This document shows, one piece after another, positions 1-64,000 of a stretch of DNA of 64,000 bases. The stretch is from positions 1 to 64,000 of the forward strand of contig JAEULK010000076.1 of NCBI GenBank assembly GCA_016793775.1, read 5' to 3'. Every line of letters starts with the position of its first letter. The first letter of the stretch is position 1. Below the pieces are notes generated by a model that worked only from the letters and a program-made list of their open reading frames with translations, was not told where the DNA came from and searched no databases. The position numbers and the translations under genes were made by a program. Source of the DNA: Sphingopyxis sp. GTDB taxonomy: Bacteria; Pseudomonadota; Alphaproteobacteria; Sphingomonadales; Sphingomonadaceae.

Positions 1-134
1 ACAGGATCGAAAACCTCTTCGCCCGGCTCAAGGACTGGCGCCGTATCCACACACGATACGACCGATGCGCCGACGTCTTCCTCGCCGCCGTCACCTTCGC
101 ATGCATCTTCCTTTTCTGGATTAATGAGTCCTGA
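1..134 (+). pseudogene. IS5-type transposase C-terminal fragment, cut by window edge
   Basis: The frame beginning at base 3 reads RIENLFARLKDW and continues to the stop TGA at 132-134. This matches the C-terminal part of DDE transposases of the IS5 superfamily, in which the last catalytic Glu lies in the E-N-L-F-x-R-L-K motif followed by an Arg-rich stretch. Only 43 codons are visible because the gene enters from the left edge, so it cannot be said whether the element is intact. It marks an insertion-sequence boundary just left of the catabolic island. Confidence 0.75.
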
Positions 135-195
135 GCCTAGCGAGCAAGCTCGCAAGTCTCGCTGCCCCTCCCGCAAGCGGAAGGGGAAATACAGT

Positions 196-849
196 TCACC
201 CGCGCGCCCCCAGCATCATCGCGATACCATGCGCCGCTGCCGCCTTCAGGTCCGGATAGCCGACGCCGTCCGAATGGCTGCTCATCGGCCCGATCGCCGA
301 CAGCCGTTCGAGGATCATCAGCACCGTGCCGGCGCACGACCGCGGCGACAGGTGCGCGGGCGTGCGCCCCGCCGCCTGCGCGCGTTCGACCTGCCGGCTG
401 ATCGCATCCATCATCGGCCGCGCCTGCGTCATCCGCGCCTCGTAGAAGCGCGTGTCGCCTTCCTCGGCGGCCAGGTTACGCACGACGAAGATCGTGCGGT
501 TGCGGTTCCAGATGCCGGTATATTCCTCGACGAACGCCGCCGCGGCTGCCTCGGCGCCCGGGGCCAGCCAGTCGTGCGCGACGATGGCTTCGAGTTCGGG
601 CGAGGTCTGGCTCGCATGCTCGAGCGCCGCCAGCACCACCTCGGGCACGCCTTTGAAATAGACATAGAAGGTCGCGGGCGAGGTCTGCGCCGCGCGCGCG
701 ACGTCGACCACCGACACATCGCGCAACCCATGCGTCTCGAGCAGGTCGACCGTCGCGTCGATCAATTGCTGCCGCGTCCGCTGCCCCTTCGCGCCCAGCT
801 TGCGCTCGGGCGGGGTTTCCGCCGCGATGATGGCCTGTGCCTTCGTCAA
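196..849 (-). CDS. TetR/AcrR family transcriptional regulator
   Basis: 217-aa regulator. Residues about 20-70 form the TetR helix-turn-helix (RTRQQLIDATVDLLETHG, then SPATFYVYFKG). The rest is a divergent helical ligand-binding domain. It is divergent from the SDR gene at 967, and the intergenic region holds a dyad TTGACG-TAT-CGTCAA (915-929). Nearly the same dyad occurs at 11513-11527, in front of two further operons, so this protein probably represses the whole CoA-dependent cluster until a substrate or its CoA ester binds. Family assignment is firm; the regulon is inference. Confidence 0.9.
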   Translation of the reverse strand: MTKAQAIIAAETPPERKLGAKGQRTRQQLIDATVDLLETHGLRDVSVVDVARAAQTSPATFYVYFKGVPEVVLAALEHASQTSPELEAIVAHDWLAPGAEAAAAAFVEEYTGIWNRNRTIFVVRNLAAEEGDTRFYEARMTQARPMMDAISRQVERAQAAGRTPAHLSPRSCAGTVLMILERLSAIGPMSSHSDGVGYPDLKAAAAHGIAMMLGARG

Positions 850-914
850 AAAAACTTATCCTGCCCCGAAATTTTGCCGCCATCCTAACAGCGGGGTTGC
901 GATATGGCAAAAAA

Positions 915-929
915 TTGACGTATCGTCAA
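915..929. promoter_or_regulatory. Putative TetR operator, copy 1
   Basis: TTGACG-TAT-CGTCAA has perfect 6-bp arms, is preceded by an A-tract, and lies between the TetR gene and the SDR gene. The TTGACG arm could double as a -35 box for the rightward SDR promoter. It shares arms and left flank (GCAAAAA) with the dyad at 11513-11527. Confidence 0.65.
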
Positions 930-966
930 AAATGAAGCCCGAAACACGAAAATCAGGGGAAATGGG

Positions 967-1749
967 ATGGAGAGGCTAGCCGGCAAGGTCGCCGTCGTGA
1001 CCGGCGCGTCGAAAGGCATGGGGCGGCATTTCGTCGCCGCGCTTGTCGCAGCGGGGGTAAAGGTCGCCTGCCTTGCGCGCCCGTCGAAAGAATTCGACAG
1101 CCTCGCCGCCGATTTCGGCGACGCGGTGCTGCCGATCGCCTGCGACGTCGCCGCGTCGGAGGCCGTGAACGCCGCCGTCGCGCAGACCGCGGCGCATTTC
1201 GGCCGCATCGACGTCGTCGTCGCGAACGCGGCGATCTTCCATCCCTTCGCCTTCGAAAATGGCAGCGACGCGATGATCCGCAGCCATATCGACATCAACA
1301 TCCTCGGCGTCTCGTGGCTGATCCGCGCCGCGATTCCGCATCTGCGCAAGACCAAGGGGCAGGTGATCGCGATCAGCAGCGAGTCGGTAAACAGGCCCTT
1401 CCCGATGCTCGCGCTCTACGCCGCGACCAAGGCGGCGGTCGAAACGCTCTGCCATGGGCTGCGCGACGAACTGCGCAGCGACGATATCCGCGTCACCGTG
1501 CTACGCTCGGGTTCGGTCAAGGGCGGTTCGGGCGGCAAGGCCTGGTCGCAGGAAACCGTCGCCGCCTTCTACAAGAAGATCGTCGAGACCGGCCACGCGT
1601 CGATGACCGGCGAGGGGGCGACCCCCGAATCGATGGCTACGGCCTTGCTGTCGGTGATCGGCCTGCCCGCCGACATCGGCGTCGACCTGATCGAGGTCCG
1701 CGCCGCGCAGGTCGGGGTGCCCGAGGGCGCGAAGAAGCTGGAAGGGTGA
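967..1749 (+). CDS. SDR family NAD(P)-dependent oxidoreductase
   Basis: 260-aa short-chain dehydrogenase of classical length. The N-terminal cofactor motif TGASKGMG is at residues 13-20, the usual NNAG is replaced by ANAA, the catalytic Ser lies in the ISSES segment and the catalytic Tyr/Lys in YAATK. It probably oxidises a hydroxyl or reduces a ketone of the cluster's substrate. An AGGGGAAA Shine-Dalgarno precedes the ATG. It is the first rightward gene after the TetR operator, so substrate-inducible expression is likely. The substrate cannot be read from sequence. Confidence 0.9.
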   Translation: MERLAGKVAVVTGASKGMGRHFVAALVAAGVKVACLARPSKEFDSLAADFGDAVLPIACDVAASEAVNAAVAQTAAHFGRIDVVVANAAIFHPFAFENGSDAMIRSHIDINILGVSWLIRAAIPHLRKTKGQVIAISSESVNRPFPMLALYAATKAAVETLCHGLRDELRSDDIRVTVLRSGSVKGGSGGKAWSQETVAAFYKKIVETGHASMTGEGATPESMATALLSVIGLPADIGVDLIEVRAAQVGVPEGAKKLEG

Positions 1750-1774
1750 GTATTCGCGCCGTCCTCCATGGTCT

Positions 1775-1878
1775 CGTCACCCTGACCTTGTTTCAGGGTC
1801 CATGGCCGGTCGTTTCCTTCGACGCAGCGCTTGAAGTCGAGCACGGGCCATGGATGCTGAAACAAGTTCAGCATGACG
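1775..1878. repeat. Intergenic palindromic repeat, type A copy 1
   Basis: About 104 bp with long imperfect inverted arms: CGTCACCCTGACCTTGTTTC on the left and the complementary GCTGAAACAAGTTCAGCATG on the right, with GGTCCATGG / CCATGG nested inside. A second copy of the same family is at 13236-13337. It lies in the gap between the SDR and MFS genes, has no coding potential, and could form a stem in RNA. Confidence 0.7.
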
Positions 1879-1915
1879 ATGATTTGAGAGTTCTGACCTT
1901 TCGCGAGCGGCTAAT

Positions 1916-3316
1916 TTGACCCCCTCCCGCAACCTTCCGCTCGTCATCGGTGCGCTCTGGATCGCCGAGGTCACGGGCTCGTTCGAAACCGCGATGATCC
2001 TCGCGGCGCTCAAGAAATTGATCGAGGATTTCGGCAACCCCGCGATGGTCGGCTGGCTCATCACCGGCTACCTGATCGTCGGCGCCGCGATCGCCGCGAT
2101 CGTCGGCCGCCTCGGCGACCTGTTCGGGCGGCGACAGGTGCTCGTCGTCGTGCTGATCGTCGGCGCGGTCGGCTCGCTGGTCAGCGCGCTCTCGACCAAT
2201 TTCCCGGTGCTGCTCGCCGGCCGCCTCATGCAGGGCGTGACCGGGGCTATCCTGCCGCTCTGCATCGGCCTCGTCCACGAGAACGCCGGCAAGGAACGCG
2301 CGCCGATGGCGATCGGGCTGATGATCTCGGGCGCGTCGATCGGCACCGCGGCGGGTCTTGTCGTCGGCGGCATGATCGTCGACAATTTCAGCTGGCACGG
2401 GGTATTTTTCGCGAGCGCGGGTCTCTGCGCGGTATCGGCGGTCGCCATCGGCGGCCTGCTCCCGCGCTCGCCGCGCCAGCCCGCGTCCGAGCCCGTCGAC
2501 TGGCTCTCGGGGATCGCCTTCGCCCCCGGCGTCGCGCTGGTGCTCGTCTATTTCACCATGGGCAAGGATTGGGGCTGGGCCAGCCCGCTGCCGCTCGCCG
2601 CGCTCGGGTTCGGCGTGCTGCTTACTCTCTGGTGGTGGCGTGCCAGCCTCGCCAGCCCGAACCCGCTGATCGCGGTGCGCAGCTTCTCCGACCGCACCAT
2701 CGCGATCGGCAGCGCGGTCACCGCGCTCGTCGCGATGAGCGCGCTCCAGATCACCGTATTCTTCTCGCTGATGATGCAGGCGCCGCTATGGACGCTCGCC
2801 GGCCTTGGTTTCACCGCGACGCTCGCGGGGCTAGCCAAGCTGCCCTCGAATCTTAGCTCGGTCTTCGCGGGTCCGCTCGGTGGCTGGCTCGCGGCGCGCG
2901 GGGGCGGGCGTTTCGCGCTGATCGCGGGCGGCACCGTCACGGTGACGGGCTGGCTGCTCTGGTTCGTCATGGACGTCGACAGCTTCCCGAAGGTCGTCGC
3001 GCAGCTCATTATCATCAGCTTCGGCACGACGATGCTCTTCTCGGTCGCCCCGACGATCATCGCCCAGGCCTCGCCGCCCGAGCGGATCAGTGAGATTTCG
3101 GGGCTGCTCACCGTCATCCGCCAGCTCTTCATGGGCATCGGCGCGCAGATGGTGACGACGCTGCTGGCGGCTGACATCGTCCGCCGCGGCACCGAGGTCT
3201 ACCCGTCGCCCTTCGCCTACGACATCACCGTCGCCGTCATCGCGGCGCTCTGTTTCGCCGCGGTGATGACAGCTTTGGCGCTGCCGCGCCAACATCCATC
3301 GCAGGAACCATCATGA
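1916..3316 (+). CDS. MFS transporter
   Basis: 466-aa polytopic membrane protein with many hydrophobic helices. The MFS cytoplasmic loop motif appears as GRLGDLFGRRQV near residue 63, and LAGRLMQGVTGA near residue 102 resembles the DHA2 (14-helix drug/H+ antiporter-like) branch. The reading frame opens with TTG at 1916; no good upstream ATG exists and the first helix begins soon after. Its stop overlaps the ATG of the DUF35 gene (ATGA at 3313-3316), so it is translationally coupled to the catabolic pair. Likely role: import of the substrate or export of an intermediate. Confidence 0.88.
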   Translation: MTPSRNLPLVIGALWIAEVTGSFETAMILAALKKLIEDFGNPAMVGWLITGYLIVGAAIAAIVGRLGDLFGRRQVLVVVLIVGAVGSLVSALSTNFPVLLAGRLMQGVTGAILPLCIGLVHENAGKERAPMAIGLMISGASIGTAAGLVVGGMIVDNFSWHGVFFASAGLCAVSAVAIGGLLPRSPRQPASEPVDWLSGIAFAPGVALVLVYFTMGKDWGWASPLPLAALGFGVLLTLWWWRASLASPNPLIAVRSFSDRTIAIGSAVTALVAMSALQITVFFSLMMQAPLWTLAGLGFTATLAGLAKLPSNLSSVFAGPLGGWLAARGGGRFALIAGGTVTVTGWLLWFVMDVDSFPKVVAQLIIISFGTTMLFSVAPTIIAQASPPERISEISGLLTVIRQLFMGIGAQMVTTLLAADIVRRGTEVYPSPFAYDITVAVIAALCFAAVMTALALPRQHPSQEPS

Positions 3317-3708
3317 GACCGCTTCCCGAACTCACCCCCGAAAACACTGCCTTCTGGACCGGCGGCGCCGAGGGGAAATTGATGATCGCCTTCTGCGCCG
3401 ACTGCGCGCACGCGATCCATCCGCCGCAGTTGATCTGTCCGAAGTGTTGGTCCGAAGCTATTGAATTTAAACCCGTTCCCGGCACAGGCAAAGTCTACAC
3501 CTTCACCGTCAACCACCAGCCCTGGATGCCCGACATGCCCGTGCCCTTCGCGCTCGCCGTGGTCGACCTCGACGGCGCCCCCGGCGTCCGCGTCACCGCC
3601 GAGGTCGTCGGCATGCCCCCCGAAGCGGTCGCCATCGGCCAGACGCTACGCGTCACTTTCGCCAACATCGAGGATGTCTGGTTCCCGCAGTGGGAGCCCG
3701 CGCAATGA
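3313..3708 (+). CDS. DUF35 Zn-ribbon/OB-fold protein, partner of the adjacent thiolase-fold protein
   Basis: 131-aa protein with an N-terminal rubredoxin-like zinc ribbon (C-x2-C at CADC, C-x2-C at CPKC, residues about 30-52) followed by an OB-fold. Proteins of this family form complexes with SCPx-type thiolases. The known steroid side-chain aldolase Ltp2 needs a DUF35 partner that closes its active site. Here it overlaps by 4 bp both the MFS gene upstream and the thiolase-like gene downstream, which supports a stoichiometric complex. A second such pair lies at 11568-13153. Confidence 0.88.
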   Translation: MRPLPELTPENTAFWTGGAEGKLMIAFCADCAHAIHPPQLICPKCWSEAIEFKPVPGTGKVYTFTVNHQPWMPDMPVPFALAVVDLDGAPGVRVTAEVVGMPPEAVAIGQTLRVTFANIEDVWFPQWEPAQ

Positions 3709-4874
3709 GCCTGAACGCCGCCATCACCGGCGTCGGCATGTCCGATATCGGTCGCAAGACTGGGCGCCCCGCGATGATCCACCTTGCCGAGGCCGCGCGC
3801 CGCGCGCTCGAATGTGCGGGGCTGACGCGGGACGATATCGACGGCATCTCGACCTATCCGGGCAAGGCCGACAATTCGCCCGGCATGTCGCCGCTCGGTA
3901 CCGGCGAGGTGCGCAATGCGCTCGGGCTCAAAACGCGCTGGCACAGCGCGGTTCCCGACGGCCCCTCGCAGATGGCGCCCATCCAGGTGGCGGCAATGGC
4001 TGTCGCGACCGGGCAGGCGCGCCATGTCCTCTGCTTTCGCGCGCTCACCGAAAGCTCGTCGCAGACCGCGACGCAGCGCGCGAGCATCCCCGGCGCGGGC
4101 CGCGCGCGGCTCGGCGGCTGGTACTCCTATCTGGTGCCCGCCAAGGCGATGTCGGCGTCGAACTGGGCGGGCTGGATGGCGCAGCGCTATTTCCACGAGT
4201 TCGGCATGACGCGCGAGCATCTCGGGCTCGTAGCGACCGGCCAGCGCGCCTTTGCGCAAGCGAACCCGTCGGCGGTGATGCGCACCCCGCTGACGATGGA
4301 CGATTATCTGGGCGCGCGCATGATCTCGTCGCCGCTCGGGCTGTTCGACTGCGACGTGCCGATCGATGGCGCCTGCGTCGTGATCGTCTCGGCCGCCGAC
4401 GCCGCGATGGATTGCGCGCAGGCGCCGCTGACGATCGAAGCGATGGGCGCCGCGCTCGGCTCGCAGGAGACCTGGGACCAGCGCCCCGACCTCACCACCA
4501 TGGGCGCGCACGACAGCGCGGCCGACATGTGGAAACGCACCGACCTCAGGCCCGCCGATGTCGACGTGCTCGGCCTCTACGACGGCTTCAGCATCTTCGT
4601 GCCCTATTGGCTCGAAGCCCTGAGTTTCTGCGGCCATGGCGAGGCGAAGGACTTCATCGCCGAGGGTAATATCGGCCCCGGCGGGCGCTTTCCGGTGAAC
4701 ACCGGCGGCGGGCAATTGTCGGGGGGACGGCTGCACGGCTTCGGCCTGCTGCACGAGGTCTGCACCCAGCTGTGGGGACGGGCCGACGGGCGTCAGGTCG
4801 ATGGCGCCAAGGTCGGGGCGTGCGGCATGGGCGGCGGCTTTATCGCGGGCTCGATGCTGCTGCGGCGGGATTGA
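3705..4874 (+). CDS. Thiolase-fold protein, probable acyl-CoA aldolase/lyase (Ltp2-like)
   Basis: 389-aa thiolase superfamily protein, started at the ATG overlapping the DUF35 stop (ATGA). The C-terminal half keeps NTGGGQLSGGRLHGFG and a CGMGGG motif near residue 372. Where thiolases carry the acyl-accepting Cys (near residue 85) the sequence reads PDGPSQMAP with no Cys. A thiolytic ping-pong reaction is therefore unlikely. By analogy with Ltp2/DUF35 aldolases, a retro-aldol cleavage of a 3-hydroxyacyl-CoA is the better guess. Family is firm; reaction is inferred. Confidence 0.82.
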   Translation: MSLNAAITGVGMSDIGRKTGRPAMIHLAEAARRALECAGLTRDDIDGISTYPGKADNSPGMSPLGTGEVRNALGLKTRWHSAVPDGPSQMAPIQVAAMAVATGQARHVLCFRALTESSSQTATQRASIPGAGRARLGGWYSYLVPAKAMSASNWAGWMAQRYFHEFGMTREHLGLVATGQRAFAQANPSAVMRTPLTMDDYLGARMISSPLGLFDCDVPIDGACVVIVSAADAAMDCAQAPLTIEAMGAALGSQETWDQRPDLTTMGAHDSAADMWKRTDLRPADVDVLGLYDGFSIFVPYWLEALSFCGHGEAKDFIAEGNIGPGGRFPVNTGGGQLSGGRLHGFGLLHEVCTQLWGRADGRQVDGAKVGACGMGGGFIAGSMLLRRD

Positions 4875-4895
4875 GCATCGGTGGCGCCATAATCC

Positions 4896-4985
4896 CCGTT
4901 CGTGCTGAGCGTGTCGAAGCACCGTCATTCCTCCTTCTGACGTCGAAAAGAAAGAACGGCCCTTCGACAAGCTCAGGGCGAACGG
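4896..4985. repeat. Intergenic palindromic repeat, type B
   Basis: Inverted repeat with outer arms CCGTTCGTGCTGAGCGTGTC and the complementary GACAAGCTCAGGGCGAACGG around a short loop. It lies between the convergent thiolase-like and Gfo/Idh genes, where such a stem may act as a bidirectional terminator. Matching sequence families are widespread in alphaproteobacterial genomes. Confidence 0.7.
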
Positions 4986-4987
4986 AT

Positions 4988-6112
4988 TTATAGGGCTGGC
5001 GCGGGGATACCGATCCACCGCCGCTCGTCACTCGCCAGCACCGCCGCCTCGACCACCTCCTGCACATGCAACGCCTGCGCAAAGTCGGGCGCCGCCGCTC
5101 CGGCGCCGCCAATCGCATCGCGGATCTTTGCAAAGATCGACGCCAGCGCCAGCAACCCGGTCTCTGGCCGATCAGCGATCGCATGGCATCCCGGCACCGC
5201 CAGATATTCGAGTTCGATCGCAATCTCGCCCATCGCTGCGCTCCCCAGCGTTGCATCGCGCGTCCCGAACAACCGCGTATCATGCGCCATCGGGAACACC
5301 GGTGCCCGCGCCTCGATCCGCCCCTTCGATCCCCAGACCGAAAAGCGAAAACCATCGCCGCCGATCTTGCACCAGTTCGCCTCCAGCCGGGTCGGCAGCC
5401 CCGAGGCATGGCGCAACAATAGCGACGCCCGATCGGGCACCGCGGGACGGATGATTTCGCCTTCCAGCGGCCACGCCTTCAACGCCAGCGAGTGGTCCGC
5501 CGCCACCGCCGCGACCGGCCCGAAAAAATGCACTAGCAGGTGCAGCATATGGCTCCCCAGATTGCGCCCCGCGCTCGCGCCGTTGGCGGGGTGGGCGAAC
5601 CACACATAGCCCGGCACGTTGGTCTGGCCTGCGCTGAACAAAGGCACCTCGAACGCGACATCGGCGCCGAACACCTCGCCGATCCAGCCGGCATCCAGCA
5701 TCGCCTTCATCTGCACCATCGCGGGCACCGCCTGCATGAAGGCATCGACCACCGCCACCGTCCCCGCGATGCGCCACGCGTCGGTCATCGCGCGCGCGTC
5801 GGGCAGGTCCTTGGCAAAGGGAATGCCGTTATAGACATGCTTGCCCGCGCCGAGCGCCGCCATCACCATGGCGAAGCGCAGCGGCGGCCGCGTGCCGCAA
5901 TCGACGATGTCGATCTCCGGATCGGCCGCCATCACGCGGAAATCGTGGAAGGCGCGCGCGACCTTGAAATCCTCCACCGCCTTCGCCGCCGTCTCGGGCC
6001 GCGAGGTGCAGATCGCGGTCACCTCGACCCCGTCGAGGCTGCGCCACGCGGGCAGATGCGCCTTCGCGCCCCAGGCGGCGCTGATGATGCCGACGCGAAG
6101 GGGAGGGGGCAT
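4988..6112 (-). CDS. Gfo/Idh/MocA-type oxidoreductase
   Basis: 374-aa protein. The N-terminal Rossmann fold carries GIISAAWGAKAHLPAW, a one-glycine-shifted nucleotide loop typical of this family, followed by the alpha/beta dimerisation domain. The usual EKP motif that supplies an active-site Lys reads NGIPFAKD here, so the catalytic Lys is absent or moved. The ATG at 6112 was chosen because homology starts there (PPPLRVGII). It is the last gene of the minus-strand amidohydrolase-P450-ALDH-CoA-transferase operon, 11 bp after its neighbour. Substrate unknown. Confidence 0.85.
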   Translation of the reverse strand: MPPPLRVGIISAAWGAKAHLPAWRSLDGVEVTAICTSRPETAAKAVEDFKVARAFHDFRVMAADPEIDIVDCGTRPPLRFAMVMAALGAGKHVYNGIPFAKDLPDARAMTDAWRIAGTVAVVDAFMQAVPAMVQMKAMLDAGWIGEVFGADVAFEVPLFSAGQTNVPGYVWFAHPANGASAGRNLGSHMLHLLVHFFGPVAAVAADHSLALKAWPLEGEIIRPAVPDRASLLLRHASGLPTRLEANWCKIGGDGFRFSVWGSKGRIEARAPVFPMAHDTRLFGTRDATLGSAAMGEIAIELEYLAVPGCHAIADRPETGLLALASIFAKIRDAIGGAGAAAPDFAQALHVQEVVEAAVLASDERRWIGIPAPAL

Positions 6113-6123
6113 CGCCTGAAGCC

Positions 6124-7356
6124 TCAGGCGATCGCCTTCCTGTTCTTGAGGCCCTCGATCCTCTCCCATTCGAGCCCCAATTCCATCAGGAACAGCTCGG
6201 TATGCTCCGACGCCTCGGGCGCGCGCGTGTTCTCGACGCCCGCATGGTTGAACTGCACCGGGTTCGCGACCAGCCGGATCGGCGCGCCGCCGTCGGCGGA
6301 TTCGACCTCGAAGATCAGGTCGTTCGCCAGCACCTGCTCATCGCTCGCGACGTCGTGCACCGATTGGTACGCCGCCCATTGCCCCTTCATCGTCTTGAGA
6401 TGCTCGATCCAATAGGCGTAAGGTCGCCCCGCGATCGCCGCCTTGACCAAAGGATAGGCTTCCGCCGCATTCGCCATGATCGCCTCGGCGGTTGAGAAGC
6501 GTTCGTCCTGCGCCGCTTCGGCTATGCCCAAGTGCCCGAATACATCGTCGATATAGGGCCCCGGCGACAGCACGGTCAGGTTGATGAACTTGCCGTCCGA
6601 TGTCTTGAATACGCCCATGAATGGGTTGGTCCCGACCGACTGACCACCGCCGGGCATCAGATTCTCGAACGGGTCCTTGCCCAGCTCCATTGCGACGTCG
6701 ACCGAACAGGCGGTCGCCCAGATCCCCGACGACAGCAGCGACACATCGACTTCGGTCGCCTCGCCGGTGCGCTCGCGATGGAACAGCGCCGCGGCGATCC
6801 CACCCGCGATGTTCATGCCGCCGATCGTGTCGCCATAAGCCGGCCCCGGCTGGGTCAGCGGCCCGTCGAGTTCCTTCGGCGTCACCAGCACCGCCGATCC
6901 GCCGCGCGCCCAATAGGCCGTGCTGTCGAACCCGCCCTTGTCGCGCTCGGGCCCCTTGTCGCCGAAGGCGCTGCCGCGAACATAGATGATGTCGGGGTTC
7001 GCGGCGCGAATATGCTCGATGTCGATCTTCAGCTTCTGCCGCGCCGAGGGCAGGTAATTGGTCAGGAAGACGTCGGCGGTCTTGGCGATCTCATAGAGCA
7101 GCTCGCGCCCTTCCCCGGTCGAGATATCGATCCCGACGCTCCTCTTCCCACGGTTCGGATGCTGCATGAGCGACGAGCGCTGCGGGTTGACCGCGAGGCG
7201 CTGCAGCATCTGGATGCCGCGCTGCGCGTCGCCGCGCACCGGATGCTCGATCTTGATCACATCGGCGCCCCAGTCGGTCATCACCCCGCCCGCCGCGGGA
7301 ACGAAGGTGAATTGTGCGACCTCGAGGACGCGGATGCCCTCCATGACCTTTGTCAT
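6124..7356 (-). CDS. CaiB/BaiF class III CoA-transferase
   Basis: 410-aa full-length family III CoA-transferase. Early residues IRVLEVAQFTFVPAAGG and DVIKIEHPVRGD match the family's N-terminal Rossmann-like part, and the DKGGFDSTAYWARGG segment places the Asp expected to form the aspartyl-CoA anhydride. It would move CoA from one acyl-CoA onto the carboxylate made by the aldehyde dehydrogenase just upstream (12-bp gap). Acceptor and donor are unknown. Confidence 0.88.
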   Translation of the reverse strand: MTKVMEGIRVLEVAQFTFVPAAGGVMTDWGADVIKIEHPVRGDAQRGIQMLQRLAVNPQRSSLMQHPNRGKRSVGIDISTGEGRELLYEIAKTADVFLTNYLPSARQKLKIDIEHIRAANPDIIYVRGSAFGDKGPERDKGGFDSTAYWARGGSAVLVTPKELDGPLTQPGPAYGDTIGGMNIAGGIAAALFHRERTGEATEVDVSLLSSGIWATACSVDVAMELGKDPFENLMPGGGQSVGTNPFMGVFKTSDGKFINLTVLSPGPYIDDVFGHLGIAEAAQDERFSTAEAIMANAAEAYPLVKAAIAGRPYAYWIEHLKTMKGQWAAYQSVHDVASDEQVLANDLIFEVESADGGAPIRLVANPVQFNHAGVENTRAPEASEHTELFLMELGLEWERIEGLKNRKAIA

Positions 7357-7368
7357 CGCCTTGGCTCC

Positions 7369-8844
7369 CTATTCGGCGTGAAAGCTGATCACCTTTTGAT
7401 AGGTGAATTCGTTGAGGCCATCCTCGCCATATTCGCGGCCGTAGCCCGAGCGCTTGATGCCGCCGAAGGGCGCGTCGGACTGCATCGTCCCGGCGCCCCC
7501 GTTGATCGCCACGCCGCCGGTGCGCAGCTTCAGCGCCATGCGATACGCCTGTCCCGCATCGGCGGAGTAGATCGCGCCCGACAGCCCGAAATCGCTGTCG
7601 TTCGCCATCGCGATCGCCTCGGCGTCATCGTCGAAGCCGATGACCGCGCCGATCGGCCCGAACACCTCTTCCTGCGCGATCCGGCTGTCGTTCCTGACAT
7701 TGTCGAACAAGGTCGGCTCGTAATAATAGCCCTTGTCGAGCCCCTCGGGGCGCTTGCCGCCCGCGACGAGCGTCGCGCCCTCGTCCTGTGCGATCGCGAC
7801 ATAATCCTCGGTACGTTTGCGCGCGACTTCGCGGATCAGCGGGCCGTAGTTGACGCTCGGATCGGCCGGATTGCCGATCTTGAGGTGGCCGAGCATCGCC
7901 TTCATAGCCTCGACGAACTGAGGGCGAACGTTGTTGTGGACGAGGTGGCGCGTGGTGAGCGCGCAGCCCTGGCCGCCATGCGTCGTAAAGCCCATGATCC
8001 CGGCTGCGGCGGCCTTCGCGATATCGGCGTCGGCGCGCACGATCAGTGCCGATTTGCCGCCGAGTTCCATCACGATGCGCTTCAACGTCGGTGCCGCCTG
8101 CGCCTGGATCATCGATCCGACCCTGTCCGACCCGGTGAAGTGGACGAGGTCGACGCGCGGGTCGGTGGTCAGCAACTGGCCCGTCGCGATATCGCCGGTG
8201 ACGATGCTCAGCACGCCCTTGGGCAGCCCGACCTCGTCGGCGATCTCGCCGAGGATCAGTGCCTGCATCGGCGTATAGGGCGAGGGCTTGAGCACCACGG
8301 TGCAGCCGACCGCCAGCGCGGGGATCACCTTGCCGATGTTGAGGAAGAAGGGGAAATTATAGGGCGAGATCGCCGCCACCACGCCCACCGGCTCGCGGCT
8401 CACCACCCCGGTGCCGAGCGTCGTGCGGCCCTGCGCATTGGGGGTCAGCTCGACCGGCAGCGACGAGACGGCGGGGCGTGAGGCGACCTCGATCGTCCGC
8501 CGCGCATGTTTCATCGGGATGCCGTACTGCAGGAACTCGGCGAGCATCCGCGTCGCGCCCGCCTCGGCAACGATCATGTCGACGATCGCGCCCTTGCGCG
8601 CATCGAGCGCATCGAGGAACTTCGTCAGCATCGCCTGCCGCTGGGGGACGGGCATATAGGCCCAATCGCCCTGGTCGAACGCGGTGCGCGCCGCGCCGAT
8701 CGCCGCATCGACCTGCGCCGCGCTGCCCACCGGCGCCTCGATGAGTAGGCTCTCGTCGGCCGGGTTGATCACCGCCTCGCGCTGGTCGGTCTTCTGCCAT
8801 TCGCCGCCGACGTAAATGGCGTCGCCATATTTCAAGAAAGCCAT
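7369..8844 (-). CDS. NAD(P)-dependent aldehyde dehydrogenase
   Basis: 491-aa member of the aldehyde dehydrogenase superfamily. ISPYNFPFF, the catalytic Glu in ELGGKS and the catalytic Cys in GGQGCALTTR are all present, as is the C-terminal FGGIKRSGYGREYG motif. It sits between the P450 (10-bp gap) and the CoA-transferase. The order suggests P450 hydroxylation, oxidation through an aldehyde to an acid, then CoA activation. Enzyme class is confident; substrate is not. Confidence 0.92.
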   Translation of the reverse strand: MAFLKYGDAIYVGGEWQKTDQREAVINPADESLLIEAPVGSAAQVDAAIGAARTAFDQGDWAYMPVPQRQAMLTKFLDALDARKGAIVDMIVAEAGATRMLAEFLQYGIPMKHARRTIEVASRPAVSSLPVELTPNAQGRTTLGTGVVSREPVGVVAAISPYNFPFFLNIGKVIPALAVGCTVVLKPSPYTPMQALILGEIADEVGLPKGVLSIVTGDIATGQLLTTDPRVDLVHFTGSDRVGSMIQAQAAPTLKRIVMELGGKSALIVRADADIAKAAAAGIMGFTTHGGQGCALTTRHLVHNNVRPQFVEAMKAMLGHLKIGNPADPSVNYGPLIREVARKRTEDYVAIAQDEGATLVAGGKRPEGLDKGYYYEPTLFDNVRNDSRIAQEEVFGPIGAVIGFDDDAEAIAMANDSDFGLSGAIYSADAGQAYRMALKLRTGGVAINGGAGTMQSDAPFGGIKRSGYGREYGEDGLNEFTYQKVISFHAE

Positions 8845-8854
8845 ATTATTGTCC

Positions 8855-10135
8855 TTATGAAACGGCTTTTGCGTCCCAGACGATCGGCAGGTTGCGGATC
8901 GACAGCAGTCCAGGAATGACCGTGGTATCCGCGCCTTCCTTGATCATGAAGGGCGGCACGCGCGACAGGAATTCCTGCAGCAATACGCGCAGCTCGCGCC
9001 GCGCCAGATGCGCGCCGAGGCAGATATGCACCCCGCCGATCAGCGTGAAATGGCGGTTGTTCTTGCGCTCGGGATCGAAGTCGCGCGGGCAGGCGAACTG
9101 CTTCTCGTCGAAATTGCCCGAACTGTTGATGCAGGCGATCCAGTCGCCTTCCTTCAGCTCGACGCCGTGCCAGGTGAAGTCCTTCTTGATCCGCCGCCCG
9201 CTGTTGACGAGCGGCTGGACGCGCAGGAATTCCTCGACCGCGCTGTTGATGATCTCCGGATTGCCGCGGATGCGCGCCTGGAGTTCGGTGTCCATCCCCA
9301 TGCGGCGGAACATCTGGCTGATCGTCGACGCGACGGTGTCGAGCCCGCCGAGCCACAGGAACCAGGTCGTGCCGATCGTCTCGTCGGGCGTCAGCGGCCT
9401 TCCGTCCATCTGTCCGTTGGCGATGTAGCTGCCCAGCGTCTCGTCGGGGTTCGCCTGCTTTTCGGCGATGAAGCCACGCAGATAGGCCAGGATGCCCTTC
9501 ACCGCCTCGGCCTTGGCGCCGATGTCGGGGTTGTGCAGGATCGCATATTCCCATTCGAGGAACTGGTCGAACATGCCGAAGGGAAAGCCCATCAGGTTCA
9601 GGAAGACGCGGACCGGATAGATGCGCCCGAAGTCGTATGCGATGTCGACCTCGCCATCCTTGACCACGGCGTCGATCATCTCGGTGACGATCGCGCGGAT
9701 CTTGGGCTCCATGTCGTTCATCGCGACCGGCGTGAACCAGGGGTTCAGGAAACGGCGATAGCGGCCATGGTCGGGCGGATCGATGCCGAGCGGGATCGAC
9801 GGAAAAGTCTCGCCCGCCAGCGCCTGGAACTGTGCCGCACCCTCGGTCGAGAAGATGTCGTTGTCCTCGTAGACGCGGCGGATGTCCTCATAATGCGACA
9901 CCGTCCAGGCGCCATGCTGGCGCCCGCTCGTCGGCCAGGGATAATAGAGAATCCGGGGAACGCCAGGCGAGCGCATCACATCGGCGGGCAGATAGGGGTC
10001 GGGCAGGTCATATTCGATCTGCCCCTGCGCAAAGCGCGTGTCGAGCACCAGCTCGGGCGGGACATGCGCGGGCACCGGCGGGGCGTCCGCCGGGGCATGC
10101 GCGATCGGACAGCGGAAGAGAATCGTCTCGGTCAT
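8855..10135 (-). CDS. Cytochrome P450 (bacterial soluble class)
   Basis: 426-aa P450. The I-helix oxygen-activation motif appears as GGLDTVAS, the ExxR motif as EFLR, and the haem-thiolate loop as GGVHICLGAHLAR with the Cys ligand. The start at 10135 has a strong GGAGG upstream; the longer open frame beyond it is not P450-like. No membrane anchor is seen, so it is soluble and would need a ferredoxin and reductase, neither of which is encoded in this window. It probably carries out the initial or terminal hydroxylation in the pathway. Confidence 0.93.
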   Translation of the reverse strand: MTETILFRCPIAHAPADAPPVPAHVPPELVLDTRFAQGQIEYDLPDPYLPADVMRSPGVPRILYYPWPTSGRQHGAWTVSHYEDIRRVYEDNDIFSTEGAAQFQALAGETFPSIPLGIDPPDHGRYRRFLNPWFTPVAMNDMEPKIRAIVTEMIDAVVKDGEVDIAYDFGRIYPVRVFLNLMGFPFGMFDQFLEWEYAILHNPDIGAKAEAVKGILAYLRGFIAEKQANPDETLGSYIANGQMDGRPLTPDETIGTTWFLWLGGLDTVASTISQMFRRMGMDTELQARIRGNPEIINSAVEEFLRVQPLVNSGRRIKKDFTWHGVELKEGDWIACINSSGNFDEKQFACPRDFDPERKNNRHFTLIGGVHICLGAHLARRELRVLLQEFLSRVPPFMIKEGADTTVIPGLLSIRNLPIVWDAKAVS

Positions 10136-10149
10136 AGGTCGTCCTCCGC

Positions 10150-11463
10150 TCAGGCCGAGGCGAACATGCGTTCGATGTCGCCCGACGTCACCGGACGCCG
10201 CGCCTGGCCGATCGCGTCCATGCTGTCGGACTTGAGCCCGCCCAGATTGTGCCGCGGGCTGACATCGACGTCCTTGCCCAGCTCGCGCAGGTGCGCGACG
10301 GTGCAATTTTTGCGCCCGCCGTTCAGCGCGAAGGCATCGAAGCTATATTCGCGCATCACATTGAGGTGGGTGATCTTGTCGATCGTCTCTTTCGCTAGCC
10401 CGTTGACCGACGCCCACAGATATTCGGGGACATTGGGCCACACCGTGTCCGAATGCGGATAATCGCATTCATAGGCGACCATGTCGGTGTTCATATAATC
10501 GAGATTCTTCACCCCGAACTGGTCGTCGATGAAGCAGCAGATGATGTGCCGCTTGAACAGGTCCGACGGGCGCTCGCCATTGAAGTCGGTGAAGGTCCAT
10601 TCGTGATGATGTTCGTGCGTGAAATCGGCGCGCTCGAGGAAATAGGGGATCCAGCCGATGCCGCCTTCGCTGAGCGCCATGCGCAAATCGGGGTAGCGCT
10701 GCCAGAATTTCGCGAAGGTCCAGTCGGCCGCCGAATTGGCGATCGAGATCGGCATCGCGGTGATCCACGCGTCGATCGGGCTTTCGGGCGACGGATGCAT
10801 CGCCCGCGCGCCGGTGCCGATATGGCAGTTGATCACCATCTTGTAGTCGCTGCACGCCTTCCAGAACGGTTCCCAATATTCGTTGTGGATGCTCGGCAGG
10901 CCGATGTTCGACGGATTGTCGGAGAAGCTGACGGCATGGACGCCGAGGTCGCTCATGCGCTTCAGCTCGGCGAGCGTGTCGTCCATATTCCACATCGGGA
11001 TCAGGCACATCGGGATGAAGCGGCCGGGTGCGGTCGCGCACCATTCCTGGACATGCCAGTCGTTCCACGCGCGGCACGCGAGCAGCGCCTCTTCGGGGTC
11101 CTTCTGCGCCATCGACACGAAGGTGCCGCCGGCAAAGCTCGGCATCGTCGGGAAGTTCAGCGACGCGAGCACGCCATTGGCGTTCATATCGTCGACGCGG
11201 AGTTTCGGGTCATAGGTACCGGGGCGAAGCTGCGCGAAGGCGCTCGGCTCCATCCCATATTCGCTGCGCGGGCGGCCGACGACGGCGTTGAGGCCGATGG
11301 TGGGAAAACGCTGGCCATTCCACGACCAGATATCCTTGCCGTCGTCGTTGACGATGCGCGGCGCGCGATCCTTCTTCCCCTCGGGATAATGGCGGATGAA
11401 CGCCTCGGGCGGCTCGACCGCATGATCGTCGACGCTGATGATCACCATGTCGTCCATCTGCAT
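10150..11463 (-). CDS. Amidohydrolase-2 (ACMSD-like TIM-barrel) metal-dependent hydrolase
   Basis: 437-aa protein that opens with ISVDDHAVEPPEAF, the D-x-H-x-x-E-P signature of the amidohydrolase-2 family, and later carries HEHHHEWTFTD. The family includes decarboxylases such as ACMSD as well as C-C hydrolases. Three close Met codons make the exact start uncertain by up to five residues. It is the first gene of the five-gene minus-strand operon and is divergent from the second DUF35 gene across the copy-2 TetR operator. Often found beside P450 and acyl-CoA genes in sphingomonads; reaction unknown. Confidence 0.85.
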   Translation of the reverse strand: MQMDDMVIISVDDHAVEPPEAFIRHYPEGKKDRAPRIVNDDGKDIWSWNGQRFPTIGLNAVVGRPRSEYGMEPSAFAQLRPGTYDPKLRVDDMNANGVLASLNFPTMPSFAGGTFVSMAQKDPEEALLACRAWNDWHVQEWCATAPGRFIPMCLIPMWNMDDTLAELKRMSDLGVHAVSFSDNPSNIGLPSIHNEYWEPFWKACSDYKMVINCHIGTGARAMHPSPESPIDAWITAMPISIANSAADWTFAKFWQRYPDLRMALSEGGIGWIPYFLERADFTHEHHHEWTFTDFNGERPSDLFKRHIICCFIDDQFGVKNLDYMNTDMVAYECDYPHSDTVWPNVPEYLWASVNGLAKETIDKITHLNVMREYSFDAFALNGGRKNCTVAHLRELGKDVDVSPRHNLGGLKSDSMDAIGQARRPVTSGDIERMFASA

Positions 11464-11512
11464 GGCGACTCTCCTCTCAAATGGTTTGTTGTTGGCTTCA
11501 TCATCGCAAAAA

Positions 11513-11552
11513 TTGACGATGTGTCAACTCTTGGTTTATGACATAGTATAAT
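11513..11552. promoter_or_regulatory. Putative TetR operator copy 2 with rightward -10 box
   Basis: Dyad TTGACG-ATG-TGTCAA (11513-11527) differs by one arm base from the dyad at 915-929 and shares the same A-rich left flank. A consensus -10 box TATAAT follows at 11547-11552, only 15 bp before the DUF35 start at 11568, so the rightward transcript should have a very short leader. The operator is placed to control both divergent operons. Confidence 0.62.
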
Positions 11553-11567
11553 AAGTGGGAGAGACGC

Positions 11568-11972
11568 ATGATCGCGCGAACGCTGCCGGTGATCGACCGG
11601 GATAACGAAGCCTATTGGACCTGGGGGCGCGACGGCAAGCTGGCGATCCACCGCTGTGCATCCTGCGAATATTTCGTCCATCCGCCGGTGCCCTTCTGCC
11701 CGCGTTGCGAGAGCCGCGACGTCGCGCCGCAGGCCGTGTCGGGGCGGGGCAGGGTGGTCACCTTCACGGTGAACCACAAGGCGTGGGTGCCCGACCTGAC
11801 CGATCCTTACGTCCTCGCGCTGGTCGCGATCGAAGAACAGGACGATGTCCGCCTTGCCTGCAACATCGTCGAATGCGACCCGGAAACGGTCGATTTCAAC
11901 ATGGGGGTCGAGGTCGTATTCGAACAGGCCGAGGACCTCTGGGTTCCACTCTTTCGGCCGGTGACCGCATGA
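11568..11972 (+). CDS. DUF35 Zn-ribbon/OB-fold protein, second copy
   Basis: 134-aa paralogue of the protein at 3313. Zinc-ribbon cysteines are in CASC and CPRC (residues about 28-46), followed by the OB-fold segment VVTFTVNHKAWVPD, which closely parallels the first copy. Its stop overlaps the start of the thiolase-like gene (ATGA). It is expected to form a complex with that protein. Confidence 0.88.
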   Translation: MIARTLPVIDRDNEAYWTWGRDGKLAIHRCASCEYFVHPPVPFCPRCESRDVAPQAVSGRGRVVTFTVNHKAWVPDLTDPYVLALVAIEEQDDVRLACNIVECDPETVDFNMGVEVVFEQAEDLWVPLFRPVTA

Positions 11973-13153
11973 CGCGCTTCGCCGAAAAGGAGACCGCGAT
12001 CACCGGTGTGGGTATGTCCGTCGTCTCGCGCGGCGCCGACAAATCCGCGCTGGCGCTCACCGTCGATGCCGCACTCGAAGCCATTGCCGATGCGGGCCTC
12101 GCTCGCGCCGACATCGACGGCATCGCGACCTGGCCCGGCGAGCGCGCCGACGGTTCGGGCTTCTCGCCCGTCGGCTGCGCTGCCTTGCAGGATGCGCTGC
12201 GGCTCGAGCTCGGCTGGTACGGCGGCGGCGGCGAGGCGCCCGGCCAATATGGCGCGGTGTTCAACGCGATCGGCGCGATCGCCGCGGGCCTTTGCCGCAA
12301 CGTCCTCATTTTCCGCACCATGTACGAAGCGACCGCGCGCAAGACCGCCTATGCCAATTCGCTGCTTCGCGAGGGTCAGCGGCAGGCGGGGCCCTTCGCC
12401 TGGTACGCCCCTTATTACACCTATGCCGCCGCGCTCCAGCAGGCGCTGTTCTTCAACCTCTATGTCCACAAGAGCGGCATTCGTCCCGAGCAGGTCGGCC
12501 AGATCGCGGTCAACCAGCGCCGCAACGCCGCGCTCAATCCGAACGCGATCTACAAGACCCCGATCAGCATCGACGATTATCTCGCGTCGCCGCTGATCGC
12601 CACGCCGCTGCGCCTCTACGACTGCGACGTCCCGATCGACGGCGCCGCCGCGATCATCGTCTCGCGCATGGACGTCGCGCGGACCTTGAAGAACCCGCCG
12701 ATCCGAATCGAGGCGATCGGCTCGTCGATGCGCTACCGCAACAGCTGGACCCAGCTAAACGAACTCGACACGCAGGCGCAGCCGAAGGTCGCGGAGATGA
12801 TGTGGTCGCGCACCGACCTCAAGCCCGCCGAAGTCGACATCGCGCAGCTCTACGACGGCTTCAGCTTCCACACGATCAACTGGCTCGAAAATTTCGGTTT
12901 CTGCGAACGTTATGGCGCCAAGGACTTCCTCGACGGCGGCCACCGCATCGCATTGGGCGGCGAGCTCCCCGTCAACACCGGCGGCGGCGCGCTATCGGGC
13001 GGTCGCCTGCACGCCTATGGCGCGGTCCACGAAGCCTGCACCCAGCTCTGGGACCGCGCCGGGGCGCGGCAGGTGAAGGGCGATCCGCGGGTCTGCGCCA
13101 CCTCGACCTCGGGCGGCCCGCTGGCGGGCGCGATGCTGCTGGTGCGGGATTGA
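11969..13153 (+). CDS. Thiolase-fold protein, probable acyl-CoA aldolase, second copy
   Basis: 394-aa thiolase superfamily protein started at the ATGA overlap with DUF35. It keeps NTGGGALSGGRLHAYG, but the N-terminal nucleophile region reads GGGGEAPGQYGAVFN with no Cys. The C-terminal Cys position found in the first copy (CGMGGG) is here TSTSGG. Both canonical thiolase cysteines are therefore missing, so it is even less likely to thiolyse than the first copy. A second, distinct retro-aldol step, for instance at another branch of the substrate, is plausible. Confidence 0.8.
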   Translation: MTRFAEKETAITGVGMSVVSRGADKSALALTVDAALEAIADAGLARADIDGIATWPGERADGSGFSPVGCAALQDALRLELGWYGGGGEAPGQYGAVFNAIGAIAAGLCRNVLIFRTMYEATARKTAYANSLLREGQRQAGPFAWYAPYYTYAAALQQALFFNLYVHKSGIRPEQVGQIAVNQRRNAALNPNAIYKTPISIDDYLASPLIATPLRLYDCDVPIDGAAAIIVSRMDVARTLKNPPIRIEAIGSSMRYRNSWTQLNELDTQAQPKVAEMMWSRTDLKPAEVDIAQLYDGFSFHTINWLENFGFCERYGAKDFLDGGHRIALGGELPVNTGGGALSGGRLHAYGAVHEACTQLWDRAGARQVKGDPRVCATSTSGGPLAGAMLLVRD

Positions 13154-13235
13154 CGCAACGCCTATCGCCAGACGGAGCGGCAGCCAGCATGTCGAGGGAG
13201 GTGCCCAAGCGGGGTAGGCGCTAACTTATCATTCT

Positions 13236-13337
13236 CGTCATGCTGAACTTGTTCAGCATCCATGGCCTGAGTTAGAATTTTACGCTGCGCGGAAGGATGC
13301 GGCAGACCATGGATACTGAAACAAGCTCAGCATGACG
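13236..13337. repeat. Intergenic palindromic repeat, type A copy 2
   Basis: CGTCATGCTGAACTTGTTCA on the left pairs with TGAAACAAGCTCAGCATGAC on the right, with CCATGGCC / ACCATGG inside. It is the same family as 1775-1878. It occupies part of the 384-bp gap (13154-13537) after the second thiolase-like gene; the rest of that gap holds the element at 13394-13541 and nothing else recognisable. Confidence 0.7.
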
Positions 13338-13393
13338 ATGCAATATGGGTCGCGTCTTGTCGCTTGCCGAAATTTCGATCGCGCCCACCAAGC

Positions 13394-13541
13394 CTAGGGC
13401 CGATCGACATTCAGAAGATGACGTGCCGAAAATGGTGGTTTTCCGTGGCCCGGAGCGCAGCGTACTTAAAGTAGGTGAGCACCGGAAGCGCGGAAAGTCG
13501 CCATTTGCAGGCCGTCAGGGCTGAATGTCGATCGGCCCTAG
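13394..13541. mobile_element. MITE-like element with 21-bp perfect inverted repeats
   Basis: CTAGGGCCGATCGACATTCA (plus one further G, 13394-13414) is repeated as its exact reverse complement at 13521-13541. The 106-bp core is itself partly palindromic: AAAATGGTGGTTTTCCG near the left pairs with CGGAAAGTCGCCATTT near the right around a GTACTTAAAGTA-like centre. Short, non-coding and strongly folded, it fits a miniature inverted-repeat or REP-type element. The right repeat runs over the stop codon (13538-13540) of the amidohydrolase that follows. Confidence 0.65.
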
Positions 13542-14872
13542 CCCTGCCAGACGATCTCGCCGCCGATAAGCGTTAGGGCAACCGACCCGAGCGCCCCGGC
13601 ATCCTCCGGCCAATCGTAGAGCATCAGGTCCGCCGGCCCCCCGATCACAAGCGGCACCTGATACAGCGCCAGCGCCTCCGCCCGGCCGATCGCCTCGCTT
13701 GCTCCGATCACATCGCCCCCACGCGTCCGCCGATCGGTCGCCGTGCGCAAGGCCACCCACGGATTCGCATCGCCATAAGGCGCATCCGATCCCCCGCGCA
13801 CGCGCACCCCGCCGCGCGTCAGCGAGCCGAGCCGATAGAGGTCGTTCAACGCATCGCCCTCCATCTGCGCGCGATATCGGTCCCCACGGTCGTAGATGAA
13901 ATTGGGCTGCGTCACCACCGTCAGCCCCGCCGCCGCGATATCGCCGATCAGGCTCGCCGCTATCACCCCGCCATGTTCGATGCGGTCGCCGCTATTTGCG
14001 CCGCCCGCAATGGTGAGCACTTCCAGATAAAAGACGAGTTCGCCCAGCGTCACGCAATGCGCCGCGACATTGCGCCCCAGCGCGCGCGCCGCCGCGACCC
14101 GCCCCGCCACCGCCTCGACCGGCGGCAGGTCATTCTCGTCAAGCAGCAGTTTCACCGGCCCCAGCTTATAGCCGTCGCCAGCGGGCAATGCCTCGGTCCC
14201 CATCATCACCAGCCGCTGCGGCATCGCGCCAGCCAGCAAAGCCGCCACCGCCGCGCCGTTGGACGCGCCAGCATCGGTAATCCCGGTCACGCCCCACGCG
14301 GCAAATTTCGCGCCCAACGCCGCCAGCGACGGCGGCGCCCCGCCGATCCGCTCGCGCAGCCAGGCATCGCCGCGCCAGATGCGGCCATTGGGCCGCCCAT
14401 CGCTGTCGCGTTCTACGCAGGCGGGGAATGGGCCTTCGCCGAGTCGCGCCAGCCCCGCGCCGTTGAGCAGCCAATAGGCCCCCGTGCGATCCTGCACCCG
14501 CAGCGGTCGGTCGGGCAGCCAATCGTCGAGCAGGGCGCGGTCGGGCAATCCGGCGACGCGCTCGTCATAGCCGATCGCGCGGACCCATGTTCCCGGCGCC
14601 CCGGCACCCGCGCGCAGCCTGGCGATCACGGCATCGACGCTCCTGCAATCGGTCAGGTCGACCGACTCCATCCGCGCGGCCGTCGCCAGCAGATGCAGAT
14701 GATGATCGTGCAGACCGCCGCCGAGCGTCAGCCCGCGCGCGTCATATTCGGGGCCGTGCCCGACCACCGCCGCATCCATCGCCGCGATGCACCCATCGCG
14801 CACGCCCACGGCGAGCGGCGCGCCATCGGCGCCGCGCGCATTGCGGATAATCAGGTCGAACTTGTTGCTCAC
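13538..14872 (-). CDS. YtcJ-like amidohydrolase (amidohydrolase-3)
   Basis: 444-aa metal-dependent hydrolase started at GTG 14872, which overlaps the stop of the upstream CaiB-like gene (GTGA). An IIRNARGADG N-terminal beta-domain precedes GLHDHHLHLL with the HxH metal ligands. The rest is a TIM barrel, with EHGGVI and RGGSDAPYGD supplying the later His and Asp ligands. Such enzymes open amide, lactam or lactone rings, and ring opening would fit the pathway. Its last codon lies inside the right repeat of the MITE-like element, so the original C-terminus may have been altered. Confidence 0.83.
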   Translation of the reverse strand: MSNKFDLIIRNARGADGAPLAVGVRDGCIAAMDAAVVGHGPEYDARGLTLGGGLHDHHLHLLATAARMESVDLTDCRSVDAVIARLRAGAGAPGTWVRAIGYDERVAGLPDRALLDDWLPDRPLRVQDRTGAYWLLNGAGLARLGEGPFPACVERDSDGRPNGRIWRGDAWLRERIGGAPPSLAALGAKFAAWGVTGITDAGASNGAAVAALLAGAMPQRLVMMGTEALPAGDGYKLGPVKLLLDENDLPPVEAVAGRVAAARALGRNVAAHCVTLGELVFYLEVLTIAGGANSGDRIEHGGVIAASLIGDIAAAGLTVVTQPNFIYDRGDRYRAQMEGDALNDLYRLGSLTRGGVRVRGGSDAPYGDANPWVALRTATDRRTRGGDVIGASEAIGRAEALALYQVPLVIGGPADLMLYDWPEDAGALGSVALTLIGGEIVWQG

Positions 14873-15834
14873 GCCATCGCCTTTGCGAACGTCGCGGCCG
14901 TCCGTGCAAGCGAAATGTCGATAACTCCTCCTCGCTGCCCCGCCAGCGCCTCGAGCGCCAGCGTCGCCGCGGTCAGTCCGGTCAGGGGGTCGGCCAGCGA
15001 ATCGCCGATGAACTGCGGCCGATCCTCGTCCCACCGGACCAGTCCGCCCGCCGCCGCGCAATCGTCGCCGAACCCCACGCGCATCGCCGCATCGCCGCGC
15101 CAGCCATGCGCGGTGATCGCAATCCACAACAGGTCGGGGTTGATTTGAAACAGCCGCTCTTCGTCGAGCCCCAGCCGCGCCAGCGCATGCGGCCGCGCCG
15201 AAGTGATCAGTACCCGCGCCTCGCCGATCATCGCAAACAACTCGGCGCCGTCGATATCGGCCAATACGCGCCGCTTGTTGCCGTTCAACCGCGCATCGAG
15301 CTTGGGCGTATGCAGCCGCGTCGGATCGGGCCGCCCGTCGCTCTCGACCTTGACCACCGCATGCCCCGCCTCGGCGAGCAGCGCGCCGCAATAGGGCCCG
15401 GCCCACAGCGCCGACAGATCGACCACGATCCCGTCGCAGGCTGCGTAGGCGGCGAGCTCAGGGTCCGCCAGCGGCTCGGCCTCGCCGACGCTTGCCACCG
15501 GCATGTGCAGCTCCGCCGCTTCGGTCACCATCTCATCAGTCGGACGCGTCGCTGCGGCCCCTAGGATCGCCTGCCACGGCTCGTCGTCGAGCGTCGCGCC
15601 CGTCCACGCCGGCACCAGCGCGCGGTCCTCTTCGCGTGCCAGCGACACAGCCATCCATCCCTCGCGGCAGCCCACCATCCGGCAATGCCGGTTCGGCGAC
15701 CACTCGCCGGGCGCGGCGAGCGTCAGATCGTCGTGCCGCGACAGCGCGCGGCGCGGGTCGAAGGCGATGCGTCCACCCGAAGCCGCGACCAGCCGCTCGC
15801 CCGCCGCCGCCACCGCCTCGAGCAGCGCGGTCAT
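14869..15834 (-). CDS. CaiB/BaiF-type CoA-transferase, short and with unusual N-terminus
   Basis: 321-aa protein. Homology to class III CoA-transferases begins only near residue 130 (VVDLSALWAGPYCGALLAEA, then KVESDGRPDPT) and includes GFGDD, where the catalytic Asp is expected. The preceding ~125 residues do not look like the family, and the usual C-terminal half is missing: the protein stops soon after ISLARTAATF. Compared with ~400 aa for the family it is truncated and extended at once. Four-bp overlaps with both neighbours argue that it is a genuine operon member rather than decay. Confidence 0.72.
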   Translation of the reverse strand: MTALLEAVAAAGERLVAASGGRIAFDPRRALSRHDDLTLAAPGEWSPNRHCRMVGCREGWMAVSLAREEDRALVPAWTGATLDDEPWQAILGAAATRPTDEMVTEAAELHMPVASVGEAEPLADPELAAYAACDGIVVDLSALWAGPYCGALLAEAGHAVVKVESDGRPDPTRLHTPKLDARLNGNKRRVLADIDGAELFAMIGEARVLITSARPHALARLGLDEERLFQINPDLLWIAITAHGWRGDAAMRVGFGDDCAAAGGLVRWDEDRPQFIGDSLADPLTGLTAATLALEALAGQRGGVIDISLARTAATFAKAMA

Positions 15835-16823
15835 GCGCCGCCCTCGATCTTATGCACCAGCCCCCAGTCGAGCGCCTGCGCCGCGCCGACGCGCTTGCCG
15901 GACAGCAGCATCCACAAAGTCCGATGCCGCCCGATCGCCCGCGCGACCGTCGCCGTGCCGCCCGCGCCGGGGATCAGCCCCATGCCGAGCTCGGGCAGCT
16001 GGAACCAGGCGTCGGCCGCCGCGATCCGATGGTGCGCCGCCGCCGCGACCTCGATCCCCGACCCTAGGCACGCGCCATGCAGCCGTACCGTCGCGCGGTC
16101 GCCCAGGGCGCGGAGCAGGCGCGCGCAACTATGCAACGTGCGCACCGCATGCGCCTCGGCCAAGTCGCGTGCCGTCCCGAACTCTGGCAAATCGCCGCCG
16201 GTCGAAAAACAACGCCCGACGCCGTGCAGCAGCACCGCGGGCGCGCTCGGATCGTCGAGCGCGTTCGCCAAAGCCTCATAGAGGGCATCGCGCATCGCGG
16301 CGGTCATCGCGTTGAAATTTTCGGGATGATTGAGCGTCAGCATCAGCCCCTTCTCGTCACGCCGTACCTGCACCGGTTCGGGCGGCGTCGGCGCGGCATC
16401 ACCAACCTCGGCCTTCCCGCGCCAGCGCGCGAACTCGGCTCCGCCGAGCAGGGTGGAATAGGCAAAGGATTCCACGGTCAGCGCGTCGCTCAGCGGCAGA
16501 TTTTCTGTCGTGCGCAGCACCTGCGCCGCAATTGTTGCCGCCAATGGATTGGCGCGCGCCGCCGCCGCCAGCCGCTCGACCTGCGCGTCGACCTCGCGTG
16601 GGTCGAGCTGTACCCAGGGCCGCGGCGGGTCCTTCGCCAGCGTCAGCAACAGATCGAAATCGTCGACGGCGACGGCCGGCAGGGCGCCCTCGCGGTCCAC
16701 CCCGATCACCACCGTCTGGATCGACGCCTCCGGCCTTGTCCAGCGCGCCGCATCCACGACCAGCACCGGCTCGCCGCCCGGCGCGGACCAGCGATCGGCG
16801 TCGAGATGGTCAGGCATCGTCAT
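15831..16823 (-). CDS. Enoyl-CoA hydratase/isomerase (crotonase) with permuted domain order
   Basis: 330-aa protein. The crotonase core starts only at about residue 155 (LTLNHPENFNAMT), passes GRCFSTGGDL (oxyanion hole) and PELGMGLIPGAGG (catalytic Glu region), and ends abruptly after DWGLVHKIEGGA. The C-terminal helical segment normally found next is absent there. A very similar segment (LAAAARANPLAATI, then LPLSDALTVESFAYS, then AEFARWRGK) lies upstream at residues about 80-140. The order is therefore tail-then-core. It probably hydrates or isomerises an enoyl-CoA. ATGA overlap with the next gene. Confidence 0.78.
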   Translation of the reverse strand: MTMPDHLDADRWSAPGGEPVLVVDAARWTRPEASIQTVVIGVDREGALPAVAVDDFDLLLTLAKDPPRPWVQLDPREVDAQVERLAAAARANPLAATIAAQVLRTTENLPLSDALTVESFAYSTLLGGAEFARWRGKAEVGDAAPTPPEPVQVRRDEKGLMLTLNHPENFNAMTAAMRDALYEALANALDDPSAPAVLLHGVGRCFSTGGDLPEFGTARDLAEAHAVRTLHSCARLLRALGDRATVRLHGACLGSGIEVAAAAHHRIAAADAWFQLPELGMGLIPGAGGTATVARAIGRHRTLWMLLSGKRVGAAQALDWGLVHKIEGGA

Positions 16824-16832
16824 CGCGTCGTC

Positions 16833-18338
16833 CTACCCCGCGCAAACCTCTTCCGCCAGTTCGGCCTTGAGGATGCGGCGCAGCAGCTTTCCGGTCTCGT
16901 TATAAGGGAGCTCATCGCGCAAAAACCATATTTCCGGGGTCTTTGTCGAACGCAGCTTGGCCTTGATCGTTGCCGCCATCGCCCCGGTATCGGGCGCGCC
17001 CGATCGCGACACGATCACCGCGACGACCTTCTCGCCCCATTTTTCGCAGGGGATGCCGAGCACCGCGCAATCGGCGATATCGTCGAAGCTGCGAAGCACA
17101 TCCTCGATCTCGCCCGGCGAGATATTTTCGCCGCCGCGCACGATCACATCGTCGAGTCGCCCCTCGACGAACAGATAGCCGCCCGCGTCGAGCCAGCCCG
17201 CGTCGTTGGTCGCGAACCAGCCGTCGTCGGCGATGGCCTTCTTGTGCAGATATTCGCCCGACACCTGCTCGCCGCGCACATGGATCTCGCCATGCTCGCC
17301 GACGTCGCAGCATGTCCCGTCCTCGCGCCTTATCTCGAGTTCGAGGCTGGGCAGCGGCTGGCCGACCGAGGCGATGCGCCGCCGCACCACGGGGTCGTCG
17401 GAGGCAAAGGCGGCGCGATGGTCCTCGGCGCCCAGCAGCGCGATTGTCGAACTCGTCTCGGTCAGGCCATAAGCATTGACGAAGGCGACGTGCGGCAACA
17501 TCGCCAGCGCGCGCGCGATGACCGGCTCGGGCATCTTGCCGCCGCCATAGGACAGCGCGCGCAGGGCAGGGAGGGTCTCGACCGTCGCCGCTATCACGTC
17601 GAGGATGCGGTCGAGCATCGTTGGCACCACCATCGCATGGGTGATGCCCTCGCGCGCTGCGGTGGCGACCCATTCCTCGGCGGTGAATGCGGGTAGATAG
17701 ACGATCCGCCGCCCGCCATAGGCCGCGGTCAAAATCGCCGAAATCCCGGCGATATGGTAACTCGGTACGCTCACCAGCGCCGCCTCTTCCTCGTCGGCGC
17801 CAAGGAACTCGACCGTCGACATGACGTAAGAAGTGAGGTTGCCGTGGCGCAGCACCGCCGCCTTGGGCTCGCCGGTCGTGCCGCTGGTGAACAGCAGCAC
17901 CGCAATATCATTCTCGGCCTCGTCGAGCAGCACCGGTTCGGGCACCGCGCCTTGCAGGAACTCGGCCTCGAAGGCGCTGCGAGCGACCAGTTCGACGCCA
18001 TCGACCGGCGCGATCCGCGCCAGCATATCGTCGTCGGCGACCAGCACCGCGGGCGCGGTCCGCGCGACGAGCTTGTTCAGGTCGGCGTCGGCGAGCCGAT
18101 AGTTGAGCGGCACAAAGGGTGTGCCCGCCATCCCGCTCGCGAACAGCAGCACGGGCAGGGCGTCGCCGTTCATGCCGAGGAAGGCTGTGTTCGCCTTGCC
18201 CTTGCCGGCCAGCCATACCGCCACGCGGCTGGCGCGCGCGCGATAGGCGGCGAAATCGAGCCCGCCCGACCGCCCGCCCACCGCCGGGCGGTCGCCGCAG
18301 GCGTCGGCGGCGATATCGAGGAGCAGCGGCGTGCGCAT
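16833..18338 (-). CDS. AMP-binding acyl-CoA synthetase (ANL superfamily)
   Basis: 501-aa acyl-adenylate-forming ligase. The phosphate-binding loop is LLFTSGTTGEPKAAVLRHGN, followed by YGLTETSS, the hinge region GRLDDVIVRGGENISPGEIE and the catalytic Lys in YNETGKLLRR. The start at ATG 18338 is where homology begins; the open frame extends further upstream only as an artefact. It would activate a carboxylate to its CoA ester, feeding the crotonase 9 bp downstream and the thiolase-fold proteins. It lies 5 bp after the 102-aa orphan gene. Confidence 0.9.
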   Translation of the reverse strand: MRTPLLLDIAADACGDRPAVGGRSGGLDFAAYRARASRVAVWLAGKGKANTAFLGMNGDALPVLLFASGMAGTPFVPLNYRLADADLNKLVARTAPAVLVADDDMLARIAPVDGVELVARSAFEAEFLQGAVPEPVLLDEAENDIAVLLFTSGTTGEPKAAVLRHGNLTSYVMSTVEFLGADEEEAALVSVPSYHIAGISAILTAAYGGRRIVYLPAFTAEEWVATAAREGITHAMVVPTMLDRILDVIAATVETLPALRALSYGGGKMPEPVIARALAMLPHVAFVNAYGLTETSSTIALLGAEDHRAAFASDDPVVRRRIASVGQPLPSLELEIRREDGTCCDVGEHGEIHVRGEQVSGEYLHKKAIADDGWFATNDAGWLDAGGYLFVEGRLDDVIVRGGENISPGEIEDVLRSFDDIADCAVLGIPCEKWGEKVVAVIVSRSGAPDTGAMAATIKAKLRSTKTPEIWFLRDELPYNETGKLLRRILKAELAEEVCAG

Positions 18339-18343
18339 CGCGG

Positions 18344-18652
18344 TCAGTCCGAGGCGGGAAGCGGCTTCGCGCCCTTGATCGTCATGGCGACGCCGTTGAA
18401 GGCCAGCGATCCCTTGCCCGCCTTGGCGCCCAGCACCTCGATCCCGCTCGCCGCGTCGGTGTAGCGTTTGCCGATCATCACGCCCGCAGCGAAATCGGCG
18501 CTGACGTCGCCGCTCGGCGCGCTTGCATCGTCGATCGGCAGCACCGGCGCCCCGCCGCACTGCAATTCGCCGGCGGCGCTCGGTGGCCGCACGACGACCA
18601 ACTGCGCATCGCACACCGCCGATTTCCAGCGCGAACCCGGCTTCAGTTCCAT
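18344..18652 (-). CDS. Small uncharacterised protein, 102 aa
   Basis: I do not recognise a named family with certainty. The protein begins MELKPGSRWKSAVCDAQLVV and has two cysteines in CDAQ and QCGG (residues 14 and 32), then GKRYTDAASGIEVLGAK and a Gly-rich beta-like end. There is no signal peptide or membrane helix. The spacing and the C...C-G-G pattern hint at a small beta-barrel or metal-binding domain, but only two Cys are present. It is the first gene of the ligase-crotonase-CaiB-amidohydrolase operon, and its promoter faces another acyl-CoA ligase. A role as an accessory or carrier in acyl-CoA metabolism is conjecture. Confidence 0.7.
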   Translation of the reverse strand: MELKPGSRWKSAVCDAQLVVVRPPSAAGELQCGGAPVLPIDDASAPSGDVSADFAAGVMIGKRYTDAASGIEVLGAKAGKGSLAFNGVAMTIKGAKPLPASD

Positions 18653-18702
18653 GTCACTCGATCCTTTCCCGTGGCGCCCGTCTGTCGCCTTTGCTTCGCC
18701 AA

Positions 18703-18741
18703 TATGTCAATCGACATAGAAAGTAAACGTAGTTATATAAC
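18703..18741. promoter_or_regulatory. Divergent promoter region with dyad TATGTC-N4-GACATA
   Basis: The dyad TATGTC-AATC-GACATA lies at 18703-18718. Rightward, TCGACA (18711-18716) and TATATA (18734-18739) are spaced 17 bp and fit a sigma-70 promoter for the ligase at 18764. Leftward, TTGACA is readable within the same dyad on the minus strand, so a regulator bound here would cover both promoters. This dyad differs from the TetR operator at 915 and 11513. Confidence 0.5.
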
Positions 18742-18763
18742 TCGAAAGAGCAAAGGGAGAGCG

Positions 18764-20299
18764 ATGCATCCACGGCATTTTGCGGCAACGGCGCCCGATC
18801 GCCCGGCGATCGTCATGGCGGCGGACGGAGCGGCGACACGCTACGCCGAACTCGAGGCCGTCGCAAATCGCGGCGCGCAATTGTTTCGTTCGCTCGGCAT
18901 CGGTCGCGGCGATACGGTCGCGGTCTGGCTCAAGAACGTCCGCGAATATTTCGAAATCTACTGGGCCGCGCAGCGCGCGGGCCTCTATCTCTGCCCGATC
19001 TCGAGCCAGCTGATGCCTGACGAAGCCGCCTATATCCTGAACGACAGCGGTTCGAAGCTGCTCGTCACCCACGCCGATGTGCCTGCATCTGCGCCTTTGG
19101 TTGCGGCGCGAGCCGATCTGATCCCCGACGTCGCCGATATCTTCGACCTCGGCACCGGCCTCGCGCCCTCCTGGCAGACGGCGGTCGCCGAGCAGCCCGC
19201 AACCCGCATCGCCGACGAATCGGCGGGCTATCACCTCGTCTACTCGTCGGGCACCACGGGTCGGCCGAAGGGCATCCGCCTGCCGTTGTCGGGCGAACCC
19301 GCCGATGCCCCGCATATGCTCGCCGAGCGCATGGCGGCACGTTACGGCATCGGCCCCGACGCCGTCCTGCTGTCGCCCGCGCCGCTCTATCACACCGCGC
19401 CGCTCGCCTATGGCATGTCGGCGCATCGCCTCGGCGCGACCGTGGTCATCGTGGAGAAGTTCGACGCCGAGGAGGCGTTGCGCCTGATCGAGAAGCACCG
19501 CGTAACCTTCATGCAGATGGTGCCGACGATGTTCATCCGCCTGCTCGCGCTTCCCGAGGAGGTCCGCGCGCGCTACGACATTTCCTCGCTTCAAAAAATC
19601 GTCCACGCCGCCGCGCCGTGCCCGGTCGAGGTCAAGCGCCATATGATCGAATGGCTCGGGCCGATCGTCTATGAATATTACGGCGGGTCGGAAGGAAACG
19701 GTTCGACCTTCATCACGCCGCAGGAATGGCTCGACCATCCGGGCTCGGTTGGCCGCGCCGACTGGGGCACGCTCCATATCTGCGGCGAGGACGGCGAAGA
19801 AGTGGGGCCGAACGTCGATGGTCTCGTCTATTTCGAGGGCGGCTGGGATTTCCAGTATCTCAACGACCCCGCCAAGACCCGGGACGCGCGCCACCCATTG
19901 CATCCCGGCTGGTCGACGCTCGGCGACATCGGCCATGTCGATGAAGAGGGTTATCTCTACCTCACCGACCGCAAAAGCTTCATGATCATCGCGGGCGGGG
20001 TGAACATCTATCCGCAAGAGGCCGAAAACCTGCTCATCCAGCACCCCGAGGTCGCCGACGTCGCGGTGATCGGCGTGCCGCACGCCGAGATGGGCGAGGA
20101 AGTGAAGGCGGTGGTCCAGCCGAAGGACTGGAGCGCCGCCGGCCCCGACCTCGCGGCGCGGCTGATCGCCCATTGCCGCGCGCATCTCAGCCCGATCAAA
20201 TGCCCACGCTCGGTCGATTTCGACCCCGCGCTGCCGCGCCACGATACGGGGAAGCTGTACAAGCAGGCGGTGCGTAAGCGCTATTGGCCACCGAAATAG
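18764..20299 (+). CDS. AMP-binding acyl-CoA synthetase, second ligase
   Basis: 511-aa ANL ligase. VYSSGTTGRPKGIRLPLSG is the P-loop, YYGGSEGNG replaces the YGxTE motif, and TLGDIGHVDEEGYLYLTDRK and HDTGKLYK carry the Asp and catalytic Lys. GGGAGA before ATG 18764 is a good ribosome site. It is divergent from the other ligase operon and only distantly like that ligase, so the two probably activate different carboxylates. Branch resembles long-chain or terpenoid/steroid-side-chain ligases more than acetyl-CoA synthetase, but the substrate is not determinable. Confidence 0.9.
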   Translation: MHPRHFAATAPDRPAIVMAADGAATRYAELEAVANRGAQLFRSLGIGRGDTVAVWLKNVREYFEIYWAAQRAGLYLCPISSQLMPDEAAYILNDSGSKLLVTHADVPASAPLVAARADLIPDVADIFDLGTGLAPSWQTAVAEQPATRIADESAGYHLVYSSGTTGRPKGIRLPLSGEPADAPHMLAERMAARYGIGPDAVLLSPAPLYHTAPLAYGMSAHRLGATVVIVEKFDAEEALRLIEKHRVTFMQMVPTMFIRLLALPEEVRARYDISSLQKIVHAAAPCPVEVKRHMIEWLGPIVYEYYGGSEGNGSTFITPQEWLDHPGSVGRADWGTLHICGEDGEEVGPNVDGLVYFEGGWDFQYLNDPAKTRDARHPLHPGWSTLGDIGHVDEEGYLYLTDRKSFMIIAGGVNIYPQEAENLLIQHPEVADVAVIGVPHAEMGEEVKAVVQPKDWSAAGPDLAARLIAHCRAHLSPIKCPRSVDFDPALPRHDTGKLYKQAVRKRYWPPK

Positions 20300-20457
20300 C
20301 TAAGGCACGAAGGATTCGGACAAAAGGCGCAGGCGGATTCCTGTTTTCGCGGGGATGACGAGAGAGGTTGCAAGCCCGCTGTAACCGCCATTCGCCTTGC
20401 TTTCGCCCCGAATTTCCGTATTTTGGCGCGGCATGATCCGCTCGGTGCTCATGCCTG
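20300..20457. other. Intergenic gap with a common repeat fragment
   Basis: GCGGATTCCTGTTTTCGCGG followed by GGATGACGAGAG (about 20332-20364) resembles half of a dispersed palindromic repeat. From 20433 a short frame ATGATCCGCTCGGTGCTC would give MIRSVL, which fits the missing first residues of the following cop fusion but is one base out of frame with it. Confidence 0.4.
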
Positions 20458-21072
20458 ATGCTCGCCGTCGCCGTCGCTTTCCAGCGCGTGACCGGCTGCG
20501 CTATGGCTGAGACCGTGGCGGCCGCGCCACCGAGCGACCATTGCGCCGAAATGGCGGCCAGCGAGTCCGGCGATACCGGTCATCACCAGATGCCTGACGG
20601 CGACGCGCCCCATGATTGCAAACATGGTTGTTATCTGCCCGCGATCTCCGCGCCGCCGACGCTCGTCGCCGATATCGCCCCGAACCCGTCGCGAACTTAC
20701 GCGGCGATCGGGATCGAGGGGGTCGCGCCCTACTGGTTACGCCTCGAGGGCAGTGCGTTCGTCTCGACCAAGGGCGACGTCCATCTGCGCGCCGAGGGCA
20801 GCCACGACCATCGCATCATCCAGCGCCTGATCGTGCAGCCCCGGTTCGAAGCCAGTCCGGCGGCGCAGGATGTCCCCGAACTGGGCATCGGCGCCGGGCT
20901 GTCCGACGTCGAGCTGGGCCTCCGCTTCCGCCACGAAATCGTCCCCGAATTCGCGCCTTATGTGGGCGTTGAACATGCGCGCAAGATCGGCGACACCGCC
21001 CGCTTTGCCCGCACCATGGGAGAGGGTGTCGGCGGGACAAGCTTCGTCGCGGGGGTGCGCCTCTGGTTCTGA
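20458..21072 (+). pseudogene. copB: Fusion remnant: DUF2946-like copper-operon leader joined to the 3' end of copB
   Basis: 204-codon frame. Residues 1 to about 72 (FQRVTGCAMAE, then DHCAEMA, HDCKHGCYLPAIS) look like the small Cys/His-rich protein that precedes copA in cop operons. From about residue 78 (SRTYAAIGIEGVAPYW) the sequence is the C-terminal half of the outer-membrane copper resistance protein CopB, through QRLIVQPRFEAS, FAPYVGVEHARKIGDTA and GGTSFVAGVRLWF. All of copA and the Met/His-rich front half of CopB are missing. An in-frame deletion of the intervening DNA explains this. The N-terminus also looks frameshifted by one base. Probably non-functional. Confidence 0.72.
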
Positions 21073-21082
21073 TTTATCATTT

Positions 21083-21166
21083 CGTCATTGCGAGCGGAGC
21101 GAAGCAATCCAGGGCGGTTTACGGCACTCTGGATTGCCGCGTCGCCTTTGGCTCCTCGCAATGACG
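21083..21166. repeat. Palindromic repeat CGTCATTGCGAGCG type
   Basis: Left arm CGTCATTGCGAGCGGAGCGA with AGCAATCC, right arm GGATTGCC and GCTCCTCGCAATGACG in inverted orientation. This repeat family is dispersed through many bacterial genomes. Here it fills the gap between the convergent cop remnant and the YnfA-like gene and may act as a terminator stem. Confidence 0.75.
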
Positions 21167-21174
21167 AGGATTGG

Positions 21175-21513
21175 TCAACCCCGCCCGGGCCCCCACAGGA
21201 TCAGCGCGGCCCCGCCCACGCAGACGAGCCCGCCGAGTATGTCCCACCGGTCGGGCGAGACCCCTTCGACCAGCTTCAGCCAGGCGAGCGACGCGACGAT
21301 ATAGATGCCGCCATAGGCCGCAAAGGCGCGGCCCGCCGCCTCGGCCTCGACGCGCGTCAGCGCAAAAGCGAAAAAGGCGAGCGCCAGCGCGCCGGGCGCC
21401 AGCCACCATGGCGACTTGCCCAGCCGCAGCACGGCCCAGAAGGCGAAGCAGCCGCCAATCTCGCCGAGCGCGGCGAGGACATACCATCCGATCGTCGTCA
21501 GTGGCGCGGTCAT
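21175..21513 (-). CDS. YnfA-family small inner-membrane protein
   Basis: 112-aa protein with four predicted membrane helices: [20 protein letters not shown], then [15 protein letters not shown], then [16 protein letters not shown] and [17 protein letters not shown]. Length and the E-x-GGC start of helix 1 are typical of the YnfA/UPF0060 family, related to the SMR transporters. ATG 21513 overlaps the stop of the MerR gene, so the two are co-transcribed. Linkage to a metal-sensing regulator suggests a role in metal or cation stress, which is not established. Confidence 0.88.
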
Positions 21514-21923
21514 GCGTGCCGGCCTTCGCAATATCCATGATCGCCCAGCGCCTCGATGACCCGGCAATCGCCGGCTAGCCCGCCGCGGCACCGCCCGATG
21601 ATGCGTGCCAGCTCGTCGCGCAACACCTGCAACTGCGCGATCTTTTCCTCGACCTGGCTCAAATGGCGCGTTGCGATACGGTCGGCCTCGCCGCAATCGC
21701 GCTCGGGATGGTCCGACAGATCGAGCAGCGAGCGCACCTCCTCGATCGTGAAGCCCAGATCGCGCGAATGGCGCACGAATGCCAGCCGCGACCGATGCGC
21801 CTCGCCATAGCTGCGATAATTGGCCGCGGTCCGGTGCGGCTCGGGGAGCAGCCCAATGCGCTCATAATAGCGGATCGTCTCGATATTGGCGCCGGTGACG
21901 CGCGCGAGTTCGCCGATTTTCAT
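21510..21923 (-). CDS. MerR-family heavy-metal-responsive regulator
   Basis: 137-aa protein. Winged helix [20 protein letters not shown], the signature [18 protein letters not shown], a long coiled dimerisation helix, then a metal loop. Cysteines are in DCGEADRIA (near residue 77), [10 protein letters not shown] and HGYC, the pattern of CadR/PbrR/ZntR-type sensors for divalent soft metals. It faces a cation transporter across a MerR-type promoter and is co-transcribed with the YnfA-like gene. Confidence 0.9.
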
Positions 21924-21926
21924 GCC

Positions 21927-21957
21927 TTGACCCTGTAGCTGCTACAGGCTGCATATA
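21927..21957 (+). promoter_or_regulatory. MerR-type promoter/operator for the cation transporter
   Basis: -35 box TTGACC (21927-21932) and -10 box CATATA (21952-21957) are separated by 19 bp, the over-long spacer that MerR proteins untwist. The spacer contains a perfect 17-bp dyad CCTGTAGC-T-GCTACAGG (21932-21948). The promoter reads rightward toward the transporter; the MerR gene starts at its left end and reads away. Confidence 0.85.
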
Positions 21958-21991
21958 GGTTCGCGACTCGAAACCCCAAGGAGATTCGGCG

Positions 21992-22633
21992 ATGGCCGAT
22001 CAATGCTGCGCCGGCAAGAGCGGCAAGACCGCGCTTAACGATCCCAAGTGGCGGCGCGTCCTGTGGATCGCGCTGCTCGTCAACGCGGGCATGTTCGCGG
22101 TCGAGATCGCCGCCGGCGTCGCGGCGGATTCGCGCGCGCTCCAGGCCGACGCGCTGGATTTCCTCGGCGATGCCGCCAATTATGCGCTCAGCCTCGGCGT
22201 TGCGGGGATGGCGCTCGCCTGGCGCGCCCGCGCCGCGCTGGTCAAGGCGGCGACGATGCTGCTCTTCGGCCTCGGCGTACTCGGCGCGACGATCTGGGGT
22301 TTCGTGAACGGCACGGCCCCGCATGCCGAGACGATGGGGCTCATCGGCGCCGCCGCGCTGGCCGCCAATGTCGCCGTCGCGCTGATGCTCTATCGCTGGC
22401 GTACGGGCGATGCGAACATGCGCTCGGTGTGGATCTGCTCGCGCAACGACGCGATCGGCAATCTCGCGGTGCTCGCCGCCGCGCTCGGGGTGTTCGGTAC
22501 CGGGCGCGGCTGGCCCGATCTCGCGGTCGCCGCGATCATGGCGGGCCTCGCCATCTGGGGCAGCGCGGAGGTCTTCCGTCAGGCGCGCGGCGAACTGCGG
22601 GAAGCTCCGGCGCTCGCTGAAAGCACAGCCTGA
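21992..22633 (+). CDS. Cation transporter, CDF-like (Co/Zn/Cd efflux)
   Basis: 213-aa membrane protein with about six helices. The N-terminus MADQCCAGKSGK has a Cys pair. DSRALQADALDFLGDAANYA carries the D-x3-D metal site of cation diffusion facilitators in helix 2, and NDAIGNLAVLAAA gives the matching N/D-x3-N site in helix 5. The usual C-terminal cytoplasmic domain is missing, as in the short CDF subgroup common in Proteobacteria. Expression is expected to be switched on by the divergent MerR when metal is high. Confidence 0.85.
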   Translation: MADQCCAGKSGKTALNDPKWRRVLWIALLVNAGMFAVEIAAGVAADSRALQADALDFLGDAANYALSLGVAGMALAWRARAALVKAATMLLFGLGVLGATIWGFVNGTAPHAETMGLIGAAALAANVAVALMLYRWRTGDANMRSVWICSRNDAIGNLAVLAAALGVFGTGRGWPDLAVAAIMAGLAIWGSAEVFRQARGELREAPALAESTA

Positions 22634-22719
22634 CGCGCGGCGGCGGCGATTGCGGTTGCCCGGCGACTTCCCTAATATTGCGCCACATAAAGACCGTGGG
22701 TGGTCGCAGGAGCAATATA

Positions 22720-23226
22720 GTGGCGAAAACCGGACAGCGTTTTCGGCATCCGGCCGAATATTATACCGATCCCGAAAACAGTATCGGCTATCTGGCGCGC
22801 ATCGTCTTTCGTTCCTTTTCGCGGCTGCTCGAACGACGGACGCTGACGCACGACGTATCGGCGGGCCAGTGGCGTTTCCTGCGCCAGTTGTGGCGCGAGG
22901 ACGGCATCACCCAGCGCGAGCTCAGCGAACGCGTCGGCATGCGCGAGCCGACGACGGTGGTGGCGCTGAAGGGCCTCGAAAAGGCGGGTTTCATCACGCG
23001 CAAGAAGACCGCCGAGGACCGGCGCAAGACCTTCATCTTCCTGACCCCGCACGCGCGCAAACTCGAACTGATCCTTGCGCCGATGAACGCCGAGATCCAC
23101 GAAATCGCCACGCGCGGCATGAGCGACGCCGAGGTGGAGACGTTGCAGACGCTGATGCGCCGCGTCATCGCCAACCTCGGCGAAGAGGCGCGCAGCCTCG
23201 CGGTGCTGTCCGACATAGGGGCGTAA
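22720..23226 (+). CDS. MarR-family transcriptional regulator
   Basis: 168-aa protein if started at GTG 22720, which has GGAG 10 bp upstream; an upstream TTG at 22678 is possible but has no ribosome site. The winged helix runs ITQRELSERVGMREPTTVVA, then LEKAGFITRKKTAEDRRKT with the wing Asp-Arg. No obvious target lies beside it: the CDF gene is upstream and a broken IS3 element follows. It may act on distant genes, or its partner was lost with the IS insertion. Confidence 0.88.
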   Translation: MAKTGQRFRHPAEYYTDPENSIGYLARIVFRSFSRLLERRTLTHDVSAGQWRFLRQLWREDGITQRELSERVGMREPTTVVALKGLEKAGFITRKKTAEDRRKTFIFLTPHARKLELILAPMNAEIHEIATRGMSDAEVETLQTLMRRVIANLGEEARSLAVLSDIGA

Positions 23227-23454
23227 CGCCGCAGTATCGGAATGCCGAGCCCTGCTGGGCTTGGACCACGCCCAATCGGCCAGGCGATTGGGCCGAAAAG
23301 CTTCGATGGTTCGCCGACCTTGTCCTCGTCCAGAACCCGCTTCGCCGCGAGTTGCATCTGATATCGCTATTGCCTGGAAGCCGACCGGATGCGGTGAAGA
23401 ATATCGATCTTGAGCTGTCGACGTTCGCGCGCTGGGGTTGTTCGTGCCGGCGCA

Positions 23455-23743
23455 AAAGGCGGCGAAGAGAAAGCTCTCTGCATCCCGCGCAAGCTGTCCA
23501 TTCTCTTTCTCCAGAGCCTTCATCCGCCGCGCCTGGTCGGTCTTCAGAACGATAACAGGTCTGCTCGCTGATCGCGATCCGACGGCACGCTTCCGCCGTC
23601 GTGGCGCCCTGTGCAAGCACAACCTCCGCCCCACGCGGCTTGCCGATAATCTCTTCCGGGCGATGCTTCTTGCTCGGCATTCCATATCTCCTTCGCCGTC
23701 CAAAATATCATCGATTCGGGACTACTCAGAAGGGGGCAGATCA
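23455..23743 (-). pseudogene. IS3-family orfA remnant with left terminal repeat
   Basis: Reading leftward from ATG 23680: MPSKKHRPEEIIGKPRGAEV, then TTAEACRRIAISEQTCYR, the HTH of IS3-family OrfA. After about residue 43 the frame breaks and KTDQARRMKALEKENGQLAR continues in another frame until about 23455, after which similarity is lost. The outer end TGATCTGCCCCCTTCTGAGT (minus strand from 23743) is a typical IS3-family terminus. The stretch 23227-23454 holds no recognisable gene and may be further rearranged IS sequence. Confidence 0.8.
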
Positions 23744-23744
23744 A

Positions 23745-25628
23745 TTATGAGAACTCGGGATTCCGTCGGGCTTGCAACGCAGCTGCAATTTCTGCCAGCG
23801 CCTCGGGATTTTCGATCGTTGGCGACATAACGACATCTTTTCCGTTGGCTAGCCCGCGAATAGCTGCCCGGAGAATCTTCCCCGATCGGGTCTTGGGCAG
23901 CGCACTGACGAGGATCGCCTGCTTCAAGGCGGCGACCGGTCCCAATTCCTGGCGGACAAGAGATATGATTTCTCCCGGCAGTTCCTCGCCCGCGATTACA
24001 CCGCTCTTTACGACCGCAAGGGCGAGGGGGATCATGCCCTTGAGGCGGTCGTCGGCGCCGATAACGGCGCATTCGGCGATTGCGGGATGCTTCGCGATGA
24101 TCTGTTCGATCTGTCCCGTCGACAGGCGATGGCCGGCGACGTTGATGATGTCGTCGGTGCGGCCCATGATATGGACGAAACCGTCGGTATCGATGTGGCC
24201 GGCATCGCCGCTTTCATAGTCGCCAGCAAAGCTTTGGAACGCGCGGAGGTAGCCATCGGCATTGTTCCATAGTGACGAATAACAACCGGGAGGGAGTGGA
24301 GTCGCGACGACGATGTGGCCGCTCGCACCGGCCTCGACTGGCTCGCCGTCGTCCCCCAACACCGCGAAGCGGAATCCGGGAACCGGAAAACCTGCACTGC
24401 CCGCGCGCCGCCGCGTGTCGCCGAGCCCGAGACAGGTCGCGACCGCAGGCCAGCCCAGTTCGGTCTGCCACCAATGGTCGATCACCGGAATGTCCAGTTG
24501 CCGCTCCGCCCAGATCAACGTGTCGGGATCGGCACGCTCGCCCGCGAGATACATCGCGCGCAGGCGCCCGGTGCCGATGTCCTGAATGAATCGACCCCCG
24601 GGATCCTCCTTGCGGATCGCGCGGATCGCGGTCGGCGCGGTGAAGAAGATATCGACCTGATGCTTGGTTATCGTGCGCCAGAACGTTCCGGCGTCGGGGG
24701 TGCCGACCGGTTTGCCTTCGAAAAGCAATGTGGTGCATCCCGCGATCAGCGGACCGTAGACGATATAGCTGTGCCCCACGACCCACCCGACGTCGGATGC
24801 GGCCCAGAAGGTGTCGCCGGCTTGGGTTCCATAAATATGACGCATGCTCCACGCGAGCGCCACCGCATGCCCGCCGTTCTGGCGCACCACGCCCTTTGGC
24901 GTTCCCGTGGTGCCCGAGGTGTAGAGGATATAGAGCGGGTCGGTCGCGGCGATCGCGACGCAGGCCGCCGGGCGGGCAGCATCATGGCTTTCGGCCCAGT
25001 CATGGTCGCGGCCGTGGATCAACTCGGCGACACATTGCGGGCGCTGCAACAGCACGACATGCTCGATCCGGTGCGACGCCAATGCGATCGCCTGGTCGAC
25101 CAGCGGCTTGTAGGGAAGAATCCGGCCGCCCTCGATCCCGCACGAGGCGGTCAGCAGGGCGCGCGGTGCTGCATCGTCGATACGCTTGGCGAGTTCGGGG
25201 GCAGCGAAGCCGCCGAATACGACCGAATGGATCGCCCCGATCCGCGCGCAGGCGAGCATCGCGAAGAGCGTCTCGGGGATCATCGGCATATAGATGATGA
25301 CGCGGTCGCCTTTGCCGATGCCGAGGTTCGTCAGCATTCCGGCGGTTCGCGACACGCGCTTCAGAAGTGTGTCGAAATCGATCTGCTGGCGTGTGCCCGC
25401 AACCGGACTTTCGTAGATGACTGCTATGTCTTTCCCGCGCCCTGCAGCGACATGGCGGTCGACCGCGTTGTAGCAGGTGTTGAGCGTGCCGTCGGCGAAC
25501 CAGCCTCGGCCCTCGGTCCATCCGGTGTGCGGGAGCTCGATCCAGTCGACGGCCCCGGCCGCCTCAAGCCAGAAGGCGTCGGGATCCGAGAGGCTGCTGG
25601 TATAGGCGTCTTCGTAAGTTGCGCTCAT
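23745..25628 (-). CDS. prpE: PrpE-like propionyl-CoA (short-chain acyl-CoA) synthetase
   Basis: 627-aa acyl-CoA synthetase whose length and motifs match PrpE: SVVFGGFAAPELAKRIDDA, YILYTSGTTGTPKGVVR, WWQTELGWP, the hinge Asp segment GRTDDIINVAGHRLSTGQIE and the catalytic Lys in PKTRSGKILR. It would activate propionate or a related short acid. ATG 25628 is 4 bp after the cupin stop, so it ends the TonB-cupin-ligase operon. Its TAA stop is only 1 bp from the IS3 terminus, and the last few residues (NPEFS) may come from the junction. Native propionate genes are not nearby, suggesting a pathway-specific role. Confidence 0.88.
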   Translation of the reverse strand: MSATYEDAYTSSLSDPDAFWLEAAGAVDWIELPHTGWTEGRGWFADGTLNTCYNAVDRHVAAGRGKDIAVIYESPVAGTRQQIDFDTLLKRVSRTAGMLTNLGIGKGDRVIIYMPMIPETLFAMLACARIGAIHSVVFGGFAAPELAKRIDDAAPRALLTASCGIEGGRILPYKPLVDQAIALASHRIEHVVLLQRPQCVAELIHGRDHDWAESHDAARPAACVAIAATDPLYILYTSGTTGTPKGVVRQNGGHAVALAWSMRHIYGTQAGDTFWAASDVGWVVGHSYIVYGPLIAGCTTLLFEGKPVGTPDAGTFWRTITKHQVDIFFTAPTAIRAIRKEDPGGRFIQDIGTGRLRAMYLAGERADPDTLIWAERQLDIPVIDHWWQTELGWPAVATCLGLGDTRRRAGSAGFPVPGFRFAVLGDDGEPVEAGASGHIVVATPLPPGCYSSLWNNADGYLRAFQSFAGDYESGDAGHIDTDGFVHIMGRTDDIINVAGHRLSTGQIEQIIAKHPAIAECAVIGADDRLKGMIPLALAVVKSGVIAGEELPGEIISLVRQELGPVAALKQAILVSALPKTRSGKILRAAIRGLANGKDVVMSPTIENPEALAEIAAALQARRNPEFS

Positions 25629-25632
25629 CGTC

Positions 25633-26025
25633 TCATACCGCCGCGGAAAGATCCTCCAGCAACTTGTGGTCGAGGATCGACGATATTTCGCCTGCTTCAT
25701 CCAGAAAGGCGATCGGACCATAGTTGGTGAAGAGCAGTTCGGTATATTCGGGAAATGCGGTGTGATCGTGCACGACGCCGAGCGGCTCATAACCATAGGT
25801 GCCGGGGCCCGCTTCGCCCATACGGTACGTCATCCGGCCCTTCGTCACATAATATTCTCCGGCGCCGAGGTGACGGTGCGGTCCGAAGAAGCTGCCCGGC
25901 TGGGCGCGGAACAGCACGGTCCAGCGGCCGGTCTCGGCGCTCGAATAGAGCAATGCAAATTCGATCCCGTCGGCGATCGTTGCCCATTTCATGGCGGCGG
26001 GCGGCGTCAGATGTTCGTCCATCAT
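25633..26025 (-). CDS. Cupin-domain protein (2,4'-dihydroxyacetophenone-dioxygenase-like)
   Basis: About 130 aa, single cupin fold. SFFGPHRHLGAGEYYVTKGR gives the first metal motif (H-x-H ... E) and VVHDHTAFPEYTELLF the second. Single-cupin dioxygenases of this type use Fe(II) to cleave C-C bonds next to carbonyls, as in acetylacetone or dihydroxyacetophenone cleavage; others are only binding proteins. Start is at ATG 26025 or 26022. It lies between the TonB receptor (23-bp gap) and the PrpE-like ligase, so cleavage of the imported compound to a short acid is an attractive but unproven role. Confidence 0.75.
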   Translation of the reverse strand: MMDEHLTPPAAMKWATIADGIEFALLYSSAETGRWTVLFRAQPGSFFGPHRHLGAGEYYVTKGRMTYRMGEAGPGTYGYEPLGVVHDHTAFPEYTELLFTNYGPIAFLDEAGEISSILDHKLLEDLSAAV

Positions 26026-26048
26026 GTCGAAATACTCGTGTAAGGGGT

Positions 26049-28268
26049 TCAGAAACGGACGGAAAATTCGGCGCCATAGGTCGCGCGCTCGCCATAATAG
26101 CGGGGCACGAAACCGAAGCCGCTCGTGTCGGTGGCGTCGACGATATAGGCCTTGCCGGTCACGTTCTTCGCCCAGGCGGCGAGTTCCCATCCCTGGTCGG
26201 GATCGGCGAAGGCGACGCGCAGATTGAGCAGGCCATAACCTTCGCCCGAACTGATCAGTTCGTCCTGCGCATTGTTGTAATATTTCTTGCCGGTGTAGTT
26301 GTATTCGGCGCGCCAGCGCGTTTCGAACCTGCCGACCGGCACCGTGACTTGTGCAAAGGTCGACAGGGTGAATTTCGGTGCGCCGGGCATGCGGTTGCCC
26401 GAAAAGTCGCGCGGATCGCCGGTCACGGGATCGATCGCACCCGACAGGTAATTCTTGTACTTGGCGTCGAGGATGCCGAGGTTGAGCCCCATGTCGAGCC
26501 AGTCCGTCGGTACGGCTGTCGCCTCGACCTCAATCCCCTTGATCGTGGCGTCGGCCGCATTGTCGAGCCCCAGCGTCGGCACCGCGCTCCCCGCCTGCCG
26601 GTTCACTGACAGCACCTGCAGATCGGTATAGTCGTAGTAGAAGGCCGAGAGGTTCAGTCGCAGGCGGCGATCGAACAAGGTGCTCTTCAGCCCGATTTCA
26701 TAGGAGGTCAGATATTCGGGATCGACCTGCGTCCGCTCGGCGACGCTGGTGATGATGCCGATATTGAAGCCGCCCGCCTTGAACCCGCGGTCGACGCTGG
26801 CATAGGCCAGGATGTCGTCGGTGACGTCAAAGTCGGCCGCGACCCGCCAGGTGAAAGATTTGAAGGTGTCGCGCAGCGCCGCGAAGGGCACCAGCGGCAC
26901 CGGTGCGCCGTCGGGAATGTCGGCGTCGAAGAACCCGGGCACCAGGTCGGCGCGGTGCGTCGCGCGGACCTTGTCGATCGTGTAACGGCCGCCAACGGTC
27001 AGCCGCAGCGTTGGTATCACCGCGTAAGTCGCCTGTCCGAAGATCGCATAGGCGCGGTTCTTGCGCGTCGCGCGCGTGATCAGCGGCAGCGCGCCCTGCG
27101 CGAAGGTCAGTTCGCCGAGCAGGTCGGCATTGCTGTCGGCGCCGAGATCCTCCTGAAAATAGTAAAGTCCGGCGATCGCGTTGAGCGGGCCGTTGTCATA
27201 GGCCAGCTGAAACTCCTGCGTCAGCTGTTCGGCGTCGGTCAGGAAGGTGATCTCGTCGACGCGCTTTGTACCGCCATCGACATCGACGCGGTTGTCGACG
27301 TCGCTCTTGTCATAGCCGCTGATCGACTTGAAGGTGAAGTCGCCGAAGCTTTGCGCGATGTTGAGATTGACGAAGACATTGTCGCTGTAATTGCGCGACT
27401 GGCCGTTGAAGTTGAGCAAATTGGGATTGTCGGGGAAGGGGTCGGAATAGCCGAACAGGTCGGCTCCGCCCAACGTCCCGACGGGTTTGTTTTCCAGATA
27501 GTCGCTGCGGTCGCGGCCGCCGCCTACCGACAGACGGACGTCGGTGTCATCCGACGGCTGCCAGCGCAGGATCGCGCGAGCGGCGGCTTCGTCGACATTG
27601 ATCGCGCGGTCGCCGGTAAACAGGTTGACCTTCTCGCCGTCACGGCGGCGGACGATCCCCGCGACGCGCAGCGAGAGCGTATCGGCCAGCGGCAGGCTCA
27701 GGGCGGCTTCGCCTTCGACCAGGTCGAAGCGGCCATAGCCGAAGCGGGCATTGCCTTCGAATTCGCCATCGGGAAGCTTCGAGAAAAACTGGATCGCGCC
27801 GCCGGTCGTGTTCTTGCCGAACAAGGTGCCTTGCGGGCCGCGCACCACCTCGATCCGCTCAAGGTCGAACAGCGAGAAGATCTGGCTGCCGGTCGAGGCG
27901 ACGACGACATCGTCGCGATAGATGCTGATCGGCCCGATCGACGATGCGTTGAAATCATTGTTGCCGACGCCGCGGATGAAGATGTTGGGAACGCCGCCGA
28001 ACGTCTTGATCTCAAGGTTCGGAACCTGGTCTCCGATCGACAGGCTGTTCGTGAAGCCCGCCTCCCGGATCGCGGTATCATCGAACGCGCTGACCGAGAT
28101 TGGAACATCCTGAAGATTCTGCGCGCGCTTCTGGGCGGTAACGACGATTTCGCCGACGCCGCTCTGCGTGGCGCTATCCGTGCTTTCCTGAGCAAAAGCC
28201 GGGGTTGCGATGGCGAGCGCCTGAACAGCGGCGGCGGCGTAAAGCGACGTACGAAACTGGTTTGTCAT
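26049..28268 (-). CDS. TonB-dependent outer-membrane receptor
   Basis: 739 aa. Signal peptide ends at ATPAFAQE. TonB box EIVVTAQKRAQN, then the plug with NIFIRGVGNNDFNASSIGP and GPQGTLFGKNTTGGAIQF, a 22-strand barrel, and a terminal Phe (FSVRF). The ATG at 28268 has GGGAGGGG before it. It imports an unknown ligand into the periplasm. It heads the cupin-PrpE operon and is divergent from the AraC regulator at 28545, which is likely to control both sides. The plug motif type is common among sphingomonad receptors for aromatic and other hydrophobic compounds. Confidence 0.92.
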   Translation of the reverse strand: MTNQFRTSLYAAAAVQALAIATPAFAQESTDSATQSGVGEIVVTAQKRAQNLQDVPISVSAFDDTAIREAGFTNSLSIGDQVPNLEIKTFGGVPNIFIRGVGNNDFNASSIGPISIYRDDVVVASTGSQIFSLFDLERIEVVRGPQGTLFGKNTTGGAIQFFSKLPDGEFEGNARFGYGRFDLVEGEAALSLPLADTLSLRVAGIVRRRDGEKVNLFTGDRAINVDEAAARAILRWQPSDDTDVRLSVGGGRDRSDYLENKPVGTLGGADLFGYSDPFPDNPNLLNFNGQSRNYSDNVFVNLNIAQSFGDFTFKSISGYDKSDVDNRVDVDGGTKRVDEITFLTDAEQLTQEFQLAYDNGPLNAIAGLYYFQEDLGADSNADLLGELTFAQGALPLITRATRKNRAYAIFGQATYAVIPTLRLTVGGRYTIDKVRATHRADLVPGFFDADIPDGAPVPLVPFAALRDTFKSFTWRVAADFDVTDDILAYASVDRGFKAGGFNIGIITSVAERTQVDPEYLTSYEIGLKSTLFDRRLRLNLSAFYYDYTDLQVLSVNRQAGSAVPTLGLDNAADATIKGIEVEATAVPTDWLDMGLNLGILDAKYKNYLSGAIDPVTGDPRDFSGNRMPGAPKFTLSTFAQVTVPVGRFETRWRAEYNYTGKKYYNNAQDELISSGEGYGLLNLRVAFADPDQGWELAAWAKNVTGKAYIVDATDTSGFGFVPRYYGERATYGAEFSVRF

Positions 28269-28544
28269 ATGATCCCCTCCCAGGATGGCGGCGCCCTCTG
28301 TCGGGGCGTCCTGTTCGTTCCCGTTTCTAGGCGAGGGCGGTCGCCAGGCGCATGTGCCTGAGCGGTGCAAAATTTGGCTGAGCGGGAACTGCGTGCGGCG
28401 GAAAGCGCACGGAAGGCCGTGTTTACGTGGCGGCAATTGTCTCATCGCGTAGCCATATTTGTGTCAGCGTGAACCCGGCGGACCCCTCGATTGCATCGCC
28501 ACGCCAAAAGGCATAGCTTGCCGCGTTGGAGAGAGGGCGGGCCA

Positions 28545-29552
28545 ATGCTTCTGACCGAGGAACAATGGACATCGGCGCATTTGCCGCCGCCGCGGCAATT
28601 GCCGGGATTCCAGGAAGTGTTCGACCGGACGCATTTCCATTGGGGGCTGAGCAAGGGCAACGGCGAGCGTTACGATGCGCAGGTGCGGCGGCGCGCGATC
28701 GACGACTTCGTCTTCACCGATATCGTGTGCGATCCGGTCACCGGCTATCGCACGATGGACGATGTGAAGCGCGGGACCGAGGATTATTTCTGCCTGCTCC
28801 ATTTCGAGGAGGGGAATTGCCTGCTGCGGCAAGGGCGCAATGAATCGGTGGTGCGGCGCGACACGATCGCGGTGTGGGACAGCACGCGTCCCGCGATGTT
28901 CCAGAACAGCGAGCAGTTGCACCAGCTGTCGATCATGATCCCGCATCATATGGCGAAAACGATCGTGCCGGGAATCGAGGATATGTGCGGGCTGACCGTC
29001 GACGGCAGCGCGGGGCTGGGAGCGATCCTGCTGTCGCATCTGCGTCAAATCCACCGCACGGTCGAAACGGTGGATCCGCGCGACCGGACGGCCGTGCTTC
29101 GCGCAACCGTCGAGCTGGTTGCGGCGGCCTTTCGCCCTGACGTCGAGCAGCTTGGCGGCACCAATTTCCGGCGTGCGTTGCTCGGCCGGGTGCAGGACCA
29201 TATCGTTGCGCATCTGGGCGACCCCGGATTGTCGGCCGCCAGCATCGCCGCCGCCTTTCGTTTCAGCCCGCGCTATCTCCACCGACTGTTCGAGGAGTTC
29301 GGGGTCACCGTCGGAACCTGGATCCGCGAACGCCGTCTGCTCGCGGCCCGTAGCGACCTGTCGAGCCGGTCGATGGCCTCCTATTCGATCACCGAGATCG
29401 CGATGCGACGCGGCTTCGCCGATGCCTCGCATTTCAGCCACGCATTTCGCGATGCTTTCGGGCTCTCGCCGAGAGCGTTTCGCCGCGCGGCGGCCGAATG
29501 TCCCGATGGGATGTCGCCGGTTCCCTCCCGCCCAAATAAGCCGCCGTTCTGA
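28545..29552 (+). CDS. AraC/XylS-family transcriptional activator
   Basis: 335 aa. N-terminal ~170 residues form an AraC-binding-like domain (YFCLLHFEEGNCLLRQGR, VWDSTRPAMFQNSEQLHQLS) seen in regulators of aromatic catabolism. The C-terminal two-HTH domain runs AASIAAAFRFSPRYLHRLF and ITEIAMRRGFADASHFSHAF. ATG 28545 is preceded by GGAGAGAGGG. The 276-bp gap to the divergent TonB gene should contain its sites, but I could not identify convincing direct repeats by eye. It is 57 bp before the SDR that opens the E1-lipoyl operon. Confidence 0.9.
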   Translation: MLLTEEQWTSAHLPPPRQLPGFQEVFDRTHFHWGLSKGNGERYDAQVRRRAIDDFVFTDIVCDPVTGYRTMDDVKRGTEDYFCLLHFEEGNCLLRQGRNESVVRRDTIAVWDSTRPAMFQNSEQLHQLSIMIPHHMAKTIVPGIEDMCGLTVDGSAGLGAILLSHLRQIHRTVETVDPRDRTAVLRATVELVAAAFRPDVEQLGGTNFRRALLGRVQDHIVAHLGDPGLSAASIAAAFRFSPRYLHRLFEEFGVTVGTWIRERRLLAARSDLSSRSMASYSITEIAMRRGFADASHFSHAFRDAFGLSPRAFRRAAAECPDGMSPVPSRPNKPPF

Positions 29553-29609
29553 CGCAAGTCAGGCCGCCTCCGCTCCCTTAGGTCGAAGAAACGACGATGG
29601 GAGAAGGAT

Positions 29610-30383
29610 ATGGGCGACAGGCTCAGCAACAAGGTCGCGCTGGTTACAGGGGCGGCGCAGGGAATAGGCGCAGCTATTGCACAGGCGATGGCGGCCGAGG
29701 GGGCCCGGGTCATTGCGGCCGACCGCAATTTGGCGGGGTGCCAGGCGCTGGCGGCCGAAAGCGGCATTGCGGCGCTGGCGCTCGATGTGACGAACGAAAG
29801 CGACTGGGCCGCGGCGGCCGACCATATCGCATCGACCTTTGGTAGCCTTTCGATCCTGGTCAACAACGCGGGCGTCGAACTGGTCAAGCCGATGACCGAG
29901 CATAGTCTGGCCGACTGGCGCGGGCTGATGGCCGTCAATGTCGATGGGCTGTTCCTCGGTTGCCGGACGATGCAGCCGCTGCTTGCGGCGAGTGGCGCGG
30001 CGAGCGTCGTCAATATCTCGTCGATCGCCGGGCTTGTCGGCTATCCCGACCAGCTCGCCTATAACACGTCGAAAGGCGCGGTGCGCCATATGACCAAGAG
30101 CCTCGCGATCGAATGGGCATCGCATGCGCTGACGATCCGCTGCAATTCGATCCATCCCGGCTGCATTCGCACCCCGATGCTCGAAATGGCGGTCGAGGGT
30201 TGGGTGCGCGAAGGGTCGATCCCGGCTGAAGACCCGTGGGCCGCGGTCGCTTCGCTGTGCCCGTTGAATCTCGTCGGCAGCCCTCAGGATATTGGGATGG
30301 GGGCGGTTTACCTCGCCGGCGACGAAGCGCGTTTCGTGACCGGGATCGAGCTGGTCATCGACGGCGGATGGGTCGCGCGATGA
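29610..30383 (+). CDS. SDR family oxidoreductase
   Basis: 257-aa classical SDR with TGAAQGIG, NNAG, the Ser in NISSIAG and YNTSKG. Start codon follows GAGAAGGA. It overlaps the E1-alpha gene (ATGA at 30380-30383), so the two are made together. Likely step: oxidation of a secondary alcohol to the ketone or diketone that the E1 component then cleaves, as butanediol dehydrogenase does ahead of acetoin dehydrogenase. That comparison is inference. Confidence 0.88.
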   Translation: MGDRLSNKVALVTGAAQGIGAAIAQAMAAEGARVIAADRNLAGCQALAAESGIAALALDVTNESDWAAAADHIASTFGSLSILVNNAGVELVKPMTEHSLADWRGLMAVNVDGLFLGCRTMQPLLAASGAASVVNISSIAGLVGYPDQLAYNTSKGAVRHMTKSLAIEWASHALTIRCNSIHPGCIRTPMLEMAVEGWVREGSIPAEDPWAAVASLCPLNLVGSPQDIGMGAVYLAGDEARFVTGIELVIDGGWVAR

Positions 30384-31369
30384 ACGGCGCGAGCAACGCC
30401 AGCGACCGGCTGTGGATGTATGCCACGATGGTCAAGAGCCGCCATTTCGAGGCGCTGATCAAGCCCGCCTATTTCGAAGGCAAAAGCCCGGTGTTCAATA
30501 TGGCGAAGGGGCCTTTGCCGGGAGAGATGCATCTGTCCGACGGGCAGGAACCCTGCGCCGTTGGCGTCTGTGCGCATCTTCGGCCCGGCGATACGATCAC
30601 GGCGACGCACCGCCCGCACCATGTCGCCATCGCCAAAGGGGTCGATCTGGACGCAATGGCCGCGGAGATCTTTGGCAAGGCAAGCGGGCTGGCGGGCGGA
30701 CGCGGCGGTCATATGCATTTGTTCGACGCGCGGGTGAATTTCGCCTGTTCGGGCATCATCGCGCAGGGTTTGGGGCCGGCGGTCGGCGCGGCGCTGGCGA
30801 GCAAGCTGCGCGGTGACGATACCGTCGCGGTCGCCTTTCTCGGCGAGGGCGCTGCGAACCAGGGGGCCTTTCACGAGGCGCTCAATCTCGCCTCGGTGTG
30901 GAAGGTGCCGGCGGTTTTCGTGATCGAGGACAATGCCTATGGCATCTCGGTCTCCAAGCGCGACTGCACGGCGGTCGAGCGCAACGCCGATCGCGCGGCG
31001 GCCTATTCGATGCCCGGCCATTTCGTCGCCGGCAATGACGCCGACGCGGTCCACGCCATTGCCGGCGAGGCGATCGCGCGCGCTCGGCGCGGGGAAGGGC
31101 CATCGCTGATCGAGATCGAAACCTGCCGGCTTGAGGGGCATTTCATGGGCGACGCGGAGGGTTATCGACCCGCAGGCGAGGTCGAACGGTTGAAGGCGCG
31201 CGATCCCATTCCGGCCTATCGCGCGCGCCTGCTCGCCGACGGTTTCGAGGCGATCGACCTCGACCGCGCCGAGGCCGAAGCCCGGGCGGCCGTCGATGCC
31301 GCCTTTGCCTTCGCACGCGCCGCGGCTTATCCCGATCCGGAAGAGGCTTTTGCCCATGTCTTCGCCTGA
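30380..31369 (+). CDS. Thiamine-diphosphate dehydrogenase E1 component, alpha subunit (acetoin/2-oxoacid type)
   Basis: 329 aa. The ThDP-binding motif reads GEGAANQGAFHEALNLASVW with VFVIEDNAYGIS ending the GDG...N region. RGGHMHLFD and GIIAQGLGPAVGAALA are typical of AcoA/PdhA. The protein is short like AcoA. It pairs with the beta subunit, whose gene overlaps it by 14 bp. It would decarboxylate or cleave a 2-oxo substrate and pass the acyl or hydroxyalkyl group to a lipoyl arm. No E2 acyltransferase or E3 gene follows. Confidence 0.88.
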   Translation: MNGASNASDRLWMYATMVKSRHFEALIKPAYFEGKSPVFNMAKGPLPGEMHLSDGQEPCAVGVCAHLRPGDTITATHRPHHVAIAKGVDLDAMAAEIFGKASGLAGGRGGHMHLFDARVNFACSGIIAQGLGPAVGAALASKLRGDDTVAVAFLGEGAANQGAFHEALNLASVWKVPAVFVIEDNAYGISVSKRDCTAVERNADRAAAYSMPGHFVAGNDADAVHAIAGEAIARARRGEGPSLIEIETCRLEGHFMGDAEGYRPAGEVERLKARDPIPAYRARLLADGFEAIDLDRAEAEARAAVDAAFAFARAAAYPDPEEAFAHVFA

Positions 31370-32399
31370 TACTGCAACGGCCGTTCGGCCGGCTCGCCGC
31401 CTGACCATCGCCCGCGCGATCGCCGAAGCGATCGGGCAGGAAATGGAGCGGGATTCCGATGTCCTTGTCATGGGCGAGGATATCGCGAAGCTCGGCGGCG
31501 TTTTCGGCACGACAACCGGGCTGCTCGACCGCTTCGGCCCCGAACGTGTCCGCGACACGCCGATTTCCGAGACCGCCTTCATCGGCGCCGCGGTGGGTCT
31601 CGCGGCTTCGGGAATGCGCCCCGTGGTCGAGCTGATGTTCGTCGATTTCTTCGGCGTGTGCATGGACGCGATTTACAATCTCGCGGCCAAGCAGAGCTAT
31701 TTTTCGGGCGGGCAGGTGACGTGTCCGATGGTGCTGATGACCAGCGTCGGCGGCGGCTATGGCGATGCGGGTCAGCATAGTCAGGCGCTCTACGCGACTT
31801 TCGGCCATCTGCCGGGGCTGAAGGTTGTCATTCCCTCGAACGCGCACGATGCGAAGGGTCTGATGCTGGCGGCCATCCGCGATCCCAACCCGGTGATCTT
31901 CATGTATCACAAGGCGCTGCAGGGCATGGGCTGGCTTGGTACTGTACAGCGGTCGATCACCGATGCGCCGGAGGGCGATTATGTCGTCCCGCTCGGCAAA
32001 GCGAAATGCGTGCGCGAGGGCGAAGATGTCACGGTCGTAGGCCTGGGCCTTTCGGTTCATCAGGCGCTCGATGCCGCCGGGCGGCTCGCCGAAGAGGGTG
32101 TTTCGGCCGAGGTCATCGATCTGATCAGCATCGCGCCGGTCGACCGCGAAACGGTAAGGGCATCGGTGCGCCGGACCGGGCGGCTGCTCGTCGTCGACGA
32201 TGATTATCTGAGCTACGGCGTCGGCGCCGAGATCATCGCCAGCGTCTGCGAAGCGGGCATCCCGCTTCTCGTACCGCCGCAGCGCATTGCCTTTCCCGAC
32301 ATTCCCGTACCCTTCACCCCGGTGATGGAGCATTTCGTGCTGCCCAATGCCGACAAGGTCGCGGCCGCTGTACGTCAGATGATGGAGGTTCCGAACTGA
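31356..32399 (+). CDS. Thiamine-diphosphate dehydrogenase E1 component, beta subunit
   Basis: 347 aa. RLTIARAIAEAIGQEMERD, VMGEDIAKLGGVFGTT and RVRDTPISETAFIGAAVGLA are hallmarks of E1-beta (transketolase pyrimidine domain), followed by the C-terminal domain with EDVTVVGLGLSVHQAL and EVIDLISIAPVDRETV. Internal ATG 31356 within the end of the alpha gene was chosen because homology starts after it. It forms an alpha2-beta2 E1 with the upstream product and overlaps the lipoyl gene by one base. Confidence 0.9.
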   Translation: MSSPDTATAVRPARRLTIARAIAEAIGQEMERDSDVLVMGEDIAKLGGVFGTTTGLLDRFGPERVRDTPISETAFIGAAVGLAASGMRPVVELMFVDFFGVCMDAIYNLAAKQSYFSGGQVTCPMVLMTSVGGGYGDAGQHSQALYATFGHLPGLKVVIPSNAHDAKGLMLAAIRDPNPVIFMYHKALQGMGWLGTVQRSITDAPEGDYVVPLGKAKCVREGEDVTVVGLGLSVHQALDAAGRLAEEGVSAEVIDLISIAPVDRETVRASVRRTGRLLVVDDDYLSYGVGAEIIASVCEAGIPLLVPPQRIAFPDIPVPFTPVMEHFVLPNADKVAAAVRQMMEVPN

Positions 32400-32629
32400 T
32401 GACCGATGTGACGATTCCATCCGGCCTGTGGGGCGCCGACGATGAAGCCGCGATTTCGGCATGGCTCTACGCGGACGGCGACCCGGTCGCCGAAGGCGCG
32501 ATCATTGCCGAGATCATGGTCGAGAAATCTAGTTATGAGCTCATCGCGCCCGCTGCGGGAACGCTGCAAATCTTGATCGCGGCCGAGGTGCCGGTACGTG
32601 CGGGGGCGGTGGCAGCGCAGATCGTCTGA
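32399..32629 (+). CDS. Free-standing lipoyl-domain protein
   Basis: 76 aa, essentially one biotinyl/lipoyl hairpin domain. The attachment loop is EIMVEKSSYEL, with Lys 43 as the likely lipoylated residue (usual motif is D-K-A). The remainder (APAAGTLQILIAAEVPVRAG, then AAQIV) completes the flattened beta-barrel. There is no peripheral-subunit-binding or acyltransferase domain, so it is a carrier rather than an E2. It lies directly between E1-beta (1-bp overlap) and the lipoate-ligase homologue (no gap). Confidence 0.88.
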   Translation: MTDVTIPSGLWGADDEAAISAWLYADGDPVAEGAIIAEIMVEKSSYELIAPAAGTLQILIAAEVPVRAGAVAAQIV

Positions 32630-33325
32630 ATGATCGTGCCATCGACGATCGTGTCGCGCCTGGCGATGGCGATAGCAGATGATGTTCCGGTCGAGTGCGG
32701 CGACGGACGGACAGCGATCGACGCGGATGACGTGCGCCTCGACGCCCTGCTCGGGGGTGACGCCAGCGCGGGCGGGTGGCGGCTATGGACAAACCGCCCT
32801 TGTCTCGTCACGACGCGGCGTTTTGCGGCTATGCCCCGCTTCGCCGATGCGGCGCTGGAGAGCGCCTGCCGAGGGTGGCCGGTATTTGTGCGACCGAGCG
32901 GGGGAACGACGGTGGCGCACCGGCCCGGCACACTGAACGCCAGCCATTTTCAATCGTGGGGCGGGGACGGCGACGACGCAATCCAGCGGTTCCGGATATT
33001 CTGCGAGCATCTGGCAGCGTCCATATGTTCCGTAGGCGTCCGGGCATGCTTGGGTCGTGTCCATCGCAGCCACTGCGACGGCCGCTTTAATCTGGTATCG
33101 GCGGGACGGAAATTGGCCGGTACTGCGTCGCTCGTACGACGCAAAGGCGACTATGTCGGTTTGCTATGCCATGCGTCAATTTGGGCCGAAGGCGACGTCG
33201 CGGCGGACGTGAGGGCCATTGAACGTTTCGAGGCAGCCTTGGAACTTGATACGTCATACTCCGAGAATGTGCATGCAACGTTGGAACAGCATTTTATGTC
33301 GGCTTTCGCAGACACAGGCACGTAA
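32630..33325 (+). CDS. Lipoate-protein ligase A family protein
   Basis: 231-aa biotin/lipoate ligase fold. WRLWTNRPCLVTTRRFA, VRPSGGTTVAHRPGTLNASH (the RRxxGGGxVxHxxGxxN motif, with S-G-G-T) and HCDGRFNLVSAGRKLAGTA, whose Lys matches the catalytic Lys of LplA. It lacks the LplA accessory C-terminal domain, like LipM/LplJ-type transferases. The ATG follows the lipoyl gene's stop with no gap. Most likely it lipoylates the neighbouring 76-aa protein specifically. Confidence 0.82.
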   Translation: MIVPSTIVSRLAMAIADDVPVECGDGRTAIDADDVRLDALLGGDASAGGWRLWTNRPCLVTTRRFAAMPRFADAALESACRGWPVFVRPSGGTTVAHRPGTLNASHFQSWGGDGDDAIQRFRIFCEHLAASICSVGVRACLGRVHRSHCDGRFNLVSAGRKLAGTASLVRRKGDYVGLLCHASIWAEGDVAADVRAIERFEAALELDTSYSENVHATLEQHFMSAFADTGT

Positions 33326-33463
33326 GCAGACCATCGACCAACGGCCACAATGGCAATGATGTCGCAGAGAAGCATGCTCTGTGTATTGCTTGAATATGCC
33401 GACTTTTCGTCATGCGCGGCGCTAGCCGTTTGCCAAGGCTGCTGTCCGGTCGCTGAGCCGCCC

Positions 33464-33694
33464 TGACCTGACCCCGATCTTTCATCCATCTGCAACCAGA
33501 GGCCGAGGGGTGTTGTCGCGCATAGGCGCAGGCGAAGCAACGGGCGGGGTTGACCCCGCCCGTTGCTTTTCGAGTTCGGCGGCGAACGCCGCCGGGGTGG
33601 CGTAGCCGAGCGAGGAGTGCGGCCGCTCGCTGTTGTAATCGTCGACCGCCCGTTCTCCCTCCTCCAGCGCCCGAAGCCGCCTGGCGTCCGACAC
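33464..33694 (-). pseudogene. IS3-family orfB C-terminal remnant with right terminus
   Basis: Reading leftward: VDDYNSERPHSSLGYATPAA, then FAAELEKQRAG and an extra tail ending at 33482. The N-S-x-R-P-H-x-S-L-G-Y signature is the end of the IS3-family DDE transposase OrfB; everything before it is lost. TGACCTGACCCC at 33464 matches the terminus at 23743 in 10 of its first 12 bases and is in inverted orientation, so it is probably the other end of a related element. The gap 33326-33463 shows nothing else. Confidence 0.78.
33535..33568. terminator. Strong hairpin, possible bidirectional terminator
   Basis: A perfect 15-bp stem AAGCAACGGGCGGGG / CCCCGCCCGTTGCTT with loop TTGA is followed by TT on the plus strand. 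It lies inside the tail of the IS3 orfB remnant, about 210 bp after the lipoate-ligase stop, and would stop transcripts leaving the island. Confidence 0.55.
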
Positions 33695-33767
33695 CTCCAG
33701 CCCGCCGAACTATGCGCCCGAAGGCCGTTATTCGGCATTCGCTAACTGAGAGCCGTTGGCGCGCGAA

Positions 33768-34907
33768 CTAGCTTCGGATCGTGGGCTTGCTGAGAAATGG
33801 CACCGCCGCCAGCATGAGGAATATCGCGCCGCTGAAAATCATCGCGGCGTCGATCGAAAAGCTGCCGACGGCCACCCCGGCGATCGAGGGCAGCACCGCT
33901 GCGCCGCCTAACTGGAAGGCCGTGAGGTAAAGGACCGCGCGACGGCCGGGATCGATTTCGATCAGCCATCCGGCGAAGAAGGGCAGGGTGAAGAGCCATA
34001 TAAAACCGAACGCGATGCTCACGGCAAGGATTGCGGCGGCATTGCCGCGGCCCACGAAGAATAGGGCGATCAACAGGGCTCCGGCGAGAGCGCAGACCGA
34101 AATCGTCTGCCGGTTTGGCAGGCGCTCGCCAAATCGCGCTGCGGCCAGCGCGCCGACGACTTGCGCGACAAGGCATAACGACACGGCGGTTCCCTCGAAA
34201 GTCGGCGGGTATCCATAGCGGATGAGCCAGAGGCCAAAATAGCTCCAGACCGAGACGATCGCGCCGAGGAACAGGCCCGCTCCCCAAAGGGCGGTGAGGC
34301 TGGCGCGTGTCAGGCCGCCGCGTTCGCCATCCGGCGCGGCGGGTTGAAGCTGCGATGGAAGTGACCAGGCCGCCGCTGCGGCGATCGCGCCGGCGAGGGC
34401 GAGGGCCAGCAACGCGATGTCCGTGCGCGAACTGCCCGCAATGACGAAGGGAAGTGCGGCGGCAACGGCCGCCTGCAAAAATGTCTGGACGGCGAGGAAG
34501 ATGGCGCTGGCGCGTTCGACCCGCTCGACACGCGAAATGGCGACAAGCGCTGAGGCCACGAGCACCCCTTCGCTTAGCCCGGCAACTCCGCGCAAGGAGG
34601 AGAGGACCGCCATGCCCGACTGGCCCGCCATCGCGAGGTTCATGGCGACGACGACGAGCCCAGCAACGCCGATCACGACGCGCGCGCCCATCTTGCGGAG
34701 CAAGGCGATGCCGGCCAGCGATCCGAGGGCCATCGCGATCATCTCGATCGTCACCAGATTGCCGACCTGCGCCTCGGCGATGCGGCCTTCCTGCACCATC
34801 GCGCCGAGCAGAACCGGCTGAACGCCGAGCACCAGTAGCGCGCAAGAGCCGATCAGAATGGAGGTGGCGAGCGTCCGGCCCGTGACTGGCGACAACGGGC
34901 CGGTCAA
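33768..34907 (-). CDS. MFS transporter
   Basis: 379-aa polytopic protein of about 12 helices. A TTG start at 34907 overlaps the stop of the TetR gene (TTGA). The motif-A loop is degenerate (LAGIALLRKMGARVVIG). Small MFS proteins next to TetR regulators are usually exporters or sugar/acid importers. It belongs to the regulator's operon, not to the divergent TonB-aminotransferase operon, but probably handles the same compound. Confidence 0.85.
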   Translation of the reverse strand: MTGPLSPVTGRTLATSILIGSCALLVLGVQPVLLGAMVQEGRIAEAQVGNLVTIEMIAMALGSLAGIALLRKMGARVVIGVAGLVVVAMNLAMAGQSGMAVLSSLRGVAGLSEGVLVASALVAISRVERVERASAIFLAVQTFLQAAVAAALPFVIAGSSRTDIALLALALAGAIAAAAAWSLPSQLQPAAPDGERGGLTRASLTALWGAGLFLGAIVSVWSYFGLWLIRYGYPPTFEGTAVSLCLVAQVVGALAAARFGERLPNRQTISVCALAGALLIALFFVGRGNAAAILAVSIAFGFIWLFTLPFFAGWLIEIDPGRRAVLYLTAFQLGGAAVLPSIAGVAVGSFSIDAAMIFSGAIFLMLAAVPFLSKPTIRS

Positions 34908-35566
34908 GGAGCGGTCTTTCGGCCCGCACGCAGCTGCAGATATTCGGGAAGAAAGGTTCGCGAATAGGCAATGCGGGCCCGGCGCGCCTGTTCCTCCATC
35001 TCGTCGGTGATCAGCCCATGGCGGTGGATCGACAGTGACCAGATCGCATCATTGATCACGATGACTTCGACCAGCCGGTCATGCAGGTCGGGTATCTCGG
35101 GCATCACGAACATCTGCGTCATCAATTCGATGCTGCGCCCCGCGGTCACGAAATTGCTGTCGAGATCCTGCAGGCGGATGTCGGACGACCAGGCGGGGCC
35201 TTCGAGCAGCACCTGGCGCGCAGCAGGATGCGCGTTGAACCATTTTTGTCCGGCGCGATATTGCAGCGTCTGCAATTCCTGCCAGCTTTCGACGTCCTGG
35301 GGTACTTCGGTCAGCACCCCCGCTTCGAACCGTTTCAGATACCGCTCGGCGAGTGCGCTGAACACGAGATGGGGTTCGGGAAAGAAATGATAGATCGAGG
35401 GCGGCGAGATGCCGACTTCGGCCGCGATCACATGGATGCTGATGGCAGAAGGCGGCAATGTCTCGAGCAGGCGCTCGGCCCCGTCAAGGATAGCCTCGAA
35501 CCGCTCCCGGCTGCGTTTCTGCGCCGGGCGGCGGATTTCGGCGCGGGTCATTTCACCTGTGGTCAT
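34904..35566 (-). CDS. TetR-family transcriptional regulator
   Basis: 220 aa when started at ATG 35566, which has AGGAGC upstream; the frame is open 16 codons further. HTH: RSRERFEAILDGAERLLETL and IAAEVGISPPSIYHFFP. The C-terminal ligand domain is unassigned. It is divergent from the TonB receptor operon, and a dyad TCGGAT-AAAT-ATCCGA sits at the expected transcription start of that operon (35685-35700), a likely repressor site. It is translationally coupled to the MFS gene. Confidence 0.9.
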   Translation of the reverse strand: MTTGEMTRAEIRRPAQKRSRERFEAILDGAERLLETLPPSAISIHVIAAEVGISPPSIYHFFPEPHLVFSALAERYLKRFEAGVLTEVPQDVESWQELQTLQYRAGQKWFNAHPAARQVLLEGPAWSSDIRLQDLDSNFVTAGRSIELMTQMFVMPEIPDLHDRLVEVIVINDAIWSLSIHRHGLITDEMEEQARRARIAYSRTFLPEYLQLRAGRKTAP

Positions 35567-35653
35567 GCGTGCTCCTGACAACGCACGCATCACCGATGGC
35601 CGTGAACAAATCAACCTTTTATCCGGTTCTATTGACGATGATGTGAAATATTC

Positions 35654-35700
35654 TTGACTCTATCGTAGCGTCTTGCTCTCTAAATCGGATAAATATCCGA
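35654..35700 (+). promoter_or_regulatory. Promoter and operator dyad of the TonB-aminotransferase operon
   Basis: TTGACT (35654-35659) and TCTAAA (35679-35684) form a weak sigma-70 pair with a 19-bp spacer. TCGGAT-AAAT-ATCCGA (35685-35700) follows at once, covering the probable start point 18 bp before the ATG. A further TATCCG half-site lies near 35620 toward the TetR gene. Fits autoregulation plus repression by the divergent TetR. Confidence 0.5.
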
Positions 35701-35717
35701 ACATGGAGAAGGGGAAG

Positions 35718-37955
35718 ATGATGAAACGCGGTTTTGCGATGATGTCGGTCTCGTTGCTGGCGCTGATTCCGGCGGTTGCGGCGGCGCAGGAGTCCGCAGG
35801 TTCTTCTTCTTCGGCCGTCGCGGAGCAGGACGGGATCGGCGAGATCGTCGTGACCGCCCAGCGGCGTGAGCAGAATATCCAGGATGTCCCGATCAGCATC
35901 ACCGCGATCAGCGGCGAGGCGCTGACCGAAGTCGGCATCCGCGATCCGCGCGATCTGTCGCTGCTCGTCCCCGGCCTTTCGTCGCAGGCGGGCACCTCGG
36001 CGACGACGACCTCGCTGTTCCTGCGCGGCGTCGGGATTGGCGACTTCAACTCGAACACCACCGGCGCGGTCGGCGTCTATGTCGACGACGTCTTTCTCGG
36101 AGCGAACGCCGGCAAGCTGTTCAACGTCTTCGACAGCGAGGGCATCGAAGTGCTGAAGGGGCCGCAGGGTACGCTCTATGGCCGCAACACCACCGCCGGT
36201 GCGATCCGCTTTTCGTCGCGCAAGCCGACCGACGAATTCAGCGCCAATGCCGCCGTCTCCTATGGACGCTACAATGAAGTGCAGGTCGAGGGCGGGGTCG
36301 GCGGGCCGATCGCCGGCGATGTGCTGAAGGCGCGCGTCGCCGGCACCTATCTGCGCCGCGACGGCTGGCTGCTCAACCGCGTTACCGGGAACAAGCTCAA
36401 CAATCTCGACATGTGGGCGGGCCGCGCGATCGTCGATTTCACGCCCAATTCCGACATATTGATCCGCGCGATCGTCCATGGCGGGCAGAACCGGGGCGGC
36501 GCGCGTCAGTTCCAGCATCGCGGGCAGGGCATCGATTTTGCCGGCAATCCCAATTTCGCGAACGGCGTGCCGCTCGACGCCTTGGGCTATGCCGATACCG
36601 ACGGCGACCTCAATGCGGGCGATTATGACATCGAGGGGCAGGAGCGCGTCAATGTCTTCGGCGGCTCGCTGACCGCGAGCATCGATATGGGCGGGGTCAT
36701 GCTGACATCGATCAGCGCCTATGAACAGGTGCGCCGGAGCACGGTCGAGGATACTGACGCGAGCCCGAACAATGTGCTGACCGCGACCTATATCGACCGG
36801 CCAAAGCAATATAGCCAGGAACTGCGGCTGCAGTCGAAGGACGGCGGCACGGTGAACTGGATCGTCGGGGGTTATTATTTCCACGACAAGCTCGTCACCG
36901 AGAGCGCGTTCGACATCCTCCGCGTGTTCCGCGATCCGAACGATCTTCTCGGCACGTTCGATCCGGCCAATTCCATCGGCAATTTCGCCTATCCCTATAC
37001 GCAGACGACCGAGAGCTGGGCCGCCTTTGCGCAGGCCGACGTCAAGCTGTCGGACAAGCTGACCCTGACCGGGGGGCTGCGCTATTCGGTCGACAGCATC
37101 GATTTCGATTTTCACAGCTTCTTCGACGACGTGATCGTCGTGCCGGTGCTCGACTTCACCGGTTCGAAGACCTTCAAGGATCTGTCGTGGCGTGCCGCGC
37201 TGTCGTTCCAGGCGACCGACGATCTGCTCTTCTACGCCTCGTCGTCGAAGGGCTATAACAGCGGCGGTTTTGCGGGTGGGTCGTCGAGCGATTCGGCGCA
37301 GTTGCAGCCGTTCCGGTCGGAAAAGCTCTACGCCTATGAGGCGGGTTTCAAAAGCGATCTTCTGGGCCGGAAACTGCGCTTCAATGCCGCAGCCTTCTAT
37401 TATGATTATCGCGATTTGCAGGTGTTCGTTTTCGATACGTCGGGCGTGCTGCCGGTCCAGCGCAAGCTCAACGCGGGCAATGCCGAGCTATATGGTCTCG
37501 AAGTCGAATTGCAGGCGCAGCCGTCGCGCAATTTCAACGCCTTCGTCAACGCCAGCCTCCTCCACGCGCGCTACAAGGATTTCACCGCGCTCGCGGCGGA
37601 CGATTATTCGGGCAACAAGCTGGTCAACGCGCCCGAAGTGGCGATCTCGGCCGGTTTCTCGCTGACCCAGCCGCTGCCCGGCGACAGCGCGCTGCGCCTT
37701 CGCGTCGACGGCAGCCTTCAGTCGGAGGTGTTTCTGACGCCGGACAATGTGCAGGCCAATCGCGTGAAGCCTTATGGCACCGCCAACGTCCGGCTTTCGT
37801 GGCTCTCGCCCGACGAGAATCTCGAACTCGCATTGTGGGGCAAAAACATCACCGGCACGCGCTTCGTCACCTATGTTTCGCCGGTCGTGACCATGGACCA
37901 GATCAACTACAATGATCCGGCGACCTATGGTGTCCAGGCTGTCCTGAAATTCTGA
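35718..37955 (+). CDS. TonB-dependent outer-membrane receptor
   Basis: 745 aa. Signal peptide up to AVAAAQES, TonB box EIVVTAQRREQNIQDVPISI, plug with TSLFLRGVGIGDFNSNTTGA and GPQGTLYGRNTTAGAIRF, barrel, and C-terminal VLKF. It is closely similar in plug layout to the receptor at 26049. ATG 35718 follows GGAGAAGGGGAAG; a start at 35703 is possible. First gene of an operon with an aminotransferase, sugar kinase and aldolase, so the ligand may be an amino-sugar or a similar hydroxylated compound. Confidence 0.92.
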   Translation: MMKRGFAMMSVSLLALIPAVAAAQESAGSSSSAVAEQDGIGEIVVTAQRREQNIQDVPISITAISGEALTEVGIRDPRDLSLLVPGLSSQAGTSATTTSLFLRGVGIGDFNSNTTGAVGVYVDDVFLGANAGKLFNVFDSEGIEVLKGPQGTLYGRNTTAGAIRFSSRKPTDEFSANAAVSYGRYNEVQVEGGVGGPIAGDVLKARVAGTYLRRDGWLLNRVTGNKLNNLDMWAGRAIVDFTPNSDILIRAIVHGGQNRGGARQFQHRGQGIDFAGNPNFANGVPLDALGYADTDGDLNAGDYDIEGQERVNVFGGSLTASIDMGGVMLTSISAYEQVRRSTVEDTDASPNNVLTATYIDRPKQYSQELRLQSKDGGTVNWIVGGYYFHDKLVTESAFDILRVFRDPNDLLGTFDPANSIGNFAYPYTQTTESWAAFAQADVKLSDKLTLTGGLRYSVDSIDFDFHSFFDDVIVVPVLDFTGSKTFKDLSWRAALSFQATDDLLFYASSSKGYNSGGFAGGSSSDSAQLQPFRSEKLYAYEAGFKSDLLGRKLRFNAAAFYYDYRDLQVFVFDTSGVLPVQRKLNAGNAELYGLEVELQAQPSRNFNAFVNASLLHARYKDFTALAADDYSGNKLVNAPEVAISAGFSLTQPLPGDSALRLRVDGSLQSEVFLTPDNVQANRVKPYGTANVRLSWLSPDENLELALWGKNITGTRFVTYVSPVVTMDQINYNDPATYGVQAVLKF

Positions 37956-37967
37956 TCAACAAGCGAG

Positions 37968-39248
37968 ATGGAAATGAGCCGAGTACAGGATGCGGCGCTG
38001 CGTGCGCGCGCGATGGAAGTGATCCCGAACGGGATGTATGGGCATGAATCGGTGCGGATGCTCCCCGACAGCTTCCCGCAATTCTTCAGCAAGGCCGAGG
38101 GCGCCTATATCTGGGACGCCGACGGCAATCGCTATCTCGACTATATGTGCGCCTATGGGCCCAGTCTGCTCGGCTATCGCGACGCGCGCATCGATGCGGC
38201 GGCACAGGCGCAAGCGGCGCTCGGCGATACGCTGACCGGACCGTCGCCGCTGATGGTCGAACTCGCCGAAACCCTGGTGGAGATGGTCGACCACGCCGAC
38301 TGGGCGATGTTCTGCAAGAACGGTACCGACGCGACGACGATGGCGATGAGCAGCGCGCGCGCGCAGACGGGCAAACGCATCGTGCTGGTCGCGAAGGGGG
38401 CATATCATGGCGCTGCGCCTTGGTGCACGCCGATCCCGTCAGGGACCGTCGCCGAAGACCGGGCGCACCTCCGCACCTATGCCTATAACGACATCGCGAG
38501 CCTGGAGGCAGCGGTCGCCGACGCGGGCGACGATCTCGCCGCAATCTTCGCATCGCCTTTCCGCCACGACGCCTTTATCGATCAGGAAGCGCCCGATCCT
38601 GCCTATGCCCGGCGCGCGCGCGAACTTTGCGATCAGACGGGTGCGATGCTGATTGTCGACGAGGTTCGCGCGGGTTTCCGCCTCGCGCGTGGCAGCAGCT
38701 GGACCGAACTCGGCGTTCAGCCCGACCTCAGCGCCTGGGGCAAATGCTTCGCCAATGGCCATCCCATCTCGGCGTTGCTCGGATCCGATAGCTGCCGTGA
38801 AGGCGCCGGTTCGATCTATGCCACCGGATCCTTCTGGTTGTCGGCGGTGCCGATGGCGGCGGCGATCGAGACGTTGCGGATCATACGCGAGAGCGATTAT
38901 CTCGAACATATGGTTCGCCTTGGCAATAGCCTGCGGTCGGGGCTCGACGCCGCTGCGACAAAGCATGGCTTCGTGCTGCGCCAGACCGGCCCTGTCCAGA
39001 TGCCGCAGATCATGTTCGCCGACGATCCCGATTTCCGCGTCGGCTATGGCTGGGCGGAAGAGATGCTCGCACGCGGCGTCTATGTGCATCCCTGGCATAA
39101 TATGTTCCTGTGCGCTGCGATGACCGATGCCGACATCGACCTGACCGTCACGGCAGCCGGCGACGCCTTTGCCGCGCTTGCAAAGCGAAGCGGCGAGCTT
39201 GAGCCGCACCCGGTCCTCGTTGCGCTTGCGGCGGCCGCGGACGGTTGA
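37968..39248 (+). CDS. Class III PLP aminotransferase (glutamate-1-semialdehyde-aminomutase-like)
   Basis: 426 aa. GAYIWDADGNRYLDYMCAYG, FCKNGTDATTMAMSSARAQT, LIVDEVRAGFRLA (PLP ring Asp) and WGKCFANGHPISALLG (Schiff-base Lys) place it with the GSAM-like branch of class III aminotransferases. Outside haem synthesis these enzymes transaminate omega- or beta-amino groups. It has a 12-bp gap to the TonB receptor, so it is probably the first intracellular step, removing an amine from the imported compound. ATG at 37968 or 37974. Confidence 0.88.
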   Translation: MEMSRVQDAALRARAMEVIPNGMYGHESVRMLPDSFPQFFSKAEGAYIWDADGNRYLDYMCAYGPSLLGYRDARIDAAAQAQAALGDTLTGPSPLMVELAETLVEMVDHADWAMFCKNGTDATTMAMSSARAQTGKRIVLVAKGAYHGAAPWCTPIPSGTVAEDRAHLRTYAYNDIASLEAAVADAGDDLAAIFASPFRHDAFIDQEAPDPAYARRARELCDQTGAMLIVDEVRAGFRLARGSSWTELGVQPDLSAWGKCFANGHPISALLGSDSCREGAGSIYATGSFWLSAVPMAAAIETLRIIRESDYLEHMVRLGNSLRSGLDAAATKHGFVLRQTGPVQMPQIMFADDPDFRVGYGWAEEMLARGVYVHPWHNMFLCAAMTDADIDLTVTAAGDAFAALAKRSGELEPHPVLVALAAAADG

Positions 39249-39250
39249 CC

Positions 39251-40195
39251 ATGCAACTCGACCTTCTCGCCGTCGGCCTCACGACGATCGACGTCACGGT
39301 CTATCCGGTGGCGTCATTGCCCGAGGGCGAGACGGGGCAAATCGTCGAGAAGATCGTTCTGTCGCCCGCCGGCACCGCGGGCGGGACCGCCTTTGTCGCG
39401 CAGAAGCTGGGCCTCCGCGCGGGAATCGCTTCGGCGGTCGGTGACGATCCGCAGGGGCAGTTGATCCGGTCGATGTTCGACGCGGCCGGGGTCGATACCA
39501 GCCTGCTTTGCGTCGATCCGGCTTGGCCGACATCGACCACGGTCCTGCCGATCCGCCCGAACGGTGACCGTCCGAACTGGCATATGATGGGGGCTAGTAT
39601 CTTCGCGCCGGTCACCGATGCGGTATTCGCCGCGCTGGCCCGCACCGCCGCCGTCCACTGGGGCGGTGTGGGCTTTCCGGGCGCCGCAGGGAAGGGCGCC
39701 GACCTGCTGCGTGAGGCGCGCGCGCGCGGCGTGTTCACATCGTGCGACCTGATCGCGCCTTCGGACGCGGCGCAGGCCGATCTCGATGTCCTGTTGCCGC
39801 ATGTCGACCTGTTCATGCCAAGCCTTGCGGAGGTTCGCGCGCTGGCCGGGACCGACGATCCGGTCGAGGGCGCCGGCCGCTTCATGGTGCGCGGCGCGGG
39901 TGGCTGCCTGATCAAGATGGGCGGCGACGGCGCGCTGCTCATCCTGCCCGACCGGCAGATCCAGGTTCCTGCGCACCGGATCGATCCTGTCGATACCACC
40001 AGCTGCGGAGACAGCCTGTGTGCGGGATATATCGCGGGTCGCACGCGCGGCCTTGATCCCGTCGATGCGCTGCGTTTCGGGGTCGCCACCGCGGCGCAGG
40101 TCGCGCTCGGCGTCGGCACGCTGGGCAAGCTCGAAAGCTATGATACGACCTTGGCGTTCATGGGCGATACGTCGGCAAGGGAGGAGGATCGATGA
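39251..40195 (+). CDS. PfkB/ribokinase-family sugar kinase
   Basis: 314 aa from ATG 39251 (a TTG at 39245 would overlap the previous stop). The second PfkB signature is present as PVDTTSCGDSLCAGYIAG, with the catalytic Asp in C-G-D instead of the usual A-G-D, and LLAVGLTTIDVTVYPV at the front. It phosphorylates a hydroxyl on a sugar-like intermediate with ATP. Its position between the aminotransferase and the aldolase suggests that it primes the compound for aldol cleavage. Its stop overlaps the aldolase ATG. Confidence 0.88.
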   Translation: MQLDLLAVGLTTIDVTVYPVASLPEGETGQIVEKIVLSPAGTAGGTAFVAQKLGLRAGIASAVGDDPQGQLIRSMFDAAGVDTSLLCVDPAWPTSTTVLPIRPNGDRPNWHMMGASIFAPVTDAVFAALARTAAVHWGGVGFPGAAGKGADLLREARARGVFTSCDLIAPSDAAQADLDVLLPHVDLFMPSLAEVRALAGTDDPVEGAGRFMVRGAGGCLIKMGGDGALLILPDRQIQVPAHRIDPVDTTSCGDSLCAGYIAGRTRGLDPVDALRFGVATAAQVALGVGTLGKLESYDTTLAFMGDTSAREEDR

Positions 40196-40842
40196 CCGAA
40201 GACGAAGCCCGGCAGCAGCTTGTCGATGCGATGCGCTCGCTCGACGCGCGCGGTCTGAATCGTGGGACATCGGGCAATCTTTCGGTGCGTTTCGCATCGG
40301 GCATGTTGGTCACCCCTTCGGGCGTGACGCCCGACCGCCTGACCGCCGACCTGATGGTCTATGTCGATGGCGACGGAAGCGTGGCTGCGGGATCCGCACG
40401 CCCGTCGAGCGAATGGCAAATGCATATGGGCCTGTATCGGCGCCGGCCCGACGCGAATGCGATTGTGCATTGCCACGCACGATACTCGACGATCCTGGCT
40501 TGTGCGCACCGCGAGATTCCGCCGCTGCATTACATGGTGGCGGTCAGTGGCGGAGCCAGCGTCCCCATCGCACCCTATGCGACATTCGGCAGCGAGGAAC
40601 TCGCCGACGGCGTCGTGCAGACGCTCGACGGGCGTTCCGCGTGCCTGATGGCCAATCATGGGCTAATTGCACTCGGCCCCAAACTTCCGGTCGCGATGGC
40701 GATTGCCGAGGAAATAGAGGAACAGGCGGCCGTCTATTGCGGTACGCTTGCGATAGGCGGTCCGAAGTTGCTTAACGCAATCGAGATGGAAAGGATCATC
40801 GCGGCCTTCACGCAGTATGGCCAGCGCGACACGAAGGGGTGA
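40192..40842 (+). CDS. Class II (Zn) aldolase/adducin-domain protein
   Basis: 216 aa, the fuculose-/rhamnulose-phosphate aldolase size. GNLSVR, SSEWQMHMGLY (catalytic Glu region), IVHCHARYST (two Zn His) and MANHGLIALG (third His) are in place. It would cleave the kinase product, typically to dihydroxyacetone phosphate plus an aldehyde. ATGA overlap with the kinase gene. Some family members are epimerases or decarboxylases, so the exact cleavage is unknown. The 140-bp gap after it (40843-40982) shows no gene and no clear terminator. Confidence 0.88.
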   Translation: MTEDEARQQLVDAMRSLDARGLNRGTSGNLSVRFASGMLVTPSGVTPDRLTADLMVYVDGDGSVAAGSARPSSEWQMHMGLYRRRPDANAIVHCHARYSTILACAHREIPPLHYMVAVSGGASVPIAPYATFGSEELADGVVQTLDGRSACLMANHGLIALGPKLPVAMAIAEEIEEQAAVYCGTLAIGGPKLLNAIEMERIIAAFTQYGQRDTKG

Positions 40843-40982
40843 AGGGTGTTGCGGACGACGCTCTGGTCCTGATTGCGCTTGGTGTCCGGGTTTGATTGTT
40901 GAACGCAGACCGTCTCCAGGGGGCCAAAGTTCGATGGTCTCGCCTGGGTAACCGGAGCTTGCGGTCGTCGCGCCGACAGGGG

Positions 40983-42473
40983 CTATCGTTGATGGATGAG
41001 GAGTTCGGTCCCGATGTAGCGGGCCGGGCTGACATGCTCGATCCGCTGTGTTTTTCGACTGGTATTGCCCATGAAGGTCACTTCGACGGTAACGGGCGTC
41101 ATTGAGGCGAGGCCGAAATGGAGCGGCTGGGTGCCTTGCGAATTATAGCCGTCGCCGGTCGAGATCTGGCGCGTCGCGAGGATCTTGCCCTCGGCGTCGA
41201 ACAGGCGGACCTCGGCGCCCATGCGGGTGTAGCGCCCAGCCTTGTCGAGCACGCGAACCGAAAGGCTGCGGCGCGCGGCCTTCTTGCCAAGGTCGTTGTG
41301 GAATAGGAAATGGCCGCCGGTGTCGGTGTATCCGCGCGTTACCGAGAGATCGAGCGCACCGTCGCGGTCATAGTCGATCCACTGGACGCCATGGTCGGCG
41401 ACGTCGAGCGCCGAGCCGGCGGGCAGGATGTTCTCGAAGCCCTTGCCGCCGAGGTTGCGATAGAGCCGGTTCGCGGGCTGCTGCGCGCCCGACTTGCCGG
41501 TGTAGGCGGCGACGAAGAGGTCGAGCCAGCCGTCATTGTCGAAATCGCCCCAGGCGGCGCCCACGGCATGATTGTCCTCGGCGAGGCCGAGCGTCGGAGC
41601 GACATTTTCGAAGCTGCCGTTGCCCTTGTTGCGGTAAAGGATGTTGACCCCGTAGCTCGCCACGAACAGGTCGAGGTGGCCATCATTGTCATAGTCACCG
41701 ACAGCGCAGCCGACGCTGCCTTCGGTGCGGGGACGGCCGGGGCGATCCATGCCGAGGGCGGGGGCGACGTCGGTGAAGCGGTCGCCGTCGTTGCGCCACA
41801 GCGCGTCGGTCGCGCCCGACTGGTTGGCGAGGAAAAGATCGAGTTCGCCGTCGCGGTCATAGTCGAACCAGCAAGCGCCGACGGTCGGCCGCGCATCGTC
41901 GCCGGCCTGATCGGCGGGGACGCGCACGAAACGGCCCGCCTCCTGGCGATAGAGGGCATTGGGTCCCGAGCGGTTCGCGGCGAAGAGATCGAGGTCGCCG
42001 TCATTGTCGAAATCGACCCAGTTGGACTGGCGTGCCGAGCGCCCGGCCGCTACGGGATCGACACCCTGCGCGACGAAACGGCGGCCGCTTGCGTTTCGGA
42101 AGAGGAGGTTCGCGGCATTTTCTTCGGTCGCGCCCGCGTAAAGATCGGGCCAGCCGTCGCCGTCGTAATCGCCCCAGGCTAGGCCGCGCATCTCGGCGCC
42201 GGTTACGGGAAGTCCCATAGCCGCGCCGACGCTGGTGAAATGGCCGCGGTCGTTTCGATAGAGGCGAATTTCGCCGCTTTCGAGCGAGACCGCGAGGTCG
42301 AGGTCCCCATCGCGGTCGAAATCGGCCCAACTGTTCGACAGCGAGCCGGGCAGGCTGAAGTCGGCGGCTTGGACGGGGGTAAAAGCTGGACCGGTCGCCC
42401 CGGCCGCCCCGCCGCCGGCAATACCGGTCGATAGGACGGCCCAGGACAAGATCCGCATCAATTCATCGCGCAT
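40983..42473 (-). CDS. Secreted VCBS/FG-GAP repeat protein with ASPIC/UnbV-like C-terminus
   Basis: 496 aa with a signal-like N-terminus. At least seven Ca-binding-type repeats of the form D-x-D-x-D-G-x-x-D are visible: DFDRDGDLD, DYDGDGWPD, DFDNDGDLD, DYDRDGELD, DYDNDGHLD, DFDNDGWLD and DYDRDGALD. They form a seven-bladed integrin-like propeller, followed by a ~90-residue tail with STGDGYNSQG typical of ASPIC/UnbV. Located 27 bp after the TonB receptor gene and so co-expressed with it. Probably periplasmic or surface-exposed; ligand unknown. Confidence 0.85.
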   Translation of the reverse strand: MRDELMRILSWAVLSTGIAGGGAAGATGPAFTPVQAADFSLPGSLSNSWADFDRDGDLDLAVSLESGEIRLYRNDRGHFTSVGAAMGLPVTGAEMRGLAWGDYDGDGWPDLYAGATEENAANLLFRNASGRRFVAQGVDPVAAGRSARQSNWVDFDNDGDLDLFAANRSGPNALYRQEAGRFVRVPADQAGDDARPTVGACWFDYDRDGELDLFLANQSGATDALWRNDGDRFTDVAPALGMDRPGRPRTEGSVGCAVGDYDNDGHLDLFVASYGVNILYRNKGNGSFENVAPTLGLAEDNHAVGAAWGDFDNDGWLDLFVAAYTGKSGAQQPANRLYRNLGGKGFENILPAGSALDVADHGVQWIDYDRDGALDLSVTRGYTDTGGHFLFHNDLGKKAARRSLSVRVLDKAGRYTRMGAEVRLFDAEGKILATRQISTGDGYNSQGTQPLHFGLASMTPVTVEVTFMGNTSRKTQRIEHVSPARYIGTELLIHQR

Positions 42474-42500
42474 GATACGGACTCCAGTGGATGGTCTTGA

Positions 42501-44975
42501 TCAGAAATCGAGCGAGATCCGACCATAATAATAGCCGCCATATTGGCCGAACGGTCCGGCGCCATAGGGTGCGAGCCCGATGGTGTTGGCGACAGTCGTG
42601 CGGTCCGGATAGACGTCGAAGATGTTATAGGCGCCCGCGGCGACCCGCAACTTCTCGGTCACGCCGTAGGACACCTCGAGATCGGTGATCCACTTGGCGC
42701 CGAAGCTCTGGTCGTTGACGGGAAGACCGCCGACGAGATTGTCGAGCGACTTGAACTTGTCGTAGCGGGTTTCCTTGAGGTTGATCGCGAACGGACCCGA
42801 TTCGAAGTTGGCGCCGAGGATCAGCTTCGTTTTGGGAGCCGAAGTGAACCAGCCCTGGGTGCGCCGGTCGAACAGGGTCAGGCCGAGACCTGCGAGTTCG
42901 CTCGGGTTGGCCGCGATTTTGCGGATGTCGGTATCGTTATAGTTGAAACCGACGCTGGTGCGCAGGCGTCCGGCGCTGCCGACATCGAATGCATAGGTGC
43001 CGACGACATCGACGCCGCGCGTGCGGGTATCGACGGCGTTGGTGAAGAAACGCACCGACTGGTCACCCGAAAAGCCGTTGGCGACCAGGATGTTCCGGAT
43101 CCCCGTGCCCGACAACAAGCCGGTGAGGGTGATGCGGTCGTCGAGATCGATCTGATAGGCATCGACCGAGAGCGAGAGGCCCGACGCCGGCGTCAAGGTG
43201 AAGCCGAGACTGAAGTTCTTCGACTTTTCGGGCTTGAGCGGCTGCGCGCCGAGGGCCTGTGCAACCGCCGAGTTCGTCTTCACGATCTTGGTGAGCACCG
43301 GGATATACACGCCGCCGACGAGGTTGATCGACGTCGAGGTCTGCGCGAAGTCCTGTTGCGCAAGCGAAGGCGCGCGGAAGCCGTTGCTGAACGCGCCGCG
43401 GAAGGCGAGCCAGTCCGTAACCTCGTAGCGCGCGCTGAGCTTGCCGCTGAAGACGCTGCCCGAGCTGTCGTCGAAATGCTCGAAGCGACCCGCCGCGGTG
43501 ACGAGGAAGCGCGGGCTGACGTCGAGCGCGAGATCGACATAGCCGGCCCAGATGTTGCGGTTGATGTTCGCCGCATCCTCGGGGGTGACGACGATCGCGC
43601 CTTGTGCCCCCACCTGCGCCGGGCGTCCGGCGAGCGGACCGGTCGGGTAGAAATAGCCCCCCGCTCGATAGCTGTCGACGTCGAGCGGCTTGGTGACGTA
43701 ATTCTCGTAACGATATTCAGCGCCGAGCGAGACCTGGAGTGCGGTGTCGCCGCCGAACTCGATACGGCGGGTGAGGTCGAGATTGTTCGTCCACTGGTCG
43801 AATGCCGAGCTGAAGGTCTTGAACTCGGTCGGGCTCGACGGGCCGAGCGACGCGTTGAGCGTATTTTCGGCGCCATTCTTGGCATAGTTGCGGCCATAGG
43901 TGCTGCTGAGATCGATGTTCCAGCCCGCCGTCTCGCCGCGAAGGCCGCCGGTGAACTGGAAGTCGGTTTCCTGCAGCGTGTAGTAAGGCGTGAAGCCGTC
44001 GGGATATATCTGGATGATATTCTGGTTGCTGTTCGGGCGGCGGCCGGCCTGGCCGACGCGCGCGTCGCGATAGCCGAAGGTGCCATCCGAATAGAAGGTG
44101 ACGTTGCCGAGCGGCAGGACGAGCGTTTGCGCGACCTTGACGTCCTTCACGTCGGGGAGGCCGCCTTGATAGGTCCGGCGATTGGCGGTGAGTTCGCGCG
44201 GATCGGGTACACCGCCGGCGAGCGGAAAATAGAGCGCCCCGGTCACGTCGGTGTTGCGCACGGCGGCGTTGGCCTTCTTTCCTTCGACCGACAGCGTGAA
44301 CGAACCGCCGTCGCCGATCGCGAAGCCGTGCGAGACGCTGCCCGAGATGGTTTCGCCGTCGCTGCCGCTGCCGTCGCGGCCATAGCGCTGACCGGCTTCG
44401 AGGGTCGCCTTGCCGCCCGAGTCATTGGTCTTCAGGATGACGTTGATCACCCCCGCGATCGCATCCGAGCCATATTGCGCCGAGGCACCGTCGCGCAGCA
44501 CTTCGATGCGCTCGATCGCACTCGACGGAATGAGATCGAGATCGACCGGGTTGCCGCCCTGCGACGTCGCGCCCGAGTTGATGTCGATGATCGAGCTGTT
44601 GTGGCGGCGCTTGCCGTTGACGAGCACCAGCACATGGACGCCCGACAGGCCGCGAAGGCCCGCGGGACGCGTCAGGCTGTTGAACGACGAACTGCCCACG
44701 GTCGTCGATTGGAAGGACGGCACGAGTTGCGTCAGCGCGTCGCGAAGTTGCATGCCACCGCCGAGCTTTTCAAGGTCTTCGCCGCCGATCACGTCGATCG
44801 GAGTCGGGCTTGATATGACGGTACGCGCCTGGCCGCGCGTGCCGGTGACGATGATTTCGGAAGGCGATGCCGATTCGCCGGCGTCGTCGGCCGGTGCATC
44901 CTGCGCGAAGGCGGGCATGGACATGGCGGCGGCGACGCAGGACGCCCCCACCAGCAGTCGCGTATATGTTTTCAT
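42501..44975 (-). CDS. TonB-dependent outer-membrane receptor
   Basis: 824 aa. Signal peptide MKTYTRLLVGASCVAAAMSM...AFAQD, TonB box EIIVTGTRGQ, plug with GVHVLVLVNGKRRHNSSIID and IERIEVLRDGASAQYGSDAI, barrel and terminal Phe (ISLDF). This is the NGKRRH plug type common in receptors for larger or peptide-like ligands. It follows the cystathionine-lyase-like gene by 76 bp and precedes the VCBS protein, in a minus-strand series headed by an ECF sigma factor. No STN signalling domain is present, so it does not itself drive the sigma factor by the classical FecA route. Confidence 0.92.
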   Translation of the reverse strand: MKTYTRLLVGASCVAAAMSMPAFAQDAPADDAGESASPSEIIVTGTRGQARTVISSPTPIDVIGGEDLEKLGGGMQLRDALTQLVPSFQSTTVGSSSFNSLTRPAGLRGLSGVHVLVLVNGKRRHNSSIIDINSGATSQGGNPVDLDLIPSSAIERIEVLRDGASAQYGSDAIAGVINVILKTNDSGGKATLEAGQRYGRDGSGSDGETISGSVSHGFAIGDGGSFTLSVEGKKANAAVRNTDVTGALYFPLAGGVPDPRELTANRRTYQGGLPDVKDVKVAQTLVLPLGNVTFYSDGTFGYRDARVGQAGRRPNSNQNIIQIYPDGFTPYYTLQETDFQFTGGLRGETAGWNIDLSSTYGRNYAKNGAENTLNASLGPSSPTEFKTFSSAFDQWTNNLDLTRRIEFGGDTALQVSLGAEYRYENYVTKPLDVDSYRAGGYFYPTGPLAGRPAQVGAQGAIVVTPEDAANINRNIWAGYVDLALDVSPRFLVTAAGRFEHFDDSSGSVFSGKLSARYEVTDWLAFRGAFSNGFRAPSLAQQDFAQTSTSINLVGGVYIPVLTKIVKTNSAVAQALGAQPLKPEKSKNFSLGFTLTPASGLSLSVDAYQIDLDDRITLTGLLSGTGIRNILVANGFSGDQSVRFFTNAVDTRTRGVDVVGTYAFDVGSAGRLRTSVGFNYNDTDIRKIAANPSELAGLGLTLFDRRTQGWFTSAPKTKLILGANFESGPFAINLKETRYDKFKSLDNLVGGLPVNDQSFGAKWITDLEVSYGVTEKLRVAAGAYNIFDVYPDRTTVANTIGLAPYGAGPFGQYGGYYYGRISLDF

Positions 44976-45051
44976 GGTCTTGCTCCTGAACACGGAAAAA
45001 TGTTCCCCCAATTGAACCTGCTACATTTTCGTTTTCCGCCGGTTTCGGCGC

Positions 45052-46257
45052 TTATCCTGCGGCCCTCAACTTGCGCTGGGGTGCCGCCATGTCCTGCGAA
45101 AGGGTGTCGAGCCCTTGCCGCAAATCCGCGATGAGGTCATCCACCCTTTCGAGCCCGATGTGCAATCTTAGCAAGGGGCCGGGATAGCTGACCTTGTGGG
45201 TCCGCGCCTTCAGCTGCGGATCGACCGGGATCGCGAGGCTCTCATAGCCCCCCCAACTGAAACCGAGACCGAAGAGCTCGAGACGTTCGACCATCGCCGA
45301 GACCGCTGCTTCGGACGTCGGGTGGAGAACCGCGCCGATCAATCCGCAAATGCCGGTAAAGTCGCGTTTCCAGATCGCGTGGCCGGGGTCGGCGGGCAGG
45401 GCGGGGCACATGACCGAATGAATTTCGGGCTGCGCCTCGAGCCACTGTGCGACCTGGAGCGCCGAGGCGCCGTGATGGGCAAGGCGGGTATGAAGGGTGC
45501 GCAGGCCGCGGATCGCCATATAGGCGTCGTCGGGCGACACCGCCCAGCCGGTCTCGTAGCTCGAACCGGCGAGCAGTTCGGCGGCCTGGCCCTTGGCTGC
45601 GGCGAGACCCATGAACACGTCCGAATGCCCGCACACATATTTGGTGAGCGACTGGATGCTGACATCGACTCCGTGATCGAGCGGCTTGAAGAGAACGCCC
45701 GCCGCCCAGGTATTGTCGATGACGGTCATCACGCCGGCTTCCCTCGCCATGGCGGCGATTGCGGGGATATCCTGCATCTCGAAGGTCAGCGAGCCGGGAG
45801 ATTCAAGGAAGATCACGCGCGTCGCCGGCGTGATCATCGCGCGGATCGCCTCGGCATCGTCGGCCGGATGGAAGTAGCGCGCGGTGACGCCGTAGCGCGC
45901 CAGCGTGCCGGCAAGAAAGCGCCGGGTCGGATTATAGACGGTGTCGCAGGCGAGGACCTCGTCGCCTGCCGAGAGCAGCGCGAGGAGCGTGCCGGTGATC
46001 GCGGTGAGGCCCGAGGGATAGATGAATGCCTCATCGGCATTTTCGAGGTCACGCAGCGCGTCGCGCAGTGTGCGCTGGGTCGAAAGGCCGACGCGTCCGT
46101 AGGTCACCGTGCCGCCATCATAGAGCGCCTCGCAGGTGGGCAGAAGGACGGTCGATCCGCGCTGGATCGGCGGGCCGGGGGTCCGCTGGAGCGCGTCGCA
46201 CGGCGTGTCGCCGTGGATGAGCCGCGTCTGCTCGTGAACCGTGCTGCAAAGCGTCAT
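45052..46257 (-). CDS. metC: PLP-dependent trans-sulfuration enzyme (cystathionine beta-lyase type)
   Basis: 401 aa Cys/Met metabolism PLP enzyme. PIQRGSTVL, TYGRVGLSTQRTLRDAL, IYPSGLTAIT, FLESPGSLTFEMQD and SIQSLTKYVCGHSDVFMG with the PLP Lys; the H-S-D after the Lys is typical of MetC-like beta-lyases. It would split a C-S bond (cystathionine or related S-amino acid) to give pyruvate, ammonia and a thiol. Its linkage to TonB import and, further right, to a RidA protein and amino-acid symporters suggests catabolism of an imported S-amino acid or peptide rather than methionine synthesis. Confidence 0.87.
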   Translation of the reverse strand: MTLCSTVHEQTRLIHGDTPCDALQRTPGPPIQRGSTVLLPTCEALYDGGTVTYGRVGLSTQRTLRDALRDLENADEAFIYPSGLTAITGTLLALLSAGDEVLACDTVYNPTRRFLAGTLARYGVTARYFHPADDAEAIRAMITPATRVIFLESPGSLTFEMQDIPAIAAMAREAGVMTVIDNTWAAGVLFKPLDHGVDVSIQSLTKYVCGHSDVFMGLAAAKGQAAELLAGSSYETGWAVSPDDAYMAIRGLRTLHTRLAHHGASALQVAQWLEAQPEIHSVMCPALPADPGHAIWKRDFTGICGLIGAVLHPTSEAAVSAMVERLELFGLGFSWGGYESLAIPVDPQLKARTHKVSYPGPLLRLHIGLERVDDLIADLRQGLDTLSQDMAAPQRKLRAAG

Positions 46258-46272
46258 TTTATCTTTTCTTTC

Positions 46273-46962
46273 TCAGATGGACTTGGAGAGGAGTTTCTGC
46301 CGCTGCGGCGACACATCGCTGCGGTGTGCCGCGACGAGATCGCTGCGGCGGACGACCGAGAGCGCTTTCGCGGCCTTGGTCACATGCTTTTCGATCGCGC
46401 TCGTCGAGATGTTGTAGCGGCTCGCGAGGCACTTCAGGCTCGATCCTTCGACGCGGATCGCGACGAGGATTTCCTGGGTGCGTTCGGGGAGCTGGCTGAG
46501 CGTGGTCTCGACCGCGCGAACCTCGTCCTTGGCGAGCAGGATGCGCAGCGGCGACATCTCATCGACCGGGTGGTCCGGCTCGTCGAGCTGGCAATGGCAG
46601 TCGCTGCGGCGCGTCGCCTGGCGGCGGTGGCGGTCGATCAGCGCGGCCTGCGCGGCCTGGAACAGATAGCATTTGGGATGGGCGACCGCGGCGGCATCGG
46701 CGCGGCGAATGATGCTGAGGAGCACGTCCTGAAGTATATCGTCGAGGTCGACGGCCGGTACGCGGCGGCGAAGATATTTCCGAAGAAGGGGAAGGTGGGG
46801 CCAGAAGGCCTCGACGATATCGGGAGCGGGTTCGCTCGAGGCCGGAACGGCGGCAATCGGCGGCTTTTCCGCGGGCGGCGCGGCAAATTCGAACGCCTGC
46901 CATACATCGTCGGTCGCGACGTTTTCATTCCCATACTCTGCCCCATAGGCGCTGAATGTCAT
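46273..46962 (-). CDS. ECF-type RNA polymerase sigma factor
   Basis: 229 aa. Sigma-2 region: YLRRRVPAVDLDDILQDVLL and HPKCYLFQAAQAALIDRHRR; sigma-4 region: LSQLPERTQEILVAIRVEGS and ISTSAIEKHVTKAAKAL. This resembles FecI-type ECF factors, but with a ~50-residue acidic/Pro-rich N-terminal extension and a ~25-residue tail. No FecR-type anti-sigma gene is adjacent, so control is by an unlinked factor or by the extensions. It lies 15 bp before the lyase gene and probably drives the lyase-TonB-VCBS series and perhaps itself. Confidence 0.87.
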   Translation of the reverse strand: MTFSAYGAEYGNENVATDDVWQAFEFAAPPAEKPPIAAVPASSEPAPDIVEAFWPHLPLLRKYLRRRVPAVDLDDILQDVLLSIIRRADAAAVAHPKCYLFQAAQAALIDRHRRQATRRSDCHCQLDEPDHPVDEMSPLRILLAKDEVRAVETTLSQLPERTQEILVAIRVEGSSLKCLASRYNISTSAIEKHVTKAAKALSVVRRSDLVAAHRSDVSPQRQKLLSKSI

Positions 46963-47022
46963 CGTGCGTCCCCTTATGGCGACATTTTATGACATGGGTG
47001 CCGGGGTGAATTCATCACCGAC

Positions 47023-47067
47023 TTTGACGCGGATTCGTCAAATATTGGGATGATTGAACTCAATATT
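47023..47067. promoter_or_regulatory. Two overlapping dyads in the sigma/symporter intergenic region
   Basis: The 316-bp gap 46963-47278 is AT-rich in its centre. It contains TTTGACG-N6-CGTCAAA (47023-47042) and AATATTG-N13-CAATATT (47061-47067 is the right arm, 47041-47047 the left). They are plausible sites for the Lrp-type regulator encoded in the symporter operon. The rest of the gap shows no gene. Confidence 0.45.
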
Positions 47068-47278
47068 CGCTATTACATAGATTAAATGATCGAATAGCTA
47101 CATGAACGACGTTCGTTCGGTCGAATCATTTGTCGCGGATTCGCCTTCGAATTGCAACAATCGATCCCGGGGCGGGAAACTTCCTCGCGGAATCGTACTT
47201 TGGGCGATGGGGTATTCGGTTCGTAGCGCGTCAAAGCCAAGGGGCCTCCCGCAACGAGGAGGCAAGAGGAGTGGTCGC

Positions 47279-48613
47279 ATGGCGAGAACCTGGCTCATAT
47301 TGTCGTCGCTGGTCGCGGGGCTTGCGCTGGGCGTGGGATGGACGCGGCTCGGCCTTGCCGGTCTCACAGACGCGGTTTCGATTGCCGACAGCATCGGCGG
47401 CGTTTGGCTCGACGGCCTCCGGATGACGATCATCCCGCTCGTCGTCTCGCTTCTCATAACCGGGATCGCAAAGACGGTCGACAGCGCGCGCGGCGACCGC
47501 GTTGCGATGCGCTCGGTCGTCACCTTCATCGCGCTGCTGTGGATTTCGACCGCGATGGCGGCGGTACTCGTCCCCGCGCTGCTCGGCATCTTCCCGATGC
47601 CCGCCGAGGCGGCGCGCTCGCTCGCGGCGAGCCTGACGACCTCGGCGCATATCGAGGCGCCGACGGTCGGGATGGCGGCGTTCCTCCGCTCGATCGTGCC
47701 CACCAATCCGATCGCCGCGGCCGCGAACGACGCGCTGTTGCCGCTCATCCTCTTCACTGCCGTCTTCGCCGTTGCGCTGGCGCGGCTGCCCGCCGCGCAG
47801 CGCGAACCGGTCACGGCCTTTTTCGACACGATCGCAAGTGCGGTGTTGCTCATCGTCGGCTGGGTGCTCGCGCTCGCGCCGATCGGTGTGCTTGCGCTGG
47901 CCTTTGGCGTCGGCGCCCGGGCGGGTACATCGGCGATCGGCGCGCTCGCCCATTATGTGGTGATCGTGTCTAGCGCCGGGCTGGCGGCCTGGGCGCTCGC
48001 CTATCCGGTCGCGGTGTTCGGCGGCCGCGTCCGCCTGCTCGCCTTCGCGAAGGCGGTGGCGCCGGCGCAGGTGGTCGCGCTCAGCACCCAGTCGTCGCTC
48101 GCCTCTTTGCCGCCCATGCTGAAGGCATCGGCCGATCTCGGGGTCGACCGTTCGGTCTCGCGCGTATCGCTGCCCGTCGCGGTCGCCATCTTCCGGGTGA
48201 CGAGCCCGGCGATGAACCTCGCGGTCGCCATATACGTCGCGCATTGGCTGGGCCTGCCGCTCGCCCCCTCGGCGATCGCGGCGGGCGCCGCCGTCGCGGC
48301 GATCACGACGATCGGCTCGGTGAGCCTTCCCGGACAGGTGAGTTTCCTGACCTCGATCGCACCGATCTGCGTCGCGATGGGCATTCCGATCGAGCCGCTC
48401 GCGCTGCTCATCGCGGTCGAGATGATCCCCGATCTCGTGCGAACGGTCGGCAATGTGACGATGGACGTCGCGGCGACCACCGCAATCGCACGAATGGGGC
48501 GGACACCGCGGGCCGCCGGCGAGGATGCAGACGGTCTTGGGGAGGTGGAAGCGCGTATCACCCGGCGACCCGCGCTCGCCGGCGCACGGGAATTTGAAGG
48601 AGCAAAGCCATGA
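47279..48613 (+). CDS. Dicarboxylate/amino acid:cation symporter (DAACS), copy 1
   Basis: 444 aa with about eight helices plus re-entrant loops. Start at ATG 47279 after GAGGAG; the open frame upstream is not membrane-like. GGVWLDGLRMTIIPLVVSLL matches the family's early helix, STQSSLASLPPMLKAS gives the re-entrant HP1 serine-rich motif, and the late segment LIAVEMIPDLVRTVGNVTMD carries the D..R..N cation/substrate residues. Imports an amino or dicarboxylic acid with Na+ or H+. ATGA overlap with the Lrp gene downstream suggests that the regulator senses the transported amino acid. Confidence 0.9.
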   Translation: MARTWLILSSLVAGLALGVGWTRLGLAGLTDAVSIADSIGGVWLDGLRMTIIPLVVSLLITGIAKTVDSARGDRVAMRSVVTFIALLWISTAMAAVLVPALLGIFPMPAEAARSLAASLTTSAHIEAPTVGMAAFLRSIVPTNPIAAAANDALLPLILFTAVFAVALARLPAAQREPVTAFFDTIASAVLLIVGWVLALAPIGVLALAFGVGARAGTSAIGALAHYVVIVSSAGLAAWALAYPVAVFGGRVRLLAFAKAVAPAQVVALSTQSSLASLPPMLKASADLGVDRSVSRVSLPVAVAIFRVTSPAMNLAVAIYVAHWLGLPLAPSAIAAGAAVAAITTIGSVSLPGQVSFLTSIAPICVAMGIPIEPLALLIAVEMIPDLVRTVGNVTMDVAATTAIARMGRTPRAAGEDADGLGEVEARITRRPALAGAREFEGAKP

Positions 48614-49089
48614 CCCGCGTTTCACTCGACGATGCCGATGTCCGGATCCTGGGGTTCCTCCAGGAGGATGCGACGCTCTCGGTCGCGGCCGTCGCCGCCA
48701 AGGCCAATATGTCGCAAAATGCGTGCTGGCGGCGGATCAAGCGGCTCGAGGAGAGCGGGGTGATCTCGCGCCGCGTGACGATCCTCGACGCGAGCGCGCT
48801 CGGGCTCGATCTCACCGTCTTCGTGAGCCTGCGCGCCTCGGAGCATAGCGAGGCATGGCTCGAGATGCTCAATTCGGCGATCCGCGACATTCCCGAGGTT
48901 GTCGAATTCTACCGCATGACCGGCGACGTCGACTATCTGCTCAAGCTCAGGGTCGAGAATATGGCCGCCTATGACGCGGTCTACCGGCGCATCATCCGGT
49001 CGATCCGGCTCACCGACGTGAGCTCGGCTTTCTCGATGGAAGAAATCAAGTTCACCACCGCGCTGCCGCTCGCAGCGCGCCCGTCCTGA
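48610..49089 (+). CDS. Lrp/AsnC-family transcriptional regulator
   Basis: 159 aa. N-terminal HTH DDADVRILGFLQEDATLSVA with ANMSQNACWRRIKRLEESGV, then the RAM effector domain: FVSLRASEHSEAWLEML, EVVEFYRMTGDVDYLLKLRV. Single-gene amino-acid-responsive regulators of this size usually control their own neighbours. It is coupled to the symporter gene and likely to bind the dyads at 47023-47067. Confidence 0.93.
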   Translation: MTRVSLDDADVRILGFLQEDATLSVAAVAAKANMSQNACWRRIKRLEESGVISRRVTILDASALGLDLTVFVSLRASEHSEAWLEMLNSAIRDIPEVVEFYRMTGDVDYLLKLRVENMAAYDAVYRRIIRSIRLTDVSSAFSMEEIKFTTALPLAARPS

Positions 49090-49116
49090 CGATTCAAGAC
49101 GGGCGCGGCGCGGGAG

Positions 49117-50364
49117 TCAGCGCGTGTAGCGCTTGCCGAGCTCGGTGGCGCGCGAGGTCAGCGGCTGCTCCTTGCCGGCGATGAAGATCGCGGTCGGCTG
49201 GGTCAACGGCTCGAGCGGATCGCCGTCCCAGATCACGATGTCGGCCGCCTTGCCGGGTGCGATCGATCCCATCTGGTCGGCGACGCCGAAGATGCGCGCC
49301 GGCGCAAGCGTGAGCGCCTCGATGCCCGCCGCATAAGGAAGGCCGCGCGACACCGCGAGGCCTGCATTGTAGCGCATTTCGCGCACGCGGTGCCCGGCAT
49401 CGTTGCCGCCGATCGCGATCTCGACCCCCGCGGCCTTCAGGATCGACGCGTTCTGGAGCGAGGCTCCCAGCATGTCGAAGTTCGAGGGGATGTTCGAGGT
49501 CGGGTTGATGAGCACGGGAATCCTTGCCGTCGCGATCTCGTCCGCCACGCGCCAGGCTTCCTCGGCGCCCGAGAGGATGATCTTGAGCTTGTAGTCGCGC
49601 GCGAGCTTCAGCACCTGCTGGATGTCGGAGGCGCGGTGGACGACGACGATCAGCGGCATCGTGCTTGCGAGCACGGGTTTCAGCGCCGCGACGTCGGCCT
49701 GCGAGAGCTCGAAGGGATATTCGTCGCGCGGCGCCTGGCGTGCGAGATCGAAGATCTGGCGTAGCTGGACGAATTCGGCAGCGCGTGAGCCGCCTATGCG
49801 CGCGGCGCCGTCTTCGCCGAGTTCGAGCATCATGCCGACGCCCGGCCGATGGAGGATCGCCGCGCCCTCGCCGAGCGAAATCAGCGCCGCCCTGCCTGCG
49901 AACGGCAACTCGCGCTCCTTGTCGCTGTCGTCATAGTCGGGCATCACCACGGCGTGGGTGACGCCGCCGAGCCGCGCGATCGGGATGAGCGTCGAGTCCG
50001 GATTGAGCCCGTACTGGACGTCGAACGAGGCACTGATCCCCGAATTATGCGTCTTGTTGTCGACCGAGCCGTCGACCGAACTGACCTCGATCAGTCCGAG
50101 CGCGGTGTTCACCGCGATGAGCCCGGGGGTGACGATCGCGCCCTTGGCGTCGATCGTGCGCACGCCTGCGGGCACCGCGACGTTCGAACCGGCGGCGGAA
50201 ATCCGCCCGTCGCGCACGAGAACCGTGCCGTTTTCGACTTCGCCGACCGGGCCGGGGGTCAGAAGATGCGCGTTGGTGATCGCAAAAGTCTGCGCTGCGA
50301 CCGGGGTGGCGACCGCTGCGAGGACCAGGGCGAGGCCTGTGAAAACCGGGAGCCGTCTTTGCAT
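49117..50364 (-). CDS. Exported amidohydrolase-like protein lacking the HxH metal motif
   Basis: 415 aa with signal peptide (MQRRLPVFTGLALVLAAVAT, cleavage near VAAQ). The fold matches the imidazolonepropionase-like amidohydrolase group (KGAIVTPGLIAVN... and the C-terminal GSIAPGKAADIVIWDGDPLE). Where active enzymes have H-x-H after the first strand, this one reads VNTALG, so both first-shell His are gone. It follows the active-looking lipoprotein paralogue by 1 bp, suggesting an obligate partner or regulatory subunit. It may bind but not hydrolyse substrate. Confidence 0.85.
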   Translation of the reverse strand: MQRRLPVFTGLALVLAAVATPVAAQTFAITNAHLLTPGPVGEVENGTVLVRDGRISAAGSNVAVPAGVRTIDAKGAIVTPGLIAVNTALGLIEVSSVDGSVDNKTHNSGISASFDVQYGLNPDSTLIPIARLGGVTHAVVMPDYDDSDKERELPFAGRAALISLGEGAAILHRPGVGMMLELGEDGAARIGGSRAAEFVQLRQIFDLARQAPRDEYPFELSQADVAALKPVLASTMPLIVVVHRASDIQQVLKLARDYKLKIILSGAEEAWRVADEIATARIPVLINPTSNIPSNFDMLGASLQNASILKAAGVEIAIGGNDAGHRVREMRYNAGLAVSRGLPYAAGIEALTLAPARIFGVADQMGSIAPGKAADIVIWDGDPLEPLTQPTAIFIAGKEQPLTSRATELGKRYTR

Positions 50365-50365
50365 C

Positions 50366-51823
50366 TCATTCCTCCCCGACCGGTTGGCCGATTTCAAAAT
50401 CGCTTCGGTAGCGCGTGGCGGGATCGCTCGTGTCAAGGACGAGCGCGCCGTCGATGAAAACCTTTTCGGCGATCGCGTAGACGCTGAACGGATTTTTGCT
50501 CCACAGCACGACGTCGGCCATTTTCCCGGGCTCGAGCGAGCCAGTCTTGTCGGCGATCCCCATGATTTTTGCGGGATTGATGGTGATCCACTTGATCGCC
50601 TCCTCCTGCGTTATGTCGATCCCCGCGCGGCGTCCGGCGGCCATCGCGACCGCGCTCTCGACGTTGAGGCGCTGGATCAGCCTCTGCTCGTCCGAGTGGA
50701 TCGCGACGCAGACGCCCGCCTTGCTCAGAATCGCGGCATTTTCCTCGATCGCATCATAGGCTTCCATCTTGAAGCCCCAGCGCGTCGCCCAGGTCGCGAC
50801 GCAGACATCGTCGGCGACGAGCAGGTCGGCAATTTTGTATGCCTCGACGGCGTGGTGAAAGGCGCGCGTCTTGTAGCCGAACTCGTGGCCGACATCGAGC
50901 ATCACCGCCATTTCGTCGGCACGGTAGCAATGGTTCTGGACAAGAATGTCGCCCTTGAGCACGCCCGCGAGCGTCTCCAGCCCGAGGTCGCGTTTGGGCG
51001 CTTCGCCGCCTTCGCCGCGTGCGCGCTTCTTCTCATAGGCGTCGATCTTGCGGCCATATTCGGCCGCGTCGATCCATGCGCGGCGGAAACCCGCGACCTC
51101 GCCCATGCGCGTGGCGGGGGCGCGGCCGCGGCTACCGTAGCGGCCTTTGGGATTCTCGCCGCAGGCCATCTTAAGTGTGTACGGAGCGCCCGGGAATTTC
51201 ATCTGCTGGACGGTGACCGCGGGTACATTCTTCACGCTGACGCCGCGCCCGCCGAACAGGTTGGCCGAGCCCGGGAGAATGAGCAGGCTGGTCACGCCGC
51301 CGGCGCGCGCCTTGGTGAACACGGGGTCCTGCGGCCAGATCGAATGCTCGGCCCAGACATGCGCGGTATAGGGGTCGATATTCTCGTTGCCATCGGCATG
51401 CCCCTGGACGCCAGGCGCCGGGAATACGCCAAGGTGCGAGTGGGCGTCGATGATGCCGGGAGTTACCCATTTGCCGCGTCCGTCGATGACGCGCACGCCC
51501 GAGGGAACGGCGATGTCGGCGCCGACCGCGACGATCTTGCCCGACGCCATCAGTACCGTGCCATTGTCGATCCGCGTGCCGGTTCCGGTGAGGATCGAGG
51601 CGCCGACGATGGCGGTGTCGGCGGCGGGGCGCGGTGCGTAAGTGCTCTGGAAGGGCTCGGGCGCCGGTTTGGCTGGCTCGGCGGGCGGCGCCGGGGTGCT
51701 CGCCGGACGGGCCGACGAGGCATCGGAAGCGCAACCTGCAAGGAGCGCGAGTGCGGTGCCGAGGAGAGCGGCGCGCAGGGTGCCGCGGCTGCGAAGCGAA
51801 GCTATTGGGACATGTCGTGTCAC
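50366..51823 (-). CDS. Amidohydrolase lipoprotein
   Basis: 485 aa. A lipobox LLAGC follows a hydrophobic signal, then a Pro/Ala-rich linker of ~40 residues. The amidohydrolase domain has IIDAHSHLG (HxH), VQNHCYRADEM, AFHHAVEAYK and AIHSDEQR, so the metal ligands are intact. Predicted to be anchored in the membrane and to face the periplasm. Related exported enzymes hydrolyse dipeptides or N-acyl amino acids. Situated 85 bp after the large TonB receptor, so it probably processes the imported ligand. Confidence 0.87.
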   Translation of the reverse strand: MTRHVPIASLRSRGTLRAALLGTALALLAGCASDASSARPASTPAPPAEPAKPAPEPFQSTYAPRPAADTAIVGASILTGTGTRIDNGTVLMASGKIVAVGADIAVPSGVRVIDGRGKWVTPGIIDAHSHLGVFPAPGVQGHADGNENIDPYTAHVWAEHSIWPQDPVFTKARAGGVTSLLILPGSANLFGGRGVSVKNVPAVTVQQMKFPGAPYTLKMACGENPKGRYGSRGRAPATRMGEVAGFRRAWIDAAEYGRKIDAYEKKRARGEGGEAPKRDLGLETLAGVLKGDILVQNHCYRADEMAVMLDVGHEFGYKTRAFHHAVEAYKIADLLVADDVCVATWATRWGFKMEAYDAIEENAAILSKAGVCVAIHSDEQRLIQRLNVESAVAMAAGRRAGIDITQEEAIKWITINPAKIMGIADKTGSLEPGKMADVVLWSKNPFSVYAIAEKVFIDGALVLDTSDPATRYRSDFEIGQPVGEE

Positions 51824-51908
51824 GCCGGAATCACCTTGTGCGAACCGATGGGAAGGGCGGCAATCCGACCGCCGTGCTTAATTGCGCGGCGGCCGGACGA
51901 GAGGCGGG

Positions 51909-54900
51909 TCAGAAGTTCTTCCGCACGCTTGCATACCAGTAGCGCGGGTTCGGCGAATAGAGCGAGCCCATATAGCCGAAGGCGCTGGAATCGAGCGGCG
52001 GACGCGCATTTGTGACGTTGCGCACGCCGACCCGGAGTTGGGTGCCGTCGGTGAAGCCGCCCTTGAAGTCGTATTGGAGATAGAGGTTTCCGGTCGTGTA
52101 GGCCTTGAGCAGCAGATTTTCGCCGTTCACCGAAATATCGTTGTCGAGGACGCTTCCGGTGTAGTTCACGAAGCCGCCCGCAGTGAACCGACCTAGCTTC
52201 CACGTCAGCGAAGCCGAGCCGCGCCACTTGGGAAGGCCGTCCTGACGGATCAGGCTGCCGCCCTGGGGAATAATCGTATCGACGTTAATCGTTCCCGCCG
52301 CGCGCGCATCGAGCAGCGTCTGGATGTCGGGCGAGGCGTCGCGGAAATATTTGAGCAGATAGGCGGCGTTGGCGCTGAAGTCGAAGGTGCCGATGCCGGT
52401 ATCGCGAACCGAAAGGTTGAGGCCGAAGTCGATGCCGCGGACGGTCTGCGGTTCGAGGTTGCGGTAGATGTCGTCGACATATTGAACCTGCCCGACCGGC
52501 GCGATGCCGGTGCCGGCGAACAGGGCGATATCGTCGGCGGTCGGCGCGAGGCGGACGACATTGGGGTCGGTCGAACCCTGCAGGCGCTGGAGATAGTCGT
52601 TGATGAGCGCATTGCCCTCGCCATAGACGCCGACGATGCCCTTCTGCTTCACCTGCCAATAGTCGACCGTGAAGGTCGTGCGCACGCTGCCGCTGTTGAA
52701 GATTGGCGGCTGGAGCACGGTCCCGACCGTGAAGGTGGTCGAGGTTTCGGGCTTGAGGTCGGGGTTGCCCGCGCGGCGACCGGTGGTCACGAAGCTCTGC
52801 GCGCAATTGCCGAAGGTTGCAATACGGCCCGCGCGCAGGTCGGCCTCGCAGCGGATATAGTCGGTACGGCTGTTGCCGCGGGTGACGATCGTCGCGTTGG
52901 TCTGCTCGAGGTTCGGCGCCCGGAAGCCCTGCGCCCACGAACCGCGGATGCGCCAGCCTTCGAACAGGTCCCACGCCGCCGCGACCTTGGGCTTCGCAAT
53001 GCTGCCGAAGTCCGAATAATGTTCGTAGCGGCCCGCGAGTTGCAGCTCGAGACTACGGATGAGCGGGATATCCATCTCGGGTGCGATCAGCGGCACCGCG
53101 AGTTCGGCATAGGCCGCGAATACGGTGCGCGAACCTTTGGTGTCAGGGGTCGGGCTGACGCCGAAAAGGTCGCTGTCCTGGACGACCCCCGTGACGGTAT
53201 CGGTCCATTTTGTCGTGCCGTCGACGCGCTCGTCGCGATCGTCGAGCTGCGAATCCCGGCGAAGCTCGCCGCCGATCGCCATCCCGACATTGCCGGCGGG
53301 CAGCGCGAAGAGGTCGGCCTTCGACGCCTTGAAGTCCCACATGGCGAGCGTCGCCTTGCCGCGGCGGGTGCTCTTAATGCGGATCGCGTCGAGCGCAGCC
53401 TGGTTGCTCGGGCTCGTGTCGATGCCGGTCGGGTCGGCCGGGTTGCCGCCGTTGAACGGATTATAGGCCTCGGGGGTGGAGAGGGCGAGATTGCGCTGGA
53501 GCAGCGTCGCGCTGATCCCGTCCTGCACGTCGCGCACGCTCGACTCCGAATAGACCGCGGCGGTTTCCCAGTTGAAGCCGAGAGCTTCGCCCTTCAAGCC
53601 GAGAAGGGCGCGATATTGCCGGTTGGTCACGTCGACGATCGTCGGCCCGAGATCGGTGAAGCGATAATTGGTCATCGTGACCGGAAGGCCTGCGGCGGGA
53701 GCGTCGATCCCCGGAAGGCGGTTCGGGTTGACGCTGCCGTTCGCGAACGTGACCGGCCCGAAGGGATTCCAGTAGTTCGATGCGGGGATCGACATGCGGA
53801 TCGAGCCGATCGTGAAGACGCTGTCCTGGATGCTGCGCGTCTTGCCGTAATAATAGCCGGCCTCGCCAAACAGTGTCACATTGTCGCTGAGATCGTAATG
53901 GCCGCTAGCAAACAGGTTGATGCGGTCGAGCTTCGGCGAGATCGAGATCGGGTAATTGGCCTGCGCGTTCCAACGCGTGTTGCGGTCGGCCCCGGTAGTG
54001 GCTCGCGTGCCGTCGTCGATGCAAATGTCGCCTGCGAGCGTCGCTGAGCAGCCACCGTTCACGGTCGGCTGAAGCGAGAAGACCCCGGCATTGGTGGTGA
54101 TGTTGGTCGTCCCCCGACGAACGCGCACCCCGGTCGTGAAATCTCCCCAGGGCGACAATGTGCTGCGATCGTCGAGCGCATTGTTGCCGGCGAAGACGGT
54201 GCCCGCGAAATCCGGGAAGTCGCGGTGGTCGGCGGTTGCCGTGAAGTCTTGATCCTGCGACGTCAGCGCGGTGCGGCGGGTGTAGTTGAAAAGCAGCGAG
54301 ATATTGCCGCGGTTCTCGGCGAGATCCTTGCCGACATAGCCCGAGGCGTTGAATTCGCGCAGGCCGGTGCCTTCGCCGCCGCCATATTGCAGCGACAGGC
54401 TGCCGCCGTCGATATTGTCGCGCAGCACCGTGTTGACGACGCCGGCAACCGCATCGGTGCCGTAGAGCGCCGCGGCGCCGTCGCGCAGCACTTCGACGCG
54501 CTGGACGCCGTACACGGGGATGGCATTGGTGTTGTAGGTGATGACCGGGGCGAGCGAGGCGCTCGCCTGGCTGCCGGGATGCTGGACGACGCGGCGGCCG
54601 TTGAGGAGCACGAGCGTGTTGCCGACACCGAGTCCGCGCAGGTCGACCGATCCGATGTCGCCGCGGGCGAAGTTGCTGCTCGTCTGGCCGTTGCTGCTGT
54701 TGAAAGAAACGTCGCCCATCTGCGGGATCGAGCGGAACAGGTCGTCGCCCGAAACCGCGGCAGTGGCGGCGATTTCACTTTCGCCGACGACGGTGACGGG
54801 AAGTGCTTCGGTGATTTTCGAACCGGCGATGCGGCTGCCGGTCACTACGATTTCGGACGCCGCCGAATCTGCCGAGGTTGTCTCGGGTTCGGCGGCGCTA

Positions 54901-54992
54901 TCCTGAGCAAAGGCGGTTCCAGCGCCGACGAGGCAGAGCGATGAGGATGCGAGCAGCAAGGCCCGGCGAAGCGATGAGTTAAGCTTAAGCAT
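51909..54992 (-). CDS. Large TonB-dependent outer-membrane receptor
   Basis: 1027 aa, among the larger receptors. Signal peptide ends at AGTAFAQD; TonB box EIVVTGSRIAGSK; plug with SVDLRGLGVGNTLVLLNGRR and VQRVEVLRDGAAALYGTDAV; long barrel; end VRKNF. This NGRR-type, >1000-aa class is typical of sphingomonad and Caulobacter receptors for oligomeric or peptide ligands. It heads the operon with the two exported amidohydrolases. Confidence 0.93.
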   Translation of the reverse strand: MLKLNSSLRRALLLASSSLCLVGAGTAFAQDSAAEPETTSADSAASEIVVTGSRIAGSKITEALPVTVVGESEIAATAAVSGDDLFRSIPQMGDVSFNSSNGQTSSNFARGDIGSVDLRGLGVGNTLVLLNGRRVVQHPGSQASASLAPVITYNTNAIPVYGVQRVEVLRDGAAALYGTDAVAGVVNTVLRDNIDGGSLSLQYGGGEGTGLREFNASGYVGKDLAENRGNISLLFNYTRRTALTSQDQDFTATADHRDFPDFAGTVFAGNNALDDRSTLSPWGDFTTGVRVRRGTTNITTNAGVFSLQPTVNGGCSATLAGDICIDDGTRATTGADRNTRWNAQANYPISISPKLDRINLFASGHYDLSDNVTLFGEAGYYYGKTRSIQDSVFTIGSIRMSIPASNYWNPFGPVTFANGSVNPNRLPGIDAPAAGLPVTMTNYRFTDLGPTIVDVTNRQYRALLGLKGEALGFNWETAAVYSESSVRDVQDGISATLLQRNLALSTPEAYNPFNGGNPADPTGIDTSPSNQAALDAIRIKSTRRGKATLAMWDFKASKADLFALPAGNVGMAIGGELRRDSQLDDRDERVDGTTKWTDTVTGVVQDSDLFGVSPTPDTKGSRTVFAAYAELAVPLIAPEMDIPLIRSLELQLAGRYEHYSDFGSIAKPKVAAAWDLFEGWRIRGSWAQGFRAPNLEQTNATIVTRGNSRTDYIRCEADLRAGRIATFGNCAQSFVTTGRRAGNPDLKPETSTTFTVGTVLQPPIFNSGSVRTTFTVDYWQVKQKGIVGVYGEGNALINDYLQRLQGSTDPNVVRLAPTADDIALFAGTGIAPVGQVQYVDDIYRNLEPQTVRGIDFGLNLSVRDTGIGTFDFSANAAYLLKYFRDASPDIQTLLDARAAGTINVDTIIPQGGSLIRQDGLPKWRGSASLTWKLGRFTAGGFVNYTGSVLDNDISVNGENLLLKAYTTGNLYLQYDFKGGFTDGTQLRVGVRNVTNARPPLDSSAFGYMGSLYSPNPRYWYASVRKNF

Positions 54993-55189
54993 GCGATGTC
55001 CCCTGATTGTCGACCCTGTGTCGTCCTCCATGCGAGCGGATGGATCGTTGACGCCCATCCCAATTCGCTCTGACGCAACGCCGATTGAAATCCCCACCGC
55101 AACACGGCAGAAAATTTCAACCGGCTCTGCCGGAAGGCAACTTTATGTGGGGAGACCCCATAGCAGCCGTTCCGTAATTGTCTATTGAT

Positions 55190-55651
55190 TTAATCGACAA
55201 TCTCGAATGAGGCGTCGACTTCGACCGCGAAGTTGAACGGCAGGCGGTAGACGCCGATCGCGGACCGCGCATGTTTCCCGGCTTCGCCGAAGACGTCGAC
55301 GATCAGGTCCGAGCAGCCGTTCATCACCGCCGGAATTTCGAAGAATTCGGGGCCGGCCTGGACATAGCCGACGAGCCTGAGGACGCGGACGCGGTCGAGA
55401 TCGCCATCGGCCGCCGCCCTGAACTGGGCGATGAGGTTGATCGCGCAGAGCCGCGCGGCGGTGATGCCGTCGGCAAGGCTGCAGTCATCGCCGACAATGC
55501 CCTTGATCCCGCCATTGGCATGGGTCGAGAGCTGCCCCGAGACCTGCACGATATTGCCCGAGCGCATTGCCGAGACGTAGTTGGCGACGGGCGGGCAGAC
55601 CTGCGGCAGTTCGATCCCGAGACTGGCGAGACGGCTTTCGATGCGAGACAT
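55190..55651 (-). CDS. RidA-family (YjgF/YER057c/UK114) protein
   Basis: 153 aa, the longer RidA subgroup. SGNIVQVSGQLSTH, LIVDVFGEAGKHARSAIGVY (with the Arg that binds the imine carboxylate) and a C-terminal FAVEVDASFEIVD. RidA proteins deaminate reactive enamine/imine intermediates released by PLP enzymes such as cystathionine or serine lyases. Its gene begins 2 bp after a symporter stop and so is co-expressed with amino-acid import; the lyase at 45052 could be a source of such intermediates. Confidence 0.9.
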   Translation of the reverse strand: MSRIESRLASLGIELPQVCPPVANYVSAMRSGNIVQVSGQLSTHANGGIKGIVGDDCSLADGITAARLCAINLIAQFRAAADGDLDRVRVLRLVGYVQAGPEFFEIPAVMNGCSDLIVDVFGEAGKHARSAIGVYRLPFNFAVEVDASFEIVD

Positions 55652-55653
55652 AA

Positions 55654-56940
55654 TCACTCCTTGGTTGCGAGAGACGGTAGTTGTTCGGCGGGCGCGGGTT
55701 CGCCGGCGGCGGCTTCGCGTGCCATGCGGCGGCCTTCCCAGCGGTCGATGACGGCGGCGGCGACCGAATTGCCGACGACGTTGGTCGCCGAGCGGCCCAT
55801 GTCGAGCAGATGGTCGACCGCGAGGATCAGGAGCAGCCCGGCCTCGGGCAGCTTGAAGTAAGCGAGCGTCGCCGAGATGACGACGAGCGAGGCGCGCGGG
55901 ACGCCCGCCATGCCTTTCGAGGTCACCATGAGCAGGAGCAGCATGGTGATCTGCTGCCCGATGGTCATGTCGATACCATAGGCCTGCGCGATGAAGAGCA
56001 CCGCGAAGGTGCAATACATCATCGAGCCGTCGAGATTGAAGCTGTAGCCGAGCGGCAGGACGAAGGAGACGATGCGCCGGTTGACGCCCTGCTTTTCGAG
56101 CTCTTCCATCGTCCTGGGATAGGCCGCCTCCGAGCTGGCGGTCGAAAAGGCGAGAAGGACCGGGGTGCGGATGCCGCGAAACAGGCCGAAGGCGCGCGCG
56201 CCGATGATCGCCAGCGCGGCGAGGAAGAGCACCAGCCAGAGCACGCCGAGCGAGAGATAGAAGCCCGACACGAAACCCGCATAGGTGACGAGCACGCCGG
56301 GGCCCTGCGTCGCGACGGTCGAAGCGAGCGCGGCGAAGATCGCGACGGGCGCGGTTTTCATCACGAAGCCCGTCACCTTGAGCATGATCGCGGCGACCTG
56401 CTCGACGAGCGCGAGCACGGCGGGCGCCTTGTCGTCGATCGCGGCGACGGCCGAGCCGACGAGGACCGAGAAGACGACGATCTGGAGGATCTCGTTCTCG
56501 GCCATCGCCTGGACGATCGATTGCGGGATGAGATGCGTGACGAACTGCTTGAGCGAGAAGTCGCCCGTCGCAACGACGCCTTCGGCGCCGGTCGTCGGCA
56601 GCTCGAGCGCGAGGCTCGCGCCGGGCTGGAGCAGATGCACCATGACGAGCCCGATCGAGAGCGAGACGATCGAGGCCCCGATGAACCAGCCCATGGTCTT
56701 TGCCCCGACGCGGCCGATCGCGGCGGCGTCTTCCATATGTGCGATCCCGGCGACGAGCGTCGCGAAGACGAGTGGCGCGATGATCATCTTGATGAGACGC
56801 AGGAAGAGGTCGGTGAGGATCGAGAGATTGTCGGCGATTTCGGCTGCCTTGGCGGGGGGGAAATGCGAATTGACGAACCAGCCGGCCGAGATGCCGGCGA
56901 CCATCGCGAAGATGAGGATGAAGGCGAAAGCTCTGTTCAT
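55654..56940 (-). CDS. Dicarboxylate/amino acid:cation symporter (DAACS), copy 2
   Basis: 428 aa. Full set of GltP-type motifs: LFLRLIKMIIAPLVFATLVA, the re-entrant AFSTASSEAAYPRTMEELEK (SSEAA where others have SSS), LPLGYSFNLDGSMMY and LLDMGRSATNVVGNSVAAAV with the Asp/Arg/Asn of the transport site. Start at ATG 56940. Not closely similar to copy 1, so probably a different substrate, such as dicarboxylates. Coupled to RidA. Confidence 0.93.
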   Translation of the reverse strand: MNRAFAFILIFAMVAGISAGWFVNSHFPPAKAAEIADNLSILTDLFLRLIKMIIAPLVFATLVAGIAHMEDAAAIGRVGAKTMGWFIGASIVSLSIGLVMVHLLQPGASLALELPTTGAEGVVATGDFSLKQFVTHLIPQSIVQAMAENEILQIVVFSVLVGSAVAAIDDKAPAVLALVEQVAAIMLKVTGFVMKTAPVAIFAALASTVATQGPGVLVTYAGFVSGFYLSLGVLWLVLFLAALAIIGARAFGLFRGIRTPVLLAFSTASSEAAYPRTMEELEKQGVNRRIVSFVLPLGYSFNLDGSMMYCTFAVLFIAQAYGIDMTIGQQITMLLLLMVTSKGMAGVPRASLVVISATLAYFKLPEAGLLLILAVDHLLDMGRSATNVVGNSVAAAVIDRWEGRRMAREAAAGEPAPAEQLPSLATKE

Positions 56941-57143
56941 GACTGTCCCGTTCCGGCTTCGCCCCGGCCGGGGCGTACAGAAGGCAGAGACGCAGGTGCG
57001 GCGCGGTTCCGCAGCAGCAATGCGGTCGACAAGCGCATTTTGTTGCGACATGGCGGGCGCGGACCGAACAGGCTGGTGGGGTTATCCGCCGCCGCTGCGT
57101 CAAAGCAGGGCAGGGTGACAATCAGATTATCGAGGAGACGCGC

Positions 57144-58943
57144 GTGGCCAGTTTTCGGAAGATGCTTGTAGCGGGAACGGCAATTGCCGCCGGGCTTGGC
57201 TGGGCGGGCCAGTCGGTGCTTGCCAAGCCGGGCGGCGAGGTGGTCGCGATCACCGGCGCGACGATCTTCGATGCCACGGGCAAGGATCCGTACCGCGGCA
57301 CCGTCGTCGTGCGCGATGGCCGGATCGAGGCGGTCGGCGCCGCCGTCAAGGTTCCGAAGGGCGCGACGATCGTGCGCGCCGAGGGCAAGGCGCTCCTGCC
57401 GGGCTTCATCGACGTCCACACCCATTGGTCGCCGTCGGGCATGCCCGGCACGCTGCCGCAGATCGCGGGCGCTTATCTTGCGAGCGGCGTCACGACCGTG
57501 AACGACTTCCACCAGCAGCCCGAGGCCTTTGCGCCGCGCCGTGCCTGGCTTGCCGACATTTACGCGCCCCACGTCAACTTCGTCGCGCGGATGAGCACGC
57601 CCGGCGGCCACGGCGCCGACTGGGGCGACACCAACACCACCAAATGGGTCGCGACAGCCGAGAGCGCGCGGCGCGAGGTGCAGGCGCTCCAGCCCTACCG
57701 CCCCGATTATATCAAGGCGTTCGCCGACGGCTGGCGCTACGGGCAGCTCCCCGAAGAGACTTCGATGAATGTCGAGACGCTCGCCGCGCTCGCCGACGAG
57801 GCGCACAAACATGGGCAGCGCGTCCTCACCCACACGGTGACCGTCGAGCGCGGCAAGCTCGCCGCCGACGCCGGGATCGACGTGATCGCGCACAGCATCC
57901 AGGACGGCGTACTCGACGCCGAGGCGATCGCCCGGATCAAAAAGGCGGGCACCTTCTACGCCCCGACGCTCGCCATCTATCAGCTCAAGCCCGATGAAAT
58001 GGGTCCCGGGCGCAAGGACGATGCCGCTACGCGCCTGCGCATCCGCAAATATGGCTATGCCGAGGAGAATGTCCGCAATCTTCATGCGGCCGGGGTCACG
58101 ATCGCGGTCGGGACCGACGCGGGCATCGGCGGAGCGAAGCATGGCATCTCGACGCTCCAGGAAATGGAGCTGCTCGTGGCGGCCGGGCTCACGCCCAAGG
58201 CGGCGCTGCTCGCGGGCACGTCGAACAGCGCGCTGGCGCTCGGTCTCGCGGGCGACCGCGGCACGATCGAAAAGGGCAAGCGCGCCGATCTCGTTCTCAT
58301 CGACGGCAAGCCCTGGGAGACGATCGGCGACGTCGAGAGGATCGACCGCGTCTATGTCGACGGCAAGTTCGTCCATGGCGGCGGCGTCAAGCCGCCTGCT
58401 GGTAATGCCGCGACGTCGCTTCCCGCGCTGCCCGCCGCAGCGTTGATCGACGATTTCGAGCGCGCCGACGGGCGCAGCTCGCTCGACACGCTGCGTCTCA
58501 CCGACATGGACGGCGGTGTCGAGCGCTCGTCGGTGGTCATGAACCGCGTCACCCATGCGGGCGGTAACGGCTCGGCGCTCGCCTTTGCGGTGCGGATGTC
58601 GCTCAAGGAGAAGCCCGAGGGCGGTGTCCTCGTGCCCTTGAGCCGCGGCTCCGTCCGCCCGGTCGATGCGCGCAAGTTTGCGGGTGTCCGGGTCGATATG
58701 CGCGGCGCCGGCCGCTATCTCCTTGTCGTCAACACCCTCGCGGGCGAATTCACAGCGTCCATCGAGGCGAAGGAAGGCTGGTCGGAACTGCGCGTGCCGT
58801 TCGCCTCGCTCGTGGCGACGCGTCCGGGCCGCGGCGACGCGCCGTCGTGGCGCGGCGATGATCTCGTCCAGGTCGGGGTCGCCGTCCAGCGCGAGGCCGG
58901 GGCAAGCGCCTGGGGCGAAATCGACAATCTCGGCTTCTACTGA
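57144..58943 (+). CDS. Exported amidohydrolase fused to a CIA30-like domain
   Basis: 599 aa, GTG start after GAGGAG. Signal peptide to about SVLAK. Amidohydrolase domain (residues ~30-415): FIDVHTHWS, YIKAFADG, VLTHTV, VIAHSI and VGTDAGIGG give a complete metal site. C-terminal domain (~430-599): LIDDFERADGRSSLDTLRL, SALAFAVRMSL, FAGVRVDMRGAGRYLLVV and DDLVQVGVAVQ, a beta-sandwich of the CIA30 type, probably substrate-binding. Periplasmic. Divergent from the DAACS-RidA pair across a 203-bp gap with no other feature seen. Confidence 0.88.
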   Translation: MASFRKMLVAGTAIAAGLGWAGQSVLAKPGGEVVAITGATIFDATGKDPYRGTVVVRDGRIEAVGAAVKVPKGATIVRAEGKALLPGFIDVHTHWSPSGMPGTLPQIAGAYLASGVTTVNDFHQQPEAFAPRRAWLADIYAPHVNFVARMSTPGGHGADWGDTNTTKWVATAESARREVQALQPYRPDYIKAFADGWRYGQLPEETSMNVETLAALADEAHKHGQRVLTHTVTVERGKLAADAGIDVIAHSIQDGVLDAEAIARIKKAGTFYAPTLAIYQLKPDEMGPGRKDDAATRLRIRKYGYAEENVRNLHAAGVTIAVGTDAGIGGAKHGISTLQEMELLVAAGLTPKAALLAGTSNSALALGLAGDRGTIEKGKRADLVLIDGKPWETIGDVERIDRVYVDGKFVHGGGVKPPAGNAATSLPALPAAALIDDFERADGRSSLDTLRLTDMDGGVERSSVVMNRVTHAGGNGSALAFAVRMSLKEKPEGGVLVPLSRGSVRPVDARKFAGVRVDMRGAGRYLLVVNTLAGEFTASIEAKEGWSELRVPFASLVATRPGRGDAPSWRGDDLVQVGVAVQREAGASAWGEIDNLGFY

Positions 58944-59083
58944 CGCGTATCGGCGGGAGCGGCGCTCGCCGCCCCGATTCTGACGGGCTCTCCCGTCCGC
59001 GGTGTGCGCCTTCAGGGGTGCGTGCCACGATGACCCCCGCACCGGCATTGCGGTTCGCCGCGGCGCCGGTGCGGATTTTTCGC

Positions 59084-60202
59084 TTACAGCGTCTGGAGCA
59101 GGCGCTCGACGAGCTGGCGGCGGGGGTCGATCGACGAGATCAGGCAATATTCGTCGAGCGTATGCGCGCCGTCGCCATCGACGCCAAGGCCGTCGAGCGT
59201 CGGAATACCGAGCGCGGCGGTGAAATTGCCGTCGGAGCCGCCGCCGACCATCGGGACTTCGGCGAGATCGAAGCCGAGCGCCGCAGCTTCGCTACGGGCC
59301 GTCTCGAAGAGGCTCGCGACGCCTTCGCTGCGTTCATAGGCAGGCCGGTTGATCCCGCCGCCGACTTTCACCGCGACATCGGGGCCGACCGGCTCGAGTC
59401 CGAGAATGGCGCGCTCCATCCGTTCGCCCTCGGCGCTATTGGTGATGCGCACGTCGACCGCGAAACGGCACTGATGCGGCACGACATTGATCGCTGTGCC
59501 GCCGCTGACCTTGCTGACCGTCGCGGTCGTGCCGCGATCATAGTCGGTCATGTCCTCGATATTGAGTATCTGGCGCGCGGCCTCGCGGATTGCGCTGCGT
59601 CCGTCCTGGTGGCGCGATCCCGCGTGCGCGGGGCGGCCTTCGACCTCGACGTCGAACCAGCCCACGCCCTTGCGCGCAGTGACCGCAGCGCCGCCGGGCC
59701 GCGCGGGCTCCATCACGAGCACATGGCTCGACCGGCGCCCGAGGTCCTCGACAAGCGCGCGCGTCGTCGGGCTGCCGATCTCTTCGTCGGGCGAGAGGAG
59801 GAAACGGATCGGCCGGCCGATCGCGGCGCCGAGGCGCGCCGCATTGCGAAACGCCACCAGCGCCAGATAGATGCCGCCCTTCATGTCATAGACGCCGGGT
59901 CCGTAAAGCCGGTCGCCGTCGCGGCGGACCGGGAGCGGCCCCGCAAGCGTGCCGACGGGATGAACGGTGTCGACATGGGTGACGACAAGAATCCCGGGCC
60001 GGCCATTGTCCGTACCGGCGTGGAGTACCGCGCAATCGCCGAGCCCGTCGCGGCCCGGAATGCGTTCGACCCGGATCGGCTCGCCGGCGACCTCCTTGAG
60101 AATCATGTCCTGCATCGCGTTGATCGCGGCGGCGTCGTGGGTGGGGCTTTCGAGCGTGAGCCATCGGCTAAGCGTCGCTACCGCTTGTTCGTCTGATGTC
60201 AT
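59084..60202 (-). CDS. M20-family metallopeptidase (carboxypeptidase-G2-like)
   Basis: 372 aa from ATG 60202 (AAGAAGG upstream). Zinc ligands and base are complete: VVTHVDTVHP, YGPGVYDMKGG, LLSPDEEIGS, and a late GDGAHTLDEYC. RKGVGWFDVEVEGRPAHAG marks the dimerisation lid. No signal peptide, so it acts in the cytosol, probably trimming an amino-acyl or N-acyl-amino-acid bond after uptake. Divergent from the IclR regulator at 60304, which may repress it. Confidence 0.9.
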   Translation of the reverse strand: MTSDEQAVATLSRWLTLESPTHDAAAINAMQDMILKEVAGEPIRVERIPGRDGLGDCAVLHAGTDNGRPGILVVTHVDTVHPVGTLAGPLPVRRDGDRLYGPGVYDMKGGIYLALVAFRNAARLGAAIGRPIRFLLSPDEEIGSPTTRALVEDLGRRSSHVLVMEPARPGGAAVTARKGVGWFDVEVEGRPAHAGSRHQDGRSAIREAARQILNIEDMTDYDRGTTATVSKVSGGTAINVVPHQCRFAVDVRITNSAEGERMERAILGLEPVGPDVAVKVGGGINRPAYERSEGVASLFETARSEAAALGFDLAEVPMVGGGSDGNFTAALGIPTLDGLGVDGDGAHTLDEYCLISSIDPRRQLVERLLQTL

Positions 60203-60303
60203 GCTGGGCCTTCTTGCTGCTGAGTCGATGCCCGGCCGAAGGGCTTGACGAGTCATAGGCGATGCTGTCATCTCGTTCAACATGACAAATCCAGTTCACA
60301 TAT

Positions 60304-61071
60304 ATGAACGATAGCGTTCGCTCCGCCTCGCGCGTTCTCGACCTTCTCGAACTGCTCGCGGGAGCCGAGAACGGGCTGTCGCTTGCCGAGGCGTGCGAGC
60401 GGCTTTGCGCGCCCAAGAGCAGCACTTTGATGCTGCTGCGGACCCTCGCGGGCCGCGGTTATGCGGTGCGGGGCGAAGGCGATCGCTACCGGCTTCACGC
60501 GGACTTCCGCAGCGGCGGTTTCGGCTGGGGCGGGCAGGCTGCGCGCCTCGTCGCGGTCGCCGAGCCCGTGCTGCGCGAGCTTGCCGACACGATCGGCGAG
60601 ACCGCGATCCTCGCGACCCTCACCGACAAGGGCATGGTGCGGCTGCTCGCCAAGGCGGTGACGCACGAGAATATCCGCTACGATATCGACCTCGGGCAGG
60701 AGTTGCCCGCCTATTGCACCGCGATCGGCCGCGTCCTCCTCGCGCAGATGCCGCGCGAGGCGCGCGCGCCCTTCCTCGACCGCATCGATCCGGTGGCGGT
60801 CACCCCGCACAGCCTGACCGACCGTGCCGCGATCGAGGCGCGGATCGACGAGGCGGCGCGCGAGGGCATATCGGTCGTTGCCGAGGAATATGCGCTTGGC
60901 GGGACCGGCGCGGCGGTGCCGATCCGGCTCGCCGATGGCCGCGTCGTCGGGGCTGTCAACGCGGGCTGCATCTCGCCGCGCTTCGTCGGCAAGGAAGTGG
61001 CGGTAGCAGACGCCTTGCGCGCTGCGGCTTCGGCCATTGCGGCGCGCCTCGCCAATCGCGGCGCCGCATGA
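60304..61071 (+). CDS. IclR-family transcriptional regulator
   Basis: 255 aa. N-terminal winged HTH (SASRVLDLLELLAGAENGLS, then LCAPKSSTLMLLRTLAGRGY) and the C-terminal effector domain with ELPAYCTAIGRVLLAQMP and ISVVAEEYALGGTGAAVPI. Start ATG 60304 leaves a 101-bp divergent region with the M20 gene. Its stop overlaps the ketopantoate-reductase-like ATG (ATGA), so it is the first gene of a four-gene operon that it probably controls. Confidence 0.92.
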   Translation: MNDSVRSASRVLDLLELLAGAENGLSLAEACERLCAPKSSTLMLLRTLAGRGYAVRGEGDRYRLHADFRSGGFGWGGQAARLVAVAEPVLRELADTIGETAILATLTDKGMVRLLAKAVTHENIRYDIDLGQELPAYCTAIGRVLLAQMPREARAPFLDRIDPVAVTPHSLTDRAAIEARIDEAAREGISVVAEEYALGGTGAAVPIRLADGRVVGAVNAGCISPRFVGKEVAVADALRAAASAIAARLANRGAA

Positions 61072-62096
61072 GCGGGCGCGTCCTCGTCTGCGGCGCGGGC
61101 GCCGTCGGCGGTTCGGTCGGCGCGGCGCTCGTCGATGCGGGCCATGACGTCGAATTCGTCGATATGGACGGGGATCATGTCGCCGCGCTTCGCGACCCGG
61201 CCCGCGGCCTCGTGATCGAAGGTCCTGTCCGCTCGCGGGCCGGTCCGGTCCGCGCCTGGCGTCCCGATGAGCTTGCGGGACGATGGGACAAGGTCATGAT
61301 CTGCGTGAAGGCGCATCACACAGCCGCCGCGACGACGATGATCGCGCCGCATCTTGCCGACGGCGGCTGCGTGCTCACCTTGCAGAATGGGCTCGCCGCG
61401 CGCCTTGCCGCCGATGTGCTCGGGCGAGCGCGTGTCGTCGTCGGCTTCGTCAATTTCGGGGCCGACCGGACCGGCGACGGCAGGATCATGCTCGGCAACC
61501 GCGGCGCAGTGGCGCTCGGCGAATGGGACGGGACGACGACCGTTCGCCTCGGCGAGCTCTTCCGCTTGCTCGGCGATTTCGAACCCGATGCGATCGCCAC
61601 CCCCGACATCTGGGCCTTCATCTGGGGCAAGCTCGCTTATGCCGCGCTGCTCTTTGCCGAGGCGACCGCGACCGCGGGCATCGCCGCGACGCTCGACCGC
61701 CCAGAACTGCTGCCGCTCTGGCGCAAGCTTGCCGGAGAGGCGATCCGGACGGCGCGCGCCGAAGGCGTCGAGCCCGCAGGATTCAACGGGTTCGACCCCG
61801 AGGCGTTCGGACCGCGAGCGCGCGCCGCCGAAAGCGCCGCGAGCATTCGCGCAATCGCCGATTTCTATCGCGGCGGCGCCAAGTCCCATTCGGGCGTCTG
61901 GCGCGACCTTGCCGTTCACCTTCGTAAGACCGAGGTCGATGCGCAGCTTGGCATGGTCGCGGACATCGCGGCCGCGCGGGGTATCGCGACGCCCGCATTG
62001 TCGGGGCTGATCGCGCTCATCCACCGGATCGAGGGCGGCACGGCGGTCCAGGACGACGTGCATCTCGCGGAGCTCGCCGATGCCCTCGCTGCCTGA
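61068..62096 (+). CDS. Ketopantoate-reductase-family (PanE/ApbA) oxidoreductase
   Basis: 342 aa. Rossmann loop VCGAGAVGGSVGAALVDAG, VKAHHTAAA with the first catalytic Lys region, LQNGLAARLA, FIWGKLAYAAL with the second Lys, and the conserved KSHSGVWRDLAV tail. The family reduces 2-oxo acids to 2-hydroxy acids with NADPH. Setting beside IclR, SDR and deacetylase genes makes a catabolic 2-oxo/2-hydroxy-acid step more likely than pantothenate synthesis. It overlaps the SDR gene by 17 bp. Confidence 0.88.
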   Translation: MSGRVLVCGAGAVGGSVGAALVDAGHDVEFVDMDGDHVAALRDPARGLVIEGPVRSRAGPVRAWRPDELAGRWDKVMICVKAHHTAAATTMIAPHLADGGCVLTLQNGLAARLAADVLGRARVVVGFVNFGADRTGDGRIMLGNRGAVALGEWDGTTTVRLGELFRLLGDFEPDAIATPDIWAFIWGKLAYAALLFAEATATAGIAATLDRPELLPLWRKLAGEAIRTARAEGVEPAGFNGFDPEAFGPRARAAESAASIRAIADFYRGGAKSHSGVWRDLAVHLRKTEVDAQLGMVADIAAARGIATPALSGLIALIHRIEGGTAVQDDVHLAELADALAA

Positions 62097-62838
62097 TCTT
62101 GCCGGCCGCTCCGTCGCCGTCAGCGGTGTCGGCTCGGCTTTCGGCGTTGCGATCGCCGACGCTTTTCATGCGCAGGGCGCCCATGTCTATGGATGCGATC
62201 TCGATCCTTCGGGCTTCGAGGCGCTGGTCGCCTCGGGGATTCGCTGCTCGTCGGTCGATCTTCGCGACCGCGCGGCGGCGGCAGGCTGGATCGAGGCGGT
62301 CGTCGGCGAGGGAAGGGGCATCGATATCCTCGTCAACAATGCCGGCGGTGTCTCTGGACAAGATGCGCAGCCGTTCGAGACGCTGTCCGATGCCGACTGG
62401 GACCTTGTCGTCGACATCAACCTCAACGCGGCGATGGCTCTGTCGCGCGCCGCCACCCGGCATATGGCGGCCGCCGGATCGGGCGCGATCGTCAACATCT
62501 GTTCGGGCGCCTCGCTACGTGCCTCGCTCACCGGCATCCAGGCCTATTGCGCGGCTAAGCACGCGCTTCTCGGACTGACCCGGCAGCTCGCGCACGAGCT
62601 CGGACCGCAGGGTATTCGGGTCAACGCCATCGCACCGGGCCTCGTGCTCACCGGCAAGGCGACGCGCCGCCAATGGGATGCCTATGGCCCGGAGCGACAG
62701 GCGGATATTCTCGGCGGTGTTGCGATGCGCCGGCTCGGCAGCGCGGAGGACATTGCGCGCGCGGCGCTGTTCCTCGCCTCGGACTGGGCGGGGTTCGTGA
62801 CCGGCCAGATATTGAGCGTCGACGGCGGTATCCGGTGA
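62080..62838 (+). CDS. SDR family oxidoreductase
   Basis: 252 aa. NNAG present (VNNAGGVSGQD), catalytic region NICSGAS and YCAAK intact. The Gly-rich loop is atypical: SGVGSAFG instead of TGxxxGxG, so cofactor binding may be altered. ATG 62080 lies within the end of the previous gene. 13 bp before the deacetylase gene. Alcohol/ketone conversion of unknown substrate. Confidence 0.86.
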   Translation: MPSLPDLAGRSVAVSGVGSAFGVAIADAFHAQGAHVYGCDLDPSGFEALVASGIRCSSVDLRDRAAAAGWIEAVVGEGRGIDILVNNAGGVSGQDAQPFETLSDADWDLVVDINLNAAMALSRAATRHMAAAGSGAIVNICSGASLRASLTGIQAYCAAKHALLGLTRQLAHELGPQGIRVNAIAPGLVLTGKATRRQWDAYGPERQADILGGVAMRRLGSAEDIARAALFLASDWAGFVTGQILSVDGGIR

Positions 62839-62851
62839 GGGAGCAAGGATT

Positions 62852-63775
62852 ATGACCGAAGAGACGGCACGCGAGCCCTGGCAATGGGAAGAGGCCGAAT
62901 GGCGCGGGCGCGTGAACCGCGTGCGCGCGGGACGGCGGCTCGCCCCGGCCGCCTGGCCGGACGGCAAGGGGTTTGCGGTCGCCATCTCCTTCGACAGCGA
63001 CCATGAGACCAACGAGCTGCGCGATGGCGGCCATTCGATTTCGCGGCTGAGTTGGGGCGAATATGGCGCGCGCGTCGGCGTGCCGCGTATATTGGACCTG
63101 CTAGCGCGCCATAGCGTGCCCGCGAGTTTCTACGTCCCGGCAGTCGCCGCGCTATTGCATCCCGACGAACAGCGCCGTGTCGTTGCCGAGGGCCATGAGA
63201 TCGGTCTTCACGGCTGGATTCACGAGCGCAATTCGGTTCTGCCCGAAGCGGCCGAACGCGACCTCATGCTGCGCTCGGCCGACACGATCGAGGCGGTCTG
63301 CGGCGAACGCGCGGTCGGTATCCGCACCCCGTCGTGGGATTTCGGGCCGGGTACGCTCCGGACGATCCGCGACATGGGGCTCGCCTATGACAGCTCGCTC
63401 ATGGCCGACGAGGATTGCTACGAGCTGCTGCTCGATGGCGAGGAATGCGGCGTCGCCGAACTCCCCGTCGAATGGATCCGCGACGACGCGCCCTATTTCA
63501 TGATGGACCGCTTCGGATCGGCGCGGCCGCATCTCGCGCCCGGCGACGTGTTCGACATTTACCGCCGCGAGCTCGATGCCGCGTGCGACGCGGGCGGACT
63601 GTTCCAGCTTACCCTCCATCCGCACATCATCGCCGCGCGCTCGCGCATCTGGATTCTCGACGAGTTGCTCGGCCACGCCGCCGCGCGCGGGGCCTGGTTC
63701 GCCACCCACCGCGACGTCGTTGCCCATGCGCGCGCTGCCGTTGCGGGTGCGGGATCGGGCGGAGAAAAAACATGA
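62852..63775 (+). CDS. Polysaccharide-deacetylase-fold (CE4/NodB-like) hydrolase
   Basis: 307 aa, no signal peptide. AVAISFDSDHETN gives the catalytic Asp and metal Asp of the NodB domain, GHEIGLHGWIHERN the H-x3-H zinc motif, and VGIRTPSWDFGPGTLRTIRD the motif-3 Arg-Pro segment. Cytosolic relatives act on small amides such as allantoin or N-formyl/acetyl compounds rather than on polysaccharide. Its place in an IclR-KPR-SDR operon beside M20 and amidohydrolase genes suits hydrolysis of a small amide. Confidence 0.86.
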   Translation: MTEETAREPWQWEEAEWRGRVNRVRAGRRLAPAAWPDGKGFAVAISFDSDHETNELRDGGHSISRLSWGEYGARVGVPRILDLLARHSVPASFYVPAVAALLHPDEQRRVVAEGHEIGLHGWIHERNSVLPEAAERDLMLRSADTIEAVCGERAVGIRTPSWDFGPGTLRTIRDMGLAYDSSLMADEDCYELLLDGEECGVAELPVEWIRDDAPYFMMDRFGSARPHLAPGDVFDIYRRELDAACDAGGLFQLTLHPHIIAARSRIWILDELLGHAAARGAWFATHRDVVAHARAAVAGAGSGGEKT

Positions 63776-63825
63776 ACCTGAAAATGTCTGGTGGGGTCAA
63801 CCCGCAAGGCTGCGTCTTAACCAAC

Positions 63826-63864
63826 GAGGGCGGGCCCTTCAGGCCGAATCAAGTGCCCGCCCTC
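63826..63864 (+). terminator. Inverted repeat before the final gene, possible attenuator or terminator
   Basis: Perfect 10-bp arms GAGGGCGGGC (63826-63835) and GCCCGCCCTC (63855-63864) around a 19-base loop. No T-run follows, so intrinsic termination is uncertain. It lies 50 bp after the deacetylase stop and just before AAGGAG of the next gene, so it could end the IclR operon or sit in the 5' leader of the next transcript. Confidence 0.5.
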
Positions 63865-63888
63865 ACTTCAAAGGAGCCGCTGTCCGCC

Positions 63889-64000
63889 ATGAAAGCGAAA
63901 CTGTCCTTCCAGTCGTCCCTTGCGAGGACCTGTCTCGGGGCCACGGCCGCAGCGGCTCTTCTTGCCCTTTCGGCCGCTTCGGCTGCGCAGGCGCCCGCCG
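63889..64000 (+). CDS. Exported protein, N-terminal part only (cut by window edge)
   Basis: ATG at 63889 after AAGGAG (63871-63876). The 37 visible residues are a long signal peptide: basic start MKAKLSFQSSLARTC, an Ala/Leu-rich core, and an AASAAQAPA cleavage region. Such leaders precede TonB-dependent receptors in this window, and a receptor for the IclR-operon substrate would fit, but nothing of the mature protein is visible. Confidence 0.75.
   Translation, partial: MKAKLSFQSSLARTCLGATAAAALLALSAASAAQAPA

Follow-up and report, generated by a model that had tools for sequence, protein, structure and literature searches.

In the window (the whole 64,000-nucleotide stretch of Sphingopyxis sp. 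DNA that was analysed), the genes for the two chains of a ThDP-dependent E1, recognized by homology, a free-standing lipoyl protein (Lip) and a lipoyl-attachment enzyme (Lpl) are tightly packed into a single operon, and no E2 or E3 gene adjoins them. Our favoured but tentative reading is that they represent the E2-less form of an untethered ThDP/lipoyl system akin to acetoin dehydrogenase, and that the acyl group is discharged in trans, probably with the help of a housekeeping E2 and a housekeeping E3. The initial annotation had described these four genes with junctions of 14, 1 and 0 bp, and their coordinates and Pfam matches agree with it (Table 1). The frames overlap by 14 nt between E1α and E1β and by 1 nt between E1β and Lip, and Lip and Lpl abut with a gap of 0 nt. 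The SDR gene that opens the operon overlaps E1α by 4 nt (ATGA).

Table 1. Features of the operon and its neighbourhood, in window coordinates.
Feature	Coordinates	Strand	Remarks
PrpE/acetate-CoA-ligase-like AMP-forming acyl-CoA synthetase	23745..25796	-	683-aa ORF, probably with a later actual start; Pfam AMP-binding 2.6e-72, ACAS_N
Dke1-like cupin (PF12973)	25633..26028	-	~131 aa judged from homologues, ORF opens at 26190; Cupin_7 1.2e-36
TonB-dependent receptor	26049..28445	-	798-aa ORF, probably with a later actual start; Pfam TonB_dep_Rec_b-barrel 2.2e-42
AraC/FeaR-like regulator	28491..29552	+	HTH_18 1.9e-22, AraC_binding_2 1.5e-16
SDR-family dehydrogenase	29610..30383	+	first gene of the operon; Pfam adh_short_C2 2.6e-57
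E1α, ThDP dehydrogenase	30380..31369	+	329 aa; Pfam E1_dh 1.9e-66
E1β	31356..32399	+	347 aa; Pfam Transket_pyr 5e-42, Transketolase_C 2.1e-33
Lip, free-standing lipoyl protein	32399..32629	+	76 aa; Pfam Biotin_lipoyl 1.3e-8
Lip Lys43 (predicted lipoyl lysine)	32525-32527		codon
Lip Ser44	32528-32530		codon
Lpl, single-domain LplA/LipL/LipM-fold lipoyl-attachment enzyme	32630..33325	+	231 aa; Pfam LplA-B_cat 1.6e-10
Lpl Cys149	33074-33076		codon
Lpl Lys161	33110-33112		codon, in GRKLAGTA
IS3 transposase fragment	33482-33694		about 160 bp after Lpl

E1α is 40% identical to its counterpart in an annotated Caballeronia acetoin cluster (L039) and 33% identical to another E1α from its own genome (L165); the corresponding values for E1β are 46% and 39%. 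In a small E1β tree of 12 sequences, with a single annotated acetoin cluster among them, Aco E1β is the nearest outgroup of those tried. The solved structures that best match E1β by sequence are PDH-type E1β chains.

The proposed pairing of a free lipoyl carrier and a dedicated attachment enzyme is supported. Lip matches NCBIfam models of E2 and one E1β model with a lipoyl domain. Its lipoyl lysine is unchanged in 109/109 non-identical homologues (residue positions in the Lip and Lpl conservation counts leave out the initiator Met), and a free lipoyl protein of 70-90 aa lies directly 3' of E1β in all 114 loci, duplicates counted. The catalytic domain of Lpl has the LplA fold and contains the GRKxxGTA lysine, and both Lys161 and the nearby upstream Cys149, which the initial annotation did not mention, are conserved in 99/99 homologues. 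The predicted Lpl structure (pLDDT 96) is closest to 2p0l and 2p5i, and Cys149 lines up with a 2p5i cysteine, though the match is weak (E 0.019). The single-domain model lacks the accessory C-terminal domain of two-domain LplA; the longer E. coli LplA chains (330-337 aa) match it in part. In LipL and LipM, a cysteine near the active site is catalytic. The ‘dedicated lipoate ligase’ of the initial annotation keeps its fold and its catalytic-type lysine, but ligase activity is not established: Cys149 and the closest structures also fit a LipL/LipM-like transferase, and Lpl may be either. An initial search of the genome contigs with the Lpl protein as query found no relative.

Judged from gene content and domain matches, the wider family of Lip is a split E2, in which Lip and an E2 catalytic domain of ~210-270 aa are encoded as separate genes. 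It ranges over alpha- and gammaproteobacteria, Rhodococcus and haloarchaea. Seven of the small E2s were scanned and contain PF00198 alone, with neither a lipoyl nor an E3_binding domain, both of which were detected in a full-length control E2. A set was scored as E2-bearing when the strand of E1β had an E2 match of at least 100 bits no more than 4.5 kb away. Locus L036 (not entered), the outgroups L039 and L165, and identical E1 pairs were dropped before counting, and the E1 tree is without loci for which the fetched stretch contains truncated E1 genes or none (e.g. L035, L037). By this measure, a small E2 gene is next door in 74 of the 110 distinct E1 sets (79 of 114 loci with duplicates counted) and absent from 36. 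An E2/E3 pair beside most homologous clusters had been named as one observation that would speak against a system of this kind. The E2 half of that pair is indeed common, as a stand-alone catalytic domain, but an E3 homologue occurs in 2 of 121 sources, and the group of 17 sphingomonad sets that includes the window has no E2. What was called a ‘minimal ThDP/lipoyl system’ is better described as a split-E2 system that lacks its E2 gene here.

Absence of the E2 gene is found in about ten separate places, and the E1 tree groups the E2-less sets into 14 maximal clades, of which some are weakly separated. Since L164, which branches off before the rest of the family when the tree is rooted, is itself E2-less, the direction of change is uncertain. 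All 17 sphingomonad E2-less sets have the SDR gene immediately upstream of E1α and a Dke1-like cupin nearby, and the E2-less order recurs in other branches. This repetition of SDR-E1α-E1β-Lip without E2 excludes chance assembly or misassembly. No E2 combining lipoyl, E3-binding and PF00198 domains is encoded with E1 in the window or 35 other sets (same-strand matches of at least 100 bits, 4.5 kb around E1β). A hidden small E2 was also rejected: an E2 profile that detects four full-length E2s at 166-226 bits finds none beside the E2-less sets, save the E2 of a second set in L073, L150 and L151. A nearby AcoC-type E2 was ruled out, as the hydrolase part of AcoC has no match at E <= 1e-5 in any E2-less locus.

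As initially proposed, there is no local E2 or E3. The window has no E3 homologue, judged by matches at E <= 1e-20 to the genome's lipoamide-dehydrogenase-like protein; the three PF00198 E2s (frames of 425, 435 and 469 aa) and three PF02852 proteins of the genome are all on other contigs. With no E3 homologue in 119 of the 121 sources, an E3 encoded at another site is already the norm in the family. Each of the 30 genomes with an E2-less set holds at least two E2s elsewhere, and six have just two.

Sets with and without E2 differ in Lip. Ser or Thr follows the lipoyl lysine in 26 of 36 E2-less sets and in 0/74 E2-bearing sets (Pagel LR 33.2, p 1.1e-6), and mutual information ranks this position first among the columns of the Lip, E1α and E1β alignments. 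The pattern held in 12/12 new loci; one archaeal locus, an E2-less Haladaptatus with Ala/Val, departs from it. Ala or Val is kept in 10 of the 36 E2-less sets, and the Halomonas-related E2-less loci L103, L106 and L140 have the same lipoyl motif as their E2-bearing sisters. A full-length E2, L207, has Thr after its lipoyl lysine, so Ser/Thr is compatible with an E2, which weakens the idea that it bars any E2 from acting. The residue could serve as a one-residue candidate marker of E2 dependence.

The neighbouring genes fit the diketone-type setting suggested earlier. The best solved relative of the cupin is the acetylacetone-cleaving enzyme Dke1 (3bal, 3.9e-20), with an H-x-H motif and a third His aligned; 2,4'-dihydroxyacetophenone dioxygenase matches more weakly (0.0032). 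The alignment matches all three metal histidines of Dke1, His62, His64 and His104 (PMC4019311). The TonB-dependent receptor and the AraC/FeaR-like regulator are each present in 8/8 loci compared. For the acyl-CoA synthetase, the best-scoring NCBIfam model is propionate--CoA ligase (685 bits, under the 955 cut-off), in keeping with its description as PrpE. Its proposed role in re-activating the E1 product is doubtful, because acyl-CoA ligases go with the cupin (18/26 cupin sets vs 6/84 other sets). Among E2-less sets, 14 of 21 with a cupin and 1 of 15 without have an AMP-forming ligase at most 9 kb away; loci cut by contig or region ends were scored as without in these counts. The ligase was therefore rejected as a general companion of E2 loss. 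No ligase was found among eight large ORFs from seven other E2-less loci (L109 two; L089, L162, L091, L079, L075 and L080 one each), which comprise an amino-acid permease, a PLP decarboxylase, a peptidase, one unmatched protein, a phosphoesterase, a trypsin/PDZ protease, a Rieske protein and an aldehyde dehydrogenase.

In the proposed reaction, E1 would cleave an SDR-oxidised substrate or the cupin product (an acyloin, diketone or 2-oxo compound) and reductively transfer the acyl group onto the lipoyl-Lys43 of diffusing Lip. Loaded Lip would then meet a pyruvate- or branched-chain-type housekeeping E2 core, where the acyl group passes to CoA, and the dihydrolipoyl arm would be re-oxidised by housekeeping E3. 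Because Lip is untethered, a private E2 can be lost without redesigning a complex, and E2-less sets in 14 clades are expected if a ready substitute exists. In the E. coli experiments described in PMC5986005, a separate E2o catalytic domain and a free lipoyl domain produced NADH in vitro together with E1 and E3, and the lipoyl domain without the E2o catalytic domain gave none. The use by OdhA of lipoyl groups from the PDH E2 (PMC8146983), and the unchanged lipoyl motif of the Halomonas-related E2-less loci, likewise speak for borrowing. The same reaction was unsaturated up to 70 uM lipoyl domain, which makes efficiency in trans a concern (PMC5986005). The tethered lipoyl domains of the housekeeping E2s would also compete with Lip, a point against borrowing. 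In addition, the three E2s of the genome have Val, Ala and Ala after their lipoyl lysines, and a shift to Ser/Thr is not an obvious expectation under a simple E2 takeover.

Release that needs no E2 is a possible but less likely course. Acyl-dihydrolipoyl-Lip may be hydrolysed to the free acid, which the PrpE-like ligase would re-activate, or its acyl group may be passed to a non-CoA acceptor, with Lip mainly an electron/acyl relay. The confinement of Ser/Thr to E2-less sets, the lack of PF00198- and AcoC-type E2s in these loci apart from the three second-set cases, and the ligases beside many cupin-bearing E2-less sets are consistent with such release. However, the ligases follow the cupin and not E2 absence, the gene clusters common to all eight compared loci include no hydrolase or other acyltransferase, and both the Thr of L207 and the Ala/Val kept in E2-less sets, Haladaptatus included, blur the link with the residue. 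Somewhat more doubtful is a lipoyl-dependent C-C lyase that has no need of E2, with release or hand-on outside the E2 families and Ser/Thr as the mark of a new partner or of self-discharge.

A dedicated E2 encoded elsewhere in the genome is improbable. Some genomes hint at such an arrangement: G513 has an orphan 243-aa E2-like ORF (L169) with family E1 and Lip absent from the fetched 17 kb, G1661 has a 311-aa frame adjoining a separate lipoyl ORF, together with some fragments, and in L150 and L151 (G306 and G312) two E1-Lip sets at one locus are accompanied by a single small E2. Nevertheless, in 25 of the 30 genomes that carry an E2-less set, every PF00198 match falls in a frame of at least 353 aa (measured stop-to-stop and thus an upper limit), and the nine regions read out hold full-length E2s, one cut by a contig end. 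E2s number just two in six genomes and three in the window's own, whose completeness of 96% makes a gap possible. The IS3 fragment beyond Lpl could point to a decaying remnant, with a deleted E2 and a residue of genes that have stopped functioning together. This is very improbable given the conserved order in the sphingomonad sets and other branches and the invariant lipoyl Lys of Lip and Cys and Lys of Lpl. Moreover, the same-genus genome G468 has the E2-less order with an E1β 96% identical, and its rough gene call has no neighbouring ORF like the IS3 fragment.

With an E2 beside many relatives and none in the window's branch, the question is how the product is released. The split-E2 family, which uses a carrier free to diffuse and, in the majority of sampled members, an E2 catalytic domain encoded on its own, would be a natural counterpart of the untethered E2 pieces used in vitro (PMC5986005). 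We found no description of a natural Lip/E2 split in the literature searched, which covered a minority of subscription journals. With E2 absent repeatedly and the carrier retained, the family offers a small soluble system in which to ask what E2 must do, and bears on whether lipoyl chemistry can run without it. An E2-free lipoyl C-C lyase, if true, would add a further way of using protein-bound lipoate.

Besides the E1 identities, the operon shares with the Caballeronia acetoin cluster (acoA-acoB-acoC) an Lpl relative, there directly after acoC; the acetoin-type E2 of L039 and L217, however, joins a lipoyl domain and an alpha/beta-hydrolase fold in one chain, whereas Lip is free and has no adjoining E2. 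In the textbook picture, the pyruvate, 2-oxoglutarate and branched-chain 2-oxoacid dehydrogenases assemble on a large E2 core that bears tethered arms. The operon resembles them in E1 fold and, by homology, in lipoyl chemistry, but their E2 core carries tethered lipoyl and E3-binding domains, which the small E2s of its relatives lack. The neighbouring cupin shares the Cupin_7 family and aligned metal histidines with Dke1, and is a candidate dioxygenase. As a small free lipoyl carrier, Lip is similar to the glycine cleavage H protein and to LbpA of sHdr sulfur oxidation, whose gene cluster includes a dedicated single-domain LplA-like enzyme (PMC6067878); those carriers have other partners, and Lip sits with a ThDP E1. 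Sharing of a component in trans between two systems is known for actinobacterial OdhA, which takes lipoyl groups from the E2 of PDH (PMC8146983). OdhA is without a lipoyl domain and keeps its transferase domain; the system in the window is the reverse.

The initial annotation had proposed a four-gene block of E1α, E1β, a free-standing 76-residue lipoyl protein (Lip) and a dedicated lipoate ligase, here called Lpl and described as a single-domain lipoyl-attachment enzyme, and direct reading of the genes bears the block out. Neither an E2 acyltransferase nor an E3 (lipoamide dehydrogenase-type) gene lies alongside, gene content and order are conserved among relatives, and the lipoyl lysine is invariant.

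Genes of the window operon
Gene	Position	Strand	Remark
SDR	29610-30383	+	precedes E1α, 4-nt overlap with E1α
E1α	30380-31369	+	clear domain match
E1β	31356-32399	+	clear domain match
Lip	32399-32629	+	clear domain match
Lpl	32630-33325	+	clear domain match

Upstream on the same strand is an AraC-type regulator (28491); divergent from it are genes for a TonB receptor and a cupin, plus one for an acyl-CoA synthetase of the AMP-forming type. The top solved relative of the cupin is 3bal (Dke1; 3.9e-20), with the metal histidines aligned; PMC4019311 describes Dke1 as converting acetylacetone with O2 to acetate and methylglyoxal and as accepting many β-diketones. The top-scoring family of the synthetase is PrpE, with a score under its cut-off. 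Among the best 80 of 490 relatives, the closest named relative of the E1β is a Sphingopyxis record (92%), the basis for treating the host as a sphingomonad. About 160 bp 3' of Lpl lies a C-terminal remnant of an IS3-family transposase (33482-33694, minus strand); no such ORF appeared in a rough gene call alongside the same cluster in another genome (G468, L146). Further on (35673-40842), genes for a class-III aminotransferase, a PfkB kinase and a class II aldolase come after a second TonB receptor gene, all on one strand, in what looks like another catabolic operon. An FG-GAP/UnbV_ASPIC repeat protein is encoded at 40983-42473 on the minus strand.

In a gene-by-gene comparison of the window with L020, L021, L022, L024, L028, L030 and L032, the cupin, TonB receptor, AraC regulator, SDR, E1α, E1β and Lpl are common to all eight loci, and a profile detected Lip in all eight. 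Over the full collection of loci, SDR-E1α-E1β-Lip without E2 occurs in 17 sphingomonad sets of distinct sequence, each with the cupin. At one locus (L148), Lpl is on the opposite strand, ~3.5 kb off.

The wider family was collected by scanning genome contigs with an E1β alignment, keeping the best 80 of 490 relatives, and by searches of other genomes and plasmids. Because loci were chosen by similarity to the window, counts do not measure prevalence: of 114 loci with a family E1β (duplicates included), all have a separate lipoyl protein, 99 have Lpl and 79 have a small E2. The small E2 has PF00198 as its sole Pfam match (7/7 scanned); a full-length E2 scanned likewise has lipoyl and E3_binding domains besides. 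An E3 homologue occurs in 2/121 sources (L115 and L142), both E2-bearing. Annotated records show this split arrangement in Rhodococcus opacus (with lipA), Halobaculum limi, Natrialba magadii, Roseibium aggregatum and Phaeobacter inhibens, and its E2-less version in Haladaptatus salinisoli. In the R. opacus cluster (L212, 7268-9093) this lipA lies directly 3' of E2, and a profile search of the cluster found no Lpl. A Zn-alcohol dehydrogenase accompanies 28/79 E2-bearing and 0/35 E2-less loci, for example in L081 (8881-9963), where it lies between E1α and E1β; a GMC oxidoreductase accompanies 49/79 and 0/35, respectively. The E2-bearing branch may have different substrates.

A set counted as E2-bearing if a small E2 gene lay no more than 4.5 kb from E1β and shared its strand. 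On an E1α+E1β tree of 112 rows (110 after two outgroups were dropped), 74 sets have it and 36 do not. The E2-less sets form 14 maximal clades; since the four sphingomonad clades are partly divided by weakly supported nodes, a reasonable estimate is some ten separate events. We infer loss rather than gain: most deep rows are E2-bearing, as are more remote loci of archaea and Rhodococcus beyond the tree, although L164, the first-branching family row, is E2-less.

Thirty genomes with an E2-less set (16 + 14) were searched in full for PF00198. In 25, all matches lie in open frames of at least 353 residues, measured stop to stop and thus upper limits. The five exceptions are G119, which also carries a split-E2 set (L031); G306 and G312, with one small E2 in a locus common to two E1-Lip sets; G513, with a 243-residue orphan E2; and G1661, with a 311-residue frame plus fragments. 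Nine regions read out contain full-length E2s (L165, L170, L171, L172, L205, L206, L207, L209, cut by a contig end, and L210), and six of the 30 genomes have only two E2s. Their context suggests pyruvate-, oxoglutarate- or branched-chain-type enzymes. In G242 (L205, 6656-10068, minus strand) a separate full-length E2 adjoins a fused E1α-E1β chain (732-residue frame), as in G085 (L206). In G1661 a further lipoyl ORF adjoins a small catalytic E2 ORF (L208, 3444-4543), and no family E1 was found in the 11 kb fetched; the splitting of E2 could thus have arisen more than once.

How, then, might the E2-less sets work? E1 would load Lip, a housekeeping E3 would re-oxidize it, and the acyl group would leave in trans, most likely via a housekeeping E2. 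In vitro work with separate catalytic and lipoyl domains of E2o (PMC5986005) shows tethering to be dispensable; the lipoyl domain minus the catalytic domain gave no overall activity, suggesting that some component must perform the transfer. The alternative, E2-independent release, is retained because of a Ser/Thr signature after the lipoyl lysine. The ligase gene lends it no support as a sign of acid release, because it tracks the cupin and not E2 absence (18/26 cupin sets versus 6/84 others; 1/15 E2-less sets without cupin).

Directly after the lipoyl lysine, 74/74 E2-bearing sets have Val, Ala or Ile at the next residue; there the 36 E2-less sets have Ser/Thr (26), Ala (9) or Val (1). The 109 Lip rows (73 with E2, 36 without) give the same picture. 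A four-state Pagel model, run on this single column after the trait had been spotted in the data and with some rates at bounds, favoured dependence (110 tips; LR 33.2, 4 df, p = 1.1e-6), also after removal of cupin loci (84 tips; LR 17.7, p = 0.0014) or sphingomonad E2-less sets (93 tips; LR 27.9, p = 1.3e-5). Among columns of the Lip, E1α and E1β alignments, it ranks first by mutual information with E2 status, kinship ignored (0.584 versus 0.447 for the next). Sixteen loci fetched later comprised four duplicates of earlier E1β rows and 12 new ones, several of them close kin of earlier rows, and the 12 agree (Val/Ile in 7/7 with E2, Ser/Thr in 5/5 without). Six named plasmid loci have Val in 5/5 with E2; the E2-less Haladaptatus locus, counter to the trend, also has Val. 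A full-length E2 in L207, with Thr at this position, speaks against a strict reading of Ser/Thr as no E2. At L073, L150 and L151, pairs of convergent E1-Lip sets have a single small E2 per locus and Lips that differ at this residue; in L073 and L150, Val is found in the Lip linked to E2 and Thr in the one without.

Among the titles and abstract openings listed from the open-access literature, none describes a natural split between lipoyl protein and catalytic E2 or an E2-less E1/lipoyl operon, an absence that is not proof. Lpl is predicted to fold as one LplA/LipB-type domain (pLDDT 96), closest to 2p0l and 2p5i, and its Cys149 and Lys161 are kept in 99/99 sequences. The enzyme could be a ligase that uses ATP or, like LipL and LipM, a transferase. 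In a small tree (12 sequences), the nearest outgroup of the family E1β is that of an annotated acetoin cluster. Acetoin systems too may have dedicated attachment enzymes, since an Lpl relative lies immediately 3' of the acetoin E2 gene in Caballeronia (L039, 7899-8663). The closest precedent for the Lip-Lpl pairing is LbpA of sulfur oxidizers, which has its own dedicated LplA-like enzyme (PMC6067878, PMC10332631).
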